Part shown: in pieces, positions 1 through 64,000 of the stretch | Numbering within the stretch: position 1 is the stretch's first letter | Layout of the letters: each line of letters opens with the position of its first letter | Assembly: GCF_021021415.1 (NCBI RefSeq) | Contig: NZ_JAINWJ010000001.1 | Location: 248,001 to 312,000 of the forward strand | Source of the DNA: Martelella mediterranea | GTDB taxonomy: Bacteria > Pseudomonadota > Alphaproteobacteria > Rhizobiales > Rhizobiaceae | Direction of reading: 5' to 3' | DNA: 64,000 nucleotides | Position numbers and translations under genes: made by a program | The notes under the pieces: model-generated | The model's input: the letters and a program-made list of their open reading frames with translations, nothing else | What the model was told of the DNA's origin: nothing | Databases searched by the model: none

Positions 1-475
1 TGATGGATATCAGACCCGCATCGGGCGTGCATGGACGGCCGACGACATGGAAGATGGAAGCTGGCTGGCCTATCAGCAGGGCAAGGCGCTTTCGGCGGCG
101 GATTATCTGCGCATCGTCCGCGAGACCAATCAATACGCCCGCCGGCTGGCCTCCTGGTGGGAGAGGGACGCCGGTTTTGACCTGCTGGTGACGCCGACCC
201 TTTCCGGCCCGCCGCCTGCACTCGGCTATCTGACCGAAGGAGACTATTCCGAACGCCGGAACCGGTCGCGGAACCTTGTCGCCTTCACCGTGCAGTCCAA
301 TATTTCGGGCCAGCCCGCCATTTCCCTGCCGCTTCACTGGACAGACGACGACATTCCGATCGGCGTACAGCTCGTCGCGCGGTTCGCCGGTGAGGCTTTG
401 CTGATACGAGTGGCGGCGCAGTTGGAACAGGCGCTCCCCTGGGCGGACCGGCATCCGCCGATCTACGCCGAATGA
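1..475 (+). CDS. Amidase-family protein, C-terminal part (truncated by window start)
   Basis: Reading frame 2 is open from the first base to the TGA at 473-475, so this is the 3' end of a gene beginning upstream. The C-terminal segment (DLLVTPTLSGPPPALGY, then FTVQSNISGQPAISLPLHW and PIGVQLVARFAGEALLI) is typical of the amidase signature family (GatA/AtzE/6-aminohexanoate hydrolase type), which hydrolyses amide bonds with a Ser-Ser-Lys triad. The triad lies upstream of the window, so activity and substrate cannot be judged. I am confident of the family but not of a specific function. Confidence 0.85.
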   Translation, partial: DGYQTRIGRAWTADDMEDGSWLAYQQGKALSAADYLRIVRETNQYARRLASWWERDAGFDLLVTPTLSGPPPALGYLTEGDYSERRNRSRNLVAFTVQSNISGQPAISLPLHWTDDDIPIGVQLVARFAGEALLIRVAAQLEQALPWADRHPPIYAE

Positions 476-551
476 CTGTCGGTTGCCGCCGGTTCGCGCC
501 ACAGGGTTACTTTCGTCGCGCCTTTTCCGCGCCGCAGTCGTATGGCGTCAT

Positions 552-577
552 TTCCGAAACGGCGAAAGGTTTCGGAA
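552..577. repeat. Perfect 9-bp inverted repeat downstream of amidase
   Basis: TTCCGAAAC at 552-560 and GTTTCGGAA at 569-577 flank the 8-base loop 561-568. There is no T-tract after it, so it is not a classical terminator. It could be an mRNA 3' stabiliser for the amidase transcript or an operator for the downstream gene. Confidence 0.6.
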
Positions 578-592
578 GATGATGCCTCCAAC

Positions 593-635
593 TTATCACT
601 TGAGAGAAAATGAGCATCTTCATTTATCACTTGAG
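593..635. repeat. Direct repeat TTATCACTTGAG, two copies
   Basis: Two identical 12-mers at 593-604 and 624-635, 31 bases apart (about three helical turns). This layout is compatible with a regulator binding one face of the DNA upstream of the ThDP enzyme gene. Function is inferred only from the spacing. Confidence 0.45.
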
Positions 636-865
636 CGGCGATACGTTTCCGCAGATGCGGTAAACGTGGACACAGGGAAACGCTCAAAGCGCCGATCCGG
701 TTCTATGCGATGGAAAAGCGCGCTGGCAGGCCAAGGGTGGGAAAGCATGCGCCGGCGATGTCTCGAAAAATGCACCATTTCAGTTTAAGCAGCATCGAGT
801 TCGCTGTTGGTTGTCGTTTTTGAATTCTGTGTTTGGCCTGGCACCAAGGGATAGGAGGAAATTCG

Positions 866-2425
866 TTGTCCTTGCAAAATGAGATGAATGGAGCCGAGAG
901 TCTCGTTCGCACGCTTTTGAAGTCGGGCGTCGATACCTGTTTTGCCAATCCGGGAACCAGCGAAATGCACTTCGTTGGCGCGTTGGATCGTATTCCAGGC
1001 ATGCATTGTGTCCTCGGGCTTCAGGAAAATGTCGTGACGGGCATGGCGGACGGCTATTACCGGATCGCCGGCAAGCCGGCCTGTACCCTGCTCCATTGCG
1101 GCCCGGGTCTGGCCAATGGAATGGCCAATCTGCACAATGCGCGCCGCGCGCGCGCCGGCATCGTCAACATAGTCGGCGATCAGGCGACCTATCACCGGCC
1201 GCTGGATGCTCCCCTGACCGCCGATACCGAGGGCATGGCGCGCACCGTTTCCCATTGGGTCCGCACCTGCTCCAATGCGGGGGATGTCGGGCGCGATGCC
1301 GCCGCCGCCGTGCAGGCGGCAAGCGCGCTCTCCGGCCAGATCGCGACGCTGATCCTTCCCGCGGATTCATCATGGAACACGGGCGGCGTGGTTGCGGAAC
1401 CGCTTTCCGTGCCGCCGCCACCGCCGGTTGACCCGCATGCGGTCACGACGGCAGCCCGCATCCTGCGTTCCCAAAAGAACGTCCTGATCCTGATTGCCGA
1501 TCAGGCGACGCTTGCGCCTTCCCAGCACCTTGCCTGGCGCGTGGCCGAGGCGACCGGCGCCGACCTTATGGGCAGCTACACCAACGGACATTTGCAACGC
1601 GGGCGCGGGCGCGTTCCCCTGCCCCGCGTTCCGTATGTCGTCGATGCCGCGGTGGCGGCGCTCGACAAATACGAGCATATCATTCTGGTGAACGCTGAAC
1701 CGCCGGTTGGCTTCTTTGCCTATCCCAACCGGCCGTCGGCGTTGTATCGCCCGGATGCCCAGCTTCATGTCCTGTCCCGGCCGGACCAGGATTCCGAAGC
1801 AGCGCTTCAGGCGCTTGTGGACGAGATCGGCGCGCCGGAAATCGCCATTCCGGACCCCGGTCCCCTGCCCGACGCCGGCGCTGGCGCGCCGACGCCGGAG
1901 GGGCTGGCGCAAACCCTGGCCGCCCTGATGCCGGAGGGCGCCATCATCTCGAACGAGAGCATCTCATACGGCGGATATCTCGAGCATTTCACCTATGCCG
2001 CCCCCGCGCATGACTGGCTCAATCTCGGCGGAGGGGCGATTGGCGATGGCCTTCCCGTTGCGACTGGCGCCGCAGTGGCGGCCAGGGGCGAGCGGCGGGT
2101 GATCAACCTGCAGGCGGATGGTTCGGCCATGTATTCCCTGCAATCATTGTGGACGCAGGCGCGCGAGAAACTGCCCTGCACCACCATCCTGCTCAACAAT
2201 CGCAGATACAATATTCTCATCGGGGAATACGCAAACGTCGGCGCCGAACCCGGGCCGACCGCCATGGGCATGCTGGATCTGTCCAGACCGGATCTGGATT
2301 GGGTGAAAATGGCCAACGGCATGGGAGTGGAGGCCGCCCGCGCGACGACGCTGGAGCAATGCGCGGATTTGATGCGCCAAAGCTTCAATCAGACCGGCCC
2401 GTTCCTGATCGACCTGATCATCTGA
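866..2425 (+). CDS. ThDP-dependent acetolactate synthase/benzoylformate decarboxylase-like enzyme
   Basis: A 519-residue thiamine diphosphate enzyme with the usual three-domain layout. Residues 1-170 form the pyrimidine-binding domain, with the catalytic glutamate in GLQEN (Glu54). The middle domain covers about 190-320. The C-terminal PP-binding domain has the metal/ThDP motif ADGS...LLNN near 418-445. NCBI-type names would be acetolactate synthase large subunit or MdlC-like. No small regulatory subunit gene is adjacent, which argues for a catabolic 2-oxoacid decarboxylase or carboligase rather than IlvB. I chose the TTG at 866 because AGGAGG (853-858) sits seven bases upstream; ATG 833 lacks a ribosome site and ATG 884 is too far from it. 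Substrate unknown. Confidence 0.85.
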   Translation: MSLQNEMNGAESLVRTLLKSGVDTCFANPGTSEMHFVGALDRIPGMHCVLGLQENVVTGMADGYYRIAGKPACTLLHCGPGLANGMANLHNARRARAGIVNIVGDQATYHRPLDAPLTADTEGMARTVSHWVRTCSNAGDVGRDAAAAVQAASALSGQIATLILPADSSWNTGGVVAEPLSVPPPPPVDPHAVTTAARILRSQKNVLILIADQATLAPSQHLAWRVAEATGADLMGSYTNGHLQRGRGRVPLPRVPYVVDAAVAALDKYEHIILVNAEPPVGFFAYPNRPSALYRPDAQLHVLSRPDQDSEAALQALVDEIGAPEIAIPDPGPLPDAGAGAPTPEGLAQTLAALMPEGAIISNESISYGGYLEHFTYAAPAHDWLNLGGGAIGDGLPVATGAAVAARGERRVINLQADGSAMYSLQSLWTQAREKLPCTTILLNNRRYNILIGEYANVGAEPGPTAMGMLDLSRPDLDWVKMANGMGVEAARATTLEQCADLMRQSFNQTGPFLIDLII

Positions 2426-2433
2426 CCAACGGC

Positions 2434-2477
2434 ACCACAGGCAAAACCTGACGAGGCGAAACCTGTGGTCCGCCTCG
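2434..2477. terminator. Possible bidirectional terminator between convergent genes
   Basis: Two mutually exclusive stems occur: ACCACAGG/CCTGTGGT (2434-2441/2462-2469) and CGAGGCG/CGCCTCG (2452-2458/2471-2477). They lie exactly between the convergent ThDP enzyme and VOC genes. No T-run follows, so the terminator role is inferred from position. Confidence 0.4.
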
Positions 2478-2485
2478 CGAGGGAC

Positions 2486-2884
2486 TTAGCGCTCGCCGAG
2501 CTCGATCAGGATTCCGTCAGGATCGCGGCAGAAGGCGACCTTGGTCATGATATCGCTGTTATAGGCTTTGCGCGGGGCCTCGACCAGCTCGACGCCGGCC
2601 TCTTCCAGTTTGCGGTAGAGCGCCTCGACATCATCGAAGCAGAAAGTGAGATGGCGCAACCCCGCGCGCCCGGCCGCCACGTCTTCGGCCAGAAGCGCGC
2701 CTGTCGCCGGCCCCGTCATTTCAAGCATCGCATTGCCGGCATCGAGGAAGCAGAATTCGAAACCGTGTTCGTCCTGTCCCTTTCGGCGCACGACCAGCTT
2801 CAGGCCAAGCAGGTCAACATAGAAGTTCAGGCTTTTGTCAATATTGCTGACAGTCATGCCAACATGTTCGAAACCCTTAAGCAT
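2486..2884 (-). CDS. VOC-family glyoxalase I-like protein
   Basis: A 132-residue vicinal-oxygen-chelate protein. The four expected metal ligands of a glyoxalase I fold are visible: His7 (EHVGM), Glu55 (MLEM), His78 (LRHL) and Glu128 (LIEL). Length and spacing fit the lactoylglutathione lyase group, but VOC proteins are also epimerases and dioxygenases. It is the last gene of a minus-strand cluster with a GntR regulator and two Gfo/Idh/MocA dehydrogenases, so a role as epimerase or isomerase on a sugar-derived intermediate is as likely as methylglyoxal detoxification. The ribosome site AAGGTGGAG precedes the ATG. Confidence 0.8.
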   Translation of the reverse strand: MLKGFEHVGMTVSNIDKSLNFYVDLLGLKLVVRRKGQDEHGFEFCFLDAGNAMLEMTGPATGALLAEDVAAGRAGLRHLTFCFDDVEALYRKLEEAGVELVEAPRKAYNSDIMTKVAFCRDPDGILIELGER

Positions 2885-2901
2885 TTATGATCTCCACCTT
2901 C

Positions 2902-3633
2902 TCATTCTTCCCCGCCATCGGAAGAAAACCGGCCCAGTTCGTCCGCGCGCAGCAGTTCATCCGTGACATTGTTGATATGGCGTATCATCGCATGACGCGC
3001 GGCTTCCCCATTGCGCATTTTCAACGCGGCAACGATCGCATAGTGATCGCCGATCCAAAGCGCGCGCACCTTCGGGGCATGGATGTGCCGGTGGACCCGC
3101 TGCCACATGCGCGAGGCGTCACGCTGATCCCACAAGGCCTGGATCATCGAGAGGATGATGGCGTTGCCGGTCATGTTCGCGATCGTCAGATGAAACTCCC
3201 GGTCTCCCTTTTCATTCAGGAAAACCTCGTCGGTTTCCAACTGCATGCGCTCGATGCATTCCTCGAGCTCCATGATGTCGTAGCGTGTGGCCCGCTCGGC
3301 GGCGAGCGCGGCCGCACTCGATTCAAGCGCCAGCCGGGCTTCCAGCAATTCGAACGGTCCCGGACCGATATCGGTATTGATAGCGTCGAAGCTGAGCGGG
3401 TTGACATGGGCCGGCAGCACCACGATGCCAGCACGGCCCCGCACCTCGACGATGCCACGCATCTCCAGCGCGATCACCGCCTCACGCACCACCGTTCGGC
3501 TCACCTCCAACTGTTCGGCGAGTTCCCGTTCGGATGGCAGGTGCCAGTCTTGCTTGCCCTGATTGTCTTCAATCATGCGGGCGATCCGCCGCGCCACGAC
3601 CTGGTAGAGCCGCTTGGCCGCGAGCAGACGCAC
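2902..3633 (-). CDS. GntR-family (FadR/FCD subfamily) transcriptional regulator
   Basis: A 243-residue regulator. The N-terminal winged helix-turn-helix (about 8-75) contains LPSERELAEQLEVSRTVVREA. The C-terminal all-helical FCD ligand-binding domain (about 90-225) has the Asp/His metal-type positions, with REFHLTIANMTGN and HRHIHAP. I place the start at the GTG at 3633, preceded by GGGGGAGGGG; an ATG 39 codons upstream would overlap the neighbouring dehydrogenase and add a non-conserved tail. It lies in a cluster divergent from a sugar ABC operon whose promoter holds FadR-type TGGTCNGNCCA palindromes, so it probably represses both directions until a sugar acid or intermediate binds. Confidence 0.88.
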   Translation of the reverse strand: MRLLAAKRLYQVVARRIARMIEDNQGKQDWHLPSERELAEQLEVSRTVVREAVIALEMRGIVEVRGRAGIVVLPAHVNPLSFDAINTDIGPGPFELLEARLALESSAAALAAERATRYDIMELEECIERMQLETDEVFLNEKGDREFHLTIANMTGNAIILSMIQALWDQRDASRMWQRVHRHIHAPKVRALWIGDHYAIVAALKMRNGEAARHAMIRHINNVTDELLRADELGRFSSDGGEE

Positions 3634-3722
3634 TTTTCGCCCCTCCCCCTTCAGGCCTTGAGCGGCCGCAGTCGATCCTTCGGTGTTCGGGTTGGGTGTG
3701 TTGGAACTGCGCACGCGCCCTG

Positions 3723-4802
3723 CTACTCCTTCCCCGCCTCCGGTAGCCATGACCGATAAAGCGGATGGTCCTCGGTAATCGGTAACCCTGTGGGCTTGCC
3801 GGTACGATCTGAATAATACGCTGCGGTGACCAATGCCAGCGAATTCCTGGCGTCCTCAAGCGTGACCGGCGGATCGCGATCCTCGACAAGCGCTTCGTGA
3901 AACAGTTCGAACTGGCGGGTGTAGCCATCCTCCGTAGCCACCACCTCGGCGAGAGCGGCATCGACGCGCGCCTGGTGCGCCTCGTCGCCGGCGACGAACC
4001 GCCAGGGGTCACGCCCCATCGTGTAGGGCTCATGGATACTCTCGACGGTGACGTTCTCGAAGCAGAAACGCAGTCGTGAAATTTCCTCGCGTGAGCCGAG
4101 CGTCATCGACAGGCTCGCCAGCGATCCGTTTTTCATTTTCACGGCCAGCGCCATGGTGTCCTCGACCTCGATCCTGTTGACCAGGGTTGCACCGTAAGCG
4201 AAAATCTCGGCACAGGGACCATGGACATAGTTGAGCATGTCGTGGGCGTGAATGGCGTGGCCGAGAAGGCCGCCGCCCAGTTCCGTTGCCCATTTGCCGC
4301 GCCATTCCACAGCGAAATAGGGCGGCGGCCGCCACCAGTGGGTCTCGATCGTGGTCATGAACGGTCGGCCGGTCAGGCCCTTGGCGATCAGGTGTTTCAG
4401 CTTCTGCAGGCCGGTGCCATAGCGATATTGAAAGATCGGCATGATCTTTCTGCCGGATGCGGCGGCGATTTCTTCCATGGCGTCGACATCGGCGAGCGAG
4501 CCGAACAGCGGCTTTTCGCAAATGACGTGCTTGCCCGATTCCAGCGCCTTGCGCGACAGTTCGAAATGGTTATGCGGCGGCGTGCAGACATCGATGATGT
4601 CGATATCGTCGCGGGCGAATAGAGATTCGGTATCCTGCGTGTATTCGGGCACGCCGAATTCCTCGCAAAGAGCCCGGCCACGATCCTCGTCGAGCGAGCA
4701 GATCACCCTGACCTCGAAACGCTCGGCATTCCACTTGTAGCCCACCATGTGACGGGCGGCGATACCGGCGCCGATCACGGCGACGCGAAACTTCCTGGTC
4801 AT
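3723..4802 (-). CDS. Gfo/Idh/MocA-family NAD(P)-dependent dehydrogenase
   Basis: A 359-residue oxidoreductase with an N-terminal Rossmann fold (VIGAGIAARHM near residues 8-18) and the family's EKP motif (CEKPLFG near 96-101), whose lysine is catalytic. A C-terminal alpha/beta substrate domain follows. Such enzymes oxidise or reduce sugars and cyclitols (inositol dehydrogenase, glucose-fructose oxidoreductase, 3-keto-glycoside enzymes). It follows a second member of the family by 20 bases and has a good ribosome site (GGGAGGAAAG). The adjacent sugar ABC transporter suggests the imported compound is its substrate. The exact sugar cannot be read from sequence. Confidence 0.88.
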   Translation of the reverse strand: MTRKFRVAVIGAGIAARHMVGYKWNAERFEVRVICSLDEDRGRALCEEFGVPEYTQDTESLFARDDIDIIDVCTPPHNHFELSRKALESGKHVICEKPLFGSLADVDAMEEIAAASGRKIMPIFQYRYGTGLQKLKHLIAKGLTGRPFMTTIETHWWRPPPYFAVEWRGKWATELGGGLLGHAIHAHDMLNYVHGPCAEIFAYGATLVNRIEVEDTMALAVKMKNGSLASLSMTLGSREEISRLRFCFENVTVESIHEPYTMGRDPWRFVAGDEAHQARVDAALAEVVATEDGYTRQFELFHEALVEDRDPPVTLEDARNSLALVTAAYYSDRTGKPTGLPITEDHPLYRSWLPEAGKE

Positions 4803-4822
4803 GTTCTTTCCTCCCGCTCCGC

Positions 4823-5833
4823 TCAGCGCGCAGTGATGTTGTGGGCTTTTTCCTGGGCCTCGAGCGACAGCCGGCAGACCTCAAAGACATGGGCCTGGCT
4901 CATGGCGGTTTCCGTCCGCTCGCGCACATCGACGACGAACTGATCGAAGTAATCGAGTTTGTCCCCGGAGCAATCGATGTATTCGGTGTGGGTCTGGTCG
5001 ACGAGAAAGAGGTGATCCTTGCCTTCACGGCCGCCGATATCGACATATTTCCGCAGCTCGATATAGCCCTCCGTTCCAAGGATGGTCAGCCGCCCGTCGC
5101 CCCATGTCGGCAGCCCGTCCGGGGTGAACCAGTCGACGCGGATATAGCCGGCGGCGCGATCGCTGCGCAGCAGAACCTCGCCGAAATCCTGAAATGCGGG
5201 ATGGTCGCCGGTGGCGAAATTGCCGATGCTGGCGGCGGCGATATCGGCCGTCTCGGAGCCGGTGTAGAACAGAAACTGGTCGATCTGGTGCGAGGCTATG
5301 TCAACGATGATGCCGCCGAACCGATCGAGCTTGAAGAACCAGTCCGGCCGCTGGTCCGCCGACATGCGGTGCGGCCCCATGCCGATGGTCTGCACCACCT
5401 TGCCGATCGCCCCCGCCTTCACCAGTTTGCCGGCCCTCACCGCGGAGGGAACACACAGCCTCTCGGAAAAGCAGATCGAGAAAATCCGCCCGGTTTTCTC
5501 GACCGTCTCACGTATGGCGGCAAGTTGCGCCCGCGTGGTCATACCAGGCTTGTCCACGATGACATCCTTGCCCGCTTCCATCGCGCGGATCGCCAGACCG
5601 GCACGGTCCGCGGGGATCGCCGCGATGCAGATGACATCGATACTGTCATCGTCAAAAAGCGCCTGCCGCTCGATGACAGGCACATCGGGATAGGCCCGCC
5701 GGAAGGCGTCCAGAAGCCCGGGAACCGAGGTTTTGTCGCAATATCCTGCGAATTCCGCCCCTGCGGCCAGCAATCCGTTGACGTGATCGAAAATATGTCC
5801 GTGGTCGATGCCCACGACGCCAAACCTCAACAT
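4823..5833 (-). CDS. Gfo/Idh/MocA-family dehydrogenase, second member
   Basis: A 336-residue oxidoreductase with the Rossmann start VVGIDHGHIFDHV and the motif VDKPGMT near residue 115, equivalent to the EKP lysine site. Residues 120-330 form the substrate-binding half. It is the promoter-proximal gene of the minus-strand cluster (dehydrogenase, dehydrogenase, GntR, VOC). Two distinct Gfo/Idh/MocA enzymes side by side commonly act in sequence, for example oxidation then re-reduction or epimerisation through a keto sugar; that is inference here. GGAGG lies about ten bases before the ATG. Confidence 0.87.
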   Translation of the reverse strand: MLRFGVVGIDHGHIFDHVNGLLAAGAEFAGYCDKTSVPGLLDAFRRAYPDVPVIERQALFDDDSIDVICIAAIPADRAGLAIRAMEAGKDVIVDKPGMTTRAQLAAIRETVEKTGRIFSICFSERLCVPSAVRAGKLVKAGAIGKVVQTIGMGPHRMSADQRPDWFFKLDRFGGIIVDIASHQIDQFLFYTGSETADIAAASIGNFATGDHPAFQDFGEVLLRSDRAAGYIRVDWFTPDGLPTWGDGRLTILGTEGYIELRKYVDIGGREGKDHLFLVDQTHTEYIDCSGDKLDYFDQFVVDVRERTETAMSQAHVFEVCRLSLEAQEKAHNITAR

Positions 5834-5911
5834 CTACCCCAATCCTCCATGGTGTCGACAAGCCTCGCGGCATGTTTGAGTCTGACTGCTTCACTCACCA
5901 GAACCCAACTT

Positions 5912-6061
5912 TGGACAGACCAGACAGAAATACCACACGTCTGTCAAGCGTCGTTTTTACGTGAGTTAAACGAATTTCCGCTGTTTTTGGGGGATAATCG
6001 CCGAAAAAATTGCGGTGTTGACATTTTGGTCAGGCCAATAAATAGTTTTCTGGTCGGACCA
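5912..6061. promoter_or_regulatory. Divergent promoter with FadR/GntR-type operators
   Basis: On the plus strand TTGACA at 6018-6023 and AATAGT at 6041-6046 (17-base spacer) form a plausible promoter for the sugar ABC operon. TGGTCAGGCCA (6027-6037) sits between the -35 and -10 elements, and the perfect palindrome TGGTCGGACCA (6051-6061) lies just after the -10. A weaker copy, TGGACAGACCA, is at 5912-5922 on the side of the divergent dehydrogenase gene. The core matches the known E. coli FadR-type GntR consensus, so the FCD regulator at 2902-3633 is the obvious candidate to bind. Confidence 0.72.
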
Positions 6062-6122
6062 ACGTTTTCGACAGGACAAGATGTCTAGCGGAGGGCTGGC
6101 ATCGTCCAATGGGAGGAGCAAA

Positions 6123-7406
6123 ATGAGACTTTCCGCTTTCGCTTACCCGGCGGCCGCCGGCGCCTTTTTCGCATGCGCCGTTGCCGCTTCCGCACAGAAT
6201 GGCGCAGCCACGATCCTTTGCGACGACACCGGTTTCGGCTGCATCACCATGCAGCCCGTGGCCGATCGCTACAATGAAGAGCACCCCGACCTGCCGGTCA
6301 AACTGGAATCCGTGAGCTATCAGACGATCGTGGAGAGCCTGCCGGTCCAGCTCGAATCCGGCGAAGGGCCGGACGGTGCGATCATTACCGATCTCGGGGG
6401 CTTGAGCCGTTTCTACCTTGATCTCACCGAATATGTCGATGCGGCACAGTTCGAGAAGGACTACGGCCAGACCCTGTCCTGGCTGCGCGGCAGCGACCCC
6501 GATGGCAACGCGATTTTCGGCATGCCAACCTCGCTCACGATCAATGGCGCCTATGTCAACAAGACCCTGTTCGAGCAGGCCGGCGTGCCGCTGCCGGAGG
6601 AAGGCGCAACCTGGGATGATTGGGCGGCGGCGACACAGAAGGTCGCCGAAGCCACCGATACCGACTTTCCGATGGAGATGGACAGATCCGGCCACCGCTT
6701 CGCCAGCTTCGCCATCAGCCAGGGCGCCGAACTGGTCGACGATCAGGGCCGACCGGTCGTTGATGACGGCCTTCGCAACGCCATCGAGAAATTCAAGAAC
6801 TGGCATGAGACCGGCGTGATGCCCATGGACCTCTGGGGCGCGGTCGGCGGGGCGACCCATCGCGAATTGTTTGCCGATTTCCTCAATGCCAATGTCGTCT
6901 TTTATTTCGGCGGCTCCTGGAATCTCGGCAAGATGGATGCCGAAGTCGGCGACCTGTTCGACTGGGAGGTCGCACCCGCGCCTTGCGGCCCGTCCTCCTG
7001 CACGGTGATGCCAGGCGGCGGCGCGCTGGTGGCGTTCAAACACACCGAACACCCGGAAGCCATGGGCGCCTTCATCAACTATCTGTCTCAGCCCGAAAAC
7101 CTCACCGAGGTGATCGCCGCCTCGGTCGAGATCCCGGCTTCCCGCTCGGTTGGCGATGCCGGCGTCGAATATCCGGGCGCTTCGGAGCGCACCCAGGAAG
7201 CGCTCGCGACCTTTAGCGCCCAGGTGCCGAAGATGGCCGACGCCGCCTACCGTTTCCAGGGCTGGCGCTACCAGCGCGCGATGATGAACTCGCTCACGAC
7301 ACGCATCAGCCAGGTGCTCAATGACGAACTGACGGTCGACGAGGCGCTTGCGCGGATCGAAGCGGATGTAAACCTGGCGATCGATGCCGCCCAGGGCAAC
7401 CAGTAA
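6123..7406 (+). CDS. ABC sugar transporter, periplasmic substrate-binding protein (CUT1 type)
   Basis: A 427-residue extracytoplasmic solute-binding protein of the family 1 (maltose/UgpB-like) type. It starts with a Sec signal peptide (charged MRLSAF, hydrophobic stretch, cleavage after ASA near residue 23). GGAGG at 6112-6116 fixes the ATG. It is the first gene of a complete uptake operon: binding protein, two permeases, ATPase. The cargo is probably an oligosaccharide, glycoside or polyol handled by the divergent Gfo/Idh/MocA enzymes. A stem-loop follows the stop codon, which usually keeps binding-protein mRNA more abundant than permease mRNA. Confidence 0.9.
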   Translation: MRLSAFAYPAAAGAFFACAVAASAQNGAATILCDDTGFGCITMQPVADRYNEEHPDLPVKLESVSYQTIVESLPVQLESGEGPDGAIITDLGGLSRFYLDLTEYVDAAQFEKDYGQTLSWLRGSDPDGNAIFGMPTSLTINGAYVNKTLFEQAGVPLPEEGATWDDWAAATQKVAEATDTDFPMEMDRSGHRFASFAISQGAELVDDQGRPVVDDGLRNAIEKFKNWHETGVMPMDLWGAVGGATHRELFADFLNANVVFYFGGSWNLGKMDAEVGDLFDWEVAPAPCGPSSCTVMPGGGALVAFKHTEHPEAMGAFINYLSQPENLTEVIAASVEIPASRSVGDAGVEYPGASERTQEALATFSAQVPKMADAAYRFQGWRYQRAMMNSLTTRISQVLNDELTVDEALARIEADVNLAIDAAQGNQ

Positions 7407-7439
7407 AGCGGGGCCGCCAGAAGATGGCCGGTGACATGG

Positions 7440-7462
7440 GGGCGCCCGGTGAAGGGGCGCCC
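7440..7462 (+). repeat. GC-rich intercistronic stem-loop after binding-protein gene
   Basis: GGGCGCCC at 7440-7447 and 7455-7462 pair perfectly around a 7-base loop. It lies between the binding-protein stop and the permease ribosome site. By analogy with malE-malF type operons it probably raises binding-protein expression by protecting the upstream mRNA; there is no T-tract. Confidence 0.6.
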
Positions 7463-7487
7463 GCCTCGAAGCCAGTGGGAGGAACGG

Positions 7488-8486
7488 ATGACCGCACGCA
7501 TGCACCCCGGGCGGGTTCTGGCCAATGTGGCGACCTTGCCGGCGCGCCTGGTCGAACCGGTGATGACCGGCGTCCAGAAGACAATCGGCATCAAGCGGAT
7601 GCCCTGGATTTTCCTGATCCCCAATCTGACGGCAGTGCTGCTGTTTGCCCTGCTTCCGGTTTTCATCAATATCTTTTATTCCGTCACCGGCAGCGACAGG
7701 CTCTATCCCACCGATCGGCCGTTCATCGGGATGGCCAATTACGAAACCCTGCTCGACTGCGGGAACTATCTCCAGCCGTCGACCTGCTCGCGCGATCTGT
7801 TCTGGCGCGCACTCGGCAACAGCCTCGTTTTCGTGCCGACACAGGTGGTGCTGATGATCGGCATTTCACTGCTGACCGCCATCTGCCTCAACCGCGAGAT
7901 CAGGGGACGCGGCTTTTTCAGAGGCGTTTTCTTCTTCCCCGTCATGCTTTCGCCGGTGGTCGTCGCGCTCACCTGGCAGTGGATCCTGCAGCGCAACGGC
8001 GCACTCAACGGGCTCCTTGAGGCTGTCGGCCTCAGCGGCATTAATTGGCTGATTCACGCCGACACGGCCTTCGCCTGGGCCGTCGCGGTCACGATCTGGG
8101 CGCATATGGGGTTTTACACCATCATTCTTCTCGCCGGCCTTCAGGCCATCCCGCGTGATGTCTATGAGGCCGCCAAGATGGATTCGGCCAGCCACTGGCG
8201 GGTGTTCCGGCGCATCACCCTGCCGCTTCTGCTGCCCGTGCTTCTTGTGGTCTTCGTCCTGTGCGTGATCCGCTCGGTGCAGACATTCGACGAACTCTAT
8301 GTCCTGACCGGCGGCGGACCCGGCTCTGCAACCATGCTGATGGTCCAGTATATCTACGAGGTCGGCTTTGCCGCCCAGCCGCGCAATTTCGGCCTCGCCG
8401 CGGCCGCCTCGCTGCTGCTCGGCCTCGTGCTGCTGGTGTTCACGGCCCTGCAGCTGAAGCTTTCCAGGAGCGCCCGGAATGACTGA
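7488..8486 (+). CDS. ABC sugar transporter permease (MalF/UgpA type)
   Basis: A 332-residue inner-membrane permease with about six transmembrane helices. The cytoplasmic EAA loop (EAAKMDSASHWRVFRRITLP, near 230) contacts the ATPase. Start ATG 7488 is preceded by GGGAGGA (7477-7483); the open frame upstream of it is not needed. It overlaps the next permease by 8 bases, indicating translational coupling. It forms the heterodimeric channel with the product of 8479-9582. Confidence 0.9.
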   Translation: MTARMHPGRVLANVATLPARLVEPVMTGVQKTIGIKRMPWIFLIPNLTAVLLFALLPVFINIFYSVTGSDRLYPTDRPFIGMANYETLLDCGNYLQPSTCSRDLFWRALGNSLVFVPTQVVLMIGISLLTAICLNREIRGRGFFRGVFFFPVMLSPVVVALTWQWILQRNGALNGLLEAVGLSGINWLIHADTAFAWAVAVTIWAHMGFYTIILLAGLQAIPRDVYEAAKMDSASHWRVFRRITLPLLLPVLLVVFVLCVIRSVQTFDELYVLTGGGPGSATMLMVQYIYEVGFAAQPRNFGLAAAASLLLGLVLLVFTALQLKLSRSARND

Positions 8487-9582
8487 CCTCGACGACATCC
8501 GCATCGCCCGAAACCCGCCGACGCCCAGCCTTCTCGGCCTGATCTTCGGCAAACGCGGCGGCAGAAAAGCCGACTGGACCGACTACCTGACCTATGGCTA
8601 CCTCCTGCTCGGCCTGGTCATCATGTTCGCGCCCGTGCTGTGGCTGGTGATCTCCTCGTTCAAGACGCCCGCCAATCTGCAGGATTTCCCCCCGACCCTG
8701 CTGCCGGTCACGACGGAAACGGTCTCCGTCGAAGGTTTCGATGAACCACTGCCGCTCTACGACGTCAGGACCGAGGACGGCGAGACCATCCGGCTCGCCC
8801 AGATCCGCCGCGTCGGGCTCAACGCCCAGATGATCGACCCCGCCAACCCGGGTGCGGGACGGATCGTCGTCAAGGTCGCCAATGCCGAGCCGGTGCGCAA
8901 GATCCGTTTCACGATCAACAACTATGTCAATCTTCTGACCACGGCGGGCGCGGACATCTGGCGCTATGTCTACAATTCGCTGTTCATCACGGTGGTTGCC
9001 ACGGCGATCACGCTGGTGATGAATTCGATGGCGGCGTTCGCGCTGTCGAAATACCGGTTTCGCGGCTCGACGGCCGCGCTGACAGCCATACTGGCGACGC
9101 TGATGATCCCGGCCACCGTGGTTCTGGTGCCCGTCTATCTGATCGTTGCCCAGCTCGGCCTCGTCGGCAGTCTGTGGGGCGTGATCCTGCCGACCGTCGC
9201 CACGCCCACCGGCGTGTTTCTGCTGCGCCAGTACATGCTCACCATTCCCGACGAACTGCTGGAGGCGGCGCGCATGGACCATGCCAGCGAATGGCGGATT
9301 TTCTGGCGTATCGTCCTGCCGTTGTCCTCGCCGGCGCTGGCGGTGGTCGCGATCTTCTCGATCCTGTCGCGCTGGAACGATTTCCTGCTACCGCTGATCG
9401 TGCTGAACAACCGGGAATCCTTCACCCTGCAGCTCGCCCTCGCCTCGTTCCAGACGGAATTCGAGATCCGCTACGACCTGCTTCTGGCGATGACCACGCT
9501 GACCGCCCTGCCGCTCGCCTTCGCCTTTATCTTCCTGCAGCGCTACATCACCAGCGGCATCGCCTCCACCGGCATCAAGTAG
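8479..9582 (+). CDS. ABC sugar transporter permease (MalG type) with enlarged periplasmic loop
   Basis: A 367-residue permease with the EAA loop [20 protein letters not shown] near 265. It is longer than usual MalG-type permeases (about 275-300 residues) because about 80 polar residues (roughly 75-155) lie between transmembrane helices 1 and 2. That segment has beta-rich character ([37 protein letters not shown]). It would face the periplasm and may contact the binding protein. It pairs with the preceding permease. Confidence 0.9.
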
Positions 9583-9592
9583 GCTCGACAAC

Positions 9593-10681
9593 ATGGCAAA
9601 ACTGACCCTCGAAAACCTCAATAAATGTTTCGGCGTCGTCGAAGTCATTCCCGATGTCAACCTGACGATCGACGACGGCGAATTCGTTGTCTTCGTCGGG
9701 CCCTCCGGCTGCGGCAAGTCCACCTTGCTGCGCATGATCGCCGGGCTGGAGGATGTGACCGGCGGCGACATCCGGATTGACGGCGAAAGCGTCGCGCATG
9801 TGGCGGCGGCCGATCGCGGCGTGGCGATGGTGTTCCAGTCCTATGCGCTCTATCCGCACATGACGGTGCGGGAAAATCTGAGTTTTGGGCTGGAAAACAT
9901 CCGCATGCCGAAGGATGAGATCAACCGCCGCGTCGCGATCGCCGCCGAAATGCTGCAGATCGATGCGCTGCTCGACCGCCGGCCCAAGCAGCTTTCCGGC
10001 GGCCAGCGCCAGCGCGTGGCGATCGGTCGTGCAATCACCCGCGATCCGAAGATATTCCTGTTCGACGAACCGCTTTCCAATCTCGACGCCGAATTGCGCG
10101 TCCACATGCGCCTCGAGATCACCAAACTGCATGAACGGCTCGGCAACACCATGATCTACGTGACCCACGACCAGATCGAGGCGATGACCATGGCCGACAA
10201 GATCGTGGTATTGAGACGCGGCGTCATCGAGCAGGTCGGCGCGCCACTGGAACTCTACAACACCCCGCGCAACACCTTCGTCGCCGGCTTTATCGGTTCG
10301 CCCCGAATGAATTTCGTCGAAGGCAAGCTCGGCGAGGCGGTCGACGGCGCGCTGGTTTTCAATGCGGAGCACCTGCCGCCGCTTAAACTCGCGGACCATG
10401 CCGCCGGGCATGCGGCCGGACAGAAGGTAACGCTCGGCATCCGGCCCGAACACCTCGTGACGGCCGAAGAGCACGCGCTGACATGGCCCGTTACCGTCTC
10501 AGTCTCCGAGCAGCACGGCGCCAACACCTATCTGCACTGCACGCTGCCGGATGGAACACCGGTTCTGATCCATGAGCCGGGACAGAGCGCGCTTTCGCGC
10601 GGCGACGTCGTCGATGTTCGCCCGAGAGAGAGCCACTGGCATCTCTTCGACGAAACCGGCCAGCGGATCGATCTGGAATAG
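9593..10681 (+). CDS. ABC sugar transporter ATP-binding protein (MalK/UgpC/MsmX type)
   Basis: A 362-residue ATPase with Walker [10 protein letters not shown] (about 39-47), signature LSGGQRQR (about 134-141), Walker [12 protein letters not shown] and the switch histidine in VTHDQ. The C-terminal 130 residues form the TOBE/regulatory domain typical of the sugar group. It powers the transporter encoded by 6123-9582 and ends the operon; no typical terminator is visible in the 188 bases that follow. Confidence 0.92.
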
Positions 10682-10869
10682 GCAGCCGCGCGGCAAAGCG
10701 AACGACACGCTGACACCGGGCCGGGCGCTCCAAGAAGTGCGAAGAATGGTTCAGCTTTCCTCAACGACAGAATCACGGCGATGCCTGCTTATCGCCGCAC
10801 CGTCGCGCGTAAAGTGATTGTCGGTCCGCAATCCTCAAGACCATGTCTGTGAATCATTCACGCGCAGTC

Positions 10870-12498
10870 TCACCGCGCGCGAGAAGCTCCTGCGCCCTCG
10901 CGATCCCAGGTGTCGGCGGTTACGCCGTCCTTGCGCAGCAGGTGCTTTTGCACCTTGCCGGATGCCGTTTTCGGCAGGTCTTCGAGAACGCGCAGGTAGC
11001 GCGGCACCATGAAGCGCGGCAGCGTCCCGGCAAGCCGCTCGATGACGGAGGCCGGATCGATGCTGTGACCGCTGGCGGGCGATACCACGATCAGCACGTC
11101 ATCCTCGGTGAACTCGGACGGCACCGCAACGGCGGCACATTCGCGGATCTCCGGCAGGTTCAGCACTTCGCTTTCCAGCGCGAAGGACGAGATGTTTTCG
11201 CCGCGCCGGCGGATGACGTCCTTCAGCCGGTCGACAAAGTAGTAGGTGCCATCCTCGTCCCGCCGGAAGCTGTCGCCGGTGTGGAACCAGCCATTGCGCA
11301 TGGCCTCAACGGTTGCCGCAGGATTGTTGTAGTAGCCCGCCATCAGCGCCCAGGGGCGGTGCGATCGGATGATCAGCTCGCCCACCGCGCCGTCACCCAG
11401 CGGCATGTCGTTTTCATCGACGATCCGAAGCTCGCACCAGGGGCGCGGTCTGCCGGCGATGCCCTTGGTTTTGATGCCGGGGCCCGCGTGCAGGGGGCTC
11501 GCGATCTCCGTCATATTGTAGATAGTCCAGGCCTCGATGCCGAACCGTTCCGCAAACAGAGGGCCATCCTCACCGAACGGCGTAATGAAGGCGCGGCGCA
11601 GCGGATGATCGCGATCATCCGGCCTGACCGGTGCCTTGAGCAGGAAGGCAGCCATGACGCCGAGAAGGAGGCAGTAGGTCGAGCCGGTCTCGCGAACGGC
11701 CTGCCAGAACGTATCGGTCTTGAACTCGCGCATCAGGCCGATCGAAAGGCCGCGCGCCAGCATCGCGTTTACGTAAAGCGTTGAACCGCAGTGGAAGATT
11801 GGCCCGCAGATCATGCAGCGGTCATCGGCCTCGACACAGTCGAAGGCGTCCGGCCCCATCGTATAGTGCTGGGCGTAGGTGCTCATCACCCCCTTGGCGT
11901 TGCCGGTCGTGCCTGAGGTATACATGATCGCATGCAGGTCCCAGGGCTCGATCGGTTGCGAAAGGTTCAGCGCTTCCGCGTCCTCGACTTGCGGGTCGAC
12001 CAACGGCTGAATGTCGTAGCCCGCGATCGCGGCAGGCTCGCCCTCGGCCACCAGCACGGTCTTCACCTTTCCAGGCTTCACATCCGCCAATCGCTCGATC
12101 AGCGCGGCCTGCGCGATCAGGACGGGCGCATCGGCATCGCTGAGGATATGTTCGAGCATGTGACCGCGCGCGCCGGTATTGATCGGCACATAGACCGCGC
12201 CGAGATAGTTGATCGCGAACCAGCTGCATAAAAGGTCGGGGCTGTTGCCCATCAGACAAAGCACGTGATCGCCGCGCCTGACGCCGGCTTGCGCCAGCGC
12301 GCTGGCCCTGAGGCGGACCCTGCGATGCAATTCGCCATAGGTCCATGTCGGACCCGGCCAGAACTGGACGAACGGTGCCTCTGGCTGGGTTTGCGCATAC
12401 CCATCAAGGACATAGCGCAGAACGGAGCGCTTTCTGTCCAAAGCCGGATCGGCCGTCGCAGCGGTTTCGGGGGCCTTGCCCGGTGGCTTGAGGGCCAT
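10870..12498 (-). CDS. CaiC-like ATP-dependent acyl-CoA ligase
   Basis: A 542-residue AMP-forming ligase that activates a carboxylate to its CoA thioester. Visible motifs are the phosphate loop YTSGTTGNAKGV (about 190), GWFHTGD (about 410) and the hinge/C-terminal motif DRLKDVIRRRGENIS (about 430). The RRRGENIS hinge and overall form resemble the crotonobetaine/carnitine-CoA ligase group (CaiC) more than long-chain FadD. The ribosome site GAGGAGG precedes the ATG. It is transcribed divergently from the enoyl-CoA hydratase and Liv transporter, across a region holding the island's operator palindrome. It is inferred to catalyse the first committed step after uptake. Confidence 0.85.
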   Translation of the reverse strand: MALKPPGKAPETAATADPALDRKRSVLRYVLDGYAQTQPEAPFVQFWPGPTWTYGELHRRVRLRASALAQAGVRRGDHVLCLMGNSPDLLCSWFAINYLGAVYVPINTGARGHMLEHILSDADAPVLIAQAALIERLADVKPGKVKTVLVAEGEPAAIAGYDIQPLVDPQVEDAEALNLSQPIEPWDLHAIMYTSGTTGNAKGVMSTYAQHYTMGPDAFDCVEADDRCMICGPIFHCGSTLYVNAMLARGLSIGLMREFKTDTFWQAVRETGSTYCLLLGVMAAFLLKAPVRPDDRDHPLRRAFITPFGEDGPLFAERFGIEAWTIYNMTEIASPLHAGPGIKTKGIAGRPRPWCELRIVDENDMPLGDGAVGELIIRSHRPWALMAGYYNNPAATVEAMRNGWFHTGDSFRRDEDGTYYFVDRLKDVIRRRGENISSFALESEVLNLPEIRECAAVAVPSEFTEDDVLIVVSPASGHSIDPASVIERLAGTLPRFMVPRYLRVLEDLPKTASGKVQKHLLRKDGVTADTWDREGAGASRAR

Positions 12499-12589
12499 CT
12501 TGTCCTCCTCAGGAAAAACTCAAATTCAGGACGCGCTTCGGCTTCCGTCCTCTCATATTTCATATTGCATTGTTGTGCCTCATTGTGCA

Positions 12590-12607
12590 ACATACTTAGT
12601 AGTATGT
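12590..12607. promoter_or_regulatory. TetR-type operator palindrome, copy 1
   Basis: ACATACT-TAGT-AGTATGT is an 18-base palindrome with perfect 7-base arms between the divergent ligase and enoyl-CoA hydratase genes. The same element, including upstream GCA, recurs at 21800-21817 beside the tetR gene. Two copies of so specific a sequence at the two divergent promoters of one island point to a shared operator, most likely bound by the TetR protein at 21929-22597. Confidence 0.8.
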
Positions 12608-12645
12608 CGCTTGGCGACGGTGAAATGACGAGGAAAATGGCCGCT

Positions 12646-13383
12646 ATGTCCGGTGTTGAGGTTGAGGTAGAAGGCGCGATTGCAACCGTGCGATTCGATC
12701 GTGGCGGTAAGGCGAATGCGCTGGATCACGCGATGATCGACGCGCTGGAGACGGCGGCAAGAGAGCTGTCGCTCAATCCCGACGTTTCGGTGATCGTCCT
12801 CGCTGGCACGCCGAAAATCTTCGCCGCCGGCGTGGACCTGAAGGACCCGCGGCTGTGGGACCCGCAAGGCCCGGCGGTCGCTCGCCACCTGTCGATGAAT
12901 GCGGGCGTGCGCATGAGCACGGCGTGGCGGCGGCTGCCGCAGATCGTCATCGCCGCGCTTGAGGGGCCGGCCATCGGCGGCGGCGCGATCCTCGCGCTTT
13001 GCGCCGATTTCCGCGTCATGGCCGAGGATGCCTATCTGCGCTTCCCGGAAGTGCGTCTCGGCATGACGCTCGGTTGGGGCGGCCTGCCGCTTCTGACCGA
13101 GCGCGTCGGCGCGGGCCGTGCCAAGAGAATTCTGTGCTGCGACGAAACGATCGGCGCCGACGAGGCGCTGACGCTCGGCCTCGCCGACCGCACGGTTCAT
13201 CAGGGCGCGGCGCTTGACGAGGCGAAAACTTGGGCGAACGCGATCGCGGAAATACCGCCGATGTCGCTGCGCATGACCAAATCCGCCATCGACGCCCATG
13301 CCCGCCGGAATTGGGCCGAAGGCGCCGAGGGCGACCAGTTTCTGCTGGCCAAGCTGCTTGCCGAAGGCGGCGGCGGGGCCTGA
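12646..13383 (+). CDS. Enoyl-CoA hydratase/isomerase (crotonase family)
   Basis: A crotonase-fold protein of about 245 residues that would hydrate a 2-enoyl-CoA. The oxyanion-hole segments are visible (AGTPKIFAAGVDLKD near 55-65, and GPAIGGGAILALCADFRVMAE near 105-125). One catalytic glutamate position is conserved in FPEVRLGM (about 137); the other falls in AIGGGAIL, where the canonical Glu is absent, so it may be a single-Glu hydratase or isomerase. I prefer ATG 12646 (GAGGA at 12630-12634); ATGs at 12604, 12625 and 12637 are in frame, but 12604 lies inside the operator. It heads the plus-strand Liv operon. Confidence 0.85.
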   Translation: MSGVEVEVEGAIATVRFDRGGKANALDHAMIDALETAARELSLNPDVSVIVLAGTPKIFAAGVDLKDPRLWDPQGPAVARHLSMNAGVRMSTAWRRLPQIVIAALEGPAIGGGAILALCADFRVMAEDAYLRFPEVRLGMTLGWGGLPLLTERVGAGRAKRILCCDETIGADEALTLGLADRTVHQGAALDEAKTWANAIAEIPPMSLRMTKSAIDAHARRNWAEGAEGDQFLLAKLLAEGGGGA

Positions 13384-13456
13384 TCACCGGCCGGCGCGTA
13401 AGATACGTCCGGCTTTTTCACGCACCCGAGCGGTGCAAAACGGGAGGAGAATATTT

Positions 13457-14662
13457 ATGACTGTAATAACAAAGGCCATTCTGACGTCGGCCTTCTCCGT
13501 CGCGCTGGCGGCGGGAGCGCAGGCCGAGCCCTATCGGATCGGCGTTCTGACCGACATGTCGGGGATGAATTACGACCTTTCCGGCAAGGGCTCGCAAGTC
13601 GCCGCAGAGATGGCGGTCGAGGACTTCGGCGGCAAGCTTCTGGGGGAAGATGTCGAGGTCATCGTGGGTGACCACCAGAACAAGCCGGATGTCGGCTCGA
13701 CGCTGGCGCGCCGCTGGATCGACGAGCAGAACGTGATCGCGATCGCCGACGTGCCGACGTCCTCGGTGGCACTCGCCGTGCAGGAAATCACCCGCCAGAG
13801 CGATACGGCGCTGCTGATCTCGACCGCGGGCTCCTCGGCGCTCACCGGCGCTTCCTGCTCTCCCTCGACCGCCCAGTGGACCTGGGACACCTATGCGCTG
13901 GCCAACGGAACCGGCCGCGCGATGACGCTGCAGGGCGACAAGACATGGTTCTTCCTGACTGTCGATTACACCTTCGGCCATGCGCTTGAGGCCGATACGG
14001 CTGCGGCCGTCGAGGCCGCCGGCGGCACGGTTGTCGGGCAGGTCATGCATCCGCGCGAAACCTCCGATTTCTCGTCCTACCTGCTGCAGGCCCAGGCCTC
14101 CGGCGCGGATGTGATCGCGCTTGCCAACTCCTCCGGCGACACCATGACCGCGCTGAAACAGGCGGAAGAGTTCGGCATCACGGCCGGCGGACAGGATATC
14201 GCCGGCATGCTGCTGTTCCTGACCGATGTCCATGGCGTCGGCCTTGACATCGCCCAGAACCTGACGCTGACGACCGCCTTCTACTGGGACATGAATGACG
14301 AAACCCGCGCCTGGTCCGAGCGGTTCGGCGAACGCATGGACGGCAAGATGCCGACCATGGTGCATGCCGGCGTCTATTCGTCGGTGATGAACTACCTCAA
14401 GGCCGCCGAGGCATCGGGCCAGGCAAAGAGCGGCTCCGAGGTGATGGAAACCATGCGCGGCATGGATATCGACGACTTCTTCAACCACAATGCCTCCCTG
14501 CGCAAGGATGGCCGCGTCGTCCATGACATGTACCTCGTCCAGGTCAAGACGCCCGCCGAATCCGAGGGTCCGTGGGACTACTACAAGGTCCTGCGCACCA
14601 TCCCGGGCGACGAGGCTTTCCGGCCGCTTGACCAGAGCGATTGCCCGCTCATCGACGGGTAA
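13457..14662 (+). CDS. Liv-type ABC transporter substrate-binding protein
   Basis: A 401-residue periplasmic binding protein (LivK/AmiC fold) with a clear signal peptide (MTVITKAILTSAFSVALAAGAQA, cleaved near residue 23) and the family's GVLTDMSG start. GGAGGAG precedes the ATG. Members bind branched-chain amino acids, amides, aromatic acids or other small carboxylates. The surrounding CoA-pathway genes suggest a carboxylate or betaine, not an amino acid for protein synthesis. It is followed directly by both ATPases and both permeases. Confidence 0.9.
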   Translation: MTVITKAILTSAFSVALAAGAQAEPYRIGVLTDMSGMNYDLSGKGSQVAAEMAVEDFGGKLLGEDVEVIVGDHQNKPDVGSTLARRWIDEQNVIAIADVPTSSVALAVQEITRQSDTALLISTAGSSALTGASCSPSTAQWTWDTYALANGTGRAMTLQGDKTWFFLTVDYTFGHALEADTAAAVEAAGGTVVGQVMHPRETSDFSSYLLQAQASGADVIALANSSGDTMTALKQAEEFGITAGGQDIAGMLLFLTDVHGVGLDIAQNLTLTTAFYWDMNDETRAWSERFGERMDGKMPTMVHAGVYSSVMNYLKAAEASGQAKSGSEVMETMRGMDIDDFFNHNASLRKDGRVVHDMYLVQVKTPAESEGPWDYYKVLRTIPGDEAFRPLDQSDCPLIDG

Positions 14663-14671
14663 GGCGACATC

Positions 14672-15458
14672 ATGACGATGGCTACCGTTTCGGCGCGCCC
14701 CGCGCCGGAGAGCGCCCGTGCCGCACTGTCGGCACGGGGTCTCAGCAAGTCCTTCGGGAACTTTCAGGCCGTGACGGATGTCGACATCGACATCCGTCAC
14801 GGCCGGATCCACGCGCTGATCGGTCCGAACGGCGCCGGCAAGAGCACGGTGTTCAACCTCCTGACCAAGTTCCTGCAGCCGAGCGCGGGGACAATCATGG
14901 TCGGCGAGACGGACATCACCCGCATGGCCCCGGCGCAGGTGGCGCGGCTTGGCGTCGCCCGGTCGTTCCAGATCTCCGCCACGTTCGGCGACATGTCGCT
15001 GGTGGACAATGTCTGTGTGGCGCTGCAAAGGCAAAACGGGCTTGCCGTGCAGTTCTGGCGCTCGCTTGCCAGCCTGTCGCGGCTGAGGCCCCGCGCGATG
15101 GAATTGCTCGGTCGCGTCGGCCTCGCCGACATGGCCGATCACAGGGCGGCGGATCTCTCCTACGGGCGCAAACGCGCTCTGGAGATTGCCACCACGCTGG
15201 CGCTCGACCCGAAAGTGCTGCTTCTTGACGAGCCGCTGGCCGGCATGGGTCAGGAGGATGTCGAGACGATGGCCCGACTCATTTCAGATGTCGCCCGCGA
15301 CTGCGCCGTCCTGATGGTGGAACACAATATCAAGGTGGTTGCCGATATCGGCGACGACATCACCGTGCTGCAGCGTGGCGAAATCCTCACACAGGGAAAC
15401 TATGACGCGGTCAGCGCCGATCCGCGCGTGCGCGAAGCCTATATGGGGACCGAGGACG

Positions 15459-15466
<8 letters not shown>
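14672..15466 (+). CDS. Liv-type ABC transporter ATP-binding protein (LivG type)
   Basis: A 264-residue ATPase with Walker A GPNGAGKST (about 51-59), signature LSYGRKRALEIA (about 160-170; the usual LivG form has QQ where this has RK), Walker B VLLLDEPLAGM and H-loop VEHNI. It begins 9 bases after the binding-protein stop and overlaps the next ATPase by 8 bases. It acts with the products of 15459-18067 in uptake of the island's substrate. Confidence 0.92.
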
Positions 15467-16202
<736 letters not shown>

Positions 16203-16203
16203 C

Positions 16204-17091
16204 ATGACAATGATTTTTGGCGTGCCGCTTGTGGTGCTCACCGGGCAGGTGATGATCGGCCTGATCAACGGCTCGTTCTACGCGCTGCTGTCACTCGGTC
16301 TGGCGGTGATATTCGGGTTGCTGCGCGTGGTAAACTTCGCCCACGGCGCCTTCTACATGCTCGGGGCCTTCGCCGCCTGGATGCTGGGACAGTATCTGGG
16401 CCTCGGCTACTGGCCGTCGCTACTGCTTGCCCCGGTCCTCGTCGGCCTCGTCGGCGCGCTGGTCGAGCGCACCATGCTGCGCCGCCTCTACGATCTCGAT
16501 CACCTTTACGGCCTGCTCTTCACCTTTGGCCTCGCGCTGCTTCTGGAAGGCGCGTTCCAGCATTTCTACGGCGCATCCGGCAAACCGTTTTCGACCCCGG
16601 CCGAAATGCGGGGCGTCATCCGCACCGATTTCGTGACCGTGCCGATCTATCGCGGCTGGGTGGTGGTTGCCTCGCTGCTGATCTGCTTCGGCACATGGGC
16701 GCTGATCGAAAAGACCAAGATCGGCTCCTATCTGCGCGCCGCGACCGAAGATGCCACGCTCGTACAGGCCTTCGGCGTCAACGTGCCGCTGCTGTTGACC
16801 CTGACCTATGCCTTCGGATGCGCGCTTGCGGGCGTTGCAGGCGTCCTCGCCGCTCCGATTTTCCAGGTCAGCCCGACGATGGGCTCCAACATGATCATCA
16901 TCATCTTCGCGGTGGTCGTGGTCGGCGGCATGGGCTCGATCCTCGGCGCGATTGCCACGGGCTATCTGCTGGGCGTGGTCGAGGGTCTGACCAAGGTGTT
17001 CTACCCCGAGGCGGCGAATATCGTGATCTTCGTCATCATGGCGATCGTGCTGCTCTTGCGTCCTGCAGGTCTCTTCGGAAAGGAAAACTGA
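16204..17091 (+). CDS. Liv-type ABC transporter permease (LivH type)
   Basis: A 295-residue membrane permease with about eight hydrophobic helices and the LivH hallmarks GLINGSFYALLSLGLAVIFG at the N-terminus and VVVVGGMGSILGAIATGYLLG near 235-255. ATG 16204 lies immediately after the LivF-type stop. It forms the membrane channel with the LivM-type protein encoded next. Confidence 0.92.
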   Translation: MTMIFGVPLVVLTGQVMIGLINGSFYALLSLGLAVIFGLLRVVNFAHGAFYMLGAFAAWMLGQYLGLGYWPSLLLAPVLVGLVGALVERTMLRRLYDLDHLYGLLFTFGLALLLEGAFQHFYGASGKPFSTPAEMRGVIRTDFVTVPIYRGWVVVASLLICFGTWALIEKTKIGSYLRAATEDATLVQAFGVNVPLLLTLTYAFGCALAGVAGVLAAPIFQVSPTMGSNMIIIIFAVVVVGGMGSILGAIATGYLLGVVEGLTKVFYPEAANIVIFVIMAIVLLLRPAGLFGKEN

Positions 17092-17092
17092 G

Positions 17093-18067
17093 ATGATCGA
17101 AGCCGAAGAATTCGAGACGGTGGCCGAGACCGCCCGCCCGCACCGGCTGCAACAGCTCGTTGTTCTGGCGCTCATTGCCCTGCTGATGCTGCTGCCACTC
17201 TGGATCTATCCGGTATTGCTGATGAAGCTGATGTGCTTCGCGCTGTTCGCGTCGGCCTTCAACCTGCTGCTTGGCTATGGCGGCCTCCTGTCCTTTGGCC
17301 ATGCGGCTTTCTTCGGCGGTTCCGCCTATGTCACGGCGCATGCGCTGAAGGTCTGGGAGGTGAACCCCGAATTTGCCATTCTCTCAGGCGTCGCCGCAGC
17401 ACTTGTGCTGGGCCTGATCATGGGGCTTCTGGCGGTGCGCCGGCAGGGCATCTATTTTGCGATGGTCACGCTCGCGCTGGCGCAGATGTTTTACTTCTTC
17501 TGCCTGCAGGCGCCCTTCACACACGGCGAAGACGGCATTCAGGGTTTTTCGCGCGGGCGCCTTTTCGGGATGATCGATCTCGCCGACGGCAATGTGCTCT
17601 ATTACGTCATCGCCATTGTGTTCGTCGCCAGCATCTTCGCGATCTGGCGGATCGTGCATTCGCCCTATGGCATGGTCCTGCAGGCCATCCGCGAGAATGA
17701 ACAAAGGGCAATCTCTCTCGGCTACTCGGTGCAGCGCTATAAGCTCGGCGCCTTCGTCATGTCGGCGGGCTTTGCCGGTCTGGCCGGCGGGCTCAAGGCG
17801 ATCCTGTTCCAGTTCGCCACATTGACGGATGTGAACTGGCACATGTCCGGCGAGGTGATCCTGATGACGCTTCTGGGCGGGATCGGCAGCATTGCCGGGC
17901 CGATCGTCGGCGCGGGGCTGGTCGTCACCCTGCAGAACTACTTCGCCACCACCGGCTTCCCCGTGACCACGGCGCTCGGCGCAACCTTCATCGTCTGCGT
18001 CCTGCTGTTCCGCCGCGGGATCGTGGGCGAAATCCGCCACCGTTTCGCAGCCAGGAGCAAATCATGA
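17093..18067 (+). CDS. Liv-type ABC transporter permease (LivM type)
   Basis: A 324-residue permease of the LivM group with the conserved NLLLGYGGLLSFGHAAFFGG segment (about 58-77) and the C-terminal TLLGGIGSIAGPIVGAGLV block. It follows LivH by one base, and its stop overlaps the start of the thioesterase gene (ATGA). That overlap ties thioesterase synthesis to the transporter. Confidence 0.92.
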   Translation: MIEAEEFETVAETARPHRLQQLVVLALIALLMLLPLWIYPVLLMKLMCFALFASAFNLLLGYGGLLSFGHAAFFGGSAYVTAHALKVWEVNPEFAILSGVAAALVLGLIMGLLAVRRQGIYFAMVTLALAQMFYFFCLQAPFTHGEDGIQGFSRGRLFGMIDLADGNVLYYVIAIVFVASIFAIWRIVHSPYGMVLQAIRENEQRAISLGYSVQRYKLGAFVMSAGFAGLAGGLKAILFQFATLTDVNWHMSGEVILMTLLGGIGSIAGPIVGAGLVVTLQNYFATTGFPVTTALGATFIVCVLLFRRGIVGEIRHRFAARSKS

Positions 18068-18537
18068 GCAACGCCATATTCCAGAGCGCGTTCCGCGTAC
18101 TTCCGGACTGGGTGGACTATAACGGCCACATGGGCGACTTCGCCTATGGCATCGCCTTTTCCCGTTCCGTCACAGCGCTGATGGAGGAGATCGGCCTTGA
18201 CGAGGCCTATCGCGCCGAAAGCGAAGCCACGCTCTATACGCTGGAGATGCGGATCGGTTATCAGCGCGAATGCCATGAGGGCGACGCCTTTACGGTCGCC
18301 ACGCGGGTTCTGGCGGTCGATGCCAAGCGGATGCACCTCTATCAGGAGATGCTGGACGAGAGCGGAGAGCGGCTGGCCTGGTGCGAGCAGGTGCTGCTTC
18401 ATGTCGCCCGTAAGTCCGGTAAACCGAAGGCCGCCCCTTTTCCTCCGGATGCCGCCGCGCGTCTGAAAGAGATGGAAATGGCGCAGCGGGATGTCCCCTA
18501 CCCGGACTGGCTCAACCGGCGCACTGGTCTGGGTTGA
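18064..18537 (+). CDS. Hotdog acyl-CoA thioesterase, betainyl-CoA thioesterase-like
   Basis: A 157-residue 4HBT/hotdog thioesterase with the catalytic-region motif VDYNGHMGDFAYGIAFSR (about 14-31). The DYNGHM start, YTLEMRIGYQRE and DAKRMHLYQEM segments resemble, from memory, the thioesterase partner of L-carnitine dehydrogenase (CdhB, betainyl-CoA thiolase/thioesterase) in Rhizobiales and pseudomonads. Its start overlaps the permease stop by four bases (ATGA). It would release the shortened acid (glycine betaine, if the carnitine model holds) after thiolytic cleavage. The family call is firm; the specific substrate is inference. Confidence 0.8.
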   Translation: MSNAIFQSAFRVLPDWVDYNGHMGDFAYGIAFSRSVTALMEEIGLDEAYRAESEATLYTLEMRIGYQRECHEGDAFTVATRVLAVDAKRMHLYQEMLDESGERLAWCEQVLLHVARKSGKPKAAPFPPDAAARLKEMEMAQRDVPYPDWLNRRTGLG

Positions 18538-18599
18538 AGCTACCGTTTGCCTGCTCGAACACCGCTCTGCGCGGTTCGGCTGGCTTTCCGTCGTGCCAC

Positions 18600-18632
18600 G
18601 AAAAGAAGACGGCCACCGCGCGCGGTGGCCGT
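18600..18632 (-). terminator. Rho-independent terminator of the thiolase operon
   Basis: The self-complementary block ACGGCCACCGCGCGCGGTGGCCGT (24 bases) spans 18609-18632 and forms a 9-bp stem with a GCGCGC loop. On the minus strand it is followed by CTTCTTTT (18608-18601). It sits between the convergent plus-strand thioesterase and minus-strand thiolase genes and terminates the latter. Confidence 0.75.
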
Positions 18633-18655
18633 CGCATTGCTTTGGAGCGTCCGGT

Positions 18656-19858
18656 TCAAAGAACCTCGAACAGCCCGGCCGCACCCATGCCGCCGCCAAC
18701 ACACATGGTGACCACGACATAGCGCGCGCCGCGGCGCTTGCCCTCGATCAGGGCGTGGCCGACCATGCGCGCGCCCGACATGCCGTAAGGATGACCGATC
18801 GAGATCGCGCCGCCGTTCACGTTCAGCAGTTCGTCCGGAATGCCGAGCCGGTCGCGCGAGGGGATGACCTGCGCGGCAAAGGCCTCGTTGAGCTCCCAAA
18901 GACCGATGTCGTCAACGCTCAGATCATGGGTGGCAAGAAGCTTCGTGACCGCTGATATCGGGCCGATCCCCATCTCTTCGGGCGAAACACCGGTGACGGC
19001 GATGCCTCGATAAAGACCGAGCGGCGCAAGCCCCCGGCGTTCCGCCTCGCGGCTTTCCATCAGGACAGCGGCCGAGGCGCCGTCGGACAATTGCGAGGCG
19101 TTGCCCGCTGTCACAAACGCGCCTTCAGACACCTGCTGGCCATTCTTGAATACCGGGGCAAGGCCTGAGAGACCGTCCAGTGTCGTGGAAGGTCGGTTGC
19201 CCTCGTCGCGCTCAAGGGTCACCTCGCGCATCGTGGTTTCACCGGTTTCGCGGTCGGTGACCTGCATGACGGTGCTGAGCGGCACGATCTCGTCATCGAA
19301 CCTGCCGGCTGCCTGGGCGGCAGCGGTGCGCTGTTGCGACTGCAGGGCATAGGCATCCTGGGCTTCGCGGCTTACGCCATTGCGACGCGCCACGATCTCG
19401 GCGGTTTCCACCATAGACATATAGGTTGCCGGCAGCCGGTCGCTGATCCATGGGTCGTGCCAGTGACGGGTGTTCATCTCGGGCGTCTGAACCAGAGAAA
19501 TCTGCTCGACGCCGCCGCCGATCGTCACCGCCATCCCGTCCGATATGATCTCTTTGGCCGCGATCGCGATCGCCATCAGGCCGGAGGCGCATTGCCGGTC
19601 GACGCTCTGCCCCGGAACGGTCACCGGAAGGCCGGCGCGCAAAAGGCCCGTGCGCGCGATGTTCATATGGGTGGTGCCCTGCTGCAGGGCGGCGCCGACA
19701 ACCACATCCTCGATCTCCGCCGGGTCGACGCCGGCACGGTTGACGGCATGCTCGATGGCATGGCCGATCAGCCGGGGCGCGGTGGTGGCGTTGAACGCGC
19801 CGCGATAGGCCTTTCCGATCGGCGTGCGGGCGGTCGAAACGATAACGGCTTCCCTCAT
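18656..19858 (-). CDS. Acetyl-CoA acyltransferase (thiolase)
   Basis: A 400-residue thiolase. The nucleophilic Cys90 is in [10 protein letters not shown], the GHP histidine in [14 protein letters not shown] (about 350) and the second cysteine in [12 protein letters not shown] (about 386). It would cleave a 3-oxoacyl-CoA with CoA to give acetyl-CoA and a shortened acyl-CoA. ATG 19858 is chosen because it overlaps the upstream thioesterase stop as ATGA and has AAGGAGA upstream; a longer open frame exists but is overlap. It is the last gene of the maoC-SDR-thioesterase-thiolase operon. Confidence 0.93.
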
Positions 19859-20331
19859 GACGGGGTCTCCTTGTTGTCTGTGGCAGGATCGCGCAGCAGA
19901 GCCTCTGCGCAGGCCCGCAATTCGGGCGTGAGCGGGATCGGGCGTCGGGTGGCGCGGTCCACATAAACGTGGACAACGCGCCCGCGAGCGGCGCATGCGC
20001 CGCCCGCCCGGTCAAAAAGGCCAAAGCCCCAGGTCAGGCTGGTGCGCCCGATGGCCTCGACGCGAGCGCCAATGCTGAGCTTCGCGGGGAAGGTAATCTC
20101 CCGGAAGTACTGCGTGCCGTTCTGCACCACCAGCCCGATCGGACCCTCGGCCTCGGCGGAGAGATCGAGCGCGCCGTGCTCGATCAGCGCCATATTCATC
20201 GCCGTATCGAAATAGGACAGGTAGGCCACGTTGTTCACATGGCCATAGATGTCGCAATCGTTCCATTGCGGCGCGGTATCGTAATGCCAGGCATAGGCGC
20301 CGCGCGGAAGCGGCACGAGACGTTCGCTCAT
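19855..20331 (-). CDS. Acyl-CoA thioesterase (YbgC/FcbC-like hotdog protein)
   Basis: A 158-residue hotdog thioesterase with the motif [24 protein letters not shown] (Asp and His of the YbgC/4HBT active site, about 22-45). ATG 20331 begins four bases after the SDR stop and yields the standard N-terminus. It is the second thioesterase of the island, in the other operon. Two different thioesterases suggest two releasing steps, or a housekeeping role in freeing CoA from dead-end intermediates. Confidence 0.87.
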
Positions 20332-20335
20332 CGCC

Positions 20336-21253
20336 TCAATCCTTCTTCGCCAATGCCGCGCGGGCATGCGCGACGATTCGGTCAACGTGATCGAGACCGG
20401 CCATTACCTCGATCTGCCCGTCGAGGCTGGCGATCTCGTCGAAACGCGCGCCGACGGTTTCGGGCGTGAATTCCTGGCCTGCGAAGCAGACGCCCTGGCT
20501 CTCGACCAGCGCAAGGCGCGCGACGGTGCCCGCGCCTGCGAGCAATGCGGTGCGCGAGGGCGCGTCACGGCTCACCAGCCAGACTGCGGCGGGCGACACC
20601 AGGTCGGGCGCGAGCAATTCCAGCATTGCCGGGTCCATCATGTCGCCGGTCATGCGCGTGGCGGCGGTGGGCACGATGGCATTGACGTGAATGCCGTATT
20701 TCGCGCCTTCGAGATGGAGCACGTTCATCAGCCCGAGCACGCCCATCTTGGCGGCGCCGTAGTTGGACTGGCCAAAATTGCCATAGCTGCCGGAGGTCGA
20801 GGAGGTGACGAGGATGCGGCCGTATTTCTGTTCGCGCATCTGCGCCCAGACGGCCTTGGTCGCGATCGTCGTGCCCATCAGGTGCACCTCGACCACGCGC
20901 CGGAAATCCTCGATTTCCATCTTCGCGAAGGACTTGTCGCGCAGGATGCCGGCATTGTTGATCAGCACGTCGATCCGACCGAAGGCCGAAAGCGCCTGCT
21001 CGACCATCTCCGCCATATCGGCCTCGGAGGCGACGTTGCCGGCATTGGCGATGGCGCGCCCACCCGCCGCGGTGATTTCCCGCACCACGGCTTCGCTGGC
21101 CTCGGTGGTGCCGCCGCTGCCGTCGCGCGCGCCGCCGAAATCGTTCACCACGACGGCCGCGCCGTGGCTGGCAAGCATGAGAGCGTGGGAACGGCCCAGA
21201 CCGCCGCCCGCGCCGGTGACGATCGCCACCTGATCCTTGAATGAAACCGTCAT
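20336..21253 (-). CDS. SDR-family 3-hydroxyacyl-CoA dehydrogenase-like protein
   Basis: A 305-residue short-chain dehydrogenase with the NAD motif TGAGGGLG (about 14-21), NNAG (about 96-99) and the catalytic YGAAK (about 165-169). The long N-terminal loop NDFGGARDGSGG and the C-terminal extension (about 225-300) match the D-3-hydroxyacyl-CoA dehydrogenase part of peroxisomal multifunctional enzyme type 2 rather than FabG. Paired with a MaoC hydratase and a thiolase, it would oxidise the 3-hydroxyacyl-CoA to the 3-oxoacyl-CoA. Confidence 0.87.
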   Translation of the reverse strand: MTVSFKDQVAIVTGAGGGLGRSHALMLASHGAAVVVNDFGGARDGSGGTTEASEAVVREITAAGGRAIANAGNVASEADMAEMVEQALSAFGRIDVLINNAGILRDKSFAKMEIEDFRRVVEVHLMGTTIATKAVWAQMREQKYGRILVTSSTSGSYGNFGQSNYGAAKMGVLGLMNVLHLEGAKYGIHVNAIVPTAATRMTGDMMDPAMLELLAPDLVSPAAVWLVSRDAPSRTALLAGAGTVARLALVESQGVCFAGQEFTPETVGARFDEIASLDGQIEVMAGLDHVDRIVAHARAALAKKD

Positions 21254-21316
21254 GTCATCTCCTCCAAAATCGGTTGTCTTGATAATTCCGGTGTTGCTTG
21301 CGCCCGCGTCGCGCGG

Positions 21317-21760
21317 TCAATCCGTCTCTTGGTCCCCGCCCACCGTCAGGACCAGCCAACTGGCTGCCAGGGCCGGGCGCTCCGCCCCTTCGATTTCGAC
21401 GCGCGCGTCGTAGCTGCGCAGAACGCCTCCTGCCTTGGGGGTTTCATTCTCCAGGGTAAAGCTGCCGCGTATGCGCGACCCGACCGGGACGGGGCTGAGA
21501 AAGCGCAGCTTGTCGAAGCCGTAGTTGATTTCGACCGCGCCCGTTTTTGCCGGCGGCAGGGCGCTGCGGGTGAAGGCGGTCAGCATCGAAAGCAGGTAGA
21601 AGCCGTGCACGATCGTGCCGCCATAGCTGGTTTCCGCCTTCGCCCGTTCCGGGTCGACATGGATGAACTGGTGGTCGTCGATCGCGTCGGCGAATCGGTC
21701 GACCATCGGCTGGTCGACGGTTACCCACTCGGAAAGGTGGGGGGCGTGCGCTTCATTCAA
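21317..21760 (-). CDS. MaoC-family enoyl-CoA hydratase
   Basis: A 147-residue hotdog-fold MaoC dehydratase with the hydratase-2 motif DAIDDHQFIHVDPERAK (Asp and His near 22-35) and YGGTIVHGFYLLSML. It would hydrate a 2-enoyl-CoA to the R-3-hydroxyacyl-CoA used by the adjacent SDR. I place the start at TTG 21760, preceded by a perfect AAGGAGGT at seven bases; an in-frame ATG six codons upstream has no ribosome site. It is the first gene of the minus-strand operon, transcribed from the promoter holding operator copy 2. Confidence 0.87.
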   Translation of the reverse strand: MNEAHAPHLSEWVTVDQPMVDRFADAIDDHQFIHVDPERAKAETSYGGTIVHGFYLLSMLTAFTRSALPPAKTGAVEINYGFDKLRFLSPVPVGSRIRGSFTLENETPKAGGVLRSYDARVEIEGAERPALAASWLVLTVGGDQETD

Positions 21761-21799
21761 CTTGGGACCTCCTTGCATATCGGCGACTTTCTTATTGCA

Positions 21800-21817
21800 A
21801 CATACTCCGTAGTATGC
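21800..21817. promoter_or_regulatory. TetR-type operator palindrome, copy 2
   Basis: ACATACT-CCGT-AGTATGC repeats the arms of the site at 12590-12607; 16 of 18 bases are shared, with both copies preceded by GCA. It lies in the 168-base divergent region between maoC and tetR, consistent with autoregulation of tetR and control of the maoC operon. Confidence 0.8.
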
Positions 21818-21928
21818 CAATCCGGAACTGTCCAGACCGCAAACGCGACATCAAGTTTGTTGTGAGCCTTCGATATCGGCTTTATTGCTGGAAGGACGCA
21901 GATTGGGAATTGACCGCAGGGGGAACCG

Positions 21929-22597
21929 GTGGCGAAGAACGACATGCACCGCGAGTGGGCGTTGAAGACCCGAGGTCAGGAAGAATCGGGCGCTCTCGTC
22001 GAGAGCGTCGTCGAAATCCTCGATTGCGCCGCACTCTGCTTCACCGAAATGGGGTTTCAGGGAACCAGCATCGATGATGTTGCCCGTCGCCTCGGCGCGA
22101 CCAAGGGTCGCATCTACCATTACTTCCGCTCCAAGACCGATCTGTTCTTCGAGGTGCACCGCGAAGGCATGAGACGGCTGATGGACGCGGTGAATGAAGC
22201 GATGTCGGCCGGCGGCACCGGTCGCGAAAAGCTCACGCGCATGCTTGAGGCGCACGCTCTGACAATGATGCAGAACATTGCCTATGAAGCGGTCGTCGTG
22301 CAGGGCGTGCACATGCACCGCCTGGGCGCGACCACCCCCGAACAGCGCATCAGCCTCGATGAACTGATGGATATCAGGCACAAATTCGAACTGCTTTTCG
22401 TGGAAGCTTTCCGCCAGGGCCAGACCGACGGCAGCATCCGGCAAGACGCCGATGTTTCCTTGGCCGTGAAGGGCATGCTCGGCGCGGTCAACTGGATGGC
22501 GATCTGGTACCGCCCCCGCTCCGGCGAAAGCCCCGAGCAGCAGCGCGCGATGGCGCGCCGTATCACCGAGCTACAGATTGGCGGAATCGCCGAATGA
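21929..22597 (+). CDS. TetR-family transcriptional regulator
   Basis: A 222-residue TetR repressor. The N-terminal helix-turn-helix is visible (TSIDDVARRLGATKGRIYHYFRSK, about 46-70), and the C-terminal ligand domain has a TetR_C-type motif. Start is GTG 21929 with AGGGGGA upstream. It is divergent from the MaoC operon and next to an Fe-alcohol dehydrogenase. Fatty-acid-type TetR regulators (FadR of Bacillus, PsrA, LiuQ-type) commonly sense acyl-CoA, so the ligand may be a CoA intermediate of this island. The two matching palindromes are its likely binding sites. Confidence 0.9.
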   Translation: MAKNDMHREWALKTRGQEESGALVESVVEILDCAALCFTEMGFQGTSIDDVARRLGATKGRIYHYFRSKTDLFFEVHREGMRRLMDAVNEAMSAGGTGREKLTRMLEAHALTMMQNIAYEAVVVQGVHMHRLGATTPEQRISLDELMDIRHKFELLFVEAFRQGQTDGSIRQDADVSLAVKGMLGAVNWMAIWYRPRSGESPEQQRAMARRITELQIGGIAE

Positions 22598-22640
22598 AAC
22601 CGCCCCGCCTCGCCGGCTAAGTCGTTCTTTCGAGGAAACC

Positions 22641-23798
22641 ATGAATAAATTCGCTTTCAACACCGCGAAATCCATCCGCTTCGGCGTCGGCGCCCTGGAG
22701 GAACTGCCGACGCTGGTGAAGGCCCAAATCGGCAACCGCATCATGCTCGTCACCGATCCGGGCATGATGGCGACGGGGATCGTCGACCGGGCGGTGGACC
22801 TTTTGCGCGACGGCGGCATCGCCGTGGAACTGTTCGGCGATGTCCAGGCCGACCCGCCCGAGCATGTGGTGCTTTCAGCCGTCGAAGCGGCGCGATCGGC
22901 TAAAGCGCAAGGGATTGTCGGCCTTGGCGGCGGGTCGTCGCTGGATGTCGCCAAGCTGGTAGCACTTCTGGTTCCGGCCAGGGAAACACTGGCGGATGTC
23001 TACGGCGTGGACAAGGCGCGCGGCCCGCGCCTGCCGCTCATTCTCGTACCGACGACCGCCGGGACCGGCTCGGAAGTCACGCCGATATCGATCGTCACCA
23101 CCGGCGCCAACGAGAAGATGGGCGTGGTCTCGCCGGTGCTTCTTCCCGATATCGCCCTGCTCGACCCCGCCCTGACCTATGGCCTGCCCCCGCACATAAC
23201 CGCGGCAACGGGCATCGACGCCATGGTGCATGCGATCGAGGCCTTCGCCTCGGCGAGCCCGAATAACAACCCGTTGTCGCGCATTCTGGCGACGCAGGCG
23301 CTGACATTGATGGGCCGCTCGCTTCTGAAGGCGGTCGAAGACGGCGCGGACCAGGCGGCGCGCTCCGACATGCTGCTGGGCTCGATGCTGGCCGGACAGG
23401 CCTTCGCCAATTCGCCGGTCGCCGCAGTCCACGCGCTGGCCTATCCGCTCGGCGGGCATTTTCACATCCCGCACGGTCTCTCGAACGCGCTGGTTCTGCC
23501 GCATGTCCTGCGGTTCAATATCGTCACCTCCCCTGCTCCCTATGCCGAGCTCGCGCCTTTCGTGTTTCCGGAACTGTCGGTTCTGGAGGGACAGGAACGG
23601 GCCGCGGCCTTTTGCGAGAAGCTTGCGGAACTGTCGCGCGCCTGCGGCCTGCAACCCAACCTCAGAGCGATGAATATTCCCGAGGACATGCTTCCGAAAC
23701 TGGCCTCAGACGCGATGAACCAGACACGGCTACTGGTCAACAACCCGCGCCCGCTCTCCGAGGAAGATGCGCTTTCGATCTACCGCGCGGCTTTCTGA
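22641..23798 (+). CDS. Iron-containing alcohol dehydrogenase
   Basis: A 385-residue group III alcohol dehydrogenase with the nucleotide motif GLGGGSSLDVAKL (about 97-109) and metal ligands in the D-H-H-H pattern (TGIDAMVHAIEAF near 195, HALAYPLGGHFHIPHGLSNA near 262-281). ATG 22641 follows GAGGA. It oxidises or reduces an alcohol/aldehyde pair, for example a side-chain aldehyde released during catabolism. It lies 43 bases after tetR on the same strand and may be co-transcribed. Substrate not readable. Confidence 0.88.
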   Translation: MNKFAFNTAKSIRFGVGALEELPTLVKAQIGNRIMLVTDPGMMATGIVDRAVDLLRDGGIAVELFGDVQADPPEHVVLSAVEAARSAKAQGIVGLGGGSSLDVAKLVALLVPARETLADVYGVDKARGPRLPLILVPTTAGTGSEVTPISIVTTGANEKMGVVSPVLLPDIALLDPALTYGLPPHITAATGIDAMVHAIEAFASASPNNNPLSRILATQALTLMGRSLLKAVEDGADQAARSDMLLGSMLAGQAFANSPVAAVHALAYPLGGHFHIPHGLSNALVLPHVLRFNIVTSPAPYAELAPFVFPELSVLEGQERAAAFCEKLAELSRACGLQPNLRAMNIPEDMLPKLASDAMNQTRLLVNNPRPLSEEDALSIYRAAF

Positions 23799-23861
23799 AC
23801 CGGCATCGGCGCCTGAGTCTTGAGGGTTTCATACAAAGGGGCGTTTGAGTGACGACCATTC

Positions 23862-24425
23862 TCAAAAGGTCGGCGGCGTGCTGGCGGAGACGATGACGCA
23901 GTCTTCCGGCCCCACCTGACGGAAACGATGGGGCTCGCGGCTGTCGAAATAATAGGCGTCGCCGGGGCCCAGTATCTTGCGCTGGTCGCCGACGGTGATC
24001 TCGATTCGGCCGGAAATCACGATCCCGCCCTCCTCGCCCTCATGGCGATACATCACCCGGCCGGTATCCGCGCCCGGCCTGTAGGTCTCCTTCAGGATCA
24101 TCATCGCGCGGCCGATGGAATTGCCCACCTGTTTCAGCGACAGCCGCGCCTTGCCGATCTCGGTCAGTTCCTCGGCGGCATAGAACACCGTCTTCTCGGC
24201 CTCCGGCGTAAAGGCGAAGAATTCAGACAGGCCGATCGGAATGCCCTCGAGGATCCGCTTCAGCGAACCGACCGAGGGATTGAGCCTGCCGGATTCGATC
24301 AAGGAGATGGTCGAACTCGATACATTCGCCTTTTTCGCCAACGCCCGCTGCGACAGCTTGGCCCGCTCGCGCACGGCCCTCAGCGTCCGTCCAAGCTCGA
24401 TATCGTCATGCGAAGCGCTGAGCAT
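23862..24425 (-). CDS. XRE-family regulator with C-terminal cupin domain (PuuR-like)
   Basis: A 187-residue protein: helix-turn-helix (about 12-66, with SQRALAKKANVSSSTISLIESGRLNPS), linker, then a cupin_2 sensor domain (about 110-185, GADTGRVMYRHEGEEGGIVISG). This architecture is that of PuuR and related regulators of polyamine and amino-acid catabolism. It is divergent from gabT-gabD with 145 bases between, where TCTTGC-N5-GCAAGA (24472-24488) could be its operator. Control of GABA/putrescine use is therefore likely. Confidence 0.87.
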   Translation of the reverse strand: MLSASHDDIELGRTLRAVRERAKLSQRALAKKANVSSSTISLIESGRLNPSVGSLKRILEGIPIGLSEFFAFTPEAEKTVFYAAEELTEIGKARLSLKQVGNSIGRAMMILKETYRPGADTGRVMYRHEGEEGGIVISGRIEITVGDQRKILGPGDAYYFDSREPHRFRQVGPEDCVIVSASTPPTF

Positions 24426-24471
24426 GCTTCATATCCTCATCATTCCTGCTTCGATACCAAGTAAATCAATA

Positions 24472-24488
24472 TCTTGCCTTCAGCAAGA
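24472..24488. promoter_or_regulatory. Candidate operator in the gabT/XRE divergent promoter
   Basis: TCTTGC-CTTCA-GCAAGA is a perfect 6-base-arm palindrome between the divergent XRE-cupin and gabT genes. It is the only clear dyad in the region and is a reasonable binding site for the adjacent XRE-cupin regulator. Confidence 0.5.
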
Positions 24489-24570
24489 AACAGACTTTTT
24501 TACCGATCGAAAGCCACATACGCTCCGGCCATGAAGACAGCGGCAAGGACCGCCAAACCAGGAGCAGCTC

Positions 24571-25851
24571 ATGTTGAATTCGGACATCGCCACGCGGCGG
24601 GACGCGGCCATTTCGCGCGGCGTTGGCATGCAGACACAGATTTATGTCGACCGCGCCAAGAACGCCGAGGTCTTCGATGTCGAGGGCCGGCGCTATATCG
24701 ACTTTGCCGCCGGTATAGCCGTGGTCAATACCGGGCACTGCCATCCGAAGGTGATGGCGGCGGTGGAAGATCAGCTCAAGCGCTTCACCCATACCTGCCA
24801 TCAGGTGCTGCCCTATGAGCATTATATCCGGCTCGCCGAGCGGCTGAATGCCGCCGTGCCCGGCGATTTCGACAAGAAGACCGTGTTCGTCACCACCGGC
24901 GCCGAGGCGGTTGAAAACGCCGTAAAGATCGCCCGCGCCGCCACCGGGCGTTCGGCCGTGATCGCCTTCAATGGCGGGTTCCATGGTCGCTCCTTCATGA
25001 CCCTGTCGCTCACCGGCAAGGTCGCGCCCTACAAGACCGGCTTCGGGCCAATGATGCCGGATGTGTTCCACATCCCCTACCCCGCCGAACTGCACGATAC
25101 CTCTGCCGAGGACAGCCTGAAGGCGCTGAAGTCCCTGTTCAAGACCGATCTGGACCCGACCCGCGTCGCCGCCATCATCATCGAGCCCGTGCAGGGCGAA
25201 GGCGGCTTCTACCCAGCCCCTGCCGAACTGATGCGCGCCATCCGCGCGATCTGCGACGAGCATGGCATCGTCATGATCGCCGACGAGGTGCAGACCGGCA
25301 TCGGCCGCACCGGCAAGCTCTTCGCCATGGAAGCCTATGATGTCGCCGCCGACCTGACGACGATCGCCAAGGGCATTGGCGGCGGCCTGCCGCTTGCCGC
25401 CGTCACCGGCCGGGCGTCGATGATGGACGCGGCCGGCCCCGGCGGGCTTGGCGGCACCTATGGCGGCAACCCGCTTTCCATCGCCGCCGCCAATGCCGTG
25501 CTCGACGTGATCGCGGAAGAGGACCTCTGCAACCGCGCCAACCGGCTTGGCTCCTACCTCAAGCAGCGGCTGGAAGCGATCCGCGCGACCACGCCCGAGA
25601 TTGCCGAAATCCGCGGTCCGGGCTTCATGGTCGCTGCCGAGTTCATGACGAAAGACGGCGCACCGAACCCGGAGATGACCAATGCCGTGCGGCTGGAAGC
25701 CCAGAAGCGCGGCCTCATCCTGCTCTCATGCGGGGTATACGGCAATGTCATCCGCTTCCTCGCCCCGCTGACGATCGAGGAAGCGGTTCTGGCGGAAGGC
25801 GTCGACATTCTCGAAGCATCGATTGCCGCCGTGAAGGAGAGGCAGGCATGA
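24571..25851 (+). CDS. gabT: 4-aminobutyrate aminotransferase
   Basis: A 426-residue class III PLP aminotransferase. The cofactor lysine is Lys267 in TTIAKGIGGGLPLAAV, preceded by the DEVQTGIGRTG motif (about 235-245). Length and sequence match bacterial GabT, which converts GABA and 2-oxoglutarate to succinate semialdehyde and glutamate. It overlaps gabD by four bases (ATGA), confirming the pathway. With no dedicated putrescine aminotransferase nearby, it may also act on putrescine or cadaverine. Confidence 0.93.
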   Translation: MLNSDIATRRDAAISRGVGMQTQIYVDRAKNAEVFDVEGRRYIDFAAGIAVVNTGHCHPKVMAAVEDQLKRFTHTCHQVLPYEHYIRLAERLNAAVPGDFDKKTVFVTTGAEAVENAVKIARAATGRSAVIAFNGGFHGRSFMTLSLTGKVAPYKTGFGPMMPDVFHIPYPAELHDTSAEDSLKALKSLFKTDLDPTRVAAIIIEPVQGEGGFYPAPAELMRAIRAICDEHGIVMIADEVQTGIGRTGKLFAMEAYDVAADLTTIAKGIGGGLPLAAVTGRASMMDAAGPGGLGGTYGGNPLSIAAANAVLDVIAEEDLCNRANRLGSYLKQRLEAIRATTPEIAEIRGPGFMVAAEFMTKDGAPNPEMTNAVRLEAQKRGLILLSCGVYGNVIRFLAPLTIEEAVLAEGVDILEASIAAVKERQA

Positions 25852-27311
25852 GCGTGGCATCGAAGCTGAAAGACCCGTCCCTTCTGGAGCACCGCGCCTA
25901 TATCAACGGCGCCTGGATCGAAGGCGGCAGAACCTTCGACGTCTTCAATCCAGCCTCCGGCGAGAAAATCGCGGCCGTCGCCGATCTTTCCGTTGACGAT
26001 ATCCGCGCCGCGATCGATGCCGCCCATGCTGCAAAGGCGGCATGGGCGGCGCTCACCGGCAAGGAGCGCGCTTCGTTCCTGCGCAAATGGTATGAGCTGA
26101 CGGTGGAAAACGCCGACGATCTGGCGACCATCCTGACGGCCGAGATGGGCAAACCGTGGCCGGAAGCACGCGGCGAAATCCTTTATGGCGCAAGCTTCAT
26201 CGAATGGTTTGGTGAAGAGGCCAAGCGCGTCTATGGCGATACGATACCGGGCCACCAGCCCGACAAGCGCATCATCGTGATGAAGCAGCCGGTCGGCGTG
26301 GTCGGCGCGATCACGCCGTGGAACTTTCCCAATGCGATGATCGCTCGCAAGGTCGCCCCCGCCCTTGCCGCCGGCTGCACCTTCGTTGCCCGGCCCGCCG
26401 AACTCACGCCCCTCTCGGCGCTTGCAATGGCGGTGCTTGCCGAGCGCGCCGGCATCCCCGCCGGGGTGTTCAATGTCATCCCCTGCGCCGATGCCGCCGC
26501 AGCCGGCGAAGAGCTTTGCGCCAACGAGAAGGTCGCCAAGATCACCTTCACCGGCTCCACCTGCGTTGGCCGCATCCTGATGCGGCAATGCGCCGACACG
26601 ATCAAGAAGATGTCGCTGGAGCTCGGCGGCAATGCCCCGTTCATCGTCTTCGACGACGCCGATCTGGATGCCGCGGTCGAGGGCGCGATGATCGCCAAAT
26701 ACCGCAATAATGGCCAGACCTGCGTCTGCGCCAACCGCATCTATGTCCAGGCCGGCGTCTACGACGCCTTTGCCGAGAAGCTGAAGGCGAAGGTGCTGGC
26801 GCTGAAGGTCGGAGACGGGTTTGAAGACGGCGTCACTGTCGGCCCACTGATCAGCGCGCAGGCGCTGGCGAAGGTGGAGGATCATATCGCCGATGCCCAG
26901 AGCCACGGCGCGACGGTGATTGCCGGTGGCAACCGCTCAAACCTCGGCGCAACCTTCTTCGAGCCGACCGTCATGACCGGCGTTACGCAGAAAATGAAGG
27001 TCGCGCATGAGGAAACCTTCGGCCCCGTGGCGCCGCTTATTCGCTTCGAGAGCGAAGACGAGGTGATCGCGATGGCCAATGACAGCGAGTTCGGTCTCGC
27101 CGGCTATTTCTACGCCCGCGACCTCGCCCGCGTCTTCCGCGTGGCCGAAGCGCTTGAAACCGGCATGGTCGGCATCAATACCGGCCTGATCTCCACCGAA
27201 GTCGCCCCCTTCGGCGGCGTCAAGCAATCCGGCCTTGGCCGCGAGGGCTCGAAATACGGGATCGAGGACTATCTGGAGATCAAATATCTCTGCCTCGGCG
27301 GGGTTTCGTAA
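25848..27311 (+). CDS. gabD: NAD(P)-dependent succinate-semialdehyde dehydrogenase
   Basis: A 487-residue aldehyde dehydrogenase with the catalytic glutamate in SLELGGNAPF (about 262) and the catalytic cysteine in NNGQTCVCANR (about 296). The CVCA form is typical of GabD. It oxidises succinate semialdehyde to succinate, sending GABA carbon into the TCA cycle. ATG 25848 overlaps the gabT stop. A strong stem-loop 30 bases after the stop probably ends the gabTD transcript. Confidence 0.93.
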   Translation: MSVASKLKDPSLLEHRAYINGAWIEGGRTFDVFNPASGEKIAAVADLSVDDIRAAIDAAHAAKAAWAALTGKERASFLRKWYELTVENADDLATILTAEMGKPWPEARGEILYGASFIEWFGEEAKRVYGDTIPGHQPDKRIIVMKQPVGVVGAITPWNFPNAMIARKVAPALAAGCTFVARPAELTPLSALAMAVLAERAGIPAGVFNVIPCADAAAAGEELCANEKVAKITFTGSTCVGRILMRQCADTIKKMSLELGGNAPFIVFDDADLDAAVEGAMIAKYRNNGQTCVCANRIYVQAGVYDAFAEKLKAKVLALKVGDGFEDGVTVGPLISAQALAKVEDHIADAQSHGATVIAGGNRSNLGATFFEPTVMTGVTQKMKVAHEETFGPVAPLIRFESEDEVIAMANDSEFGLAGYFYARDLARVFRVAEALETGMVGINTGLISTEVAPFGGVKQSGLGREGSKYGIEDYLEIKYLCLGGVS

Positions 27312-27339
27312 ACCGAAGCCAATGCTTTCCGCAATATCT

Positions 27340-27379
27340 CCGATCTCCCCGGCGTAAAGGGGAGATCGGGTTTCACTTT
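27340..27379 (+). terminator. Terminator after gabD
   Basis: CCGATCTCCCC (27340-27350) pairs perfectly with GGGGAGATCGG (27359-27369) around an 8-base loop, followed by GTTTCACTTTG. The 11-bp stem and T-rich tail fit a terminator of gabT-gabD. Confidence 0.7.
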
Positions 27380-27394
27380 GTCGCGGTCTACAGC

Positions 27395-27493
27395 ATCGGC
27401 CCGAAAATCGGAATCGATTTTCGGAAAGCACGATGCGTAGATTCAATAGGTTAGAGCGTCGTTTGTGCATCCGAATGGATGCACGGCGCTCTA
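27395..27493. repeat. RIME-type intergenic mosaic element (two palindromes)
   Basis: Two palindromes are joined by about 27 bases: CCGAAAATCG-GAAT-CGATTTTCGG (27401-27424) and a longer imperfect one at 27452-27493, with central arms GTGCATCC/GGATGCAC and outer arms TAGAGCG/CGCTCTA. The arrangement and the sequence CGGAAAGCACGATGCG between them match the Rhizobium-specific intergenic mosaic element (RIME1) as I remember it. It separates the convergent gabD and aldehyde dehydrogenase genes. Its last bases supply the TAG stop of the latter. Confidence 0.75.
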
Positions 27494-28939
27494 GCCGTGA
27501 CTGATCATCACATGGCGGACGACCGTGTAGTCTTCCAGCGCGTATTGCGACATATCCTTGCCGTAGCCGGATTGCTTCAGCCCGCCATGGGGCATTTCAT
27601 TACACAGCATGAAATGGGTGTTGACCCAGGTGCAGCCATAACGAAGCGCGGCCGACGCCGCCATCGCCTTGCCGACATCCTTGGTCCAGACCGATGAGGC
27701 CAAGCCGTAATTGGAATCATTGGCCCATCCGATCACATCGTCATCGGCCGAAAACGGCGTCACGGAGACGACGGGACCGAACACCTCGCGGCGAACGATC
27801 TCATCGTCCTGATTGGCATTGGCAACCACTGTCGGCTGATAGAAGAAGCCGGGTCCTTCCGGCACGGCGCCGCCAGTCGCCAGTTCGATATGGCCGGTAT
27901 CCAGCGCGCGCTGGACAAAGCTTGCCACCCGATCGCGCTGCCGTTCGGAAATCAGCGGACCGATCTCGTTTTTGGTATCGTCGGGATCGTTGTAACGAAT
28001 GGTCGATACCGCGCTCGACAGATCGGCGACCAGCTTGTCGTAGATCGACTTTTCCGCATAGACGCGGCAGGCGGCCGTGCAATCCTGACCGGCATTGTAA
28101 TAGCCGAACGTGCGGATGCCCTCGACCACCGCCTCAATATCGGCATCGCCATAGACGATCACCGGCGCCTTGCCGCCGAGTTCCAGATGGGTGCGCTTCA
28201 CGGTCTTGGCCGCGGCCTGCAGGATCTTGCGGCCCGTGGCGATATCACCCGTGATCGACACCATATGCACGCCCGGATGGTTGATCAGCCCGTTGCCGAC
28301 GGTCTCGCCGCGCCCGAGCACGACATTGACGACTCCTTCCGGCAGGATCTCGGCCATCACCCGCGCCAGTTTCAGCGCGGTCAGCGGGGTCTGCTCGGAG
28401 GGTTTGAACACCACCGTATTGCCCCCGGCAAGAGCGGGCGCCAGCTTCCAGGCCATCATCATCAAAGGATAGTTCCACGGTGCGATCGAGCCGATTACGC
28501 CGACAGGATCACGCCGGATCATCGAGGTGAAGCCGTCCAGATATTCACCGGCGATCATGCCCTGCTGGGTGCGGATCGCGCCGGCGAAGAAGCGGTAGCA
28601 ATCGACGATCGCCGGGATCTCGTCCTGAAGCACGGCATTGATCGGCTTGCCGCAATTGAGCGCCTCGAGCGCGGCGAAGCTTTCTGCCTCCTTTTCGATC
28701 CTCTCCGCGATCGCCAGCAGATAGGCGGAGCGTGTTGCCGGCGTCGTGCGCGACCAGCCGGCAAAGGCCCTGGTCGCCGCGCCAACCGCCCGGTCGATCT
28801 GGTCGGCGGATGCTTCCGGCAATTCGGCGATCAATTCTCCGGTCTTCGGATTGAGGACGGTTTCGCTCTGCTCCTCCCCGCTCACAAGGTCGGCGCCGAT
28901 CAGCATTTGTTTTTCCATGTCGAAGCTCCGTTGGTTCAT
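27491..28939 (-). CDS. Gamma-aminobutyraldehyde dehydrogenase-like aldehyde dehydrogenase
   Basis: A 482-residue aldehyde dehydrogenase with the catalytic glutamate in [12 protein letters not shown] (about 250) and cysteine in [15 protein letters not shown] (about 284). The NAGQDCTA form is characteristic of PatD/YdcW (gamma-aminobutyraldehyde dehydrogenase), which makes GABA from putrescine-derived aldehyde. ATG 28939 has GGGAG upstream and overlaps the permease stop (ATGA), making it the last gene of a polyamine ABC operon. Its GABA product would feed the convergent gabT-gabD. The stop codon lies inside the RIME element. Confidence 0.87.
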
Positions 28940-29745
28940 TTTCCGCTCCCGCCGATGTCCTCGGCGCCGCGGGTCAGGTAATAGGCAACAAGGATCGGGA
29001 AGAAGGTGACCAGCACGACAACCATGGCCACCACGTTGGTCACCGGCCGTTCGCGCGGGCGGATCAGTTCTTCCAGCATCCAGATCGGCAGGGTCTGCTG
29101 CTGGCCCGCGGTAAAGGTGGTCACAATCACCTCATCGAAGGAGAGCGCGAAGGCCAGCATGCCGCCGGCCAGAAGCGCCGTTGCAATATGCGGCAAGACC
29201 ACATGCCAGAAGGTGGCGAAGCCATCGGCGCCAAGATCCATCGACGCCTCGATCAGCGACGACGATGTCCGGCGGAACCGGGCAACGGCATTGTTGTAGA
29301 CCGTCACCACGCAAAAGGTGGCGTGGCCGATGACGATGGTCCAGATCGAGAAGGGAATGCCGGCCTCGCCAAAGGCGGTGCGCAAGGCGATACCGGTGAC
29401 GATCCCCGGCAATGCGATCGGCAGGATGACCAGCAGCGAAATGCTCTCACGGCCGAAAAACCGCGTGCGCGAGACGGCAGCCGCCGCCAGCGTGCCGAGC
29501 ACCAGCGCAACACCCGTGGCAATGGCGGCAACGCGCAGCGACAGGCCAAGCGCTGCCCAGACATCGGGACGGTTCCAGGTGGCCGCAAACCATCTGAGCG
29601 TCAGCCCCGGCGGCGGCCACTGATAGGAGCGCTCCTCCGTCGTGAAGGCATAGACGAAGATCAGCAGGATCGGCAGATGCAGGAACAGAAGCCCGCCAAA
29701 AGCCGCGAGCCTGAGCATCAGTGGGCTGCGAACATCAGAGTGCAT
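28936..29745 (-). CDS. Polyamine-type ABC transporter permease (PotC/PotI type)
   Basis: A 269-residue permease with about six helices and the EAA-type loop ([21 protein letters not shown], about 165-185). ATG 29745 overlaps the previous permease by 11 bases; the longer upstream open frame is overlap with that gene and is arginine-rich non-coding in character. It pairs with the PotB-type protein in a spermidine/putrescine-type importer. Confidence 0.9.
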
Positions 29746-30682
29746 TGAACGCCCCCGCTTTTTTGGCCAGCGCCAGATAGATGACCATGATGACAATCGG
29801 CACCACCGAGAAGGCCGCCGCCAGCGGCACATTGCCGGCGGTGCCCTGCTGCACATAGACCGCCTGGCCGATGAACAGCCGCGACGGGCCGACAATCTGC
29901 GGGATGATGTAATCGCCGAGCGTCAGCGAGAAGGTGAAGATCGAGCCGGCGACCGCGCCGGGCAGCGCCAGCGGCAGGATCACATGGCGAAAGGTCGTGC
30001 CGCCGCTGGCGCCGAGATCGGCCGAGGCCTCGATCAGGTTCATCGGCACGCGCTCCAACGCCGCCTGCATCGGCAGGATCATATAGGGCAGCCAGATATA
30101 GACAAATACGATGAAGGTGCCGAGAAAGCTCACCGATAGCGACGAACCGCCGACCACCGGCAGCGCCAGAAGTCCATCGACAAGAAAGCTCAGATGCAGC
30201 TTCGAGAGCACCCAGGTGAGGATCCCCTCCTTGGCGAGAATGAGCTTCCAGGCATAGACCTTGACCAGATAGGACGACCACAGCGGCAACATGGCGCCGA
30301 GATAGAATAGCGCCTTGGCCTTTCCCCGGGCATAGCGCGCCGCGTAATAGGCGATCGGGAAGGCGATCAGGGCGCTTGCCACCGTGACGCTGGCCGCCAT
30401 CACAAGCGTGCGCAGTATGATGTCGGCATTGGCCGGTCGCAGCAGCTCCAGATAGGATTTCAGCGTGAACTGGTGGATGACGAGCCCGGAAAACTCGTCG
30501 ATCGAGAAGAAGCTTTGCGCCAGAAGGTTGAGCAGCGCGCCGATATAGACGACGCCGAGCCACAGAAGCGGCGGCAACAGCAGGGCGGCGGCAAGCAGGC
30601 CCGGACGCCGCCAGAACAGATCGCCGGCGGCAATACGCAGCTTTGCGGGATGTGCCCGTCTGCCGAGATCGTCAGCGATCAT
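29735..30682 (-). CDS. Polyamine-type ABC transporter permease (PotB/PotH type)
   Basis: A permease of about 315 residues with a long N-terminal region, six helices and the EAA loop [21 protein letters not shown] (about 225-245). I prefer ATG 30682 because it forms an ATGA overlap with the ATPase stop; an in-frame ATG five codons upstream (30697) is an alternative. It is the membrane partner of the PotC-type permease. Confidence 0.9.
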
Positions 30683-31668
30683 GATGCCAGCACCCACATG
30701 TCAGCCCTGCGCCAGTGCACGGCGATCTGTTCGTCTGAAACCGGGGCGTCGGCGGAAACGGCGGCATGCAGCCGCTCGCCCTCGACCTCCATCGCAAGCC
30801 GCTTGGTCGCGCCGAAATAATTGACGGTCAGAAGCCGCGCCGTCACGGTGATCTCGTCCGCGCCCGTCCCTTCGCCAAGCTGGATCTTTTCCGGCCTGAG
30901 GCTGACGGCATGGTCGCCTGCCCCATGGCGTGCGGCAAAGCCCGGCGACAACACGTTGGACGAACCGACAAAATCGGCAACGAAACGCGTCTTCGGCCGG
31001 TTGTAGATGTCTTCCGGCGTGCCGGCCTGAACGATCTTGCCCTTGTTGAACACCGCCACCCGGTCCGCCATGGAAAGCGCTTCGCCCTGATCATGGGTGA
31101 CGAAGACGAACGAGATGCCGAGCTGTTTTTGAAGAAGCCGCAATTCCTCCTGCATCTGCTCCCGGAGCTTCAGGTCGAGCGCGCCCAGCGGTTCGTCAAG
31201 CAGCAGCACCTTGGGTCGGTTGACCAGCGCCCGCGCCAGGGCCACGCGCTGGCGCTGCCCGCCGGAAAGTTCCGACGGCTTTCGCCCGCCCATATCGGGC
31301 AGCTTCACCATAGCAAGCGCCTTTTCGGCCTCCCGGTAGCGTTCCGTCCGGGCGACACCGCGCACCATCAGCCCGTAGGCGACATTGTCGCGGACCGTCA
31401 TATGCGGAAACAGCGCATAATCCTGAAACACGGTATTGACGTCTCGTCGCCATGGCGGCACCGCGGCGATGTCCTCGCCGAACAGCGACAGCCGCCCCGC
31501 GCTCGGTTTTTCAAAACCGGCAATCATGCGCAGGCAGGTTGTCTTACCGGACCCCGACGGCCCGAGCAGGGCGAAGAACTCCCCTGCCCCCACAGTCAGA
31601 TCGACGCCGTCAACGGCGCGAACCGAGCCGAAAACCCGGCTGACATTTTCAAGTTCGATGGCATTCAT
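30679..31668 (-). CDS. Polyamine-type ABC transporter ATP-binding protein (PotA type)
   Basis: A 329-residue ATPase with Walker A GPSGSGKTT (about 34-42), signature LSGGQRQR, Walker B VLLLDEPLGALD and VTHDQGEA, plus a C-terminal TOBE domain. LDEPLGALDLKLR is typical of the PotA/FbpC branch. ATG 31668 (MNAIELENVS) gives the normal N-terminus; in-frame starts up to 31704 exist. It energises the binding protein and permeases around it. Confidence 0.91.
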   Translation of the reverse strand: MNAIELENVSRVFGSVRAVDGVDLTVGAGEFFALLGPSGSGKTTCLRMIAGFEKPSAGRLSLFGEDIAAVPPWRRDVNTVFQDYALFPHMTVRDNVAYGLMVRGVARTERYREAEKALAMVKLPDMGGRKPSELSGGQRQRVALARALVNRPKVLLLDEPLGALDLKLREQMQEELRLLQKQLGISFVFVTHDQGEALSMADRVAVFNKGKIVQAGTPEDIYNRPKTRFVADFVGSSNVLSPGFAARHGAGDHAVSLRPEKIQLGEGTGADEITVTARLLTVNYFGATKRLAMEVEGERLHAAVSADAPVSDEQIAVHWRRADMWVLAS

Positions 31669-31694
31669 AAGTTTGATCATCCGCTTGGCGACCA

Positions 31695-31719
31695 CCGGCG
31701 GCACGCATCATGCCGCCGG
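31695..31719 (-). repeat. Intercistronic stem-loop between binding-protein and ATPase genes
   Basis: CCGGCGGCA (31695-31703) and TGCCGCCGG (31711-31719) form a perfect 9-bp stem with a 7-base loop in the 120-base gap after the polyamine binding-protein gene. It lacks a T-run. As at 7440-7462, it likely stabilises the upstream binding-protein mRNA. Confidence 0.55.
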
Positions 31720-31788
31720 CAATGGCACGGGTTTCACCGGCCATTGGTTGCTGAGGGTAAGGCGCGTTTCAGCTTCGCGAGAAGCGGC

Positions 31789-32946
31789 CTACCGGCCGCC
31801 CAGCACCGCGATATAATCGGAGACCCAGCGGTAATAGGGAACGCAGCTGTCCTGGCTTTCGCACTTGGTCACCGGGGTGCGCCAGAACTTGATCTTGTCG
31901 AAATCGTCAAATCCGTTGGTGGAGCAACCTTCATCGGTCAACAGCGCATTGCCCTTGCAGGCAGCCGGCACCACAGGATTGGAGCCGAACCAGGCCGCGA
32001 CATCGCCCTGAACCTTCGGCGTCAGCGAATGCTCCATCCACATATAGGCGCAATTGGGGTGAGCCGCATCCGCGTGAAGCATCGTCGTATCCGCCCAGCC
32101 GGTCGCGCCTTCCTTCGGGATAACCGAGGCAATGGGCTGTTCCTCATAGGCAAGCATGTTGACCTGGAACGGCCATGAGCCCGAAGCGACGACGCCCTCA
32201 TTCTTGAAATCGTCCATCTGGACATAGGCATCATGCCAGTAGCGGGTGACGAGATCGCGCTGCTGGCGCAACAGATCGAGGGCTGCCGCATACTGCTCCT
32301 CATTGAGCTCGTAAGGGTCGGCGATGCCGAGCTCCGGCTTCGTGCTCATCAGGTAATTCGCGGCATCGGCGATATGGATCGGCCCGTCATAAGCCTCGAC
32401 GCGGCCCTTGTTGGACTGACCATCAGGCAGGGTCATTTCCTCGAAAACGACGTTCCAGCTATCCGGCGGCGTGGTGAACACATCGGTGTTGTACATCAGC
32501 ACGTTCGGGCCCCACTGATAGGGAACGCCGTAATGAACGCCATCGACCGTGAACCAGGCCGCATCCTTCAGCCGGTCATCAAGCGTGTCCCAGCCTTCGA
32601 CAAGATCGGTATTGATGGGCTGAACCCTGTTTCCCGCGATCAGCCGCAGCGAGGCGTCGCCGGAGGCGGTCACGAGGTCGAAACCGCCCTCGTTCATCAG
32701 CGCCACCATTTCGTCGGAGGTCGCGGCGGTCTTGACGTTGACCTTGCAGCCGGTCTCCTCTTCGAAAGCGCTGACCCAGTCATAGGCGGCATCGGTTTCG
32801 CCGCTTTCGATATAGCCGGCCCAGGCGACGATATCGACCTCGCCCTCACCGGGCCCGATTTCGGTTTTCATATCGGCGGAAAAGGCGGGCACAGTGGCGC
32901 CGAAAACCAGCGTCAGCGCGGTTGAAAGGCACAACAATTTTCTCAT
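31789..32946 (-). CDS. Polyamine-type ABC transporter substrate-binding protein (PotD/PotF type)
   Basis: A 385-residue periplasmic protein with a signal peptide (MRKLLCLSTALTLVFG, cleaved after AFSA near residue 23) and the spermidine/putrescine-binding form (VDIVAWAGYIESG, then DLVTASGDASLRL). ATG 32946 follows AGGGGA; upstream in-frame starts lack a ribosome site. Family members bind putrescine, spermidine or related amines. The operon's aldehyde dehydrogenase and the neighbouring gabTD support an amine cargo. Confidence 0.88.
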   Translation of the reverse strand: MRKLLCLSTALTLVFGATVPAFSADMKTEIGPGEGEVDIVAWAGYIESGETDAAYDWVSAFEEETGCKVNVKTAATSDEMVALMNEGGFDLVTASGDASLRLIAGNRVQPINTDLVEGWDTLDDRLKDAAWFTVDGVHYGVPYQWGPNVLMYNTDVFTTPPDSWNVVFEEMTLPDGQSNKGRVEAYDGPIHIADAANYLMSTKPELGIADPYELNEEQYAAALDLLRQQRDLVTRYWHDAYVQMDDFKNEGVVASGSWPFQVNMLAYEEQPIASVIPKEGATGWADTTMLHADAAHPNCAYMWMEHSLTPKVQGDVAAWFGSNPVVPAACKGNALLTDEGCSTNGFDDFDKIKFWRTPVTKCESQDSCVPYYRWVSDYIAVLGGR

Positions 32947-33071
32947 CAATGTTCCCCTTTTTTGGATCGCAGCCGTTTTCGGCCTGTCCATAAAACTGTA
33001 TCGGGAAACTTCGCTTTCACAATTTCTTTTATATCGACAGTGATTTCGGTTTTTCCGAATTCACTGCGTAC

Positions 33072-33088
33072 GTAATTGAAAAAATTAC
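33072..33088. promoter_or_regulatory. AT-rich palindrome between lysR and the polyamine operon
   Basis: GTAATT-GAAAA-AATTAC, six-base perfect arms, lies just past the LysR stop and about 130 bases before the binding-protein ATG. It could be a LysR-type binding site (inverted repeat of suitable span) or an mRNA-end hairpin of lysR. Confidence 0.4.
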
Positions 33089-33095
33089 CGATTTC

Positions 33096-34004
33096 CTAAC
33101 GCAATCGGGGAATCCGCTGGGACTGGGCGAGTTCAATAAAGTGTTTGAGCGGCTCCGAGAGCGACAGGCCGCGCCGCCAGATCATTCCGACATGGACCGC
33201 CGGCAGGCTCGCCGAGATATCGCGCACCTCGATCCGGTCGCCTTCAAGCGACCAGGGCCGGTAGATCATGTCCGGCAGGATCGCCACGCCGGCGCCGGTG
33301 GCGACAAGGCTACGCACGGCCTCTACCGAACGGGTGCGAAAGGCGACCCGTGGACGCGCACCAAAGGCCGCGAGCAGCTTGCGCGTCGCTTCCTCGATTT
33401 CATCGACCGTCAGCATGATCAGCGGCTCCTCGACGATATCGGCCATGGTGATGGACTCACGCCCGACCAGCGGGTGCCCGCTTGGCAACCAGAGACTGAA
33501 AGGCGACATTTCAAGCGCCTGGGAACGCAGCGCCTGCTGGTCCCTGAGATTGTTGATAAACATCACGGCCACATCGACCTCGCCGCCGACCAGAAGATGT
33601 TCGAGATAGCTGCCGTCATCCTCCATCGTGGTCACCGTGACGGCGGGAAAGGCGCGGCGATACCGGGAGAGAAGGTCGGAAAGAACGTAACCGGCAACCA
33701 GCGAGGTCACCCCCAGATGCAGCGTGCCGGTGGTCTCGGCGGCCGCCGCATCGAACACCGTGCGCGCCTCGGCGACATCGGACAGGATTTTCGTCGCATG
33801 CCGGAGAAACTGGTGTCCCTGCTGGGTGATGGTCAGGCCGCGCGAATGGCGCTCGAACAGGCTGACGCCCAGATCACGCTCCAGCTCCTTGACCGCGCCC
33901 GTGATCGAGGATTGCGAGACCGACATGACATGGGCCGCGCCCGAAACCGTGCCCTGCTCGGCCACGGCAACGAAATACTGCAACTGTCTGAACGTAAATG
34001 CCAC
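33096..34004 (-). CDS. LysR-family transcriptional regulator
   Basis: A 302-residue LysR regulator. The N-terminal winged helix (MAFTFRQLQYFVAVAEQGTVSGAAHVMSVSQSSITGAVKELE in pieces over residues 1-45) is followed by the periplasmic-binding-like effector domain (about 90-295). It sits directly upstream of the polyamine ABC operon on the same strand rather than divergently, so read-through is possible. The target is probably that operon; the inducer is unknown. Confidence 0.9.
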   Translation of the reverse strand: MAFTFRQLQYFVAVAEQGTVSGAAHVMSVSQSSITGAVKELERDLGVSLFERHSRGLTITQQGHQFLRHATKILSDVAEARTVFDAAAAETTGTLHLGVTSLVAGYVLSDLLSRYRRAFPAVTVTTMEDDGSYLEHLLVGGEVDVAVMFINNLRDQQALRSQALEMSPFSLWLPSGHPLVGRESITMADIVEEPLIMLTVDEIEEATRKLLAAFGARPRVAFRTRSVEAVRSLVATGAGVAILPDMIYRPWSLEGDRIEVRDISASLPAVHVGMIWRRGLSLSEPLKHFIELAQSQRIPRLR

Positions 34005-34082
34005 AGGCCCGCCATCTCACCATTGATCCGCTTCAACAAAACGCAATCAGGGAGTTTAACTTCGAATTTTTGCAAAAATCCA

Positions 34083-34172
34083 TGGCGGAGAGGAAGGGAT
34101 TCGAACCCTCGATACCATCTCTGGTATACTCCCTTAGCAGGGGAGCGCCTTCGACCACTCGGCCACCTCTCC
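34083..34172 (-). tRNA. tRNA-Ser (anticodon GCU)
   Basis: On the minus strand the acceptor arm GGAGAGG pairs with CCTCTCC. The anticodon stem-loop CTCCC-CTGCTAA-GGGAG gives anticodon GCT. A long variable arm (TATACCAGAGATGGTAT) marks it as tRNA-Ser, the T-arm GGTTCGAATCC is intact, and GCCA ends the encoded 3' end. It reads AGC/AGU codons. It lies between lysR and the PfkB kinase gene. Confidence 0.95.
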
Positions 34173-34282
34173 GGTCCGGCCCTGATAGGCGTTTTTCGCA
34201 CGTCGATCAAGACGCTCGTCGGTTTTCCGCTGAAAAAAGCAGACGCCGTCTCCGGGGCGCGGAAATAGGGCGGTCAAGGGGC

Positions 34283-35176
34283 TCAGGCCTTTCGCCGCAC
34301 GGCGCCGCCGGCGACCTGGACGGCGCGGCTGCCGGCGCGGATCGCGGCGGCAAGGGCCGCGGGCAGATCCGCCCCGGAAAGCCAGCCGTCTACGAAACCG
34401 GCATTGAAGGCATCGCCCGCGCCGGTGGTATCGACGACCGGGACGGCTTCCGCCGGGTGATGCAGGAGGCGATCGGCGGAAGCGGCGTAGCCGCCCCCTT
34501 CCCCGGCCTTGATGCCGACGCAGGGGAAACGCGCCTTCAGAACGTCCAGCATGGCGGTCGGGTCGCGCTCGCCGGTGATCGCGCGGGCCTCTTCGAGGTT
34601 CGGCAGAAAAACGTCCACGCCCCGGCAGTTTTCCAGCAATGCCGGATCGCCGATCAGCGCGTCATCCCAGCTCGGATCGAGCGAGACCGTGAGGCCGGCG
34701 GCTTTGGCGCGGGCGACGAGATCCGGCATTTCCGCAAGCGTCGCATATTCGGCAATGTGCAGATGGCGGGCGCGCGGCCACGCAAGAGCCGCATCAAGCG
34801 TGGATGGCTCCGCCGCCCCTGCCCTCCGCGTCAGGAAGGCGCGTTCCGAACCGATCACCGAGGCCACGGTAAGCTGCGGCCCGGCATCATCGGCGCGTTC
34901 CACAAAGGAAAGGTCGATGCCGCTGTCGCGAAGCTGGGGATCGATCGCCATCGACATCGCGTCGCGGCCGAGGCGGCCGACGAGGGCTGCATGGCGGCCG
35001 ACATCGACGAAATGCGCGGCCGAGATGAAGGCCCCGCCGCCGGCGGCAATCGTCAGATCGTCGGCAAACACCTCGCGCCCCAGCACCGGCATGCGCGAAA
35101 GCCCCGTAAAGATCAGGTCGCAGTAAATCCGGCCGACGCAGAGGACGGCCGACCTTTCATCATGTCCGGATGTCAT
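34283..35176 (-). CDS. PfkB-family sugar kinase
   Basis: A 297-residue ribokinase-fold kinase with the C-terminal signature DTTGAGDAFNAGF (catalytic Asp, about 244-256) and the N-terminal GRIYCDLIFTGL. ATG 35176 overlaps the ATPase stop as ATGA, so it is the last gene of the 40810-34283 operon. PfkB kinases in catabolic operons phosphorylate the sugar or sugar-amine after uptake (fructose, ribose, fructoselysine, 2-keto-3-deoxygluconate). Here the substrate may be the sugar freed by the lyase or deacetylase of the cluster. Confidence 0.88.
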   Translation of the reverse strand: MTSGHDERSAVLCVGRIYCDLIFTGLSRMPVLGREVFADDLTIAAGGGAFISAAHFVDVGRHAALVGRLGRDAMSMAIDPQLRDSGIDLSFVERADDAGPQLTVASVIGSERAFLTRRAGAAEPSTLDAALAWPRARHLHIAEYATLAEMPDLVARAKAAGLTVSLDPSWDDALIGDPALLENCRGVDVFLPNLEEARAITGERDPTAMLDVLKARFPCVGIKAGEGGGYAASADRLLHHPAEAVPVVDTTGAGDAFNAGFVDGWLSGADLPAALAAAIRAGSRAVQVAGGAVRRKA

Positions 35177-36222
35177 CTGCGGCCCAGGCTCTTTTCGGTC
35201 TTGGCGTCGAACAGATAGAGTTTTCCGGGCATGACCGCACACGTGACCGCCGCGCCGACCTTCGGCGATACCGTGCCCGGCGAGGTGGCGATCACGCTCT
35301 CGCCGCCGACGACGAGATGCACCATGGTTTCCGGCCCGAGCGGCTCGACCGCCTCGACTTTGCCTTCCAGCGTCAGGATCGCGTCGAGCGGCGCTTCGCC
35401 ATCAACGACGGCGACGAGATCATGCGGGCGGATGCCGACAAGCACGTCGCGGCCTTCCGCGATCCCATGGCCGGCCTCGCCGAGATTGCCCGCCTTCAGC
35501 ATGTTCATCGACGGCGAGCCGATGAAACGGGCGGTGAAGACGTCGGCGGGATGCTCGTAAAGGTCCACCGGCGTGCCGGTCTGAAGGATATTGCCGTCCT
35601 TCATCACGACAATGCGGTCGGCCATGGTCATGGCCTCGATCTGGTCGTGGGTGACGTAGACGGTGGTGGTCTTCAGCTCCTGGTGCAGCTTCTTGATCTC
35701 GATGCGCATCTGGGCGCGGAGCTGGGCGTCGAGGTTGGAGAGCGGCTCGTCGAACAGGAAGGCGGATGGGTTGCGCACCATAGCGCGGCCGATCGCGACC
35801 CGCTGGCGCTGACCGCCGGAAAGCGCCGCCGGGCGGCGCTCGAGATAATCCGTGAGGCCGAGAATGCGGGCCGTGTCATCGATCCGGACGTTTTTCTCTT
35901 CCTTGGAAAGCTTGGCGGTATAGAGGCCGAAGCCGATGTTCTGGCGCACGGTCAGATGCGGATAGATCGCGTAGTTCTGGAATACCATCGCGATGTTGCG
36001 GGCTTTGGGGGCCCGCTCGTTGACGACGTCGCCGTCGATGCGGAGCGTGCCGCCGGAGATTTCCTCGAGGCCCGCGATCATCCGAAGCGTGGTCGACTTA
36101 CCGCAGCCGGACGGGCCGACGAACACCACGAACTCGCCATCGGCGATCTCGAGATCGATGCCGTGAACAGCTTCGACCTTGTCGTAGCGCTTCACCAGTT
36201 TTTGCAGTGCGATTGAAGCCAT
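35173..36222 (-). CDS. ABC sugar transporter ATP-binding protein (UgpC/MalK type)
   Basis: A 349-residue ATPase with Walker [10 protein letters not shown] (about 37-45), signature LSGGQRQR, Walker [17 protein letters not shown] and a C-terminal TOBE domain. Its ATG shares one base with the stop of the lyase gene upstream. It serves the permeases and binding protein of 37741-40810, although the lyase gene is placed between them. Confidence 0.91.
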   Translation of the reverse strand: MASIALQKLVKRYDKVEAVHGIDLEIADGEFVVFVGPSGCGKSTTLRMIAGLEEISGGTLRIDGDVVNERAPKARNIAMVFQNYAIYPHLTVRQNIGFGLYTAKLSKEEKNVRIDDTARILGLTDYLERRPAALSGGQRQRVAIGRAMVRNPSAFLFDEPLSNLDAQLRAQMRIEIKKLHQELKTTTVYVTHDQIEAMTMADRIVVMKDGNILQTGTPVDLYEHPADVFTARFIGSPSMNMLKAGNLGEAGHGIAEGRDVLVGIRPHDLVAVVDGEAPLDAILTLEGKVEAVEPLGPETMVHLVVGGESVIATSPGTVSPKVGAAVTCAVMPGKLYLFDAKTEKSLGRR

Positions 36223-37736
36223 TATGCTTTTCCCCTCAACCGTTCGAAGCGGGCAGCGAGCTCCGCGCTTGCCGCCGCCAGGCGGGCGGCCTGCTCATCG
36301 GCCTGTTGCTGATACTTCCCGAGCGTATGGCGGTAGCCGGCAATGGCGTTGCCGAGCGGTTCTTCCGCCGGCCCGCCGTAACGGGCGCGCACGCTGACAA
36401 AATATTCGGGCGAGACGATCTCGCGGAAGGCGGCCTCATCCAGCGCGGTTTCACGCCCGGCATGAGCGGCAAACGCCTTGCGGAAGGGCGCATAGCCATC
36501 GCTTGCAAGCGCGCCGGAAGCGGCAACGACGGCGCGGGCGACATCGGCGGCGATCTCGTGGGCCTGGCGGAAGGAGAGCTGCTCGCGGCGCACCAGCGAA
36601 TCCGCAAGCTCGGTGATGGTGATGCAGGAGCGGTCGAGATTGGCCGCCACCCGCTCGCCATTGACCTTTACGGCGGATATCAGGCTCGCCATCAGGTCGA
36701 GCACCCGGAAGCCGGTCTCGAACGCCTGATAGCCCATCGCCTGGGTCTCGCCCTCGCTGTCGTTCATGTCGGTGAACGGCGTATTGTGCATCACCGTCAG
36801 CACGGTCTGGGCGCGGCCGACGGTCTGGCTGGCGAGATGGCGCATATGCTCGATCGGCACCGGGTTGCGCTTCTGCGGCATGATCGAGGAAATCTGCACC
36901 AGCGCGTTCGGCACGTAGAGCTGGCCGACCTCGAAGCTGGTCCAGAACTGGAAATCCTGGATCAGCCGGCCGAGATGGAGGAACATCAGTTCGAGTGCGG
37001 CATAGGTGCCGGTGATGTAGTCGACGGCGGCGATGCAGCTATAGGAATTCTGCAGCGGTGCCTCGAATCCCAGAAGCTCCGCCATCATGTGCCGGTCGAT
37101 GGGGAAGCCCGACGTGGTGATCGCGGCGGCGCCCATCGGCGACAGGTCGACGGCCTCGCGGGCGGCAAACAGGCGCTCGATGTCGCGGGCAAGCACCTCG
37201 ATCGCAGCACCCAGATAGTGGCCGAAGGTCGTTGGCTGGGCGGGCTGGCCGTGGGTATAGGCAACGATCAGCGTCGCCTTCTCGCGCTCCGCCGTATCGA
37301 TCATCGCCGAGAGCAGGCCGAGCGCCTTGCCGAGCGCGGCATCGATATAGTGCCGGAGGCCGAGCTTGAACAGCGTGTGGTCGATGTCGTTGCGCGAACG
37401 GGCGGTGTGGAGGCGTCCGCCGAGATCGGGGCCAAGGCGGGATTTCAGTTCCTTCTCGATCAGGAAGAAGAAGTCCTCGACCTCGCCGGTATATTCGAGC
37501 GACGAAGGATCGACTTCGGCATCGATGGCAACAAGCGCATCGGCGATCTTCGATGCCTGTTCGGCGGTGAGGATGCCGGTTTCGGCAAGCATCACCAGAT
37601 GGGCGCGGTCGATGGCGCGGAAGCCATCGACGAAATGGGTTTTAGCGCCGTCGAACAACGGCTTGAGCACGGTTTCCTTGTAAACGGAATCAGGAAAGCG
37701 GCTGGTATCGCCGGTGGCGGGATTGGTGTGTTTCAT
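36222..37736 (-). CDS. Argininosuccinate lyase-superfamily C-N lyase, likely non-arginine substrate
   Basis: A 504-residue fumarase/aspartase-superfamily enzyme. It keeps the RSRND segment (113-117), the Thr161-His162 pair in THGQPAQPTTF, and the signature loop SSIMPQKRNP (283-292) with the catalytic Ser. After RSRND canonical ArgH has QVATD, but here it reads IDHTL, so the amino-side pocket differs. Its place in a sugar ABC operon with a PfkB kinase, not with arg genes, supports another substrate that yields fumarate plus an amine; aminopolycarboxylate lyases (EDDS lyase type) are known relatives of similar size. I would not call it argH. Confidence 0.8.
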   Translation of the reverse strand: MKHTNPATGDTSRFPDSVYKETVLKPLFDGAKTHFVDGFRAIDRAHLVMLAETGILTAEQASKIADALVAIDAEVDPSSLEYTGEVEDFFFLIEKELKSRLGPDLGGRLHTARSRNDIDHTLFKLGLRHYIDAALGKALGLLSAMIDTAEREKATLIVAYTHGQPAQPTTFGHYLGAAIEVLARDIERLFAAREAVDLSPMGAAAITTSGFPIDRHMMAELLGFEAPLQNSYSCIAAVDYITGTYAALELMFLHLGRLIQDFQFWTSFEVGQLYVPNALVQISSIMPQKRNPVPIEHMRHLASQTVGRAQTVLTVMHNTPFTDMNDSEGETQAMGYQAFETGFRVLDLMASLISAVKVNGERVAANLDRSCITITELADSLVRREQLSFRQAHEIAADVARAVVAASGALASDGYAPFRKAFAAHAGRETALDEAAFREIVSPEYFVSVRARYGGPAEEPLGNAIAGYRHTLGKYQQQADEQAARLAAASAELAARFERLRGKA

Positions 37737-37740
37737 TGGT

Positions 37741-38598
37741 CTATCCCTTGACGCCGGCGAGCATGACCCCGCGCACGATATAGCGCTGGAAGATCAGGAA
37801 CACGACGAGCGTTGGTATGGTGGCAAGAGCGGCGCCGGTCATGATCATCTCCCACTCGATCTGGGCCTCGACGGCGAAGGAGGAGAGGCCGACCGGCAAC
37901 GTGTAGAGCTCGCTCGATGTTGTGACGATCAGCGGCCAGAAGAACGCCGTCCAGTTACCGAGGAAAGTGAAGATCGCGAGCGCCGAAAGCGCGGGCGCGA
38001 CCAGAGGCATGGCGATCTTCCACCAGATGACGAACTCGTTCATGCCGTCGATCCGCGCGGCTTCCATGAAATCATCCGGCACGCCTTCGAAGAACTGGCG
38101 CATCAGGAAGGTGCCGAACCCGGTCATCATGCCCGGAAACATGATGCCCCAATAGCTGTCCAGCCAGCCGAAATTGGCCGACATCAGATACCACGGGATC
38201 ACCAGCATTTCCGTCGGGATCATCAGGGTCGAGAGGATCGCCAGGAAGATGAAGCGGCGGCCGCGGAACCGGAACTTTGCCAGCGTGTAGCCGACGAGGC
38301 TGTCGAAGAACACGTTCGAGCAGGTGACGATGGTGGCGATCAGCAGCGAGTTGAAGAACCAGCGGGCGAAGCCGGAAGAGGTCAGCACCTCGATGTAGTT
38401 CGCCAGCGTCGGGTCCTGCGGGATCAGCCGGAGGTCGTAGACCTGGCTCGACGGCTTCAGCGAGGTCGCGAACATGAACAGGATCGGCGTGATCATCACG
38501 ATGCCGCCGATCAGGAGCAGCGTCCACATCAGCACATAGCCGGGACGCACCTTAGGACGGTAGCGGGACACCGCGTTTTCGCCGGCAATATCGGTCAT
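37741..38598 (-). CDS. ABC sugar transporter permease (MalG type)
   Basis: A 285-residue permease with about six helices and the EAA loop EAARIDGMNEFVIWWKIAMP (about 195-215). ATG 38598 overlaps the upstream permease stop by four bases (ATGA); the longer open frame is overlap. It partners the MalF-type protein at 38595-39563. Confidence 0.91.
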   Translation of the reverse strand: MTDIAGENAVSRYRPKVRPGYVLMWTLLLIGGIVMITPILFMFATSLKPSSQVYDLRLIPQDPTLANYIEVLTSSGFARWFFNSLLIATIVTCSNVFFDSLVGYTLAKFRFRGRRFIFLAILSTLMIPTEMLVIPWYLMSANFGWLDSYWGIMFPGMMTGFGTFLMRQFFEGVPDDFMEAARIDGMNEFVIWWKIAMPLVAPALSALAIFTFLGNWTAFFWPLIVTTSSELYTLPVGLSSFAVEAQIEWEMIMTGAALATIPTLVVFLIFQRYIVRGVMLAGVKG

Positions 38599-39563
38599 TT
38601 CTTGTCCCTCAATATCCAGAGCTGCAGGAGCGAGATGACCAGCAGGATGAGAAAGAGAACCACGGTCTGCGCGGCGGCATAGCCCATCTGGTAGGATGAG
38701 AAGGCTGACTGGTAGATCATCAGCACCAGCGGCTTGGTGGAGCCGAGCGGGCCGCCGGGATCGTTCGTGGTCATGTTGTAGACCTGATCGAAGATCCTGA
38801 GAAACCCGATCGAGGACAGCACGACAAGGAACACGGTGGTGGGCTTCAAGAGCGGCAGCGTGATCCTGCGCAGGATCGCCCATTCGCCGAGACCGTCGAT
38901 CCGCGCGGCTTCATAGAAGGTCGTGGGAATGGCGCGCAGCCCCGCCATGAAGATGATGACCTGGAAGCCGAGACCGGCCCAGATCGCCGTCACCATGATC
39001 GATGGCAGCGCCTGCGTGGTGGAGCGCAGGAAGGGCTGTTGCTGAAGCCCGAATTGCGCCAGAAGGTCGTTGATGACGCCGATCGGGGCCGGCTGGTAGA
39101 ACCAGCGCCAGACCCAGGCCATGGCCGCCGCCGTCGTCAGGAACGGCAGGAAATAGAGCGCACGGATGAAACCGTGGCCGAAGCGCACCCGGTCGAGGAA
39201 GAAAGCAATGGTGAAAGACAGCACCAGCGAGATCGGAGTGCCGAAGATCAGATAGGCGAAGGTGTTCTTGAACACCTGCCAGAACGCCGGATCGGCGAAC
39301 ATCTTCCGGTAGTTTTCAAGACCGATGAATTTCGGCGGCTTCATCAGGTTCCAGTCCGTCAGCGACAGCCGGAAGGCGTCGAGGGTCGGATAGAAGCGGA
39401 TAACGCTGTAAAACAGCACCGGCAGCGCCAGAAAGGTCCAGACCCAGATGAGCCGCTTGGTGTGCATCGAAAAACGGTCGGAAAAGCCGCCGCCTTCGGG
39501 GCGGTCATGGGGGCGGCTCGTGGCCGCCCCTGTTTCAGACTGAACGGGCATTTGCCGCCTCAC
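38595..39563 (-). CDS. ABC sugar transporter permease (MalF type)
   Basis: A 322-residue permease with the EAA loop EAARIDGLGEWAILRRITLP (about 230-250) and about six helices after a 33-residue cytoplasmic N-terminus. ATG 39563 overlaps the binding-protein stop (ATGA); ATG 39551 is a possible alternative. Tight coupling indicates one transcript for the whole operon. Confidence 0.9.
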   Translation of the reverse strand: MRRQMPVQSETGAATSRPHDRPEGGGFSDRFSMHTKRLIWVWTFLALPVLFYSVIRFYPTLDAFRLSLTDWNLMKPPKFIGLENYRKMFADPAFWQVFKNTFAYLIFGTPISLVLSFTIAFFLDRVRFGHGFIRALYFLPFLTTAAAMAWVWRWFYQPAPIGVINDLLAQFGLQQQPFLRSTTQALPSIMVTAIWAGLGFQVIIFMAGLRAIPTTFYEAARIDGLGEWAILRRITLPLLKPTTVFLVVLSSIGFLRIFDQVYNMTTNDPGGPLGSTKPLVLMIYQSAFSSYQMGYAAAQTVVLFLILLVISLLQLWILRDKK

Positions 39564-40810
39564 ATCGCTTCGTCGATGATCTTCTGTTCCTGCGCGGCGG
39601 CTTCCTTGATGCTGTCGGCGGGCGACTGGCCATTGAGGAGCACGCGGTTGGCCATGTCGATGGCGACCTGACGCTGGGCCGATTCATCCACGAACAGCGT
39701 GGTGTGGGCGTAATCCAGCCCCTTGAGGAACGGGCCGTAGATCGGGTTGGAGACGTTCTTTTCCGTCAACGCCACCTCGCGCCGCGCCGGCAGTTCGCCA
39801 ACGACGTCGAGCCAGACTTCCATCGCCTCCGGCGAAGTCAGATAGGCCAGGAATTTCTCCGAGGCTTCCAGTTCCTCGCCCTTCACCTTGGCGCCGATGC
39901 CATTGGCGAAATAGCTCGAATAGTTGGAGCGCATGCCGTCGGCATTGGCCGGCAGTTCGGTCACGCCCCATTCGAAATCCTCGATCTGGCCGAAGGAGCC
40001 GAGGCGGAAGGTGCCGTCGATGGTCATGCCGGCGCGACCGCCCTTGAAGGCTGCCTGGGCCTCGTCCATGAAGCCCGCCTGGCCGACCTTCTCCTTGAGC
40101 TGCAGGTCGGTATAGAACTGCAGGGCCTCGGTGCCTTCCGGGCTGTCATAGGTGACCTTGCGGTAGTCGTCGGTATAGGGAACGCCGCCAAACTGGCGCA
40201 CCAGCACTTCGCGCCACCACTGGTGATCCTGGCCCGCCATATCGAGCGTCATGCCTTCAACGGTGATATTGCCGGCATCGTCATGCTTGGCGATCGCCTT
40301 GGCGGCCGCAACCATGTCGTCGAGCGTCTGCGGCGGGCTGTCGGGGTCGAGGCCGTTCTCCTCGAACAGCTTCTTGTTGTAGAACAGCGCCAGCGAACGG
40401 ACCGCCGTCGGCAGGCCGTAATATTCGCCGTCGCGCTTCATCGCGGTCACGATCGGGAAGAACTCGCTCTCGATCTTGTCCTGCGGGAATGCGTCCTGCG
40501 ACAGCGGCTGCAGCAGATTGCCCGCCACGAACTTGTCGAGCCAGCCATAGAAGAGTTGCATCACGTCCGGCCCCTTGCCGGCCATGTTGGCGGCAACGAT
40601 GCGGGTCTGGTAATCGGCGTAGGGGAAGGTCACCTGCTTGACGGTGATATCCGGATTGGCTTCCTCGAACTTCTCGATCAGCTGATCCATCGCGTTGACG
40701 CGGGTCTCGTAGATATACTGCCAGTATTCGATCTCGACCGCATTGGCCGAGCCGACCGAAAACAGGCTGATACCGGACATCAGCCCGGCGAGCATAAGTG
40801 CCTTGCGCAT
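39560..40810 (-). CDS. ABC sugar transporter substrate-binding protein
   Basis: A 416-residue family 1 extracellular binding protein with a signal peptide (MRKALMLAGLMSGISLF, cleaved after ANA near residue 25). The ligand-domain start EIEYWQYIYETRVNAMDQL is aromatic-rich. ATG 40810 follows GGAGAG; the GTG four codons upstream is less likely. It is the first gene of the operon running to the PfkB kinase. The divergent ROK regulator probably controls it. Confidence 0.9.
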   Translation of the reverse strand: MRKALMLAGLMSGISLFSVGSANAVEIEYWQYIYETRVNAMDQLIEKFEEANPDITVKQVTFPYADYQTRIVAANMAGKGPDVMQLFYGWLDKFVAGNLLQPLSQDAFPQDKIESEFFPIVTAMKRDGEYYGLPTAVRSLALFYNKKLFEENGLDPDSPPQTLDDMVAAAKAIAKHDDAGNITVEGMTLDMAGQDHQWWREVLVRQFGGVPYTDDYRKVTYDSPEGTEALQFYTDLQLKEKVGQAGFMDEAQAAFKGGRAGMTIDGTFRLGSFGQIEDFEWGVTELPANADGMRSNYSSYFANGIGAKVKGEELEASEKFLAYLTSPEAMEVWLDVVGELPARREVALTEKNVSNPIYGPFLKGLDYAHTTLFVDESAQRQVAIDMANRVLLNGQSPADSIKEAAAQEQKIIDEAM

Positions 40811-40983
40811 AATTCTCTCCACTTCCCAGTAAGGCCGCCACGGACCTCAGGGCTCTTGTTCCCGAAAAGCCGTCATCCCTCTCGGCGGCGGCCGTTGTTC
40901 ATTGTTGCGGATGCCCGCTTGCGCGGCCTCCGGGGCGTCGTTGCCCGACGCCTCCACGATACGGTCGCGTGACATCCGGGTTT

Positions 40984-41021
40984 TGTCAATAACATAATCT
41001 AATTGAATTAATATATTGACG
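40984..41021. promoter_or_regulatory. Divergent promoter region with palindrome, ROK operon
   Basis: An AT-rich island in GC-rich DNA. TAATT-G-AATTA (41000-41010) is a perfect palindrome. It is flanked by outward-facing -35-like TTGACA (minus strand, 40989-40984) and TTGACG (plus strand, 41016-41021), which also form a GTCAATA/TATTGAC inverted repeat. The layout suits a ROK repressor controlling both the ABC operon and its own operon. Confidence 0.55.
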
Positions 41022-41068
41022 TTAGAAACAGCGCGGATCAGACTGACGACATCAGAAAGCGGAATGAA

Positions 41069-42280
41069 ATGAACGAGAAGACGCGCGGGCAGTTCGCCAT
41101 CGGCAACAATCCGGAACGCAACAGGGAGCACAATCGCCGGGTCGTGCTCGATCTGGTGCGCCAGCACGGCATGCTCGGCCGCATGGAGATCGCGCGTCAG
41201 ACTCAATTGACCGCCCAGGCCGTCGCCAATATCGTCGACGATCTCGTCGGCTCCGGCCTGCTGATCAGCACCGGCCGGCGCCGTTCCGGCCGCGGCCAGC
41301 CGCCGATCCAGTTCGCCGTCAACCCGGAAGGGGCCGCCACGATCGGCGTCGAGATCGCGACCGACCAGATGGTGGTCACCGTGCTCGATCTGACCGGCGT
41401 GCTCCGCTACAAGCGGATCGTTCCGCTCGCCGACACAACGCCGGAACGCTGTCTGCCGGTGTTCGCCCTCGAGGTCGAGCGCGCACGAAAATCGTTCGAT
41501 TCGCCGCTGCTCGGCGTCGGCGTGGTGATGCCCGGTCCGTTCGGCATCGAGGGCATGAGCTTCGTCGGTCCGACCACACTCCCCGGCTGGAGCGGCATCG
41601 ACGTAAAGGCGGCGCTGAGCGAGGCCTGCGGCATGGACGTGGCGCTCGAAAACGATGCCGCCGCCGCCGCCGTTGCCGAACGGCTGTTCGGCGCGGGCCA
41701 TGCGATCTCGCATTTCTGCATGCTCTATTTCGGCACCGGCATTGGCCTCGGCATGATCCAGGACGGCGCACCCTATCGCGGCGCTTTCGGCAATGCCGGC
41801 GAGATCGGCCATGTGCCGGTGGTGCCGTCCGGGCGGCTCTGCCCCTGCGGCCAGCGCGGTTGCCTGGAACGCTACGCCTCGCTCCATGCGCTCCACGAAA
41901 AATTCGACCAGAGCGGCAGGGAACGACCGCAGATATCTGAAATCGAAAGACTTTTTCAATCCGGTGACCAGGTGGTCCAGGCGTGGATCGACGAAGCCGC
42001 CGCCCATCTCTCCACGGTCATCGGGCTGCTCGAAAACATCTTCGATCCGGAAACCATCATCTTCAGCGGGGCGTTCTCCGACAGCGTCATGGATGCGGTG
42101 ATCGCCCGACTGCCGCCGCTTCCGCCTTCCGTCGCCGCCCGCGCCGGGCGCACCCAGCCGCGGGTGATGCGCGGCCAGACCGGGCAGTACACGGCAGCAC
42201 TCGGCGCTGCCGCCCTGCCGCTTTTCGAAATCCTGACACCGAAACTCGAAACATCGCCGTCTGATCAACAGGTGGCCTGA
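41069..42280 (+). CDS. ROK-family transcriptional regulator (NagC/XylR type)
   Basis: A 403-residue protein with an N-terminal winged helix-turn-helix (about 30-80, GRMEIARQTQLTAQAVANIVDDL in part) and a ROK sugar-sensing domain. It contains the zinc motif CPCGQRGCLE (about 257-266) with the preceding His in IGHVP. ROK regulators sense free or phosphorylated (amino) sugars. It is divergent from the ABC/lyase/kinase operon and 19 bases upstream of a PIG-L deacetylase, so the inducer is probably an amino-sugar derivative. Confidence 0.9.
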   Translation: MNEKTRGQFAIGNNPERNREHNRRVVLDLVRQHGMLGRMEIARQTQLTAQAVANIVDDLVGSGLLISTGRRRSGRGQPPIQFAVNPEGAATIGVEIATDQMVVTVLDLTGVLRYKRIVPLADTTPERCLPVFALEVERARKSFDSPLLGVGVVMPGPFGIEGMSFVGPTTLPGWSGIDVKAALSEACGMDVALENDAAAAAVAERLFGAGHAISHFCMLYFGTGIGLGMIQDGAPYRGAFGNAGEIGHVPVVPSGRLCPCGQRGCLERYASLHALHEKFDQSGRERPQISEIERLFQSGDQVVQAWIDEAAAHLSTVIGLLENIFDPETIIFSGAFSDSVMDAVIARLPPLPPSVAARAGRTQPRVMRGQTGQYTAALGAAALPLFEILTPKLETSPSDQQVA

Positions 42281-42299
42281 AAAAATCACGGGGAACAGC

Positions 42300-44675
42300 A
42301 TGCTCACGCCGCGCCAACGCATCGAACAGGAAATGTCATCCTCCGCCCATGTGCGGCTCTACCGGGCGCTGACGCGGCTGACCTCGCCGGTGACGATGAT
42401 GAACACCGGCGCCCATCCCGATGACGAACAGTCCGGCATGCTCGCCTGGTTCAGCCTCGGCCTGGGCATGCGCGTGATCATTGCCTGTTCCACGCGCGGC
42501 GAAGGCGGGCAGAACGTGCTCGGGCCGGAACGGCTCGGCGCGCTCGGCGTGCTCAGAACCCGCGAACTGGAAGAGGCCGCCCGCGCGCTCGATGCCGATA
42601 TCCACTGGCTGGGCCACGGGCCGGACGACCCGGTTCACGACTTCGGCTTCTCCAAGGATGGCGACGCCACCTTCGCCCGCTGGGGCGAGGAGCGGATCGT
42701 TGAGCGGCTGGTGCGCGCCTACCGCACCGAGCGGCCGGATATCGTGATCCCGACCTTCCTCGACGTCCCCGGCCAGCACGGCCACCACCGCGCCATGACG
42801 CGGGCCGCCGAGACCGCCCTGCGTCTTGCCGCCGACGAGACCGCCTTTCCCGAGCATTTCGCCCAGGGTCTGAAACCCTGGAGGGTTGCGAAATACTATC
42901 TGCCGGCATGGTCCGGCGGCGGTGGCACCTATGATGACGACCTGCCCCCGCCTCCTGCAACGCTCACCATTGACGTCCGCGAACAGGATCCCGTGACCGG
43001 CGCCGACTACGATCGCATCGGCGAATGGTCGCGCTATTACCACGCTTCGCAGGGCATGGGCTGGTGGCCGGAGCGCCCGGACCATGTCTGGCAACTCCAT
43101 CTGCTGCGCGGCGACAATGCCGGCATGCCGGAAGCCACGATCCTCGACGGCCTGCCGTCCTCGCTTAGGGATCTCGCCCCCGAAGGCGCGCTCGGCGCGG
43201 CGCTGGCCGCCGTCGATGAGGTGATAGCCGCGGCACTGTCCGCTTTCCCGAATGCCGATGCCGTGCAGCAGTGCCTTGCCGAGGCGGCGGCTCGGATCGA
43301 GACGGCGCAAGCCGCCGGCGATGACGCTTTCCGTGCGCTTCATGGCCACCGTCTCGCCCGCAAGCGCGCCGAGATCGACGCGGCGCTGTTCGAAAGCGCC
43401 CGCATCTTCGAGCGCGCCTATGGCGAGGCCGACTACCTGACGCCCGGCGGAACCGCGACGCTGACCATGGTGCTCGCCGAAGGCGCCGACGCCACCGTGA
43501 CGCCGAGCCTGCCAGAGGGCGTCCGCGTCGCCGACACCGCCGTGGTCGATGGCATCCACCGCTTCACGCTTGCCGCCGATGCCGACGCGCCGCTTTCCAA
43601 CCAGTACCCGCCGCTCTGGTCCTCGCTTGGCGGCAATGGACCGGTTTCGGTGACGCTTTCGGCCGGCATCGCCGGACGCGAAGTGACGCGCAGCGTCGAC
43701 CTCGAAACCGCCCTTCCGCTTGCGCCGGCCCATTCCGTCACGCTGAAGCCATCCGCATTTATTCTTCCACTTCAAAAGCTTCCGTCGGAAATCTCATTTA
43801 CCGCTGACGCTGACCTGCCCCTTCGCTTCAAGAGCGTTAACGGTTTCGAGGTCACCGGCGAAGGCGAAAGCTTCAAGATTAAAATACCTTCCAACCCCTC
43901 CTCCAGCCTCACCGTCATGACGCCCGAGATCGACGGCAAGCCGGCAGCCAATATCACCAGCTTCAGCTATCCCCATATCGGCCGCAACCGCTTTGTCCGA
44001 CCGGAGATGCTGAACGTTCTGACGCTTGACCTGACGCTGCCCGAAGGCGCGAAGATCGGCTATGTCGGCGGCGGGGCGGACAATGTCGGCGTCTGGCTTC
44101 AGCGCATGGGCCTCGACGTCACCGAGCTCGACGCCAACGCGCTGTCGGGCGATCTTTCGGCCTTCACCACGATCGTGATCGGCATCTTCGCCTTCGGCAC
44201 GCGGCCGGACCTTGCGGCGGCCACGAAGAAGCTTCATCGCTTCGTGGAAGACGGCGGCCACCTCGTCACCCTCTACCATCGTCCTTCCGACGGCTGGAAC
44301 CCGGAGACGACCCCGCCGCGCTATCTGAAGATCGGCTCGCCGTCGCTGCGCTGGCGCGTCACCAATCCGCAGGCCGAGGTCGAGCTGCTGTCGCCCGGCC
44401 ACACGCTTCTCGCCGGTCCGAACGTGATCGGACCGGAAGACTGGGCCGGCTGGCACAAGGAACGCGGGCTCTATTTCGCTTCCGGATGGGACGATGCCTA
44501 CGAGCCGCTGCTCGCCATGCATGATGCCGACGAGAAGCCGCTCACCGGCGCGCTTGTCTCCGCCGTGATCGGCAAGGGCCGGCACACCCATACGAGCCTC
44601 GTGCTTCACCACCAGATGGACCGCCTCACCCCCGGCGCCTTCCGGCTGATGGCGAACCTCGTTCAGCCGGCGTGA
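42300..44675 (+). CDS. Large PIG-L (LmbE) family deacetylase with extra C-terminal domains
   Basis: A 791-residue protein. Residues about 30-260 are a PIG-L/LmbE zinc deacetylase with AHPDDE (38-43) and a third-ligand region GQHGHHRAM (about 160). Family members remove acetyl from GlcNAc conjugates (mycothiol, bacillithiol, GPI, lincomycin precursors). Residues about 300-380 are helical, about 380-560 a beta-rich segment, and about 570-790 a ThuA/GATase-like alpha/beta domain (KIGYVGGGADNVGVWLQRMG). No signal peptide is evident, so it acts in the cytoplasm. Most PIG-L enzymes have 220-300 residues. Deacetylation of an imported N-acetylated sugar conjugate is inferred. Confidence 0.85.
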   Translation: MLTPRQRIEQEMSSSAHVRLYRALTRLTSPVTMMNTGAHPDDEQSGMLAWFSLGLGMRVIIACSTRGEGGQNVLGPERLGALGVLRTRELEEAARALDADIHWLGHGPDDPVHDFGFSKDGDATFARWGEERIVERLVRAYRTERPDIVIPTFLDVPGQHGHHRAMTRAAETALRLAADETAFPEHFAQGLKPWRVAKYYLPAWSGGGGTYDDDLPPPPATLTIDVREQDPVTGADYDRIGEWSRYYHASQGMGWWPERPDHVWQLHLLRGDNAGMPEATILDGLPSSLRDLAPEGALGAALAAVDEVIAAALSAFPNADAVQQCLAEAAARIETAQAAGDDAFRALHGHRLARKRAEIDAALFESARIFERAYGEADYLTPGGTATLTMVLAEGADATVTPSLPEGVRVADTAVVDGIHRFTLAADADAPLSNQYPPLWSSLGGNGPVSVTLSAGIAGREVTRSVDLETALPLAPAHSVTLKPSAFILPLQKLPSEISFTADADLPLRFKSVNGFEVTGEGESFKIKIPSNPSSSLTVMTPEIDGKPAANITSFSYPHIGRNRFVRPEMLNVLTLDLTLPEGAKIGYVGGGADNVGVWLQRMGLDVTELDANALSGDLSAFTTIVIGIFAFGTRPDLAAATKKLHRFVEDGGHLVTLYHRPSDGWNPETTPPRYLKIGSPSLRWRVTNPQAEVELLSPGHTLLAGPNVIGPEDWAGWHKERGLYFASGWDDAYEPLLAMHDADEKPLTGALVSAVIGKGRHTHTSLVLHHQMDRLTPGAFRLMANLVQPA

Positions 44676-44679
44676 TCCC

Positions 44680-45564
44680 GTGAGCGCCGAGCCAGCGGCA
44701 CCGCCGACCGAGGATAAGAACGCGGCGGGCCAGGGCGTCGCCTGGCTCTTGGCCGACATGACACTGGTGACCTTCATGAGCGTATTGGTGAAGGCCAACA
44801 GCGTCGCCTATCCGGCGATCCAGCTCGTCTTCATCCGCGCCCTGATCGGCCTCGTCTTCATCCTGCCGATGATCGTTCGCAATCGCGCGGCGCTGATGAA
44901 CATCCGCTATCCGCTGCGCAATGCCTTCCGCGTCACCTGCAACGCGATCGCGCTGACCTCGAACTTCCTCGCCTTCGCCATGCTGCCGCTCGTCCTGGTA
45001 AACGCGCTTGGCTTCACCCGGCCGCTGGTGACCATGGGACTTGCCGCCCTGCTGCTTAGCGAAAGGGTCAGCCGGCTCCGCTGGCTCGGCGCGGGCCTCG
45101 CCTTCAGCGGCGCGCTGATCATCGTCGCGCCCGGCGAAATGGCGTTTCATCCCGGCCTGCTGGTGGTGCTCGCCAGCATCGTGTTCGGCGCGATGGCGAC
45201 GATCCAGACCCGGCGACTGAAGGATGAAAGCACGATCGTGATGATGGTGTTCTACACCGTCGGCCTCGCGCTGCTGACCGGCATCCCCGCCCTCATGCTG
45301 TGGCAACCCGTGCCGCTCGCCCACTGGCCGGTGCTGGCGCTGATCGGGCTATTGGCGCAGGCCGGACAATATTGCTGGCTGAAGGCCTACCAGAAGAGCG
45401 ACGCAAGCGTGCTCGCCCCCTTCGGCTATCTCTCGGTGTTCTTCTCCGCCACCGCCGGCTTCTTCTTCTTCGCCGAGGTCCCCTCGCCGCGCATTTTCAT
45501 CGGCGTGGCGGTGATCCTGCTTGCGTTACAGGGAACGCGGTGGTTGGAGGCGCGGCGGCGATGA
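44680..45564 (+). CDS. EamA/DMT-family transporter
   Basis: A 294-residue membrane protein with ten predicted hydrophobic helices in two EamA repeats, starting at GTG 44680, four bases after the deacetylase stop. DMT proteins export or import metabolites. As third gene of the ROK operon it may export a by-product of the pathway or import part of its substrate. No motif gives the cargo. Confidence 0.87.
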   Translation: MSAEPAAPPTEDKNAAGQGVAWLLADMTLVTFMSVLVKANSVAYPAIQLVFIRALIGLVFILPMIVRNRAALMNIRYPLRNAFRVTCNAIALTSNFLAFAMLPLVLVNALGFTRPLVTMGLAALLLSERVSRLRWLGAGLAFSGALIIVAPGEMAFHPGLLVVLASIVFGAMATIQTRRLKDESTIVMMVFYTVGLALLTGIPALMLWQPVPLAHWPVLALIGLLAQAGQYCWLKAYQKSDASVLAPFGYLSVFFSATAGFFFFAEVPSPRIFIGVAVILLALQGTRWLEARRR

Positions 45565-45785
45565 GTGACCTAAACCTGGACAGGCCGCTGACAGTATGGG
45601 TAGTAGGCGTTCGGAGTATTCAGGTTCCGTCCAACAAGCAGGACACAGGCGGCAATTCCCTCGCTCGGTCGGAGAAAAAATAGCGCTCTATTCATATCGT
45701 TCTGAACATTGCTGGCACGTGACCGAGCCATTAATGCAGTGTCGAGTTGAGAGGTCGGATGCGTGAAGCCGTATGGTTGCGATCA
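45565..45785. other. Gene-free lower-GC stretch
   Basis: No gene, repeat or RNA is recognisable. Base composition drops below the flanking genes, as in the following nitrilase-family gene, and marks the left edge of a possibly transferred segment. Confidence 0.5.
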
Positions 45786-46622
45786 TCAATATCCTTTTCT
45801 ATCCCGGCTTCTGCTATCCGTCGTCATCTTCTCTCTATAAATTTCGCCCAAGCGCGCCTTTGCTCGCCACGGACGAGCCTTCTGAAGCGGGACATCGTAT
45901 CTAGGATCAAGTCGATCGAGAATGGAAGTTACGAAGCTTGTGTCGTTGGATACATCACAAAGGGCGGCCCATTTTCCATCTGGCCCTACAATCCCGGCAG
46001 GTCCCTTGTGTGCTTTCTGAGCGGGCGTCGACGCGCTGATCCATAGGCAATTCAGGCCTGCATGCGCTCTGAGCGCAATCTGAAAATGCTCGGGAATTCC
46101 GTATGATGAGAACAGTACTGCATCGGCTCCCAACCGTTCGTACTCCATGAAAACTTCGGGGAATTGGGACTCAATGCAGATCGCGCAGCCGAAGCGGAAG
46201 CCATCGACTTCAAAAACTATCGGATCGGCCCCCGGCGTGTACCAGCCGTTGATCTCGCTGTTCGAGAGGAACCTCTTGTCATACCTTGTCAACAGGTCGC
46301 CAGAATCCGAGAACACATAAAGGCTGTTGTGCGGGCGTTCCATTGCCGACAGCCTGTGCGCACCGCCAACGACCGCGAAAATACCGAGCATTCCGCAGAG
46401 TTCGGCAATGCTCCTCAACTCTTTCTCGTAACCGAACCAATCAAAGAAGCGCCAATCGTCCGGAGTGGCAATTTGCGCCTTCGAATATCCCGACAAGGCG
46501 CCTTCGCAGAAGCTGACGAGCCTGACACCTTCTGCAGCGGCATCCGAAATCACCTGTCGAATAAGTGCGGCGTTCGTTGATATGTCTTTTGAAACGGCAG
46601 TTTGGGCGGCGGCTATCTTCAC
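45786..46622 (-). CDS. Carbon-nitrogen hydrolase (nitrilase superfamily)
   Basis: A 278-residue nitrilase-fold amidohydrolase with the complete triad: Glu40 (FCEGAL), Lys116 (YDKRFL) and Cys149 (CAICIES). Such enzymes hydrolyse C-N bonds of omega-amides, N-carbamoyl amino acids or nitriles; no subfamily motif identifies the substrate. The gene stands alone between an EamA gene and an AcuI-type reductase. It is clearly lower in GC than its neighbours, with more AT-ending codons, suggesting recent acquisition. Confidence 0.85.
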   Translation of the reverse strand: MKIAAAQTAVSKDISTNAALIRQVISDAAAEGVRLVSFCEGALSGYSKAQIATPDDWRFFDWFGYEKELRSIAELCGMLGIFAVVGGAHRLSAMERPHNSLYVFSDSGDLLTRYDKRFLSNSEINGWYTPGADPIVFEVDGFRFGCAICIESQFPEVFMEYERLGADAVLFSSYGIPEHFQIALRAHAGLNCLWISASTPAQKAHKGPAGIVGPDGKWAALCDVSNDTSFVTSILDRLDPRYDVPLQKARPWRAKARLGEIYREKMTTDSRSRDRKGY

Positions 46623-46727
46623 ACATGCTCTCCTTCGCTCAGGCCTGTATTCTCGGCTTTTTCAGGTCCTTTAAGAACCTCGAAACTGCGCGATTGAGCA
46701 CCGGGGCTGCCAACAAGCCGAAATGGC

Positions 46728-47720
46728 CTACGCCACCTTCACGATCAGCCGTCCGCGCACCTTGCCGGCAAGAATGTCTTCGGCGGCCTGGGGCAGGCCC
46801 TGAAGGTCGATTTCGCCGGCGGTGACGAGGTCGATATGTTCCGGCGTCAGGTTGTTCTGCAACAGCCGCCACGCGGCCTCGCGGCGCTTTGGCGGCGCGA
46901 AGACGGAATCGACGCCGATCAGCGTGACCGCGCGCAGGATATGCGGCAGCACGGTCGCGGGAAGATCGGGCCCGCCGGCAAGGCCGCAGGCGGCCACCGC
47001 GCCGTCGCGCACCGTCTGCGCCAGAACATTGGCGAGCGTGGTCGAGCCGACGCTGTCAACGGCGCCGATCCAGCGCTCCTCCTGCAGCGGCCTTCCGGCT
47101 TCCGAAAGCGTCTTGCGGTCGATGAAATCCCTCGCGCCGAGCCGGCGCAGGTAATCATGGGTTTCCGACCTGCCGGTGGAGGCGGTCACATGGAAGCCGA
47201 GTGCGGCAAGCAGCGCCACCGCATAGGAGCCGACGCCGCCGGCCGCCCCCGTGACCAGCACGCTGCCGCCATCCTGAGACAGATTGCCCCAGGCGAGAAG
47301 CTGGTTGACGCAGAGTGCGGCCGTCACGCCCGCCGTGCCGATCGCCATCGCCTGACGCTGGTCGAAGCCTTCCGGCTGTTTCATCAGCCATTCCTGTTTC
47401 AGCCGCTGATAGGCCGAGAAAGCGCCCCACTCGGTCTCGGACAGGCCGGAGCCGGTGGCGATCACGCGGTCGCCGGGCTGAAACGAATCGCTTGCCGATT
47501 CGACGACCGTGCCGGCGATATCGATCCCCGGCACCATCGGAAACCGCCGCGCGATCCGGCCCTTGCCCGTGACCGAAAGCCCGTCCTTGTAGTTCAGGCT
47601 GGAATAGTCGACCCGCACCAGCACCGGCAGGGCGGGCAGGTCGTCGCGGGTCAGCTCCGTCATCTCGGCGGCGGGATGGTCCTTGTCGCGGATCAGCAGC
47701 GCGGGAAAGGTCTCGGTCAT
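46728..47720 (-). CDS. AcuI/YhdH-type acryloyl-CoA reductase-like oxidoreductase (MDR)
   Basis: A 330-residue medium-chain reductase without structural zinc. The N-terminal catalytic part contains YSSLNYKDGLSVTGKG (about 40-55) and the cofactor part VTGAAGGVGSYAVALLAALG (about 150-170). These are hallmarks of the YhdH/AcuI group, NADPH-dependent reductases of acryloyl-CoA in propionate-type metabolism or detoxification. Start ATG 47720 (GAGGAG upstream) rather than the adjacent GTG. Confidence 0.88.
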   Translation of the reverse strand: MTETFPALLIRDKDHPAAEMTELTRDDLPALPVLVRVDYSSLNYKDGLSVTGKGRIARRFPMVPGIDIAGTVVESASDSFQPGDRVIATGSGLSETEWGAFSAYQRLKQEWLMKQPEGFDQRQAMAIGTAGVTAALCVNQLLAWGNLSQDGGSVLVTGAAGGVGSYAVALLAALGFHVTASTGRSETHDYLRRLGARDFIDRKTLSEAGRPLQEERWIGAVDSVGSTTLANVLAQTVRDGAVAACGLAGGPDLPATVLPHILRAVTLIGVDSVFAPPKRREAAWRLLQNNLTPEHIDLVTAGEIDLQGLPQAAEDILAGKVRGRLIVKVA

Positions 47721-47789
47721 CACGGTCTCCTCGGGTTCGGCGATTTTGCACCGGAGAGTAACGAGGCGCGCGCGAAACGCAATCCGCCT

Positions 47790-48713
47790 TCAGGCGCGTG
47801 CTGCAACCCTTGCCGCCGCGATCCGCGCGGCGAGCGCGGCATTGTTCTTCACCAGCGCGATGTTGGCCTTCAGGCTGCGCCCTTCCGACAATTCGTTGAT
47901 CCGCGCCAGCAGGAACGGCGTCAGTTCCTTGCGGGCGATGCCGCGTTCCTCGGCCTCGCGCACCGCATCGTCGATGGTGCCGTCGATGAATTCCGGCGTC
48001 AGCGCATCGGCTTCCGGCACCGGATTGGCGATCAACATGCCGGTTCCGGTGGAAAGCCCGTCATGGGCGATCATGGCGGCGGCGATCTCCTCGGCGCTGT
48101 CCAGCCGGTGGTCGGCCTTGAAGCCGCTTGAGCGGGTGAAGAAGGCGGGAAAATCATCGCTGCGATAGGCGATCACCGGCACGCGCTGGGTTTCGAGATA
48201 TTCCAGCGTCTTCGCAATATCGAGGATCGATTTGACCCCGGCGCAGATCACCGTCACCGGCGTGCGGCCGAGCTCGGTCAGATCGGCGGAGATGTCGAAG
48301 GTCTGCTCCGCGCCGCGATGCACGCCGCCGACGCCGCCGGTGGCGAAGATCGGGATGCCAGCCAGTTCGGCGATCTTCATGGTCGCGGAAACCGTGGTGC
48401 CCGCCGTCTGTCGCTTGACGATCGCGACCGCGAGATCGCGGCCGGACGCCTTGACCACGCCGTCCTCCACCTTCGCAAGCCGCTCGATCACGTCGCGGTC
48501 GAGGCCGGCATGAAGCCTGCCGTCGATCACGGCGATGGTGGCCGGCACCGCGCCGTTTTCGCGCACCACCGCCTCGACACCGAGCGCGGTTTCGAGATTG
48601 GCGGGATAGGGCATGCCATGGGTGATGATGGTGGATTCCAGCGCCACGACGGGCTTGCCCTGTGCCAGCGCTTCCCGGACTTCCGTGCCGAGTACGATTT
48701 CGATATCAGACAC
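47790..48713 (-). CDS. psuG: Pseudouridine-5'-phosphate glycosidase
   Basis: A 307-residue PsuG/indigoidine A-like protein with the conserved VVALESTIITHGMPYP (catalytic Glu, about 23), VKASGRDLAV, IFATGGVGGVHRGAEQTFDISADL and CAGVKSILD. It splits pseudouridine 5'-phosphate to uracil and ribose 5-phosphate. Start is GTG 48713 (AAGGAG upstream), overlapping the psuK stop by 8 bases; this gives translational coupling and confirms the pathway. Confidence 0.92.
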   Translation of the reverse strand: MSDIEIVLGTEVREALAQGKPVVALESTIITHGMPYPANLETALGVEAVVRENGAVPATIAVIDGRLHAGLDRDVIERLAKVEDGVVKASGRDLAVAIVKRQTAGTTVSATMKIAELAGIPIFATGGVGGVHRGAEQTFDISADLTELGRTPVTVICAGVKSILDIAKTLEYLETQRVPVIAYRSDDFPAFFTRSSGFKADHRLDSAEEIAAAMIAHDGLSTGTGMLIANPVPEADALTPEFIDGTIDDAVREAEERGIARKELTPFLLARINELSEGRSLKANIALVKNNAALAARIAAARVAARA

Positions 48714-49836
48714 GTGCTTCTCCTTCGATTGGTGCGAGGCGGTGAAGATTGGCCTCGACAAAGTGTGGGGACATTTGCGGATGGACGCTCGCCGCGCTTT
48801 CGGTTGTCAGCGCCGCGATCAACGCGCCGCGCCGCACGGCCTCGTGCAGCGTGCCGCTATGCAGGTAATGGTGCAGGGTTCCGGCAATCATCGCATCCCC
48901 GGCTCCGGTCATATCGACGGGCCGGGCTTCGACCACCGGGACGAGGTTCACTGCGCCGCCATTGGCAACCACCGCGCCGAGCGCGCCGGACGTCAGGATG
49001 ACCGCGGAGGCGCCGGCTTCGATCAATGCCTTCGCGGCCTTCCCCATGCCATTGATATCTCTTGGAAAAGACGATTCAAGATAGGCTGAAGCCTCGTCCA
49101 GATTCAGAAACAGCAGGTCGACGCCCGAAAGGTCCTTCGGCAGCTTCTTCACTTTCGGCGTCGACACCGCGTCGATCGCGAGTTCGAACCGTCCCGCGCG
49201 CCTCTGCTCGATCAACGCGGCAAGGGTCGCGGCCGGCAGATTGCAATCGACAAAGACGAGCCTCGCGGCGGCAAGCGATGGAGCGGCGTTGGCGAGAAGC
49301 TCCGGCGTCATGCGGTCGAAGATCGCCATGTCGGCAATGCCATAGGCGAGGTCGCCGCCGGGCTCGAGAATGGCCGCATATTCCGCCGTCCGCTCCTCCG
49401 GCAACTGAAACAGATTGGCGACATCGATGCCGCGGGCGCCGAGATGCCGGGCGAGATCGCGCCCGCTTTCATCCGCGCCGACGGCGGAGACGAAGCTGAC
49501 GCCGGCACCGAGCGCGGCCAGGTTTTCGGCGACATTGCGGGCAACGCCGCCAAAACTGCGCATGCCCTCGACCGGATTGGAGGTGCCGGCGATCAGCGGC
49601 GCGCGGGCGATGTATTTGCGGTCGATCACCGCCCCGCCGACAACCGCCACCCGCCCCTCTTGCGGCAACAGATAGCCCCGCCCGAGAATATGGCCCTTCT
49701 CGGTAAGCCGCACCACATGCGCCGCCACGGCGGAACGCGACAGGCCGAGCTGATCGGCCATCTGCTGCTGGCCGGCAAACGGGTTCTCCCGGATCAGCGC
49801 CAACAGCGCCTGTTCGGCTTCGCTCAAATCGGACAT
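48706..49836 (-). CDS. psuK: Pseudouridine kinase with N-terminal winged-helix domain
   Basis: A 376-residue fusion. Residues about 1-60 form a winged helix-turn-helix (ENPFAGQQQMADQLGLSRSAVAAHVVRL in part). From about 62 (VAVVGGAVIDRKY) to the end is a PfkB kinase, with VDMTGAGDAMIAG near 320 as catalytic motif. It phosphorylates pseudouridine for PsuG. The DNA-binding domain suggests it also regulates its own operon, as in YeiI-type kinases. ATG 49836 follows AAGGGAAGGTG. Two ATAAC-N4-GTTAT palindromes lie 56-87 bases upstream. Confidence 0.88.
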   Translation of the reverse strand: MSDLSEAEQALLALIRENPFAGQQQMADQLGLSRSAVAAHVVRLTEKGHILGRGYLLPQEGRVAVVGGAVIDRKYIARAPLIAGTSNPVEGMRSFGGVARNVAENLAALGAGVSFVSAVGADESGRDLARHLGARGIDVANLFQLPEERTAEYAAILEPGGDLAYGIADMAIFDRMTPELLANAAPSLAAARLVFVDCNLPAATLAALIEQRRAGRFELAIDAVSTPKVKKLPKDLSGVDLLFLNLDEASAYLESSFPRDINGMGKAAKALIEAGASAVILTSGALGAVVANGGAVNLVPVVEARPVDMTGAGDAMIAGTLHHYLHSGTLHEAVRRGALIAALTTESAASVHPQMSPHFVEANLHRLAPIEGEARV

Positions 49837-49891
49837 GTCACCTTCCCTTGGCGCAGTGATGCGGGACGTTCCTTCGCGCGGAAGAATCCCC

Positions 49892-49923
49892 ATAACAATA
49901 GTTATACTAATAACATTTGTTAT
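49892..49923. promoter_or_regulatory. Tandem ATAAC-N4-GTTAT palindromes upstream of psuK
   Basis: ATAAC-AATA-GTTAT (49892-49905) and ATAAC-ATTT-GTTAT (49910-49923) have identical arms, centres 18 bases apart. They lie in the promoter region between psuK and icd. They are probable operators, and PsuK's own helix-turn-helix is the nearest candidate binder. Confidence 0.7.
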
Positions 49924-50069
49924 GCTGCCAATCCAGAGGCGGACCCTGCCCACACGCACTTTTCGCAAAGTTTCGGCGTGCCATGCCTTTTTTCCCCGCG
50001 ACCGCAATGCTATAGCCCTCGGGAAACGTTAAAACACGGGCTTTCAGGCCCCGCAGACGAGGAAGAAGC

Positions 50070-51284
50070 ATGACGAAGATCAAGGTGGCTAACCCGGTTG
50101 TCGATCTCGACGGCGATGAAATGACACGCATCATCTGGCAGTTCATCAAGGACAAGCTGATCCTGCCCTATCTCGACCTGCCGATCGAATATTACGACCT
50201 GTCGGTCCAGAACCGCGATGCCACCGACGACCAGGTCACCGTCGATGCCGCCAACGCCATCAAGAAGCACGGCGTCGGCATCAAATGCGCGACCATCACG
50301 CCGGACGAAGCCCGCGTCGAGGAATTCGGCCTGAAGAAGATGTGGCGCTCGCCGAACGGCACGATCCGCAACATCCTTGGCGGCGTGATCTTCCGCGAGC
50401 CGATCATCATGCAGAACGTGCCGCGCCTGGTGCCGGGCTGGACCCAGCCGATCATCGTCGGCCGTCACGCCTTCGGCGACCAGTACCGCGCAACCGATTT
50501 CAAGTTCCCCGGCAAGGGCAAGCTCACGATCAAGTTCGTCGGCGAGGACGGCCAGGAAATCGAGCATGAAGTGTTCGACGCCCCCTCCTCCGGCGTTGCC
50601 ATGGCGATGTACAACCTCGACGATTCGATCCGCGACTTCGCCCGCGCCTCTCTGAACTACGCCCTGATGCGCGGCGTTCCCTGCTACCTTTCCACCAAGA
50701 ACACCATCCTCAAGGCCTATGACGGCCGCTTCAAGGACCTGTTCCAGGAAGTCTATGAGGCTGAGTTCAAGGCCGAATACGAAAAGAAGAAGATCTGGTA
50801 CGAGCATCGCCTGATCGACGACATGGTCGCGGCCGCGCTGAAGTGGTCCGGCGGGTATGTCTGGGCCTGCAAGAACTATGACGGCGACGTTCAGTCCGAC
50901 ATCGTCGCCCAGGGTTTCGGCTCGCTCGGCCTGATGACCTCGGTCCTGATGACGCCGGATGGCAAGACGGTGGAAGCCGAAGCCGCCCACGGCACGGTCA
51001 CCCGTCACTACCGTCAGCACCAGAAGGGTCAGGAGACCTCGACCAACTCGATCGCCTCGATCTTCGCCTGGACCCGCGGTCTCGCCCATCGCGGAAAGCT
51101 GGACGACAACCAGGACCTGATCCACTTCGCCGAGACGCTGGAAAAGGTCTGCGTCGACACCGTCGAAAGCGGTCACATGACCAAGGACCTGGCGCTCTTG
51201 ATCGGCCCCGACCAGCCCTGGCTCTCCACCACCGCCTTCCTCGACAAGATCGACGAGAACCTCAAGAAGGCCATGGCCGCCTGA
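50070..51284 (+). CDS. icd: NADP-dependent isocitrate dehydrogenase
   Basis: A 404-residue enzyme of the eukaryotic-like homodimeric NADP-IDH class. It contains the phosphate/isocitrate segment [14 protein letters not shown] (about 92-105), the metal aspartates in [24 protein letters not shown] (about 250-273) and the NADP segment [11 protein letters not shown] (about 307-317). It oxidises isocitrate to 2-oxoglutarate in the TCA cycle. The ribosome site GAGGAAG precedes ATG. A strong terminator follows. Confidence 0.96.
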
Positions 51285-51311
51285 GGCCGACGCCTTCAGC
51301 GATAACGACCG

Positions 51312-51338
51312 AAAACCCGGCCTTTGTGCCGGGTTTTT
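51312..51338 (+). terminator. Rho-independent terminator of icd
   Basis: AAAACCCGGC (51312-51321) pairs with GCCGGGTTTT (51328-51337) around CTTTGT, ending in a T-run. A classical terminator 28 bases after the icd stop. Confidence 0.93.
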
Positions 51339-51402
51339 GCTTGTGGACTTGCATTATCGCCGTCAATCAGCGAGAACATAAAAAGAACATCGGGAGACAC
51401 TC

Positions 51403-52023
51403 ATGAGCAAGATCACATTTTACACAAACCCGCTATCGCGCGCGCGGATCGCCCGCTGGATGCTGGAGGAAGTCGGGGCCGATTATGAGCCTCGCATCTT
51501 GACGTATAACGGCACGATGAAGGACCCCGCCTATCTGGCGATCAATCCCATGGGCAAGGTGCCGGCAATTGTCCATGACGACAAGGTGGTGACGGAGTGC
51601 GCCGCGATCTGCGCCTATCTCGCTGACGCCTTTCCCGAGGCCGGGCTTGCGCCGCCGCCCGCCGAGCGCGCTTCCTATTACCGCTGGCTGTTCTTCGCCG
51701 CGGGCCCGTTCGAAGCAGCCATCGTCAACAACAGTTTCGGCTTTGTCGTTCCCGCGGAACGGGAACGCTCGGTCGGCTACGGCAACTTCGAGCATGTCAT
51801 GGATACGCTCGATAATTTGTTGTCGCAGAACAAGTTCGTTGCCGGCGACAAGTTCACCGCCGCCGATGTCTATGTCGGCGCTCAGGTCGGCTGGGGCCTT
51901 CAATTCGGCACGATCGACAAACGCGATTCGTTTGCGGCCTATGCCGAACGCATTGCCGCCCGCCCGGCCTTCATTCGCGCGAGCAAGCTGGATGACGAGG
52001 CCGCCGCGCAGGCCCAAACCTGA
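51403..52023 (+). CDS. Glutathione S-transferase
   Basis: A 206-residue GST. The thioredoxin-like N-terminal domain (KITFYTNPLSRARIARWMLEEVG) has the putative activating Ser near residue 11 and the conserved GKVPAI (about 51-56). The all-helical C-terminal domain has KFTAADVYVG (about 150). It conjugates glutathione to electrophiles or serves as a reductase. Monocistronic between the icd terminator and a dioxygenase gene; GGGAGA lies upstream of ATG. Confidence 0.92.
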   Translation: MSKITFYTNPLSRARIARWMLEEVGADYEPRILTYNGTMKDPAYLAINPMGKVPAIVHDDKVVTECAAICAYLADAFPEAGLAPPPAERASYYRWLFFAAGPFEAAIVNNSFGFVVPAERERSVGYGNFEHVMDTLDNLLSQNKFVAGDKFTAADVYVGAQVGWGLQFGTIDKRDSFAAYAERIAARPAFIRASKLDDEAAAQAQT

Positions 52024-52172
52024 CTTGTCCAGTCAAACAGCCGGTGTAGAATGAAGCGATGATGATGAAGGCAACATTTTTTCCGCTGAACTGAGAACAC
52101 CGCCATGAGCGGATTTTCAGATTTGGTTTTAACGGGGCCGCGAGATGCGGCACCCGCAGGAGAAATGTTGAT

Positions 52173-52964
52173 ATGCCAGAACATCATTCTGTCGGCCTGA
52201 GCGACGCTCAGGTCTCATCCTTTATCAAAGACGGTTATGTGCGGGTCGATCAAGCCTTCAGCGCCGCGCTTGCGGAAGAGTGCCGCGCAGCGCTGTGGTG
52301 GGCGATGGGGTTGTCGCCGGACGCGCCGGAGGCCTGGACCGAACCGGTGATCCGGATCGGGTCGATGGCTGCGCCGCCCTTTGTGGAAGCCGCCAACACG
52401 CCGCGCCTTCAGCGCTGTTACGACCAGTTGGCGGGCAAGGGACGCTGGATCGCGCCCCGCGGCCTAGGCACCTTCCCGATCCGCTTTCCCTCGCCAACGC
52501 CTGCCGGCGATGACGGCTGGCATGTCGATGTCAGCTTCGGCTTCGACAATCCGGACTTCATGGAATGGCGCGCGAATGTGAAGAGCTCCGGACGGTCTCT
52601 CCTGATGCTGTTCCTGTTTTCCGATGTCGGGAAACACGACGCGCCCACCATCATCCGGGTCGGGTCGCACGCCGCAATCGCGCGGCAGCTTCTGCCGCAT
52701 GGCGAGGCGGGCCTGTCGCTGCGGGCGCTCTCGGCCGACGGCTACGCCTCGACCGCGGATTGCCCGGAAGTGGAGGCGACGGGACCGGCGGGCACGGTCT
52801 ATCTCTGCCATCCGTTCCTGGTGCACCGCGCCCAGCCGCATCGCGGCACGACGCCGCGTTTCATGGCCCAGCCGCCGCTGCTGCCGGTCGGCGAGTTCGA
52901 TCCGGCGCTTCCGCCCTCTCCGGTTCAGATCGCGATCCGGCGGGCTTGCGGGCTCACATTGTGA
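52173..52964 (+). CDS. Phytanoyl-CoA dioxygenase (PhyH)-family protein
   Basis: A 263-residue Fe(II)/2-oxoglutarate oxygenase-like protein. Iron ligands appear in WHVDVSFG (His and Asp, about 116-118) and the distal His in YLCHPFLVHRAQPHRG (about 210-225), with Arg of the 2-oxoglutarate site following. It would hydroxylate an unknown small substrate. ATG 52173 follows AGGAGA. Neighbours are unrelated, giving no substrate clue. Confidence 0.82.
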   Translation: MPEHHSVGLSDAQVSSFIKDGYVRVDQAFSAALAEECRAALWWAMGLSPDAPEAWTEPVIRIGSMAAPPFVEAANTPRLQRCYDQLAGKGRWIAPRGLGTFPIRFPSPTPAGDDGWHVDVSFGFDNPDFMEWRANVKSSGRSLLMLFLFSDVGKHDAPTIIRVGSHAAIARQLLPHGEAGLSLRALSADGYASTADCPEVEATGPAGTVYLCHPFLVHRAQPHRGTTPRFMAQPPLLPVGEFDPALPPSPVQIAIRRACGLTL

Positions 52965-52983
52965 TGCCGGATGGCGCCGCCGG

Positions 52984-56754
<3,771 letters not shown>

Positions 56755-56786
56755 CACTCATCTCCAGAATTTGAAGCCGCGAGATC

Positions 56787-56806
56787 ACATAAAGATATCT
56801 TTATGT
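56787..56806. promoter_or_regulatory. 20-bp perfect palindrome upstream of metH (SahR-type site)
   Basis: ACATAAAGATATCTTTATGT is perfectly self-complementary and lies 33 bases upstream of the metH start. Sequence and position resemble the operator reported for SahR, the ArsR-family S-adenosylhomocysteine sensor that controls metH and other methyl-cycle genes in Alphaproteobacteria (from memory). No sahR gene is in the window. Confidence 0.7.
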
Positions 56807-57016
56807 CAATATATAGCGACTGATTTCAAGCCTTTCAGCGCGCGCCGCAGCTGTCACCTATGTGCTTCATTGTTTGCGCATGATCAAGGACGATGCAAAT
56901 CAGAATTGTGATGATGGCCTGAGCGCGATATACCTTAATCGATCGACCCACGCCGCATTTTCCGGCGCGTCCGCATAGCATGGCCGGCTCCGGCCGCACA
57001 AATTGGAGGATTTGCC

Positions 57017-58273
57017 ATGAAGCCGAAGATCAATACGCTGGTCGCCCCGCCGCGCTGGATCAAGAGGCCCTATCACCGCGAATGGCTGATGCAGCAGGCA
57101 AACAACCTCTTCGATTACTTCCAGTATCGTTCGATCAATCCGAAGGGCGGCTTCTACGAATTCGACAAACACGGCAAGCCGACCGGCGGCGATAACCCGG
57201 TGCGCGGCATCCACACGACAACGCGCATGGTCCACTGCATGGCGATCGGCCATCTTCTCGGCCGGCCCGGCTGCGACGACCTGATGGACCACGGCATGAA
57301 TTATCTGTGGGAGCATCACCGCGACAAGCAGCATGGCGGCTATTTCTGGCAGGTCGACAATGACGGCCCGTGCGGAGAACCCACCAAGCAGGCCTATGGC
57401 CATGCCTTCGTGCTGCTGGCCGCCTCCTCCGCCAAGTTCGCCGGCCATCCGCTGGCCGACGCCATGATCGCGGACGTGACCGAGGTGATCAACACCCGCT
57501 TCTGGGAAGACAAGCATGGCGCGGTCGCCGAGGAGTTCGAGACCGACTGGACGCCGGTGCCCGGCTATCGCGGCCAGAACTGCAACATGCACATGACCGA
57601 AGCGCTGATGGAAGCCTATGAGGTGACCGGCGATGTCGAATACCTCACCAAGGCCAAGCGCATCGCCGAGCTGATCATCAAGAAGCACGCGACGGCGTGC
57701 GAATATCGCGTGGCCGAACACTTCACCGAAGACTGGAAGGTTGATTACAACTATTCCGGCAACGAGATGTTCCGCCCCTCCGGCACCACGCCCGGCCACT
57801 GGCTGGAATGGACCCGGCTTCTGCTCCAGCTCTACACGCTCACGGGCCGCTCGCATGAGTGGATGCCGAAGGCGGCGCGCGAACTGTTCGTCTCGGCCTT
57901 CAAGTTCGGCTGGGACTTCGAAAAGCGCGGCATCTTCTACACGCTCGACTGGAACAACCAGCCGAAGAACCGGGCGAAGCTCTGGTGGCCGCATGCCGAA
58001 GGCATCGGCGCCACCCACTTCCTCACCGCCCATTTCGGCGAGGACATGCATATGTATGCCTATCGCAAGCAGTGGAGCTTCATCGCCAACCACCTGCTCG
58101 ATCATGAAAACGGCGGCTGGCATGAGGAATTGTCTGAGGATCTGGTGCCGCAGGCCACGCTGTTTCCCGGCAAGAGCGATATCTATCACGCCCTTCAGGC
58201 CTGCCTCATTCCGCTCTACCCGGCCGTCGGCAGCCTCCCGGAGATGATCTTCCGGGATGTCAAGCAGCCCTGA
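57017..58273 (+). CDS. AGE-family sugar epimerase/isomerase
   Basis: A 418-residue (alpha/alpha)6-barrel protein of the N-acylglucosamine 2-epimerase/mannose isomerase/YihS family. Conserved histidines are seen in TTTRMVHCMAIGHLLG (about 68-83), EHHRDKQHGGYFW (about 97-109) and WWPHAEGIGATHFL (about 325-338). These are the general-acid/base positions of the family. It interconverts aldose and ketose or 2-epimers, but sequence alone does not separate mannose isomerase from GlcNAc epimerase. GGAGG precedes ATG; it stands alone. Confidence 0.87.
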   Translation: MKPKINTLVAPPRWIKRPYHREWLMQQANNLFDYFQYRSINPKGGFYEFDKHGKPTGGDNPVRGIHTTTRMVHCMAIGHLLGRPGCDDLMDHGMNYLWEHHRDKQHGGYFWQVDNDGPCGEPTKQAYGHAFVLLAASSAKFAGHPLADAMIADVTEVINTRFWEDKHGAVAEEFETDWTPVPGYRGQNCNMHMTEALMEAYEVTGDVEYLTKAKRIAELIIKKHATACEYRVAEHFTEDWKVDYNYSGNEMFRPSGTTPGHWLEWTRLLLQLYTLTGRSHEWMPKAARELFVSAFKFGWDFEKRGIFYTLDWNNQPKNRAKLWWPHAEGIGATHFLTAHFGEDMHMYAYRKQWSFIANHLLDHENGGWHEELSEDLVPQATLFPGKSDIYHALQACLIPLYPAVGSLPEMIFRDVKQP

Positions 58274-58372
58274 CGCCGCCATCCAAACTGCATGATTAGG
58301 GGACAGAATGATTGCGGGTCTGCCCGGCCCGCTCTATATAACGCTGCATAATCCCCATCTAAGGACGAAACA

Positions 58373-59299
58373 ATGGCAGCAAAAATCTTCATCGACGGCG
58401 AACACGGAACCACGGGGCTGCAGATCCGCAGCCGCATGGAAAGCCGCCGCGATGTCGAGATGCTGTCGATCCCGCATGAGGAGCGGCGCAATGCCGCCAT
58501 GCGCGAGGATATGCTGAACAGCGCCGATATCGCGATCCTGTGCCTGCCGGATGACGCCTCTCGGGAGGCCGTCGCCATGCTTGCCGGCAACAACAAGGTC
58601 CGCGTCATCGACACCTCCACCGCCTACCGCACCGATCCCGACTGGGCCTATGGCTTCGCCGAGATGGACAAGGCCCAGGCCGGACGCATCCGCTCTGCCC
58701 GCCATGTGGCGAACCCCGGCTGCTATCCGACCGGCGCGATCGGCCTGATCCGGCCGCTCAGGACCGCCGGCATTCTGCCCGACAGCTACCCGGTCACGAT
58801 CAACGCGGTCTCAGGCTATACCGGCGGCGGCAAGAACATGATCGCCCAGATGGAGGATGCGACCCGCGAGGACCATATCGACGCACCGTATTTCCTCTAC
58901 GGTCTCAACCTCAAACACAAGCACCTGCCGGAGATGACGACCCACGGCCTGCTTGCCCGCGCGCCGATCTTCTCGCCCTCCGTCGGGCGTTTCGCGCAGG
59001 GCATGCTGGTGCAGGTGCCGCTCTATCTGGAAGACCTCGAAGGCGACCAGACGGCGGAGAGCATCCACGCGACGCTTGCCGAATACTATGCCGGCCAGGA
59101 CATCGTGCAGGTCGTACCGCTCGACAAGAGCGGCGCGCTTGCCCGCGTCAACGCCGAGGAGCTTGCCGGCCAGGACATCATGAAGCTTTATGTCTTCGGC
59201 GGCGGCAGCCACATCAATCTGGTGGCCCAGCTCGACAATCTCGGCAAGGGCGCTTCCGGTGCTGCCGTGCAGAACATGGATCTGATGCTCTCGGCGTGA
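58373..59299 (+). CDS. argC: N-acetyl-gamma-glutamyl-phosphate reductase (type 2)
   Basis: A 308-residue ArgC of the short type-2 class, with [12 protein letters not shown] at the N-terminus (nucleotide loop) and the catalytic Cys117 in [11 protein letters not shown]. It reduces N-acetylglutamyl phosphate to the semialdehyde in arginine synthesis, using NADPH. Other arg genes are not adjacent, which is usual in this order. Start ATG 58373 after AAGGACG. Confidence 0.95.
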
Positions 59300-59364
59300 G
59301 GATGCGGAGCCGCTCAGGTTCGGCGGCAGATGCAGGAGCATTATGCCTTTCCACATCTCAGGAA

Positions 59365-59411
59365 CTCTCAGCCATAATCTCCCCCCTTGAGGGGGAGATT
59401 ATGGCTGAGAG
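59365..59411. repeat. 21-bp perfect hairpin between argC and LigB-type gene
   Basis: 59365-59385 and 59391-59411 are exact reverse complements around the 5-base loop CTTGA. The element sits 65 bases after argC and reads the same on both strands. There is no T-run. It may be an intergenic palindromic repeat unit also acting as an mRNA 3'-end stabiliser. Confidence 0.85.
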
Positions 59412-59567
59412 GCCTCAGCAAAAAACAACGTTCTCAAAAGGCTGAACCGTCGTAACAAGCCGAAACAACTCCCCCATATCGTGAACGCTCCGTCGACCGG
59501 TTGAGCCATCGTCGCCGGGCCTGCGCCTCGCTATATTGCATCCAAGCAATCAGCGAGGTTTCCGGTC

Positions 59568-60401
59568 ATGTCAGAAAAAACGCGCCTTCCCGTCCTGTTC
59601 ATCCCCCATGGGGGAGGCCCGTGGCCGTTCATGCACGGCACCGAGGGCCGGCTTCCCGATGATGATCCGTGGAAGGAATTGGAGATTTTCCTGAAGGGGC
59701 TGGATGCCGCGATCGGCCGCCGCCCGAAAGCGGTGCTGGTGGTTTCCGCGCATTGGGAAAAGGTCGACAAGCTTACGGTCTCGACGGCCGCCAAGCCGCC
59801 GATGCTGTTCGATTATTACGGCTTCCCGCCCCACACCTATCAGCTCGACTACCCGGCCCCCGGCGCGCCATTCGTTGCCGAGCATGTCCGCGACGCGCTG
59901 CGCGAGGCCGGCATCGAGACAGCGGCAGATTCGGAGCGCGGCTTCGACCACGGCGTGTTCATCCCGTTCATGATGATCTATCCGCATGCCGATGTGCCGA
60001 TCATCATGATATCGCTCGATCCGGACCTTTCCGCCGAAACGCACTTCCGCATTGGCCAGGCGCTGGAAAGGCTGCGGGACGAGGATATCCTGATCGTCGG
60101 CTCGGGGCTTTCCTACCACAACATGCGCATGTTCCGCCGCCGGGATGCCGATCATGAGCAGGCCGCCGCCCGTTTTGACAACTGGCTGACGGAGGCGGTG
60201 GCGATCGAGAACCCGGTGGCGCGCGCCGAAAGGCTTGCCGCGTGGAAAGACAACCCGGACGCCCAGGCCGCCCACGTGCCCGACCACGACCATCTGGTGC
60301 CGGTGTTTGCCGCGGCGGGCGCGGCCGGCCCGGACGCCGGCGAACGCATCTTTCGCGGCGAATATCTCGGCAAGCCCTATTCCGCCTACCGCTTCGGCTG
60401 A
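59568..60401 (+). CDS. LigB/DODA-family extradiol dioxygenase-like protein
   Basis: A 277-residue class III extradiol dioxygenase fold (YgiD/4,5-DOPA dioxygenase-like). Candidate metal histidines are in FIPHGGGPWPFM (about 12), VVSAHWEK (about 62) and FDHGVFIPFMMIYPHAD (about 127-140); a catalytic His is in VGSGLSYHNMR (about 183). It would cleave catechol-type rings, or act as a tautomerase-like relative. The gene stands alone and no aromatic pathway genes are nearby. Confidence 0.86.
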   Translation: MSEKTRLPVLFIPHGGGPWPFMHGTEGRLPDDDPWKELEIFLKGLDAAIGRRPKAVLVVSAHWEKVDKLTVSTAAKPPMLFDYYGFPPHTYQLDYPAPGAPFVAEHVRDALREAGIETAADSERGFDHGVFIPFMMIYPHADVPIIMISLDPDLSAETHFRIGQALERLRDEDILIVGSGLSYHNMRMFRRRDADHEQAAARFDNWLTEAVAIENPVARAERLAAWKDNPDAQAAHVPDHDHLVPVFAAAGAAGPDAGERIFRGEYLGKPYSAYRFG

Positions 60402-60464
60402 CGAGCCGTTCTTGTTTTGCATCGGGTTATCGAAAAACCGGACTCCACTTTTTCGCCCGATGCC

Positions 60465-61553
60465 CTACGCCAATTCGAAGCGCGGCGCGCGATAGCCGCG
60501 CAGATGGGCGGTGGCGGTGATCAGCACGATGATCGCCATCGCCTGATGCGTCAGCGCGATCGGCAGCGGCATCATCGTCACCAGCGTGATGATGCCGATC
60601 ACGGCCTGGATCAGCACGGCGGCCAACAGGATCAGCGCGCCCCGGGCATGCTGGGAAAGTTCCAGATCAAGCCCGCGCGCCACGGCGCTGCGCCATTCGA
60701 TGACGAAATGCGCGAGCGCCAGAAGCAGCAGGATATAGCCGCCGCAGCGATGGGCGAACTGCACCGTCTTCGGGTTCTCGAAGAAATTGATCCATGCCGG
60801 CTGCTGCAACAGCAGGCCGCCCGGCACCACCGCGCCATCCATCAGCGGCCATGTGTTGTAGGAAAGGCCGGCATCAAGCCCGGCCACCAGAGCGCCAAGA
60901 TAGAGCTGCACGAAGGTGGCGACCAGCAGGAGCGCGGCAAGCCAGTGCGCACCGCCGACATGCTCATGCTTGCGCGGGGTCAGACCGCGACCAATATAGA
61001 CGCATGAGGCGATGATCAGGCAGGCCATGATCAGATGCACCGCGAGACGGTACTGGCTGACATCGGTGCGCTCCGAAAGGCCGGACGACACCATCCACCA
61101 GCCGATGAAACCCTGAAGCGCGCCAAGCGCCAGAACGCCGACCAGCGGCAGCCCCAGCCCCTTGGGCAGACGGCCGGTGATCCAGAACAGGAACAGCGGC
61201 ACGGCGAAGATCAGCCCCACCGCGCGCGCCAGCAGCCGGTGCGCCCATTCCCACCAGAACAGGTTCTGGAACTCGGCGAGCGACATGCCCTTGTTCACGA
61301 GCTGATACTCCGGGATGCGCTTGTAGAGCTCGAATTCCTCCTGCCACTGGGCCAGGTTAAGCGGCGGGATGACGCCATGCAGCGGCTTCCACTCCGTGAT
61401 CGACAGCCCGGAATGGGTGAGCCGGGTCGCGCCGCCGACGATCACCAGACAGAACAGCACCAGCACCACGAAATACAGCCACCCCCGCACCATGGCGGCA
61501 TTGAACCGGAGTTCCTCCGCGCTCCACGTGATGTCTTTACCAAACGCCATCAT
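60465..61553 (-). CDS. ctaA: Heme A synthase (COX15/CtaA)
   Basis: A 362-residue membrane protein with eight hydrophobic helices and the heme-ligand histidines in [12 protein letters not shown] (about 50), [17 protein letters not shown] and FAHRCGGYI. It oxidises the C8 methyl of heme O to the formyl of heme A for cytochrome aa3 oxidase, in the inner membrane. I place the start at ATG 61553 (GGAG five bases upstream) instead of the longer open frame. It is divergent from a DUF2842 gene, a conserved pairing in Hyphomicrobiales. Confidence 0.93.
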
Positions 61554-61657
61554 TCCTGCTCCGCTCGCTTTGCCATTTGCGCCGATCTGGCATACGCAGT
61601 TCACACCTGCCGCTCAACGGCATAATCTCGAACACCCATCAGGAGGGCATCGCCGCC

Positions 61658-61873
61658 GTGCCAGTCAGATTGCGCAAATTCATCGGGACGATCGCAATCG
61701 TCACCCTCGTCATCGTCTATGCACTGACAGCCACCATGCTGGCAACAGTCGTGCTCGACGGCCGCTCCGCCGTCGCCGCCCTGATCTATTTCGTCCTCAC
61801 CGGACTTCTGTGGATCATCCCGGCGATGTTCATCATCAAATGGATGGCTGGCCCGCCGGCAAACCGCAAATGA
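61658..61873 (+). CDS. Small membrane protein, DUF2842 family
   Basis: A 71-residue protein with two hydrophobic helices (IGTIAIVTLVIVYALTATML and LIYFVLTGLLWIIPAMFI) and a C-terminal KWMAGPP. It matches the DUF2842 family commonly found beside ctaA in Alphaproteobacteria. Start is GTG 61658 with AGGAGGG at 61641-61647, giving the family's usual length. A function in cytochrome oxidase biogenesis is guessed from location only. Confidence 0.82.
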   Translation: MPVRLRKFIGTIAIVTLVIVYALTATMLATVVLDGRSAVAALIYFVLTGLLWIIPAMFIIKWMAGPPANRK

Positions 61874-61967
61874 ATGCCGCGATAATTATTGCGGATTGCG
61901 CGGAACCGCCGAAGATTTGGCACATTGGACATGGTAAGAGAAGATTTGAACTTCACGGAAGGCTTCG

Positions 61968-62258
61968 ATGACGACACCGCACCAAATCCGCGCCGCCCGC
62001 GCGCTCCTCGGCCTCTCGCACGATCAGGCCGCCGCCATGACCGGCATTGACCGCGACCTTTTGTTGCAGGCGGAAGACGACGCGGCCGAGCGCGATCTCG
62101 CCATCGCCGACGCGCTTGAAAAGGCATTCGTGAAGCAGGGCGTGGTCTTCATCGAGGATGGCGAGGGCGGCTTCGGCCCCGGCGTCCGTCTGAAACAGCA
62201 GATCGGCAAGTGCGGCAGTATTCGGCCGGAGAATTTGAATTCGGCCAACGACGGGTGA
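61968..62258 (+). CDS. Small XRE-type helix-turn-helix protein
   Basis: A 96-residue protein. Residues about 5-60 (IRAARALLGLSHDQAAAMTG in part) form a degenerate Cro/CI helix-turn-helix, followed by FIEDGEGGFGPGVRLK, the usual C-terminus of short alphaproteobacterial XRE proteins. The last residues (PENLNSANDG) look unconserved. DNA target unknown. Confidence 0.7.
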   Translation: MTTPHQIRAARALLGLSHDQAAAMTGIDRDLLLQAEDDAAERDLAIADALEKAFVKQGVVFIEDGEGGFGPGVRLKQQIGKCGSIRPENLNSANDG

Positions 62259-62566
62259 CAGCGCACTGGCAACAGGGTTCAAGCCCTGTCGCCACATAAC
62301 CTCCCAGCGGGCGGCTTCTGACGTCATCAAGGGGAAGGCGTTTGCCAGCGGCCTCGGCGTGTAGACGAGCCTGTCCCCAAGTTCCGCGTCATCCTCGGGC
62401 TTGACCCGAGGATCCAGGAAACACGACGGGCGCTTGCCAAAGAATCTTTTTGATCAATGCCTTAAGCCGCCTGGATGCTCGGATCAAGTCCGAGCATGAC
62501 CCGTGTGGGAAGGCCGATGGAGGCAACAAGCTGTGCGTCTCCGGCTATGTCGACACACGGCAGCAA
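62259..62566. other. Gene-free stretch holding a MITE-like repeat
   Basis: No gene is seen in these 308 bases. It contains the paired hairpin element at 62386-62502 listed separately; the remainder shows no recognisable signal. Confidence 0.6.
62386..62502. repeat. MITE-like element with hairpin-forming terminal inverted repeats
   Basis: The left end (62386-62418) contains ATCCTCGGG-CTTGA-CCCGAGGAT (stem arms 62391-62399 and 62405-62413). The right end (62471-62502) contains ATGCTCGGA-TCAAG-TCCGAGCAT (62475-62483 and 62489-62497). The two ends are inverted copies of each other over about 32 bases with roughly five mismatches, and even the loops are reverse complements. Total length about 117 bases with no coding capacity, as for a palindromic MITE. 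Confidence 0.7.
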
Positions 62567-63769
62567 TCACGCCGCCGCGTCGCCATGCTCCCCTTCCCCG
62601 ATCACCTTCGCGGTCTGCTTGGCCAGAACCACTTCCTCGTCGGTCGGGATGATCCGCACCTCGATTCGGCTTTCCGGCGCTGAGATGATGGCGGCGTTCG
62701 CGGCGTTGGCCTCCTCATCGAGCGTCACCCCGATCCAGGCCAGCCGGTCGCAGATCATCTTGCGCATGACCGCGGAATTCTCGCCGATGCCGGCGGTGAA
62801 CACCAGTGCGTCCATGCCCTCCATGCTTGCCGCCATCGACGCGATTTCGCGGGTTGCGGAAAACACATAGAGCGCAATCGCCTGGGCGGCGTGCGGATCA
62901 TCGCTTGCAAGCAGATCGCGCAGGTCCGGCGAGATGCCGGAAACGCCAAGCAGGCCGGAATCGTAATAGAGCATGTGTTTCAGATCGGCCGGCGAAAGCC
63001 CCTCGGTCTCGATCAGCGCCAGCACCAGGCCGGGGTCCACCGTGCCGGAGCGCGTGCCCATCATCAGCCCGCCAAGCGGCGTCATGCCCATCGTGGTATC
63101 AACCGCCTTGCCGTTGCGCATGGCGCACAGGCTGGAGCCGTTTCCGAGATGCGCCACCACGCTGCGCTTGCGCGCCAGATAATCCGAAATCTGGTGAATA
63201 CGCTCCGCGATATAGGTGTAGGACAACCCGTGAAAGCCGAAGCGCCGATAGCCCTTGTCGCCATAGCGGCGCGGGATCGGATAACGCGCCGCGCGCTCAT
63301 CGATATTGACGTGAAAGGCCGTGTCGAAACAGGCCACCTGCGGGAGGTCGGGCCTGATCTTCCTGAACAGCTTGACCGAGGCAAGATTGGCCGGCTGGTG
63401 CAGCGGGCCCATCGGCACCAGCGTCTCAAGATAGTCGAGCACGGCATCGTCCAGCAGCACCGGCGCCGAAAACCGCTCGCCGCCATGCAGCACGCGATGG
63501 CCGACGGCGCGCAGCGGGTTGTTGACGGTATAGGGCACGATGATCTCGAAGATACGCCCGAGCATGTCCTCGCGCATATTCTCCTCCAGCACCAGGTCGA
63601 GATCGGCGATTTCCTTGCCGCTCGCCTCCTTGACCGTCAGATGCGGCGTGGCGTTGAGCCCGTCGAACTGGCCGCGCAGGATCAGCGTAAACTGCTCGCC
63701 ATGCACTTCGTAAAGACGGAATTTCAGGCTGGAGGAACCGGCGTTCAGCGCCAGAATGCTGCCGTTCAT
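62567..63769 (-). CDS. ackA: Acetate kinase
   Basis: A 400-residue AckA with LNAGSSSLKF (about 6-15, catalytic Asn), RVLHGGERF (about 92), HLGNGSS (about 200), MMGTRSGTVDPG (about 228-239) and the C-terminal FTAGIGENSAVMR. It interconverts acetyl phosphate and ADP with acetate and ATP in the cytoplasm. ATG 63769 gives the usual start; a longer frame is not supported. It lies just downstream of phosphoketolase, so it collects that enzyme's acetyl phosphate. Confidence 0.95.
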   Translation of the reverse strand: MNGSILALNAGSSSLKFRLYEVHGEQFTLILRGQFDGLNATPHLTVKEASGKEIADLDLVLEENMREDMLGRIFEIIVPYTVNNPLRAVGHRVLHGGERFSAPVLLDDAVLDYLETLVPMGPLHQPANLASVKLFRKIRPDLPQVACFDTAFHVNIDERAARYPIPRRYGDKGYRRFGFHGLSYTYIAERIHQISDYLARKRSVVAHLGNGSSLCAMRNGKAVDTTMGMTPLGGLMMGTRSGTVDPGLVLALIETEGLSPADLKHMLYYDSGLLGVSGISPDLRDLLASDDPHAAQAIALYVFSATREIASMAASMEGMDALVFTAGIGENSAVMRKMICDRLAWIGVTLDEEANAANAAIISAPESRIEVRIIPTDEEVVLAKQTAKVIGEGEHGDAAA

Positions 63770-63841
63770 ATTGACTTTCCATAATGTGCCGCACACCGCC
63801 GCCTGTTTAGACGGCGGCATGGGTGTTGTCTGGTCCCCGGA

Positions 63842-64000
63842 TCAGCCCCTGGGATAGGGCCATTTCCAGTCAGCGATCTCCGGCATGTCCTCGCCGTGCT
63901 CACGCACATAATCGTGATGCTTGGCGCGCATGTCGTTCAGGTAGTTGATCGCCGCGGCACCCCGTTCGCCGAACCCGCCGGCCCGCTCGATCGCATCGAT
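63842..64000 (-). CDS. xfp: Phosphoketolase, C-terminal end (truncated by window end)
   Basis: The minus-strand frame from 64000 to the TGA at 63844-63842 reads IDAIERAGGFGERGAA, then LNDMRAKHHDYVREHGEDMPEIADWKWPYPRG in continuation. The ending HGEDMPEI..W.W is the recognisable C-terminus of xylulose-5-phosphate/fructose-6-phosphate phosphoketolase. The enzyme makes acetyl phosphate plus glyceraldehyde-3-P or erythrose-4-P. ackA starts 73 bases downstream. Confidence 0.85.
   Translation of the reverse strand: MDAIERAGGFGERGAAAINYLNDMRAKHHDYVREHGEDMPEIADWKWPYPRG

What the first reader, a model, noticed from the sequence alone, without database searches (positions are those of the whole stretch)
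12590..21817. One operator palindrome at two distant divergent promoters defines a TetR regulon
ACATACT-N4-AGTATG(T/C), preceded by GCA in both places, occurs at 12590-12607 (ligase/hydratase promoter) and 21800-21817 (maoC/tetR promoter). Seen directly. Together these promoters drive about 11 genes. Inference: the TetR at 21929 represses all of them and itself.
Basis: partly seen in the sequence, partly recalled or inferred. Interest (0 to 1): 0.8.

Follow-up and report, generated by a model that had tools for sequence, protein, structure and literature searches.

The report
Shared repressor switch for acid-degrading genes
Two near-identical DNA switches 9 kb apart mark a block of about 13 genes that seems to take up and break down an organic acid; they look like docking sites for the repressor encoded in the same block, which appears to read the same DNA word as the mycobacterial regulator DarR but lacks DarR's nucleotide-sensing signature.

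Summary
ACATACT-N4-AGTATG occurs exactly twice in the 5.4 Mb genome, at the two divergent promoters named. It contains the published operator core of DarR (ATACT-N4-AGTAT, PMC10636190). The TetR at 21929 is a DarR relative: DarR is its best PDB hit by sequence and fold, with 39% identity and the same DNA-reading Lys/Gly pair. In the 17 island copies compared, both promoters keep the operator, and the last two spacer bases are GT in 34 of 34 sites, so it reads ACATACTnnGTAGTATGy. In 394 genomes of the family, TetR homologue and exact operator co-occur (95 both, 12 and 12 alone, 275 neither), also within genera. The proposed regulon is therefore supported: 13 genes, 14 with Fe-ADH. Unlike DarR, it lacks the cAMP/c-di-AMP signature W(X)6Q(X)7L, as do 58 of 62 aligned proteins, itself included, and no c-di-AMP cyclase or class I/III adenylate cyclase was found in the genome. 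I propose an acyl-CoA-type inducer. Binding, repression and inducer are inferred, not measured.

The parts
12590..12607 (.). Operator O1 (ACATACTTAGTAGTATGT) in the divergent promoter P1, between ligase and enoyl-CoA hydratase
   Evidence: kept in 17 of 17 island copies compared
21800..21817 (.). Operator O2 (ACATACTCCGTAGTATGC) in the divergent promoter P2, between maoC and tetR
   Evidence: kept in 17 of 17 island copies compared
21929..22597 (+). TetR-family repressor, DarR-like (222 aa, GTG start)
   Evidence: PF00440 + PF17932; best PDB hit DarR E 2e-39; first 17 Foldseek rows all DarR; DNA-reading residues conserved
10870..12498 (-). Acyl-CoA ligase (AMP-binding), leftward transcript of P1
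12625..13383 (+). Enoyl-CoA hydratase/isomerase, first gene of the rightward P1 operon (ATG 12625, 12637 or 12646)
13457..14662 (+). ABC substrate-binding protein (Peripla_BP_6)
14672..15466 (+). LivG-type ABC ATPase
   Evidence: ORF; not profiled itself; the colinear gene in Martelella AD-3 is annotated ABC transporter ATP-binding protein
15459..16202 (+). LivF-type ABC ATPase
   Evidence: by colinearity
16204..17091 (+). LivH-type permease
   Evidence: by colinearity
17093..18067 (+). LivM-type permease
   Evidence: by colinearity
18064..18537 (+). 4HBT-type thioesterase (TEa); best NCBIfam hit is the C-terminal part of carnitine 3-dehydrogenase PRK07531, below cut-off
18608..18633 (.). Hairpin of 11 pairs, terminator-like on both strands, between the two convergent operons
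   Evidence: the number of terminator-like sites in the region, 11, is at shuffle level, mean 9.4; this is the longest stem listed
18656..19858 (-). Acetyl-CoA C-acyltransferase (thiolase), last gene of the leftward P2 operon
19855..20331 (-). 4HBT-type thioesterase (TEb)
20336..21253 (-). SDR of the (3R)-hydroxyacyl-CoA dehydrogenase (MFE-2) type
   Evidence: best PDB hits 2et6, 1zbq, 1gz6
21317..21760 (-). MaoC-type hydratase, TTG start behind AAGGAGGT
22641..23798 (+). Fe-containing alcohol dehydrogenase, 43 bp behind tetR; accessory (not found beside tetR in L129-L131)

Best explanation
The TetR at 21929 is a DarR-like repressor that binds ACATACTnnGTAGTATGy at both divergent promoters. 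From O2 it represses its own gene (and probably the Fe-ADH behind it) and the maoC-SDR-thioesterase-thiolase operon. From O1, 9.2 kb away, it represses the acyl-CoA ligase and the hydratase-ABC transporter-thioesterase operon. The island takes up an organic acid, activates it to a CoA thioester and shortens it by (3R)-type beta-oxidation. When the substrate is present, a CoA thioester of it, or the acid itself, most likely binds the C-terminal pocket, moves the DNA-binding domains apart and releases both promoters together. Shown: operators, gene order, conservation, co-occurrence, homology, residue conservation. Inferred: binding, repression, the chemical class of the inducer. The substrate is unknown.
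For: Two exact sites in 5.4 Mb. Sites at both promoters in 17 of 17 island copies compared, with mean operator information 1.95 bits (P1) and 1.79 bits (P2) against 0.62 and 0.40 in flanks. Operator within 400 bp upstream of tetR in 18 of 18 loci with 54% identity or more (the window included) and in 27 of 43 with lower identity. Co-occurrence in 394 genomes: 95 both, 12 TetR only, 12 site only, 275 neither; in 18 genera holding both kinds, 28 of 36 TetR+ against 7 of 73 TetR- genomes have a site, stratified exact p 1.2e-8. DarR operators contain ATACT(N)4AGTAT and are read by Lys44/Gly45 (PMC10636190); the window has K59/G60, and the pair is kept in all 60 aligned proteins (window included, DarR not counted) that have residues there. 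The nearest paralogue in the genome (35%) has Ala at the Gly45 position. Beyond DarR, the closest folds include PfmR, KstR2, FadR and AibR, of which FadR and AibR have acyl-CoA complexes in their PDB titles. Pocket residues M66, H94, R135, L168 and N172 of DarR are kept in the window.
Against: No binding or expression data exist for this protein. 16 of 43 loci with homologues below 54% identity show no such operator within 400 bp, though at least three of these have a site farther off (L096, L097) or a core match (L161). 12 genomes have a TetR homologue but no exact site, and 12 the reverse. Of 12 sites away from tetR in other layouts, 3 stand at genes with no plain link to beta-oxidation. No clear -35/-10 boxes were recognised, so the mode of repression is inferred. 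The inducer class is by analogy only, and DarR pocket residues N97, H105, H109 and Y138 differ (T, E, V, F).
Confidence: 0.85

Rival explanations
1. The TetR is a true DarR-type sensor: cAMP or c-di-AMP acts as co-repressor, so the island is coupled to second-messenger level.
For: Closest characterised relative is DarR, for which cAMP strengthens DNA binding (PMC10636190). Of the nine nucleotide-site positions checked, D159, L162, W177, Y178 and R179 are kept in the window.
Against: The other four differ (R165 to K, I181 to R, Q184 to E, L192 to M). The published signature W(X)6Q(X)7L is present in only 4 of 62 aligned proteins. No DAC domain, class III or class I cyclase was found in the genome; other cyclase classes were not searched.
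Confidence: 0.08
2. The palindromes are bound by another regulator of the genome, and tetR is only one of its targets.
For: Other TetR-family-like proteins exist in the genome (14 matches at E<=0.001, this TetR included).
Against: Site and this TetR homologue co-occur. The nearest paralogue has a different recognition helix (TKAGLYHYF); the other 12 were not compared. The operator core is that of DarR, this protein's closest solved relative.
Confidence: 0.05
3. TetR controls only its own divergent promoter; O1 is a relic of a duplicated promoter.
For: Autoregulation of the neighbouring divergent promoter is a common TetR arrangement (general knowledge, recalled).
Against: O1 is the better kept of the two sites (information 1.95 against 1.79 bits) in the 17 copies compared while its flanks diverge. 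In genomes with a different gene order a second site is often kept, in 9 of 12 examined at acyl-CoA metabolism genes.
Confidence: 0.05

Closest known systems
DarR of Mycolicibacterium smegmatis, M. baixiangningiae and Rhodococcus sp. USK13 (PMC10636190, parts 1-5 of 9 read)
   Same: Operator core ATACT-N4-AGTAT; recognition residues Thr43/Lys44/Gly45/Tyr48/Lys54; site at its own promoter; link to fatty acid metabolism (PMC5575661, passages seen); TetR fold, 39% identity over 193 residues.
   Different: Lacks W(X)6Q(X)7L and Arg165; no DAC and no class I/III cyclase found in the host; sites stand at a transport-plus-beta-oxidation island; operator has a fixed GT in the spacer (nnGT) and outer arms ACA/TGT instead of the AGA/TCT of the published 20-mer.
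PfmR (3vpr), FadR (3whc, 5gpc), AibR (5k7h), KstR2 (4w97)
   Same: TetR-family regulators of acyl or steroid catabolism by their PDB titles or by recall; next folds after DarR.
   Different: 20-31% identity in the Foldseek rows; NCBIfam FadR model 58.4 bits against a cut-off of 200.
DarR-like TetR on plasmid pR1CP1 of Rhodococcus opacus (L161)
   Same: Divergent from SDR, thiolase, a gene named glucose 1-dehydrogenase, MaoC and acyl-CoA ligase, with ATACT-N4-AGTAT in between; 73% identical to DarR.
   Different: 40% identical to the window TetR; no Liv-type transporter among the 16 listed features of the 20.6 kb shown (that gene table is incomplete), an MFS transporter instead; keeps the nucleotide signature.

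Membership tests
TetR family (TFR) | TetR_N helix-turn-helix plus helical C-terminal domain | tested here: met
   PF00440 54.4 bits (cut-off 24), PF17932 57 bits (cut-off 26.4); model with ten helices, mean pLDDT 72.8
DarR group | Closest solved relatives by sequence and fold are DarR proteins | tested here: met
DarR group | Operator ATACT(N)4AGTAT, also at its own promoter | tested here: met
   definition from PMC10636190
DarR group | Base-reading Lys44-Gly45 in the recognition helix | tested here: met
   K59-G60 in the window; kept in all 60 aligned proteins (window included) with residues there
DarR group | cAMP/c-di-AMP site W(X)6Q(X)7L plus Arg165 | tested here: not met
   W193, E200, M208, K181; signature in 4 of 62 aligned proteins, DarR included
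DarR group | Host makes c-di-AMP (DAC domain) | tested here: not met
   0 hits for PF02457 in the own genome, reported 100% complete; control rang in 11 of 14 genomes
DarR group | Host makes cAMP | tested here: inconclusive
   0 hits for PF00211 and PF01295 in the own genome; other cyclase classes not searched
DarR group | Two contacting dimers per operator (dimer of dimers) | tested here: inconclusive
   A GTA/TAC triplet at the place expected for an offset half-site in 58 of 77 sites against 6.2 expected, 12 of 25 distinct sites; contact residues L120 and K121 are Thr here
DarR group | nM binding and repression | not testable with these tools
   needs an assay
Bacillus FadR equivalog (NF053878) | Score at or above curated cut-off | tested here: not met
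   58.4 bits against 200
AcuR equivalog (NF051457) | Score at or above curated cut-off | tested here: not met
   32.5 bits against 247

The most novel reading that the evidence does not exclude
DarR is the actinobacterial branch of a wide, horizontally moving family of beta-oxidation repressors whose DNA word (ATACT-N4-AGTAT) and Lys-Gly reader have stayed fixed across two phyla. The family's ordinary signal is a catabolic CoA thioester, and cyclic-nucleotide sensing is an addition confined to a few members. The alphaproteobacterial island branch has also turned the palindrome into a directional operator (nnGT spacer) that seats a second dimer on one side.
Probability: 0.4. Interest if true: 0.62.

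Novelty: new variant of a known kind. Interest (0 to 1): 0.5.

Why it matters
[quoted passage not shown] The same operator core and DNA-reading residues occur in many Alphaproteobacteria, often beside acyl-CoA catabolism genes, in proteins that mostly lack the nucleotide signature. This makes it directly testable whether acyl-CoA control, not second-messenger sensing, is the family's general role, and it gives a specific DNA word with which to predict regulons in uncharacterised genomes.

Tried and rejected
Chance origin of the palindrome: rejected. Genome-wide regulon: rejected; the 2-mismatch sites are at control level. Another regulator as owner of the site: disfavoured. Cyclic-nucleotide control in this organism: disfavoured. 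Looping between O1 and O2 as a required mechanism: not pursued; in many listed genomes the two sites lie on different contigs or far apart. Clear sigma-70 promoters next to the operators: none found; the 2 promoter-like hits are at shuffle level (mean 1.9) and not at the operators. Substrate identity: left open. The ligase resembles PRK06155 and crotonobetaine/carnitine-CoA ligase models and TEa the C-terminal part of carnitine 3-dehydrogenase (all below cut-off), so a carnitine-like or an alpha,beta-unsaturated acid is a guess only; PDB searches of ligase, TEa and substrate-binding protein did not settle it. Literature: searches for the operator letters with TetR and for TetR regulons of fatty acid genes in Alphaproteobacteria listed, among the 20, 15 and 7 rows shown of 26, 119 and 7 papers, no title on this operator; (DarR with c-di-AMP, acyl-CoA, regulon) listed one review. 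None of those papers was opened. The library holds only CC-licensed PMC papers, and Zhang et al. 2013 (the first DarR paper) is not held. A scan of viral contigs for ACATACTNNGTAGTATGY gave 25 stretches, not followed.
Full report
Observation. ACATACTTAGTAGTATGT (12590-12607) is perfect; ACATACTCCGTAGTATGC (21800-21817) differs in its last base. Both are preceded by GCA. With up to 3 mismatches the window holds 3 matches against 0.16 expected from shuffles. In the whole genome (5.41 Mb, 106 contigs) the exact word ACATACTNNNNAGTATG occurs only at these two places; the 5 further places with 2 mismatches are at the level of the reversed control, which gave 9 forward and 10 reverse hits.

Genes. 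O1 lies in the 126-bp gap between the acyl-CoA ligase (leftward) and the enoyl-CoA hydratase (rightward). The hydratase is followed by a substrate-binding protein, two ABC ATPases, two permeases and a thioesterase; with ATG starts the gaps are 73, 9, -8, 1, 1 and -4 bp (from, where the two starts of LivF and LivH were set 3 bp early). O2 lies between maoC (leftward, followed by SDR, thioesterase and thiolase) and tetR (rightward, followed after 43 bp by an Fe-alcohol dehydrogenase). A hairpin of 11 pairs at 18608-18633, terminator-like on both strands, separates the two convergent operons (the total number of terminator-like sites there is at shuffle level). Ten of the 14 proteins were profiled; the four Liv-type ones are named by colinearity with annotated genes. 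The SDR is of the (3R)-hydroxyacyl-CoA dehydrogenase type, which with MaoC and thiolase makes an (R)-type beta-oxidation set. No acyl-CoA dehydrogenase is among these genes.

The regulator. The 222-aa TetR has PF00440 and PF17932 domains. Its best PDB matches by sequence are DarR proteins (E 2e-39), and a model with mean pLDDT 72.8 has DarR chains as its first 17 Foldseek rows, then PfmR and KstR2 and, further down, FadR and AibR. Identity to DarR is 39% over 193 residues. I read parts 1-5 of 9 of the DarR structure paper (PMC10636190). It states that DarR operators contain ATACT(N)4AGTAT, that Lys44 and Gly45 read the bases, that two contacting dimers bind one operator, and that cAMP and c-di-AMP bind a site with the signature W(X)6Q(X)7L and strengthen DNA binding. 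The window's operators contain that same core. A review (PMC5575661, passages seen) says that DarR binds promoters of genes of fatty acid metabolism.

Conservation of the island. One scan of named genomes gave 5 loci, and a plasmid search gave 16 records, of which 9 were opened. All 17 carry a site at P1 and at P2 with at most 2 mismatches. These copies are not independent; several are near relatives of each other. Mean information in the 14 operator columns is 1.95 bits (P1) and 1.79 bits (P2) against 0.62 and 0.40 in the 45-base flanks. The last two spacer bases are GT in 34 of 34 sites, read towards the hydratase or tetR; a leading tgca is present in 17 of 17 P1 but only 7 of 17 P2 sites.

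A wider family. Among 297 genomes of the order, 18 have a homologue at E<=1e-30; among 394 of the family, 107 do. The exact word RCATACYNNNNRGTATGY is in 107 of 394 genomes drawn the same way; the reversed control pattern is in 22 by my count of that table. The overlap is 95, with 12 and 12 on one side only and 275 in neither (Fisher p 2e-63, not corrected for kinship). Within the 18 genera that hold genomes with and without the TetR, 28 of 36 TetR+ and 7 of 73 TetR- genomes have a site; 11 genera lean the expected way, 1 the other way, 6 are equal; stratified exact p 1.2e-8 (the tables were transcribed by hand). 74 of the 107 TetR+ genomes have exactly two sites. Of 61 loci with a homologue, the operator lies within 400 bp upstream in 18 of 18 with at least 54% identity (one of them the window) and in 27 of 43 below that; 16 of 43 show none there even with 3 mismatches (recounted). 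Three of the 16 have something near: L096 an exact site upstream of a ligase gene that precedes tetR, L097 a 2-mismatch site farther off, and the Rhodococcus opacus plasmid pR1CP1 AATACTACTGAGTATC between tetR and a divergent SDR-thiolase set. The rest are unexplained; six of the wider regions were not opened at all.

The second site elsewhere. I looked at 12 sites away from tetR in genomes with another layout. In 7 (L114, L116, L118, L120, L122, L125, L126) the site lies close to genes of FadJ, acyl-CoA ligase and/or thiolase type. In L118 a PcaD-like hydrolase and a FadJ-like protein were profiled, in L125 a thiolase and a ligase, in L122 a ligase; the others rest on size, order and BLAST hits to window proteins. 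In 2 (L088, L090) it stands at an acyl-CoA dehydrogenase gene. The other 3 do not fit plainly: L091 is next to a molybdopterin oxidoreductase gene, L092 between an SDR and an FAD-dependent oxidoreductase gene, and L103 at the end of an ORF without a Pfam match at E<=1e-15.

Same DNA code, different sensor. 61 proteins (window included) were aligned to DarR; the Lys44-Gly45 pair is kept in all 60 that have residues there. The nearest paralogue in the same genome (35% identity) has Lys-Ala. The nucleotide site is only partly kept: the window has Lys, Arg, Glu and Met at the places of Arg165, Ile181, Gln184 and Leu192, while Asp159, Leu162, Trp177, Tyr178 and Arg179 are the same. The signature is present in 4 of 62 aligned proteins: DarR itself, L161, L163 and L166; L163 is one of the 17 island copies, so loss is not complete even there. 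No DAC domain, class III or class I cyclase was found in the own genome; other cyclase classes were not searched. DarR pocket residues Met66, His94, Val108, Arg135, Leu168 and Asn172 are kept; Asn97, His105, His109 and Tyr138 are Thr, Glu, Val and Phe.

Second half-site. In the DarR crystal a second dimer sits on an offset, imperfect half-site (TXC/GXA). Of 77 sites (75 typed from the capped list plus the window's two), 58 have TXC/GXA in the overlap triplet against 30.3 (sd 4.1) expected at 63% GC, and all 58 are GTA or TAC, against 6.2 (sd 2.4) expected; of 25 distinct sites 12 have it. The GC of the other genomes was not checked, and kinship inflates the counts. This fits an offset second dimer but does not show it, and DarR's contact residues L120 and K121 are Thr here.

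Conclusion. Most likely this is a two-operator regulon of a DarR-like repressor, relieved by a CoA thioester or an acid of the island's own pathway (binding to both sites 0.85; acyl-type inducer about 0.6, by analogy with FadR and AibR). It is not filed as a cyclic-nucleotide-responsive DarR because that feature was tested and not met. The listings showed no paper on this operator outside DarR; that library lacks most subscription journals, and only part of the matching papers was listed.

Noticed in passing
21827-21838: A second conserved block (actgtccagacc) about 10 bp behind O2 on the tetR side, recognisable in most of the 17 P2 promoters by eye; neither part of the palindrome nor an obvious promoter box. 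Unexplained.
   Followed up: no
12565-12569: TTGCA about 20-25 bp left of O1 is present in the 17 aligned P1 promoters by eye, within a base or so; possibly a promoter box or an extra contact.
   Followed up: no
L132:9983-10707: In 'Marinicella sp. W31' the tetR reading frame is in two overlapping pieces while both operators are kept; sequencing error or a broken regulator. Its other island proteins are up to 95% identical to the window's.
   Followed up: no
L129:10972-11634: Sagittula marina carries a second DarR-like TetR (45% identity) directly behind the first, next to another Liv-type transporter.
   Followed up: no
   Followed up: no
L159, L160, L163: The island sits on plasmids, two of them typed conjugative (Sulfitobacter OXR-159, Ochrobactrum MT180101), with insertion sequences within a few kb, which suggests movement as a unit.
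   Followed up: partly
G000 and the other genomes of its genus: Only 2 of 8 sampled genomes of the window's genus have the TetR, and the same 2 have the operator. A Martelella plasmid copy is 86% identical in TetR, so the genus may be Martelella (inference).
   Followed up: partly
23862-27311: An XRE-cupin-like regulator next to gabT-like and aldehyde dehydrogenase-like ORFs, seemingly a separate amine or GABA-type gene group right of the island (ORFs, named by eye, not profiled).
   Followed up: no
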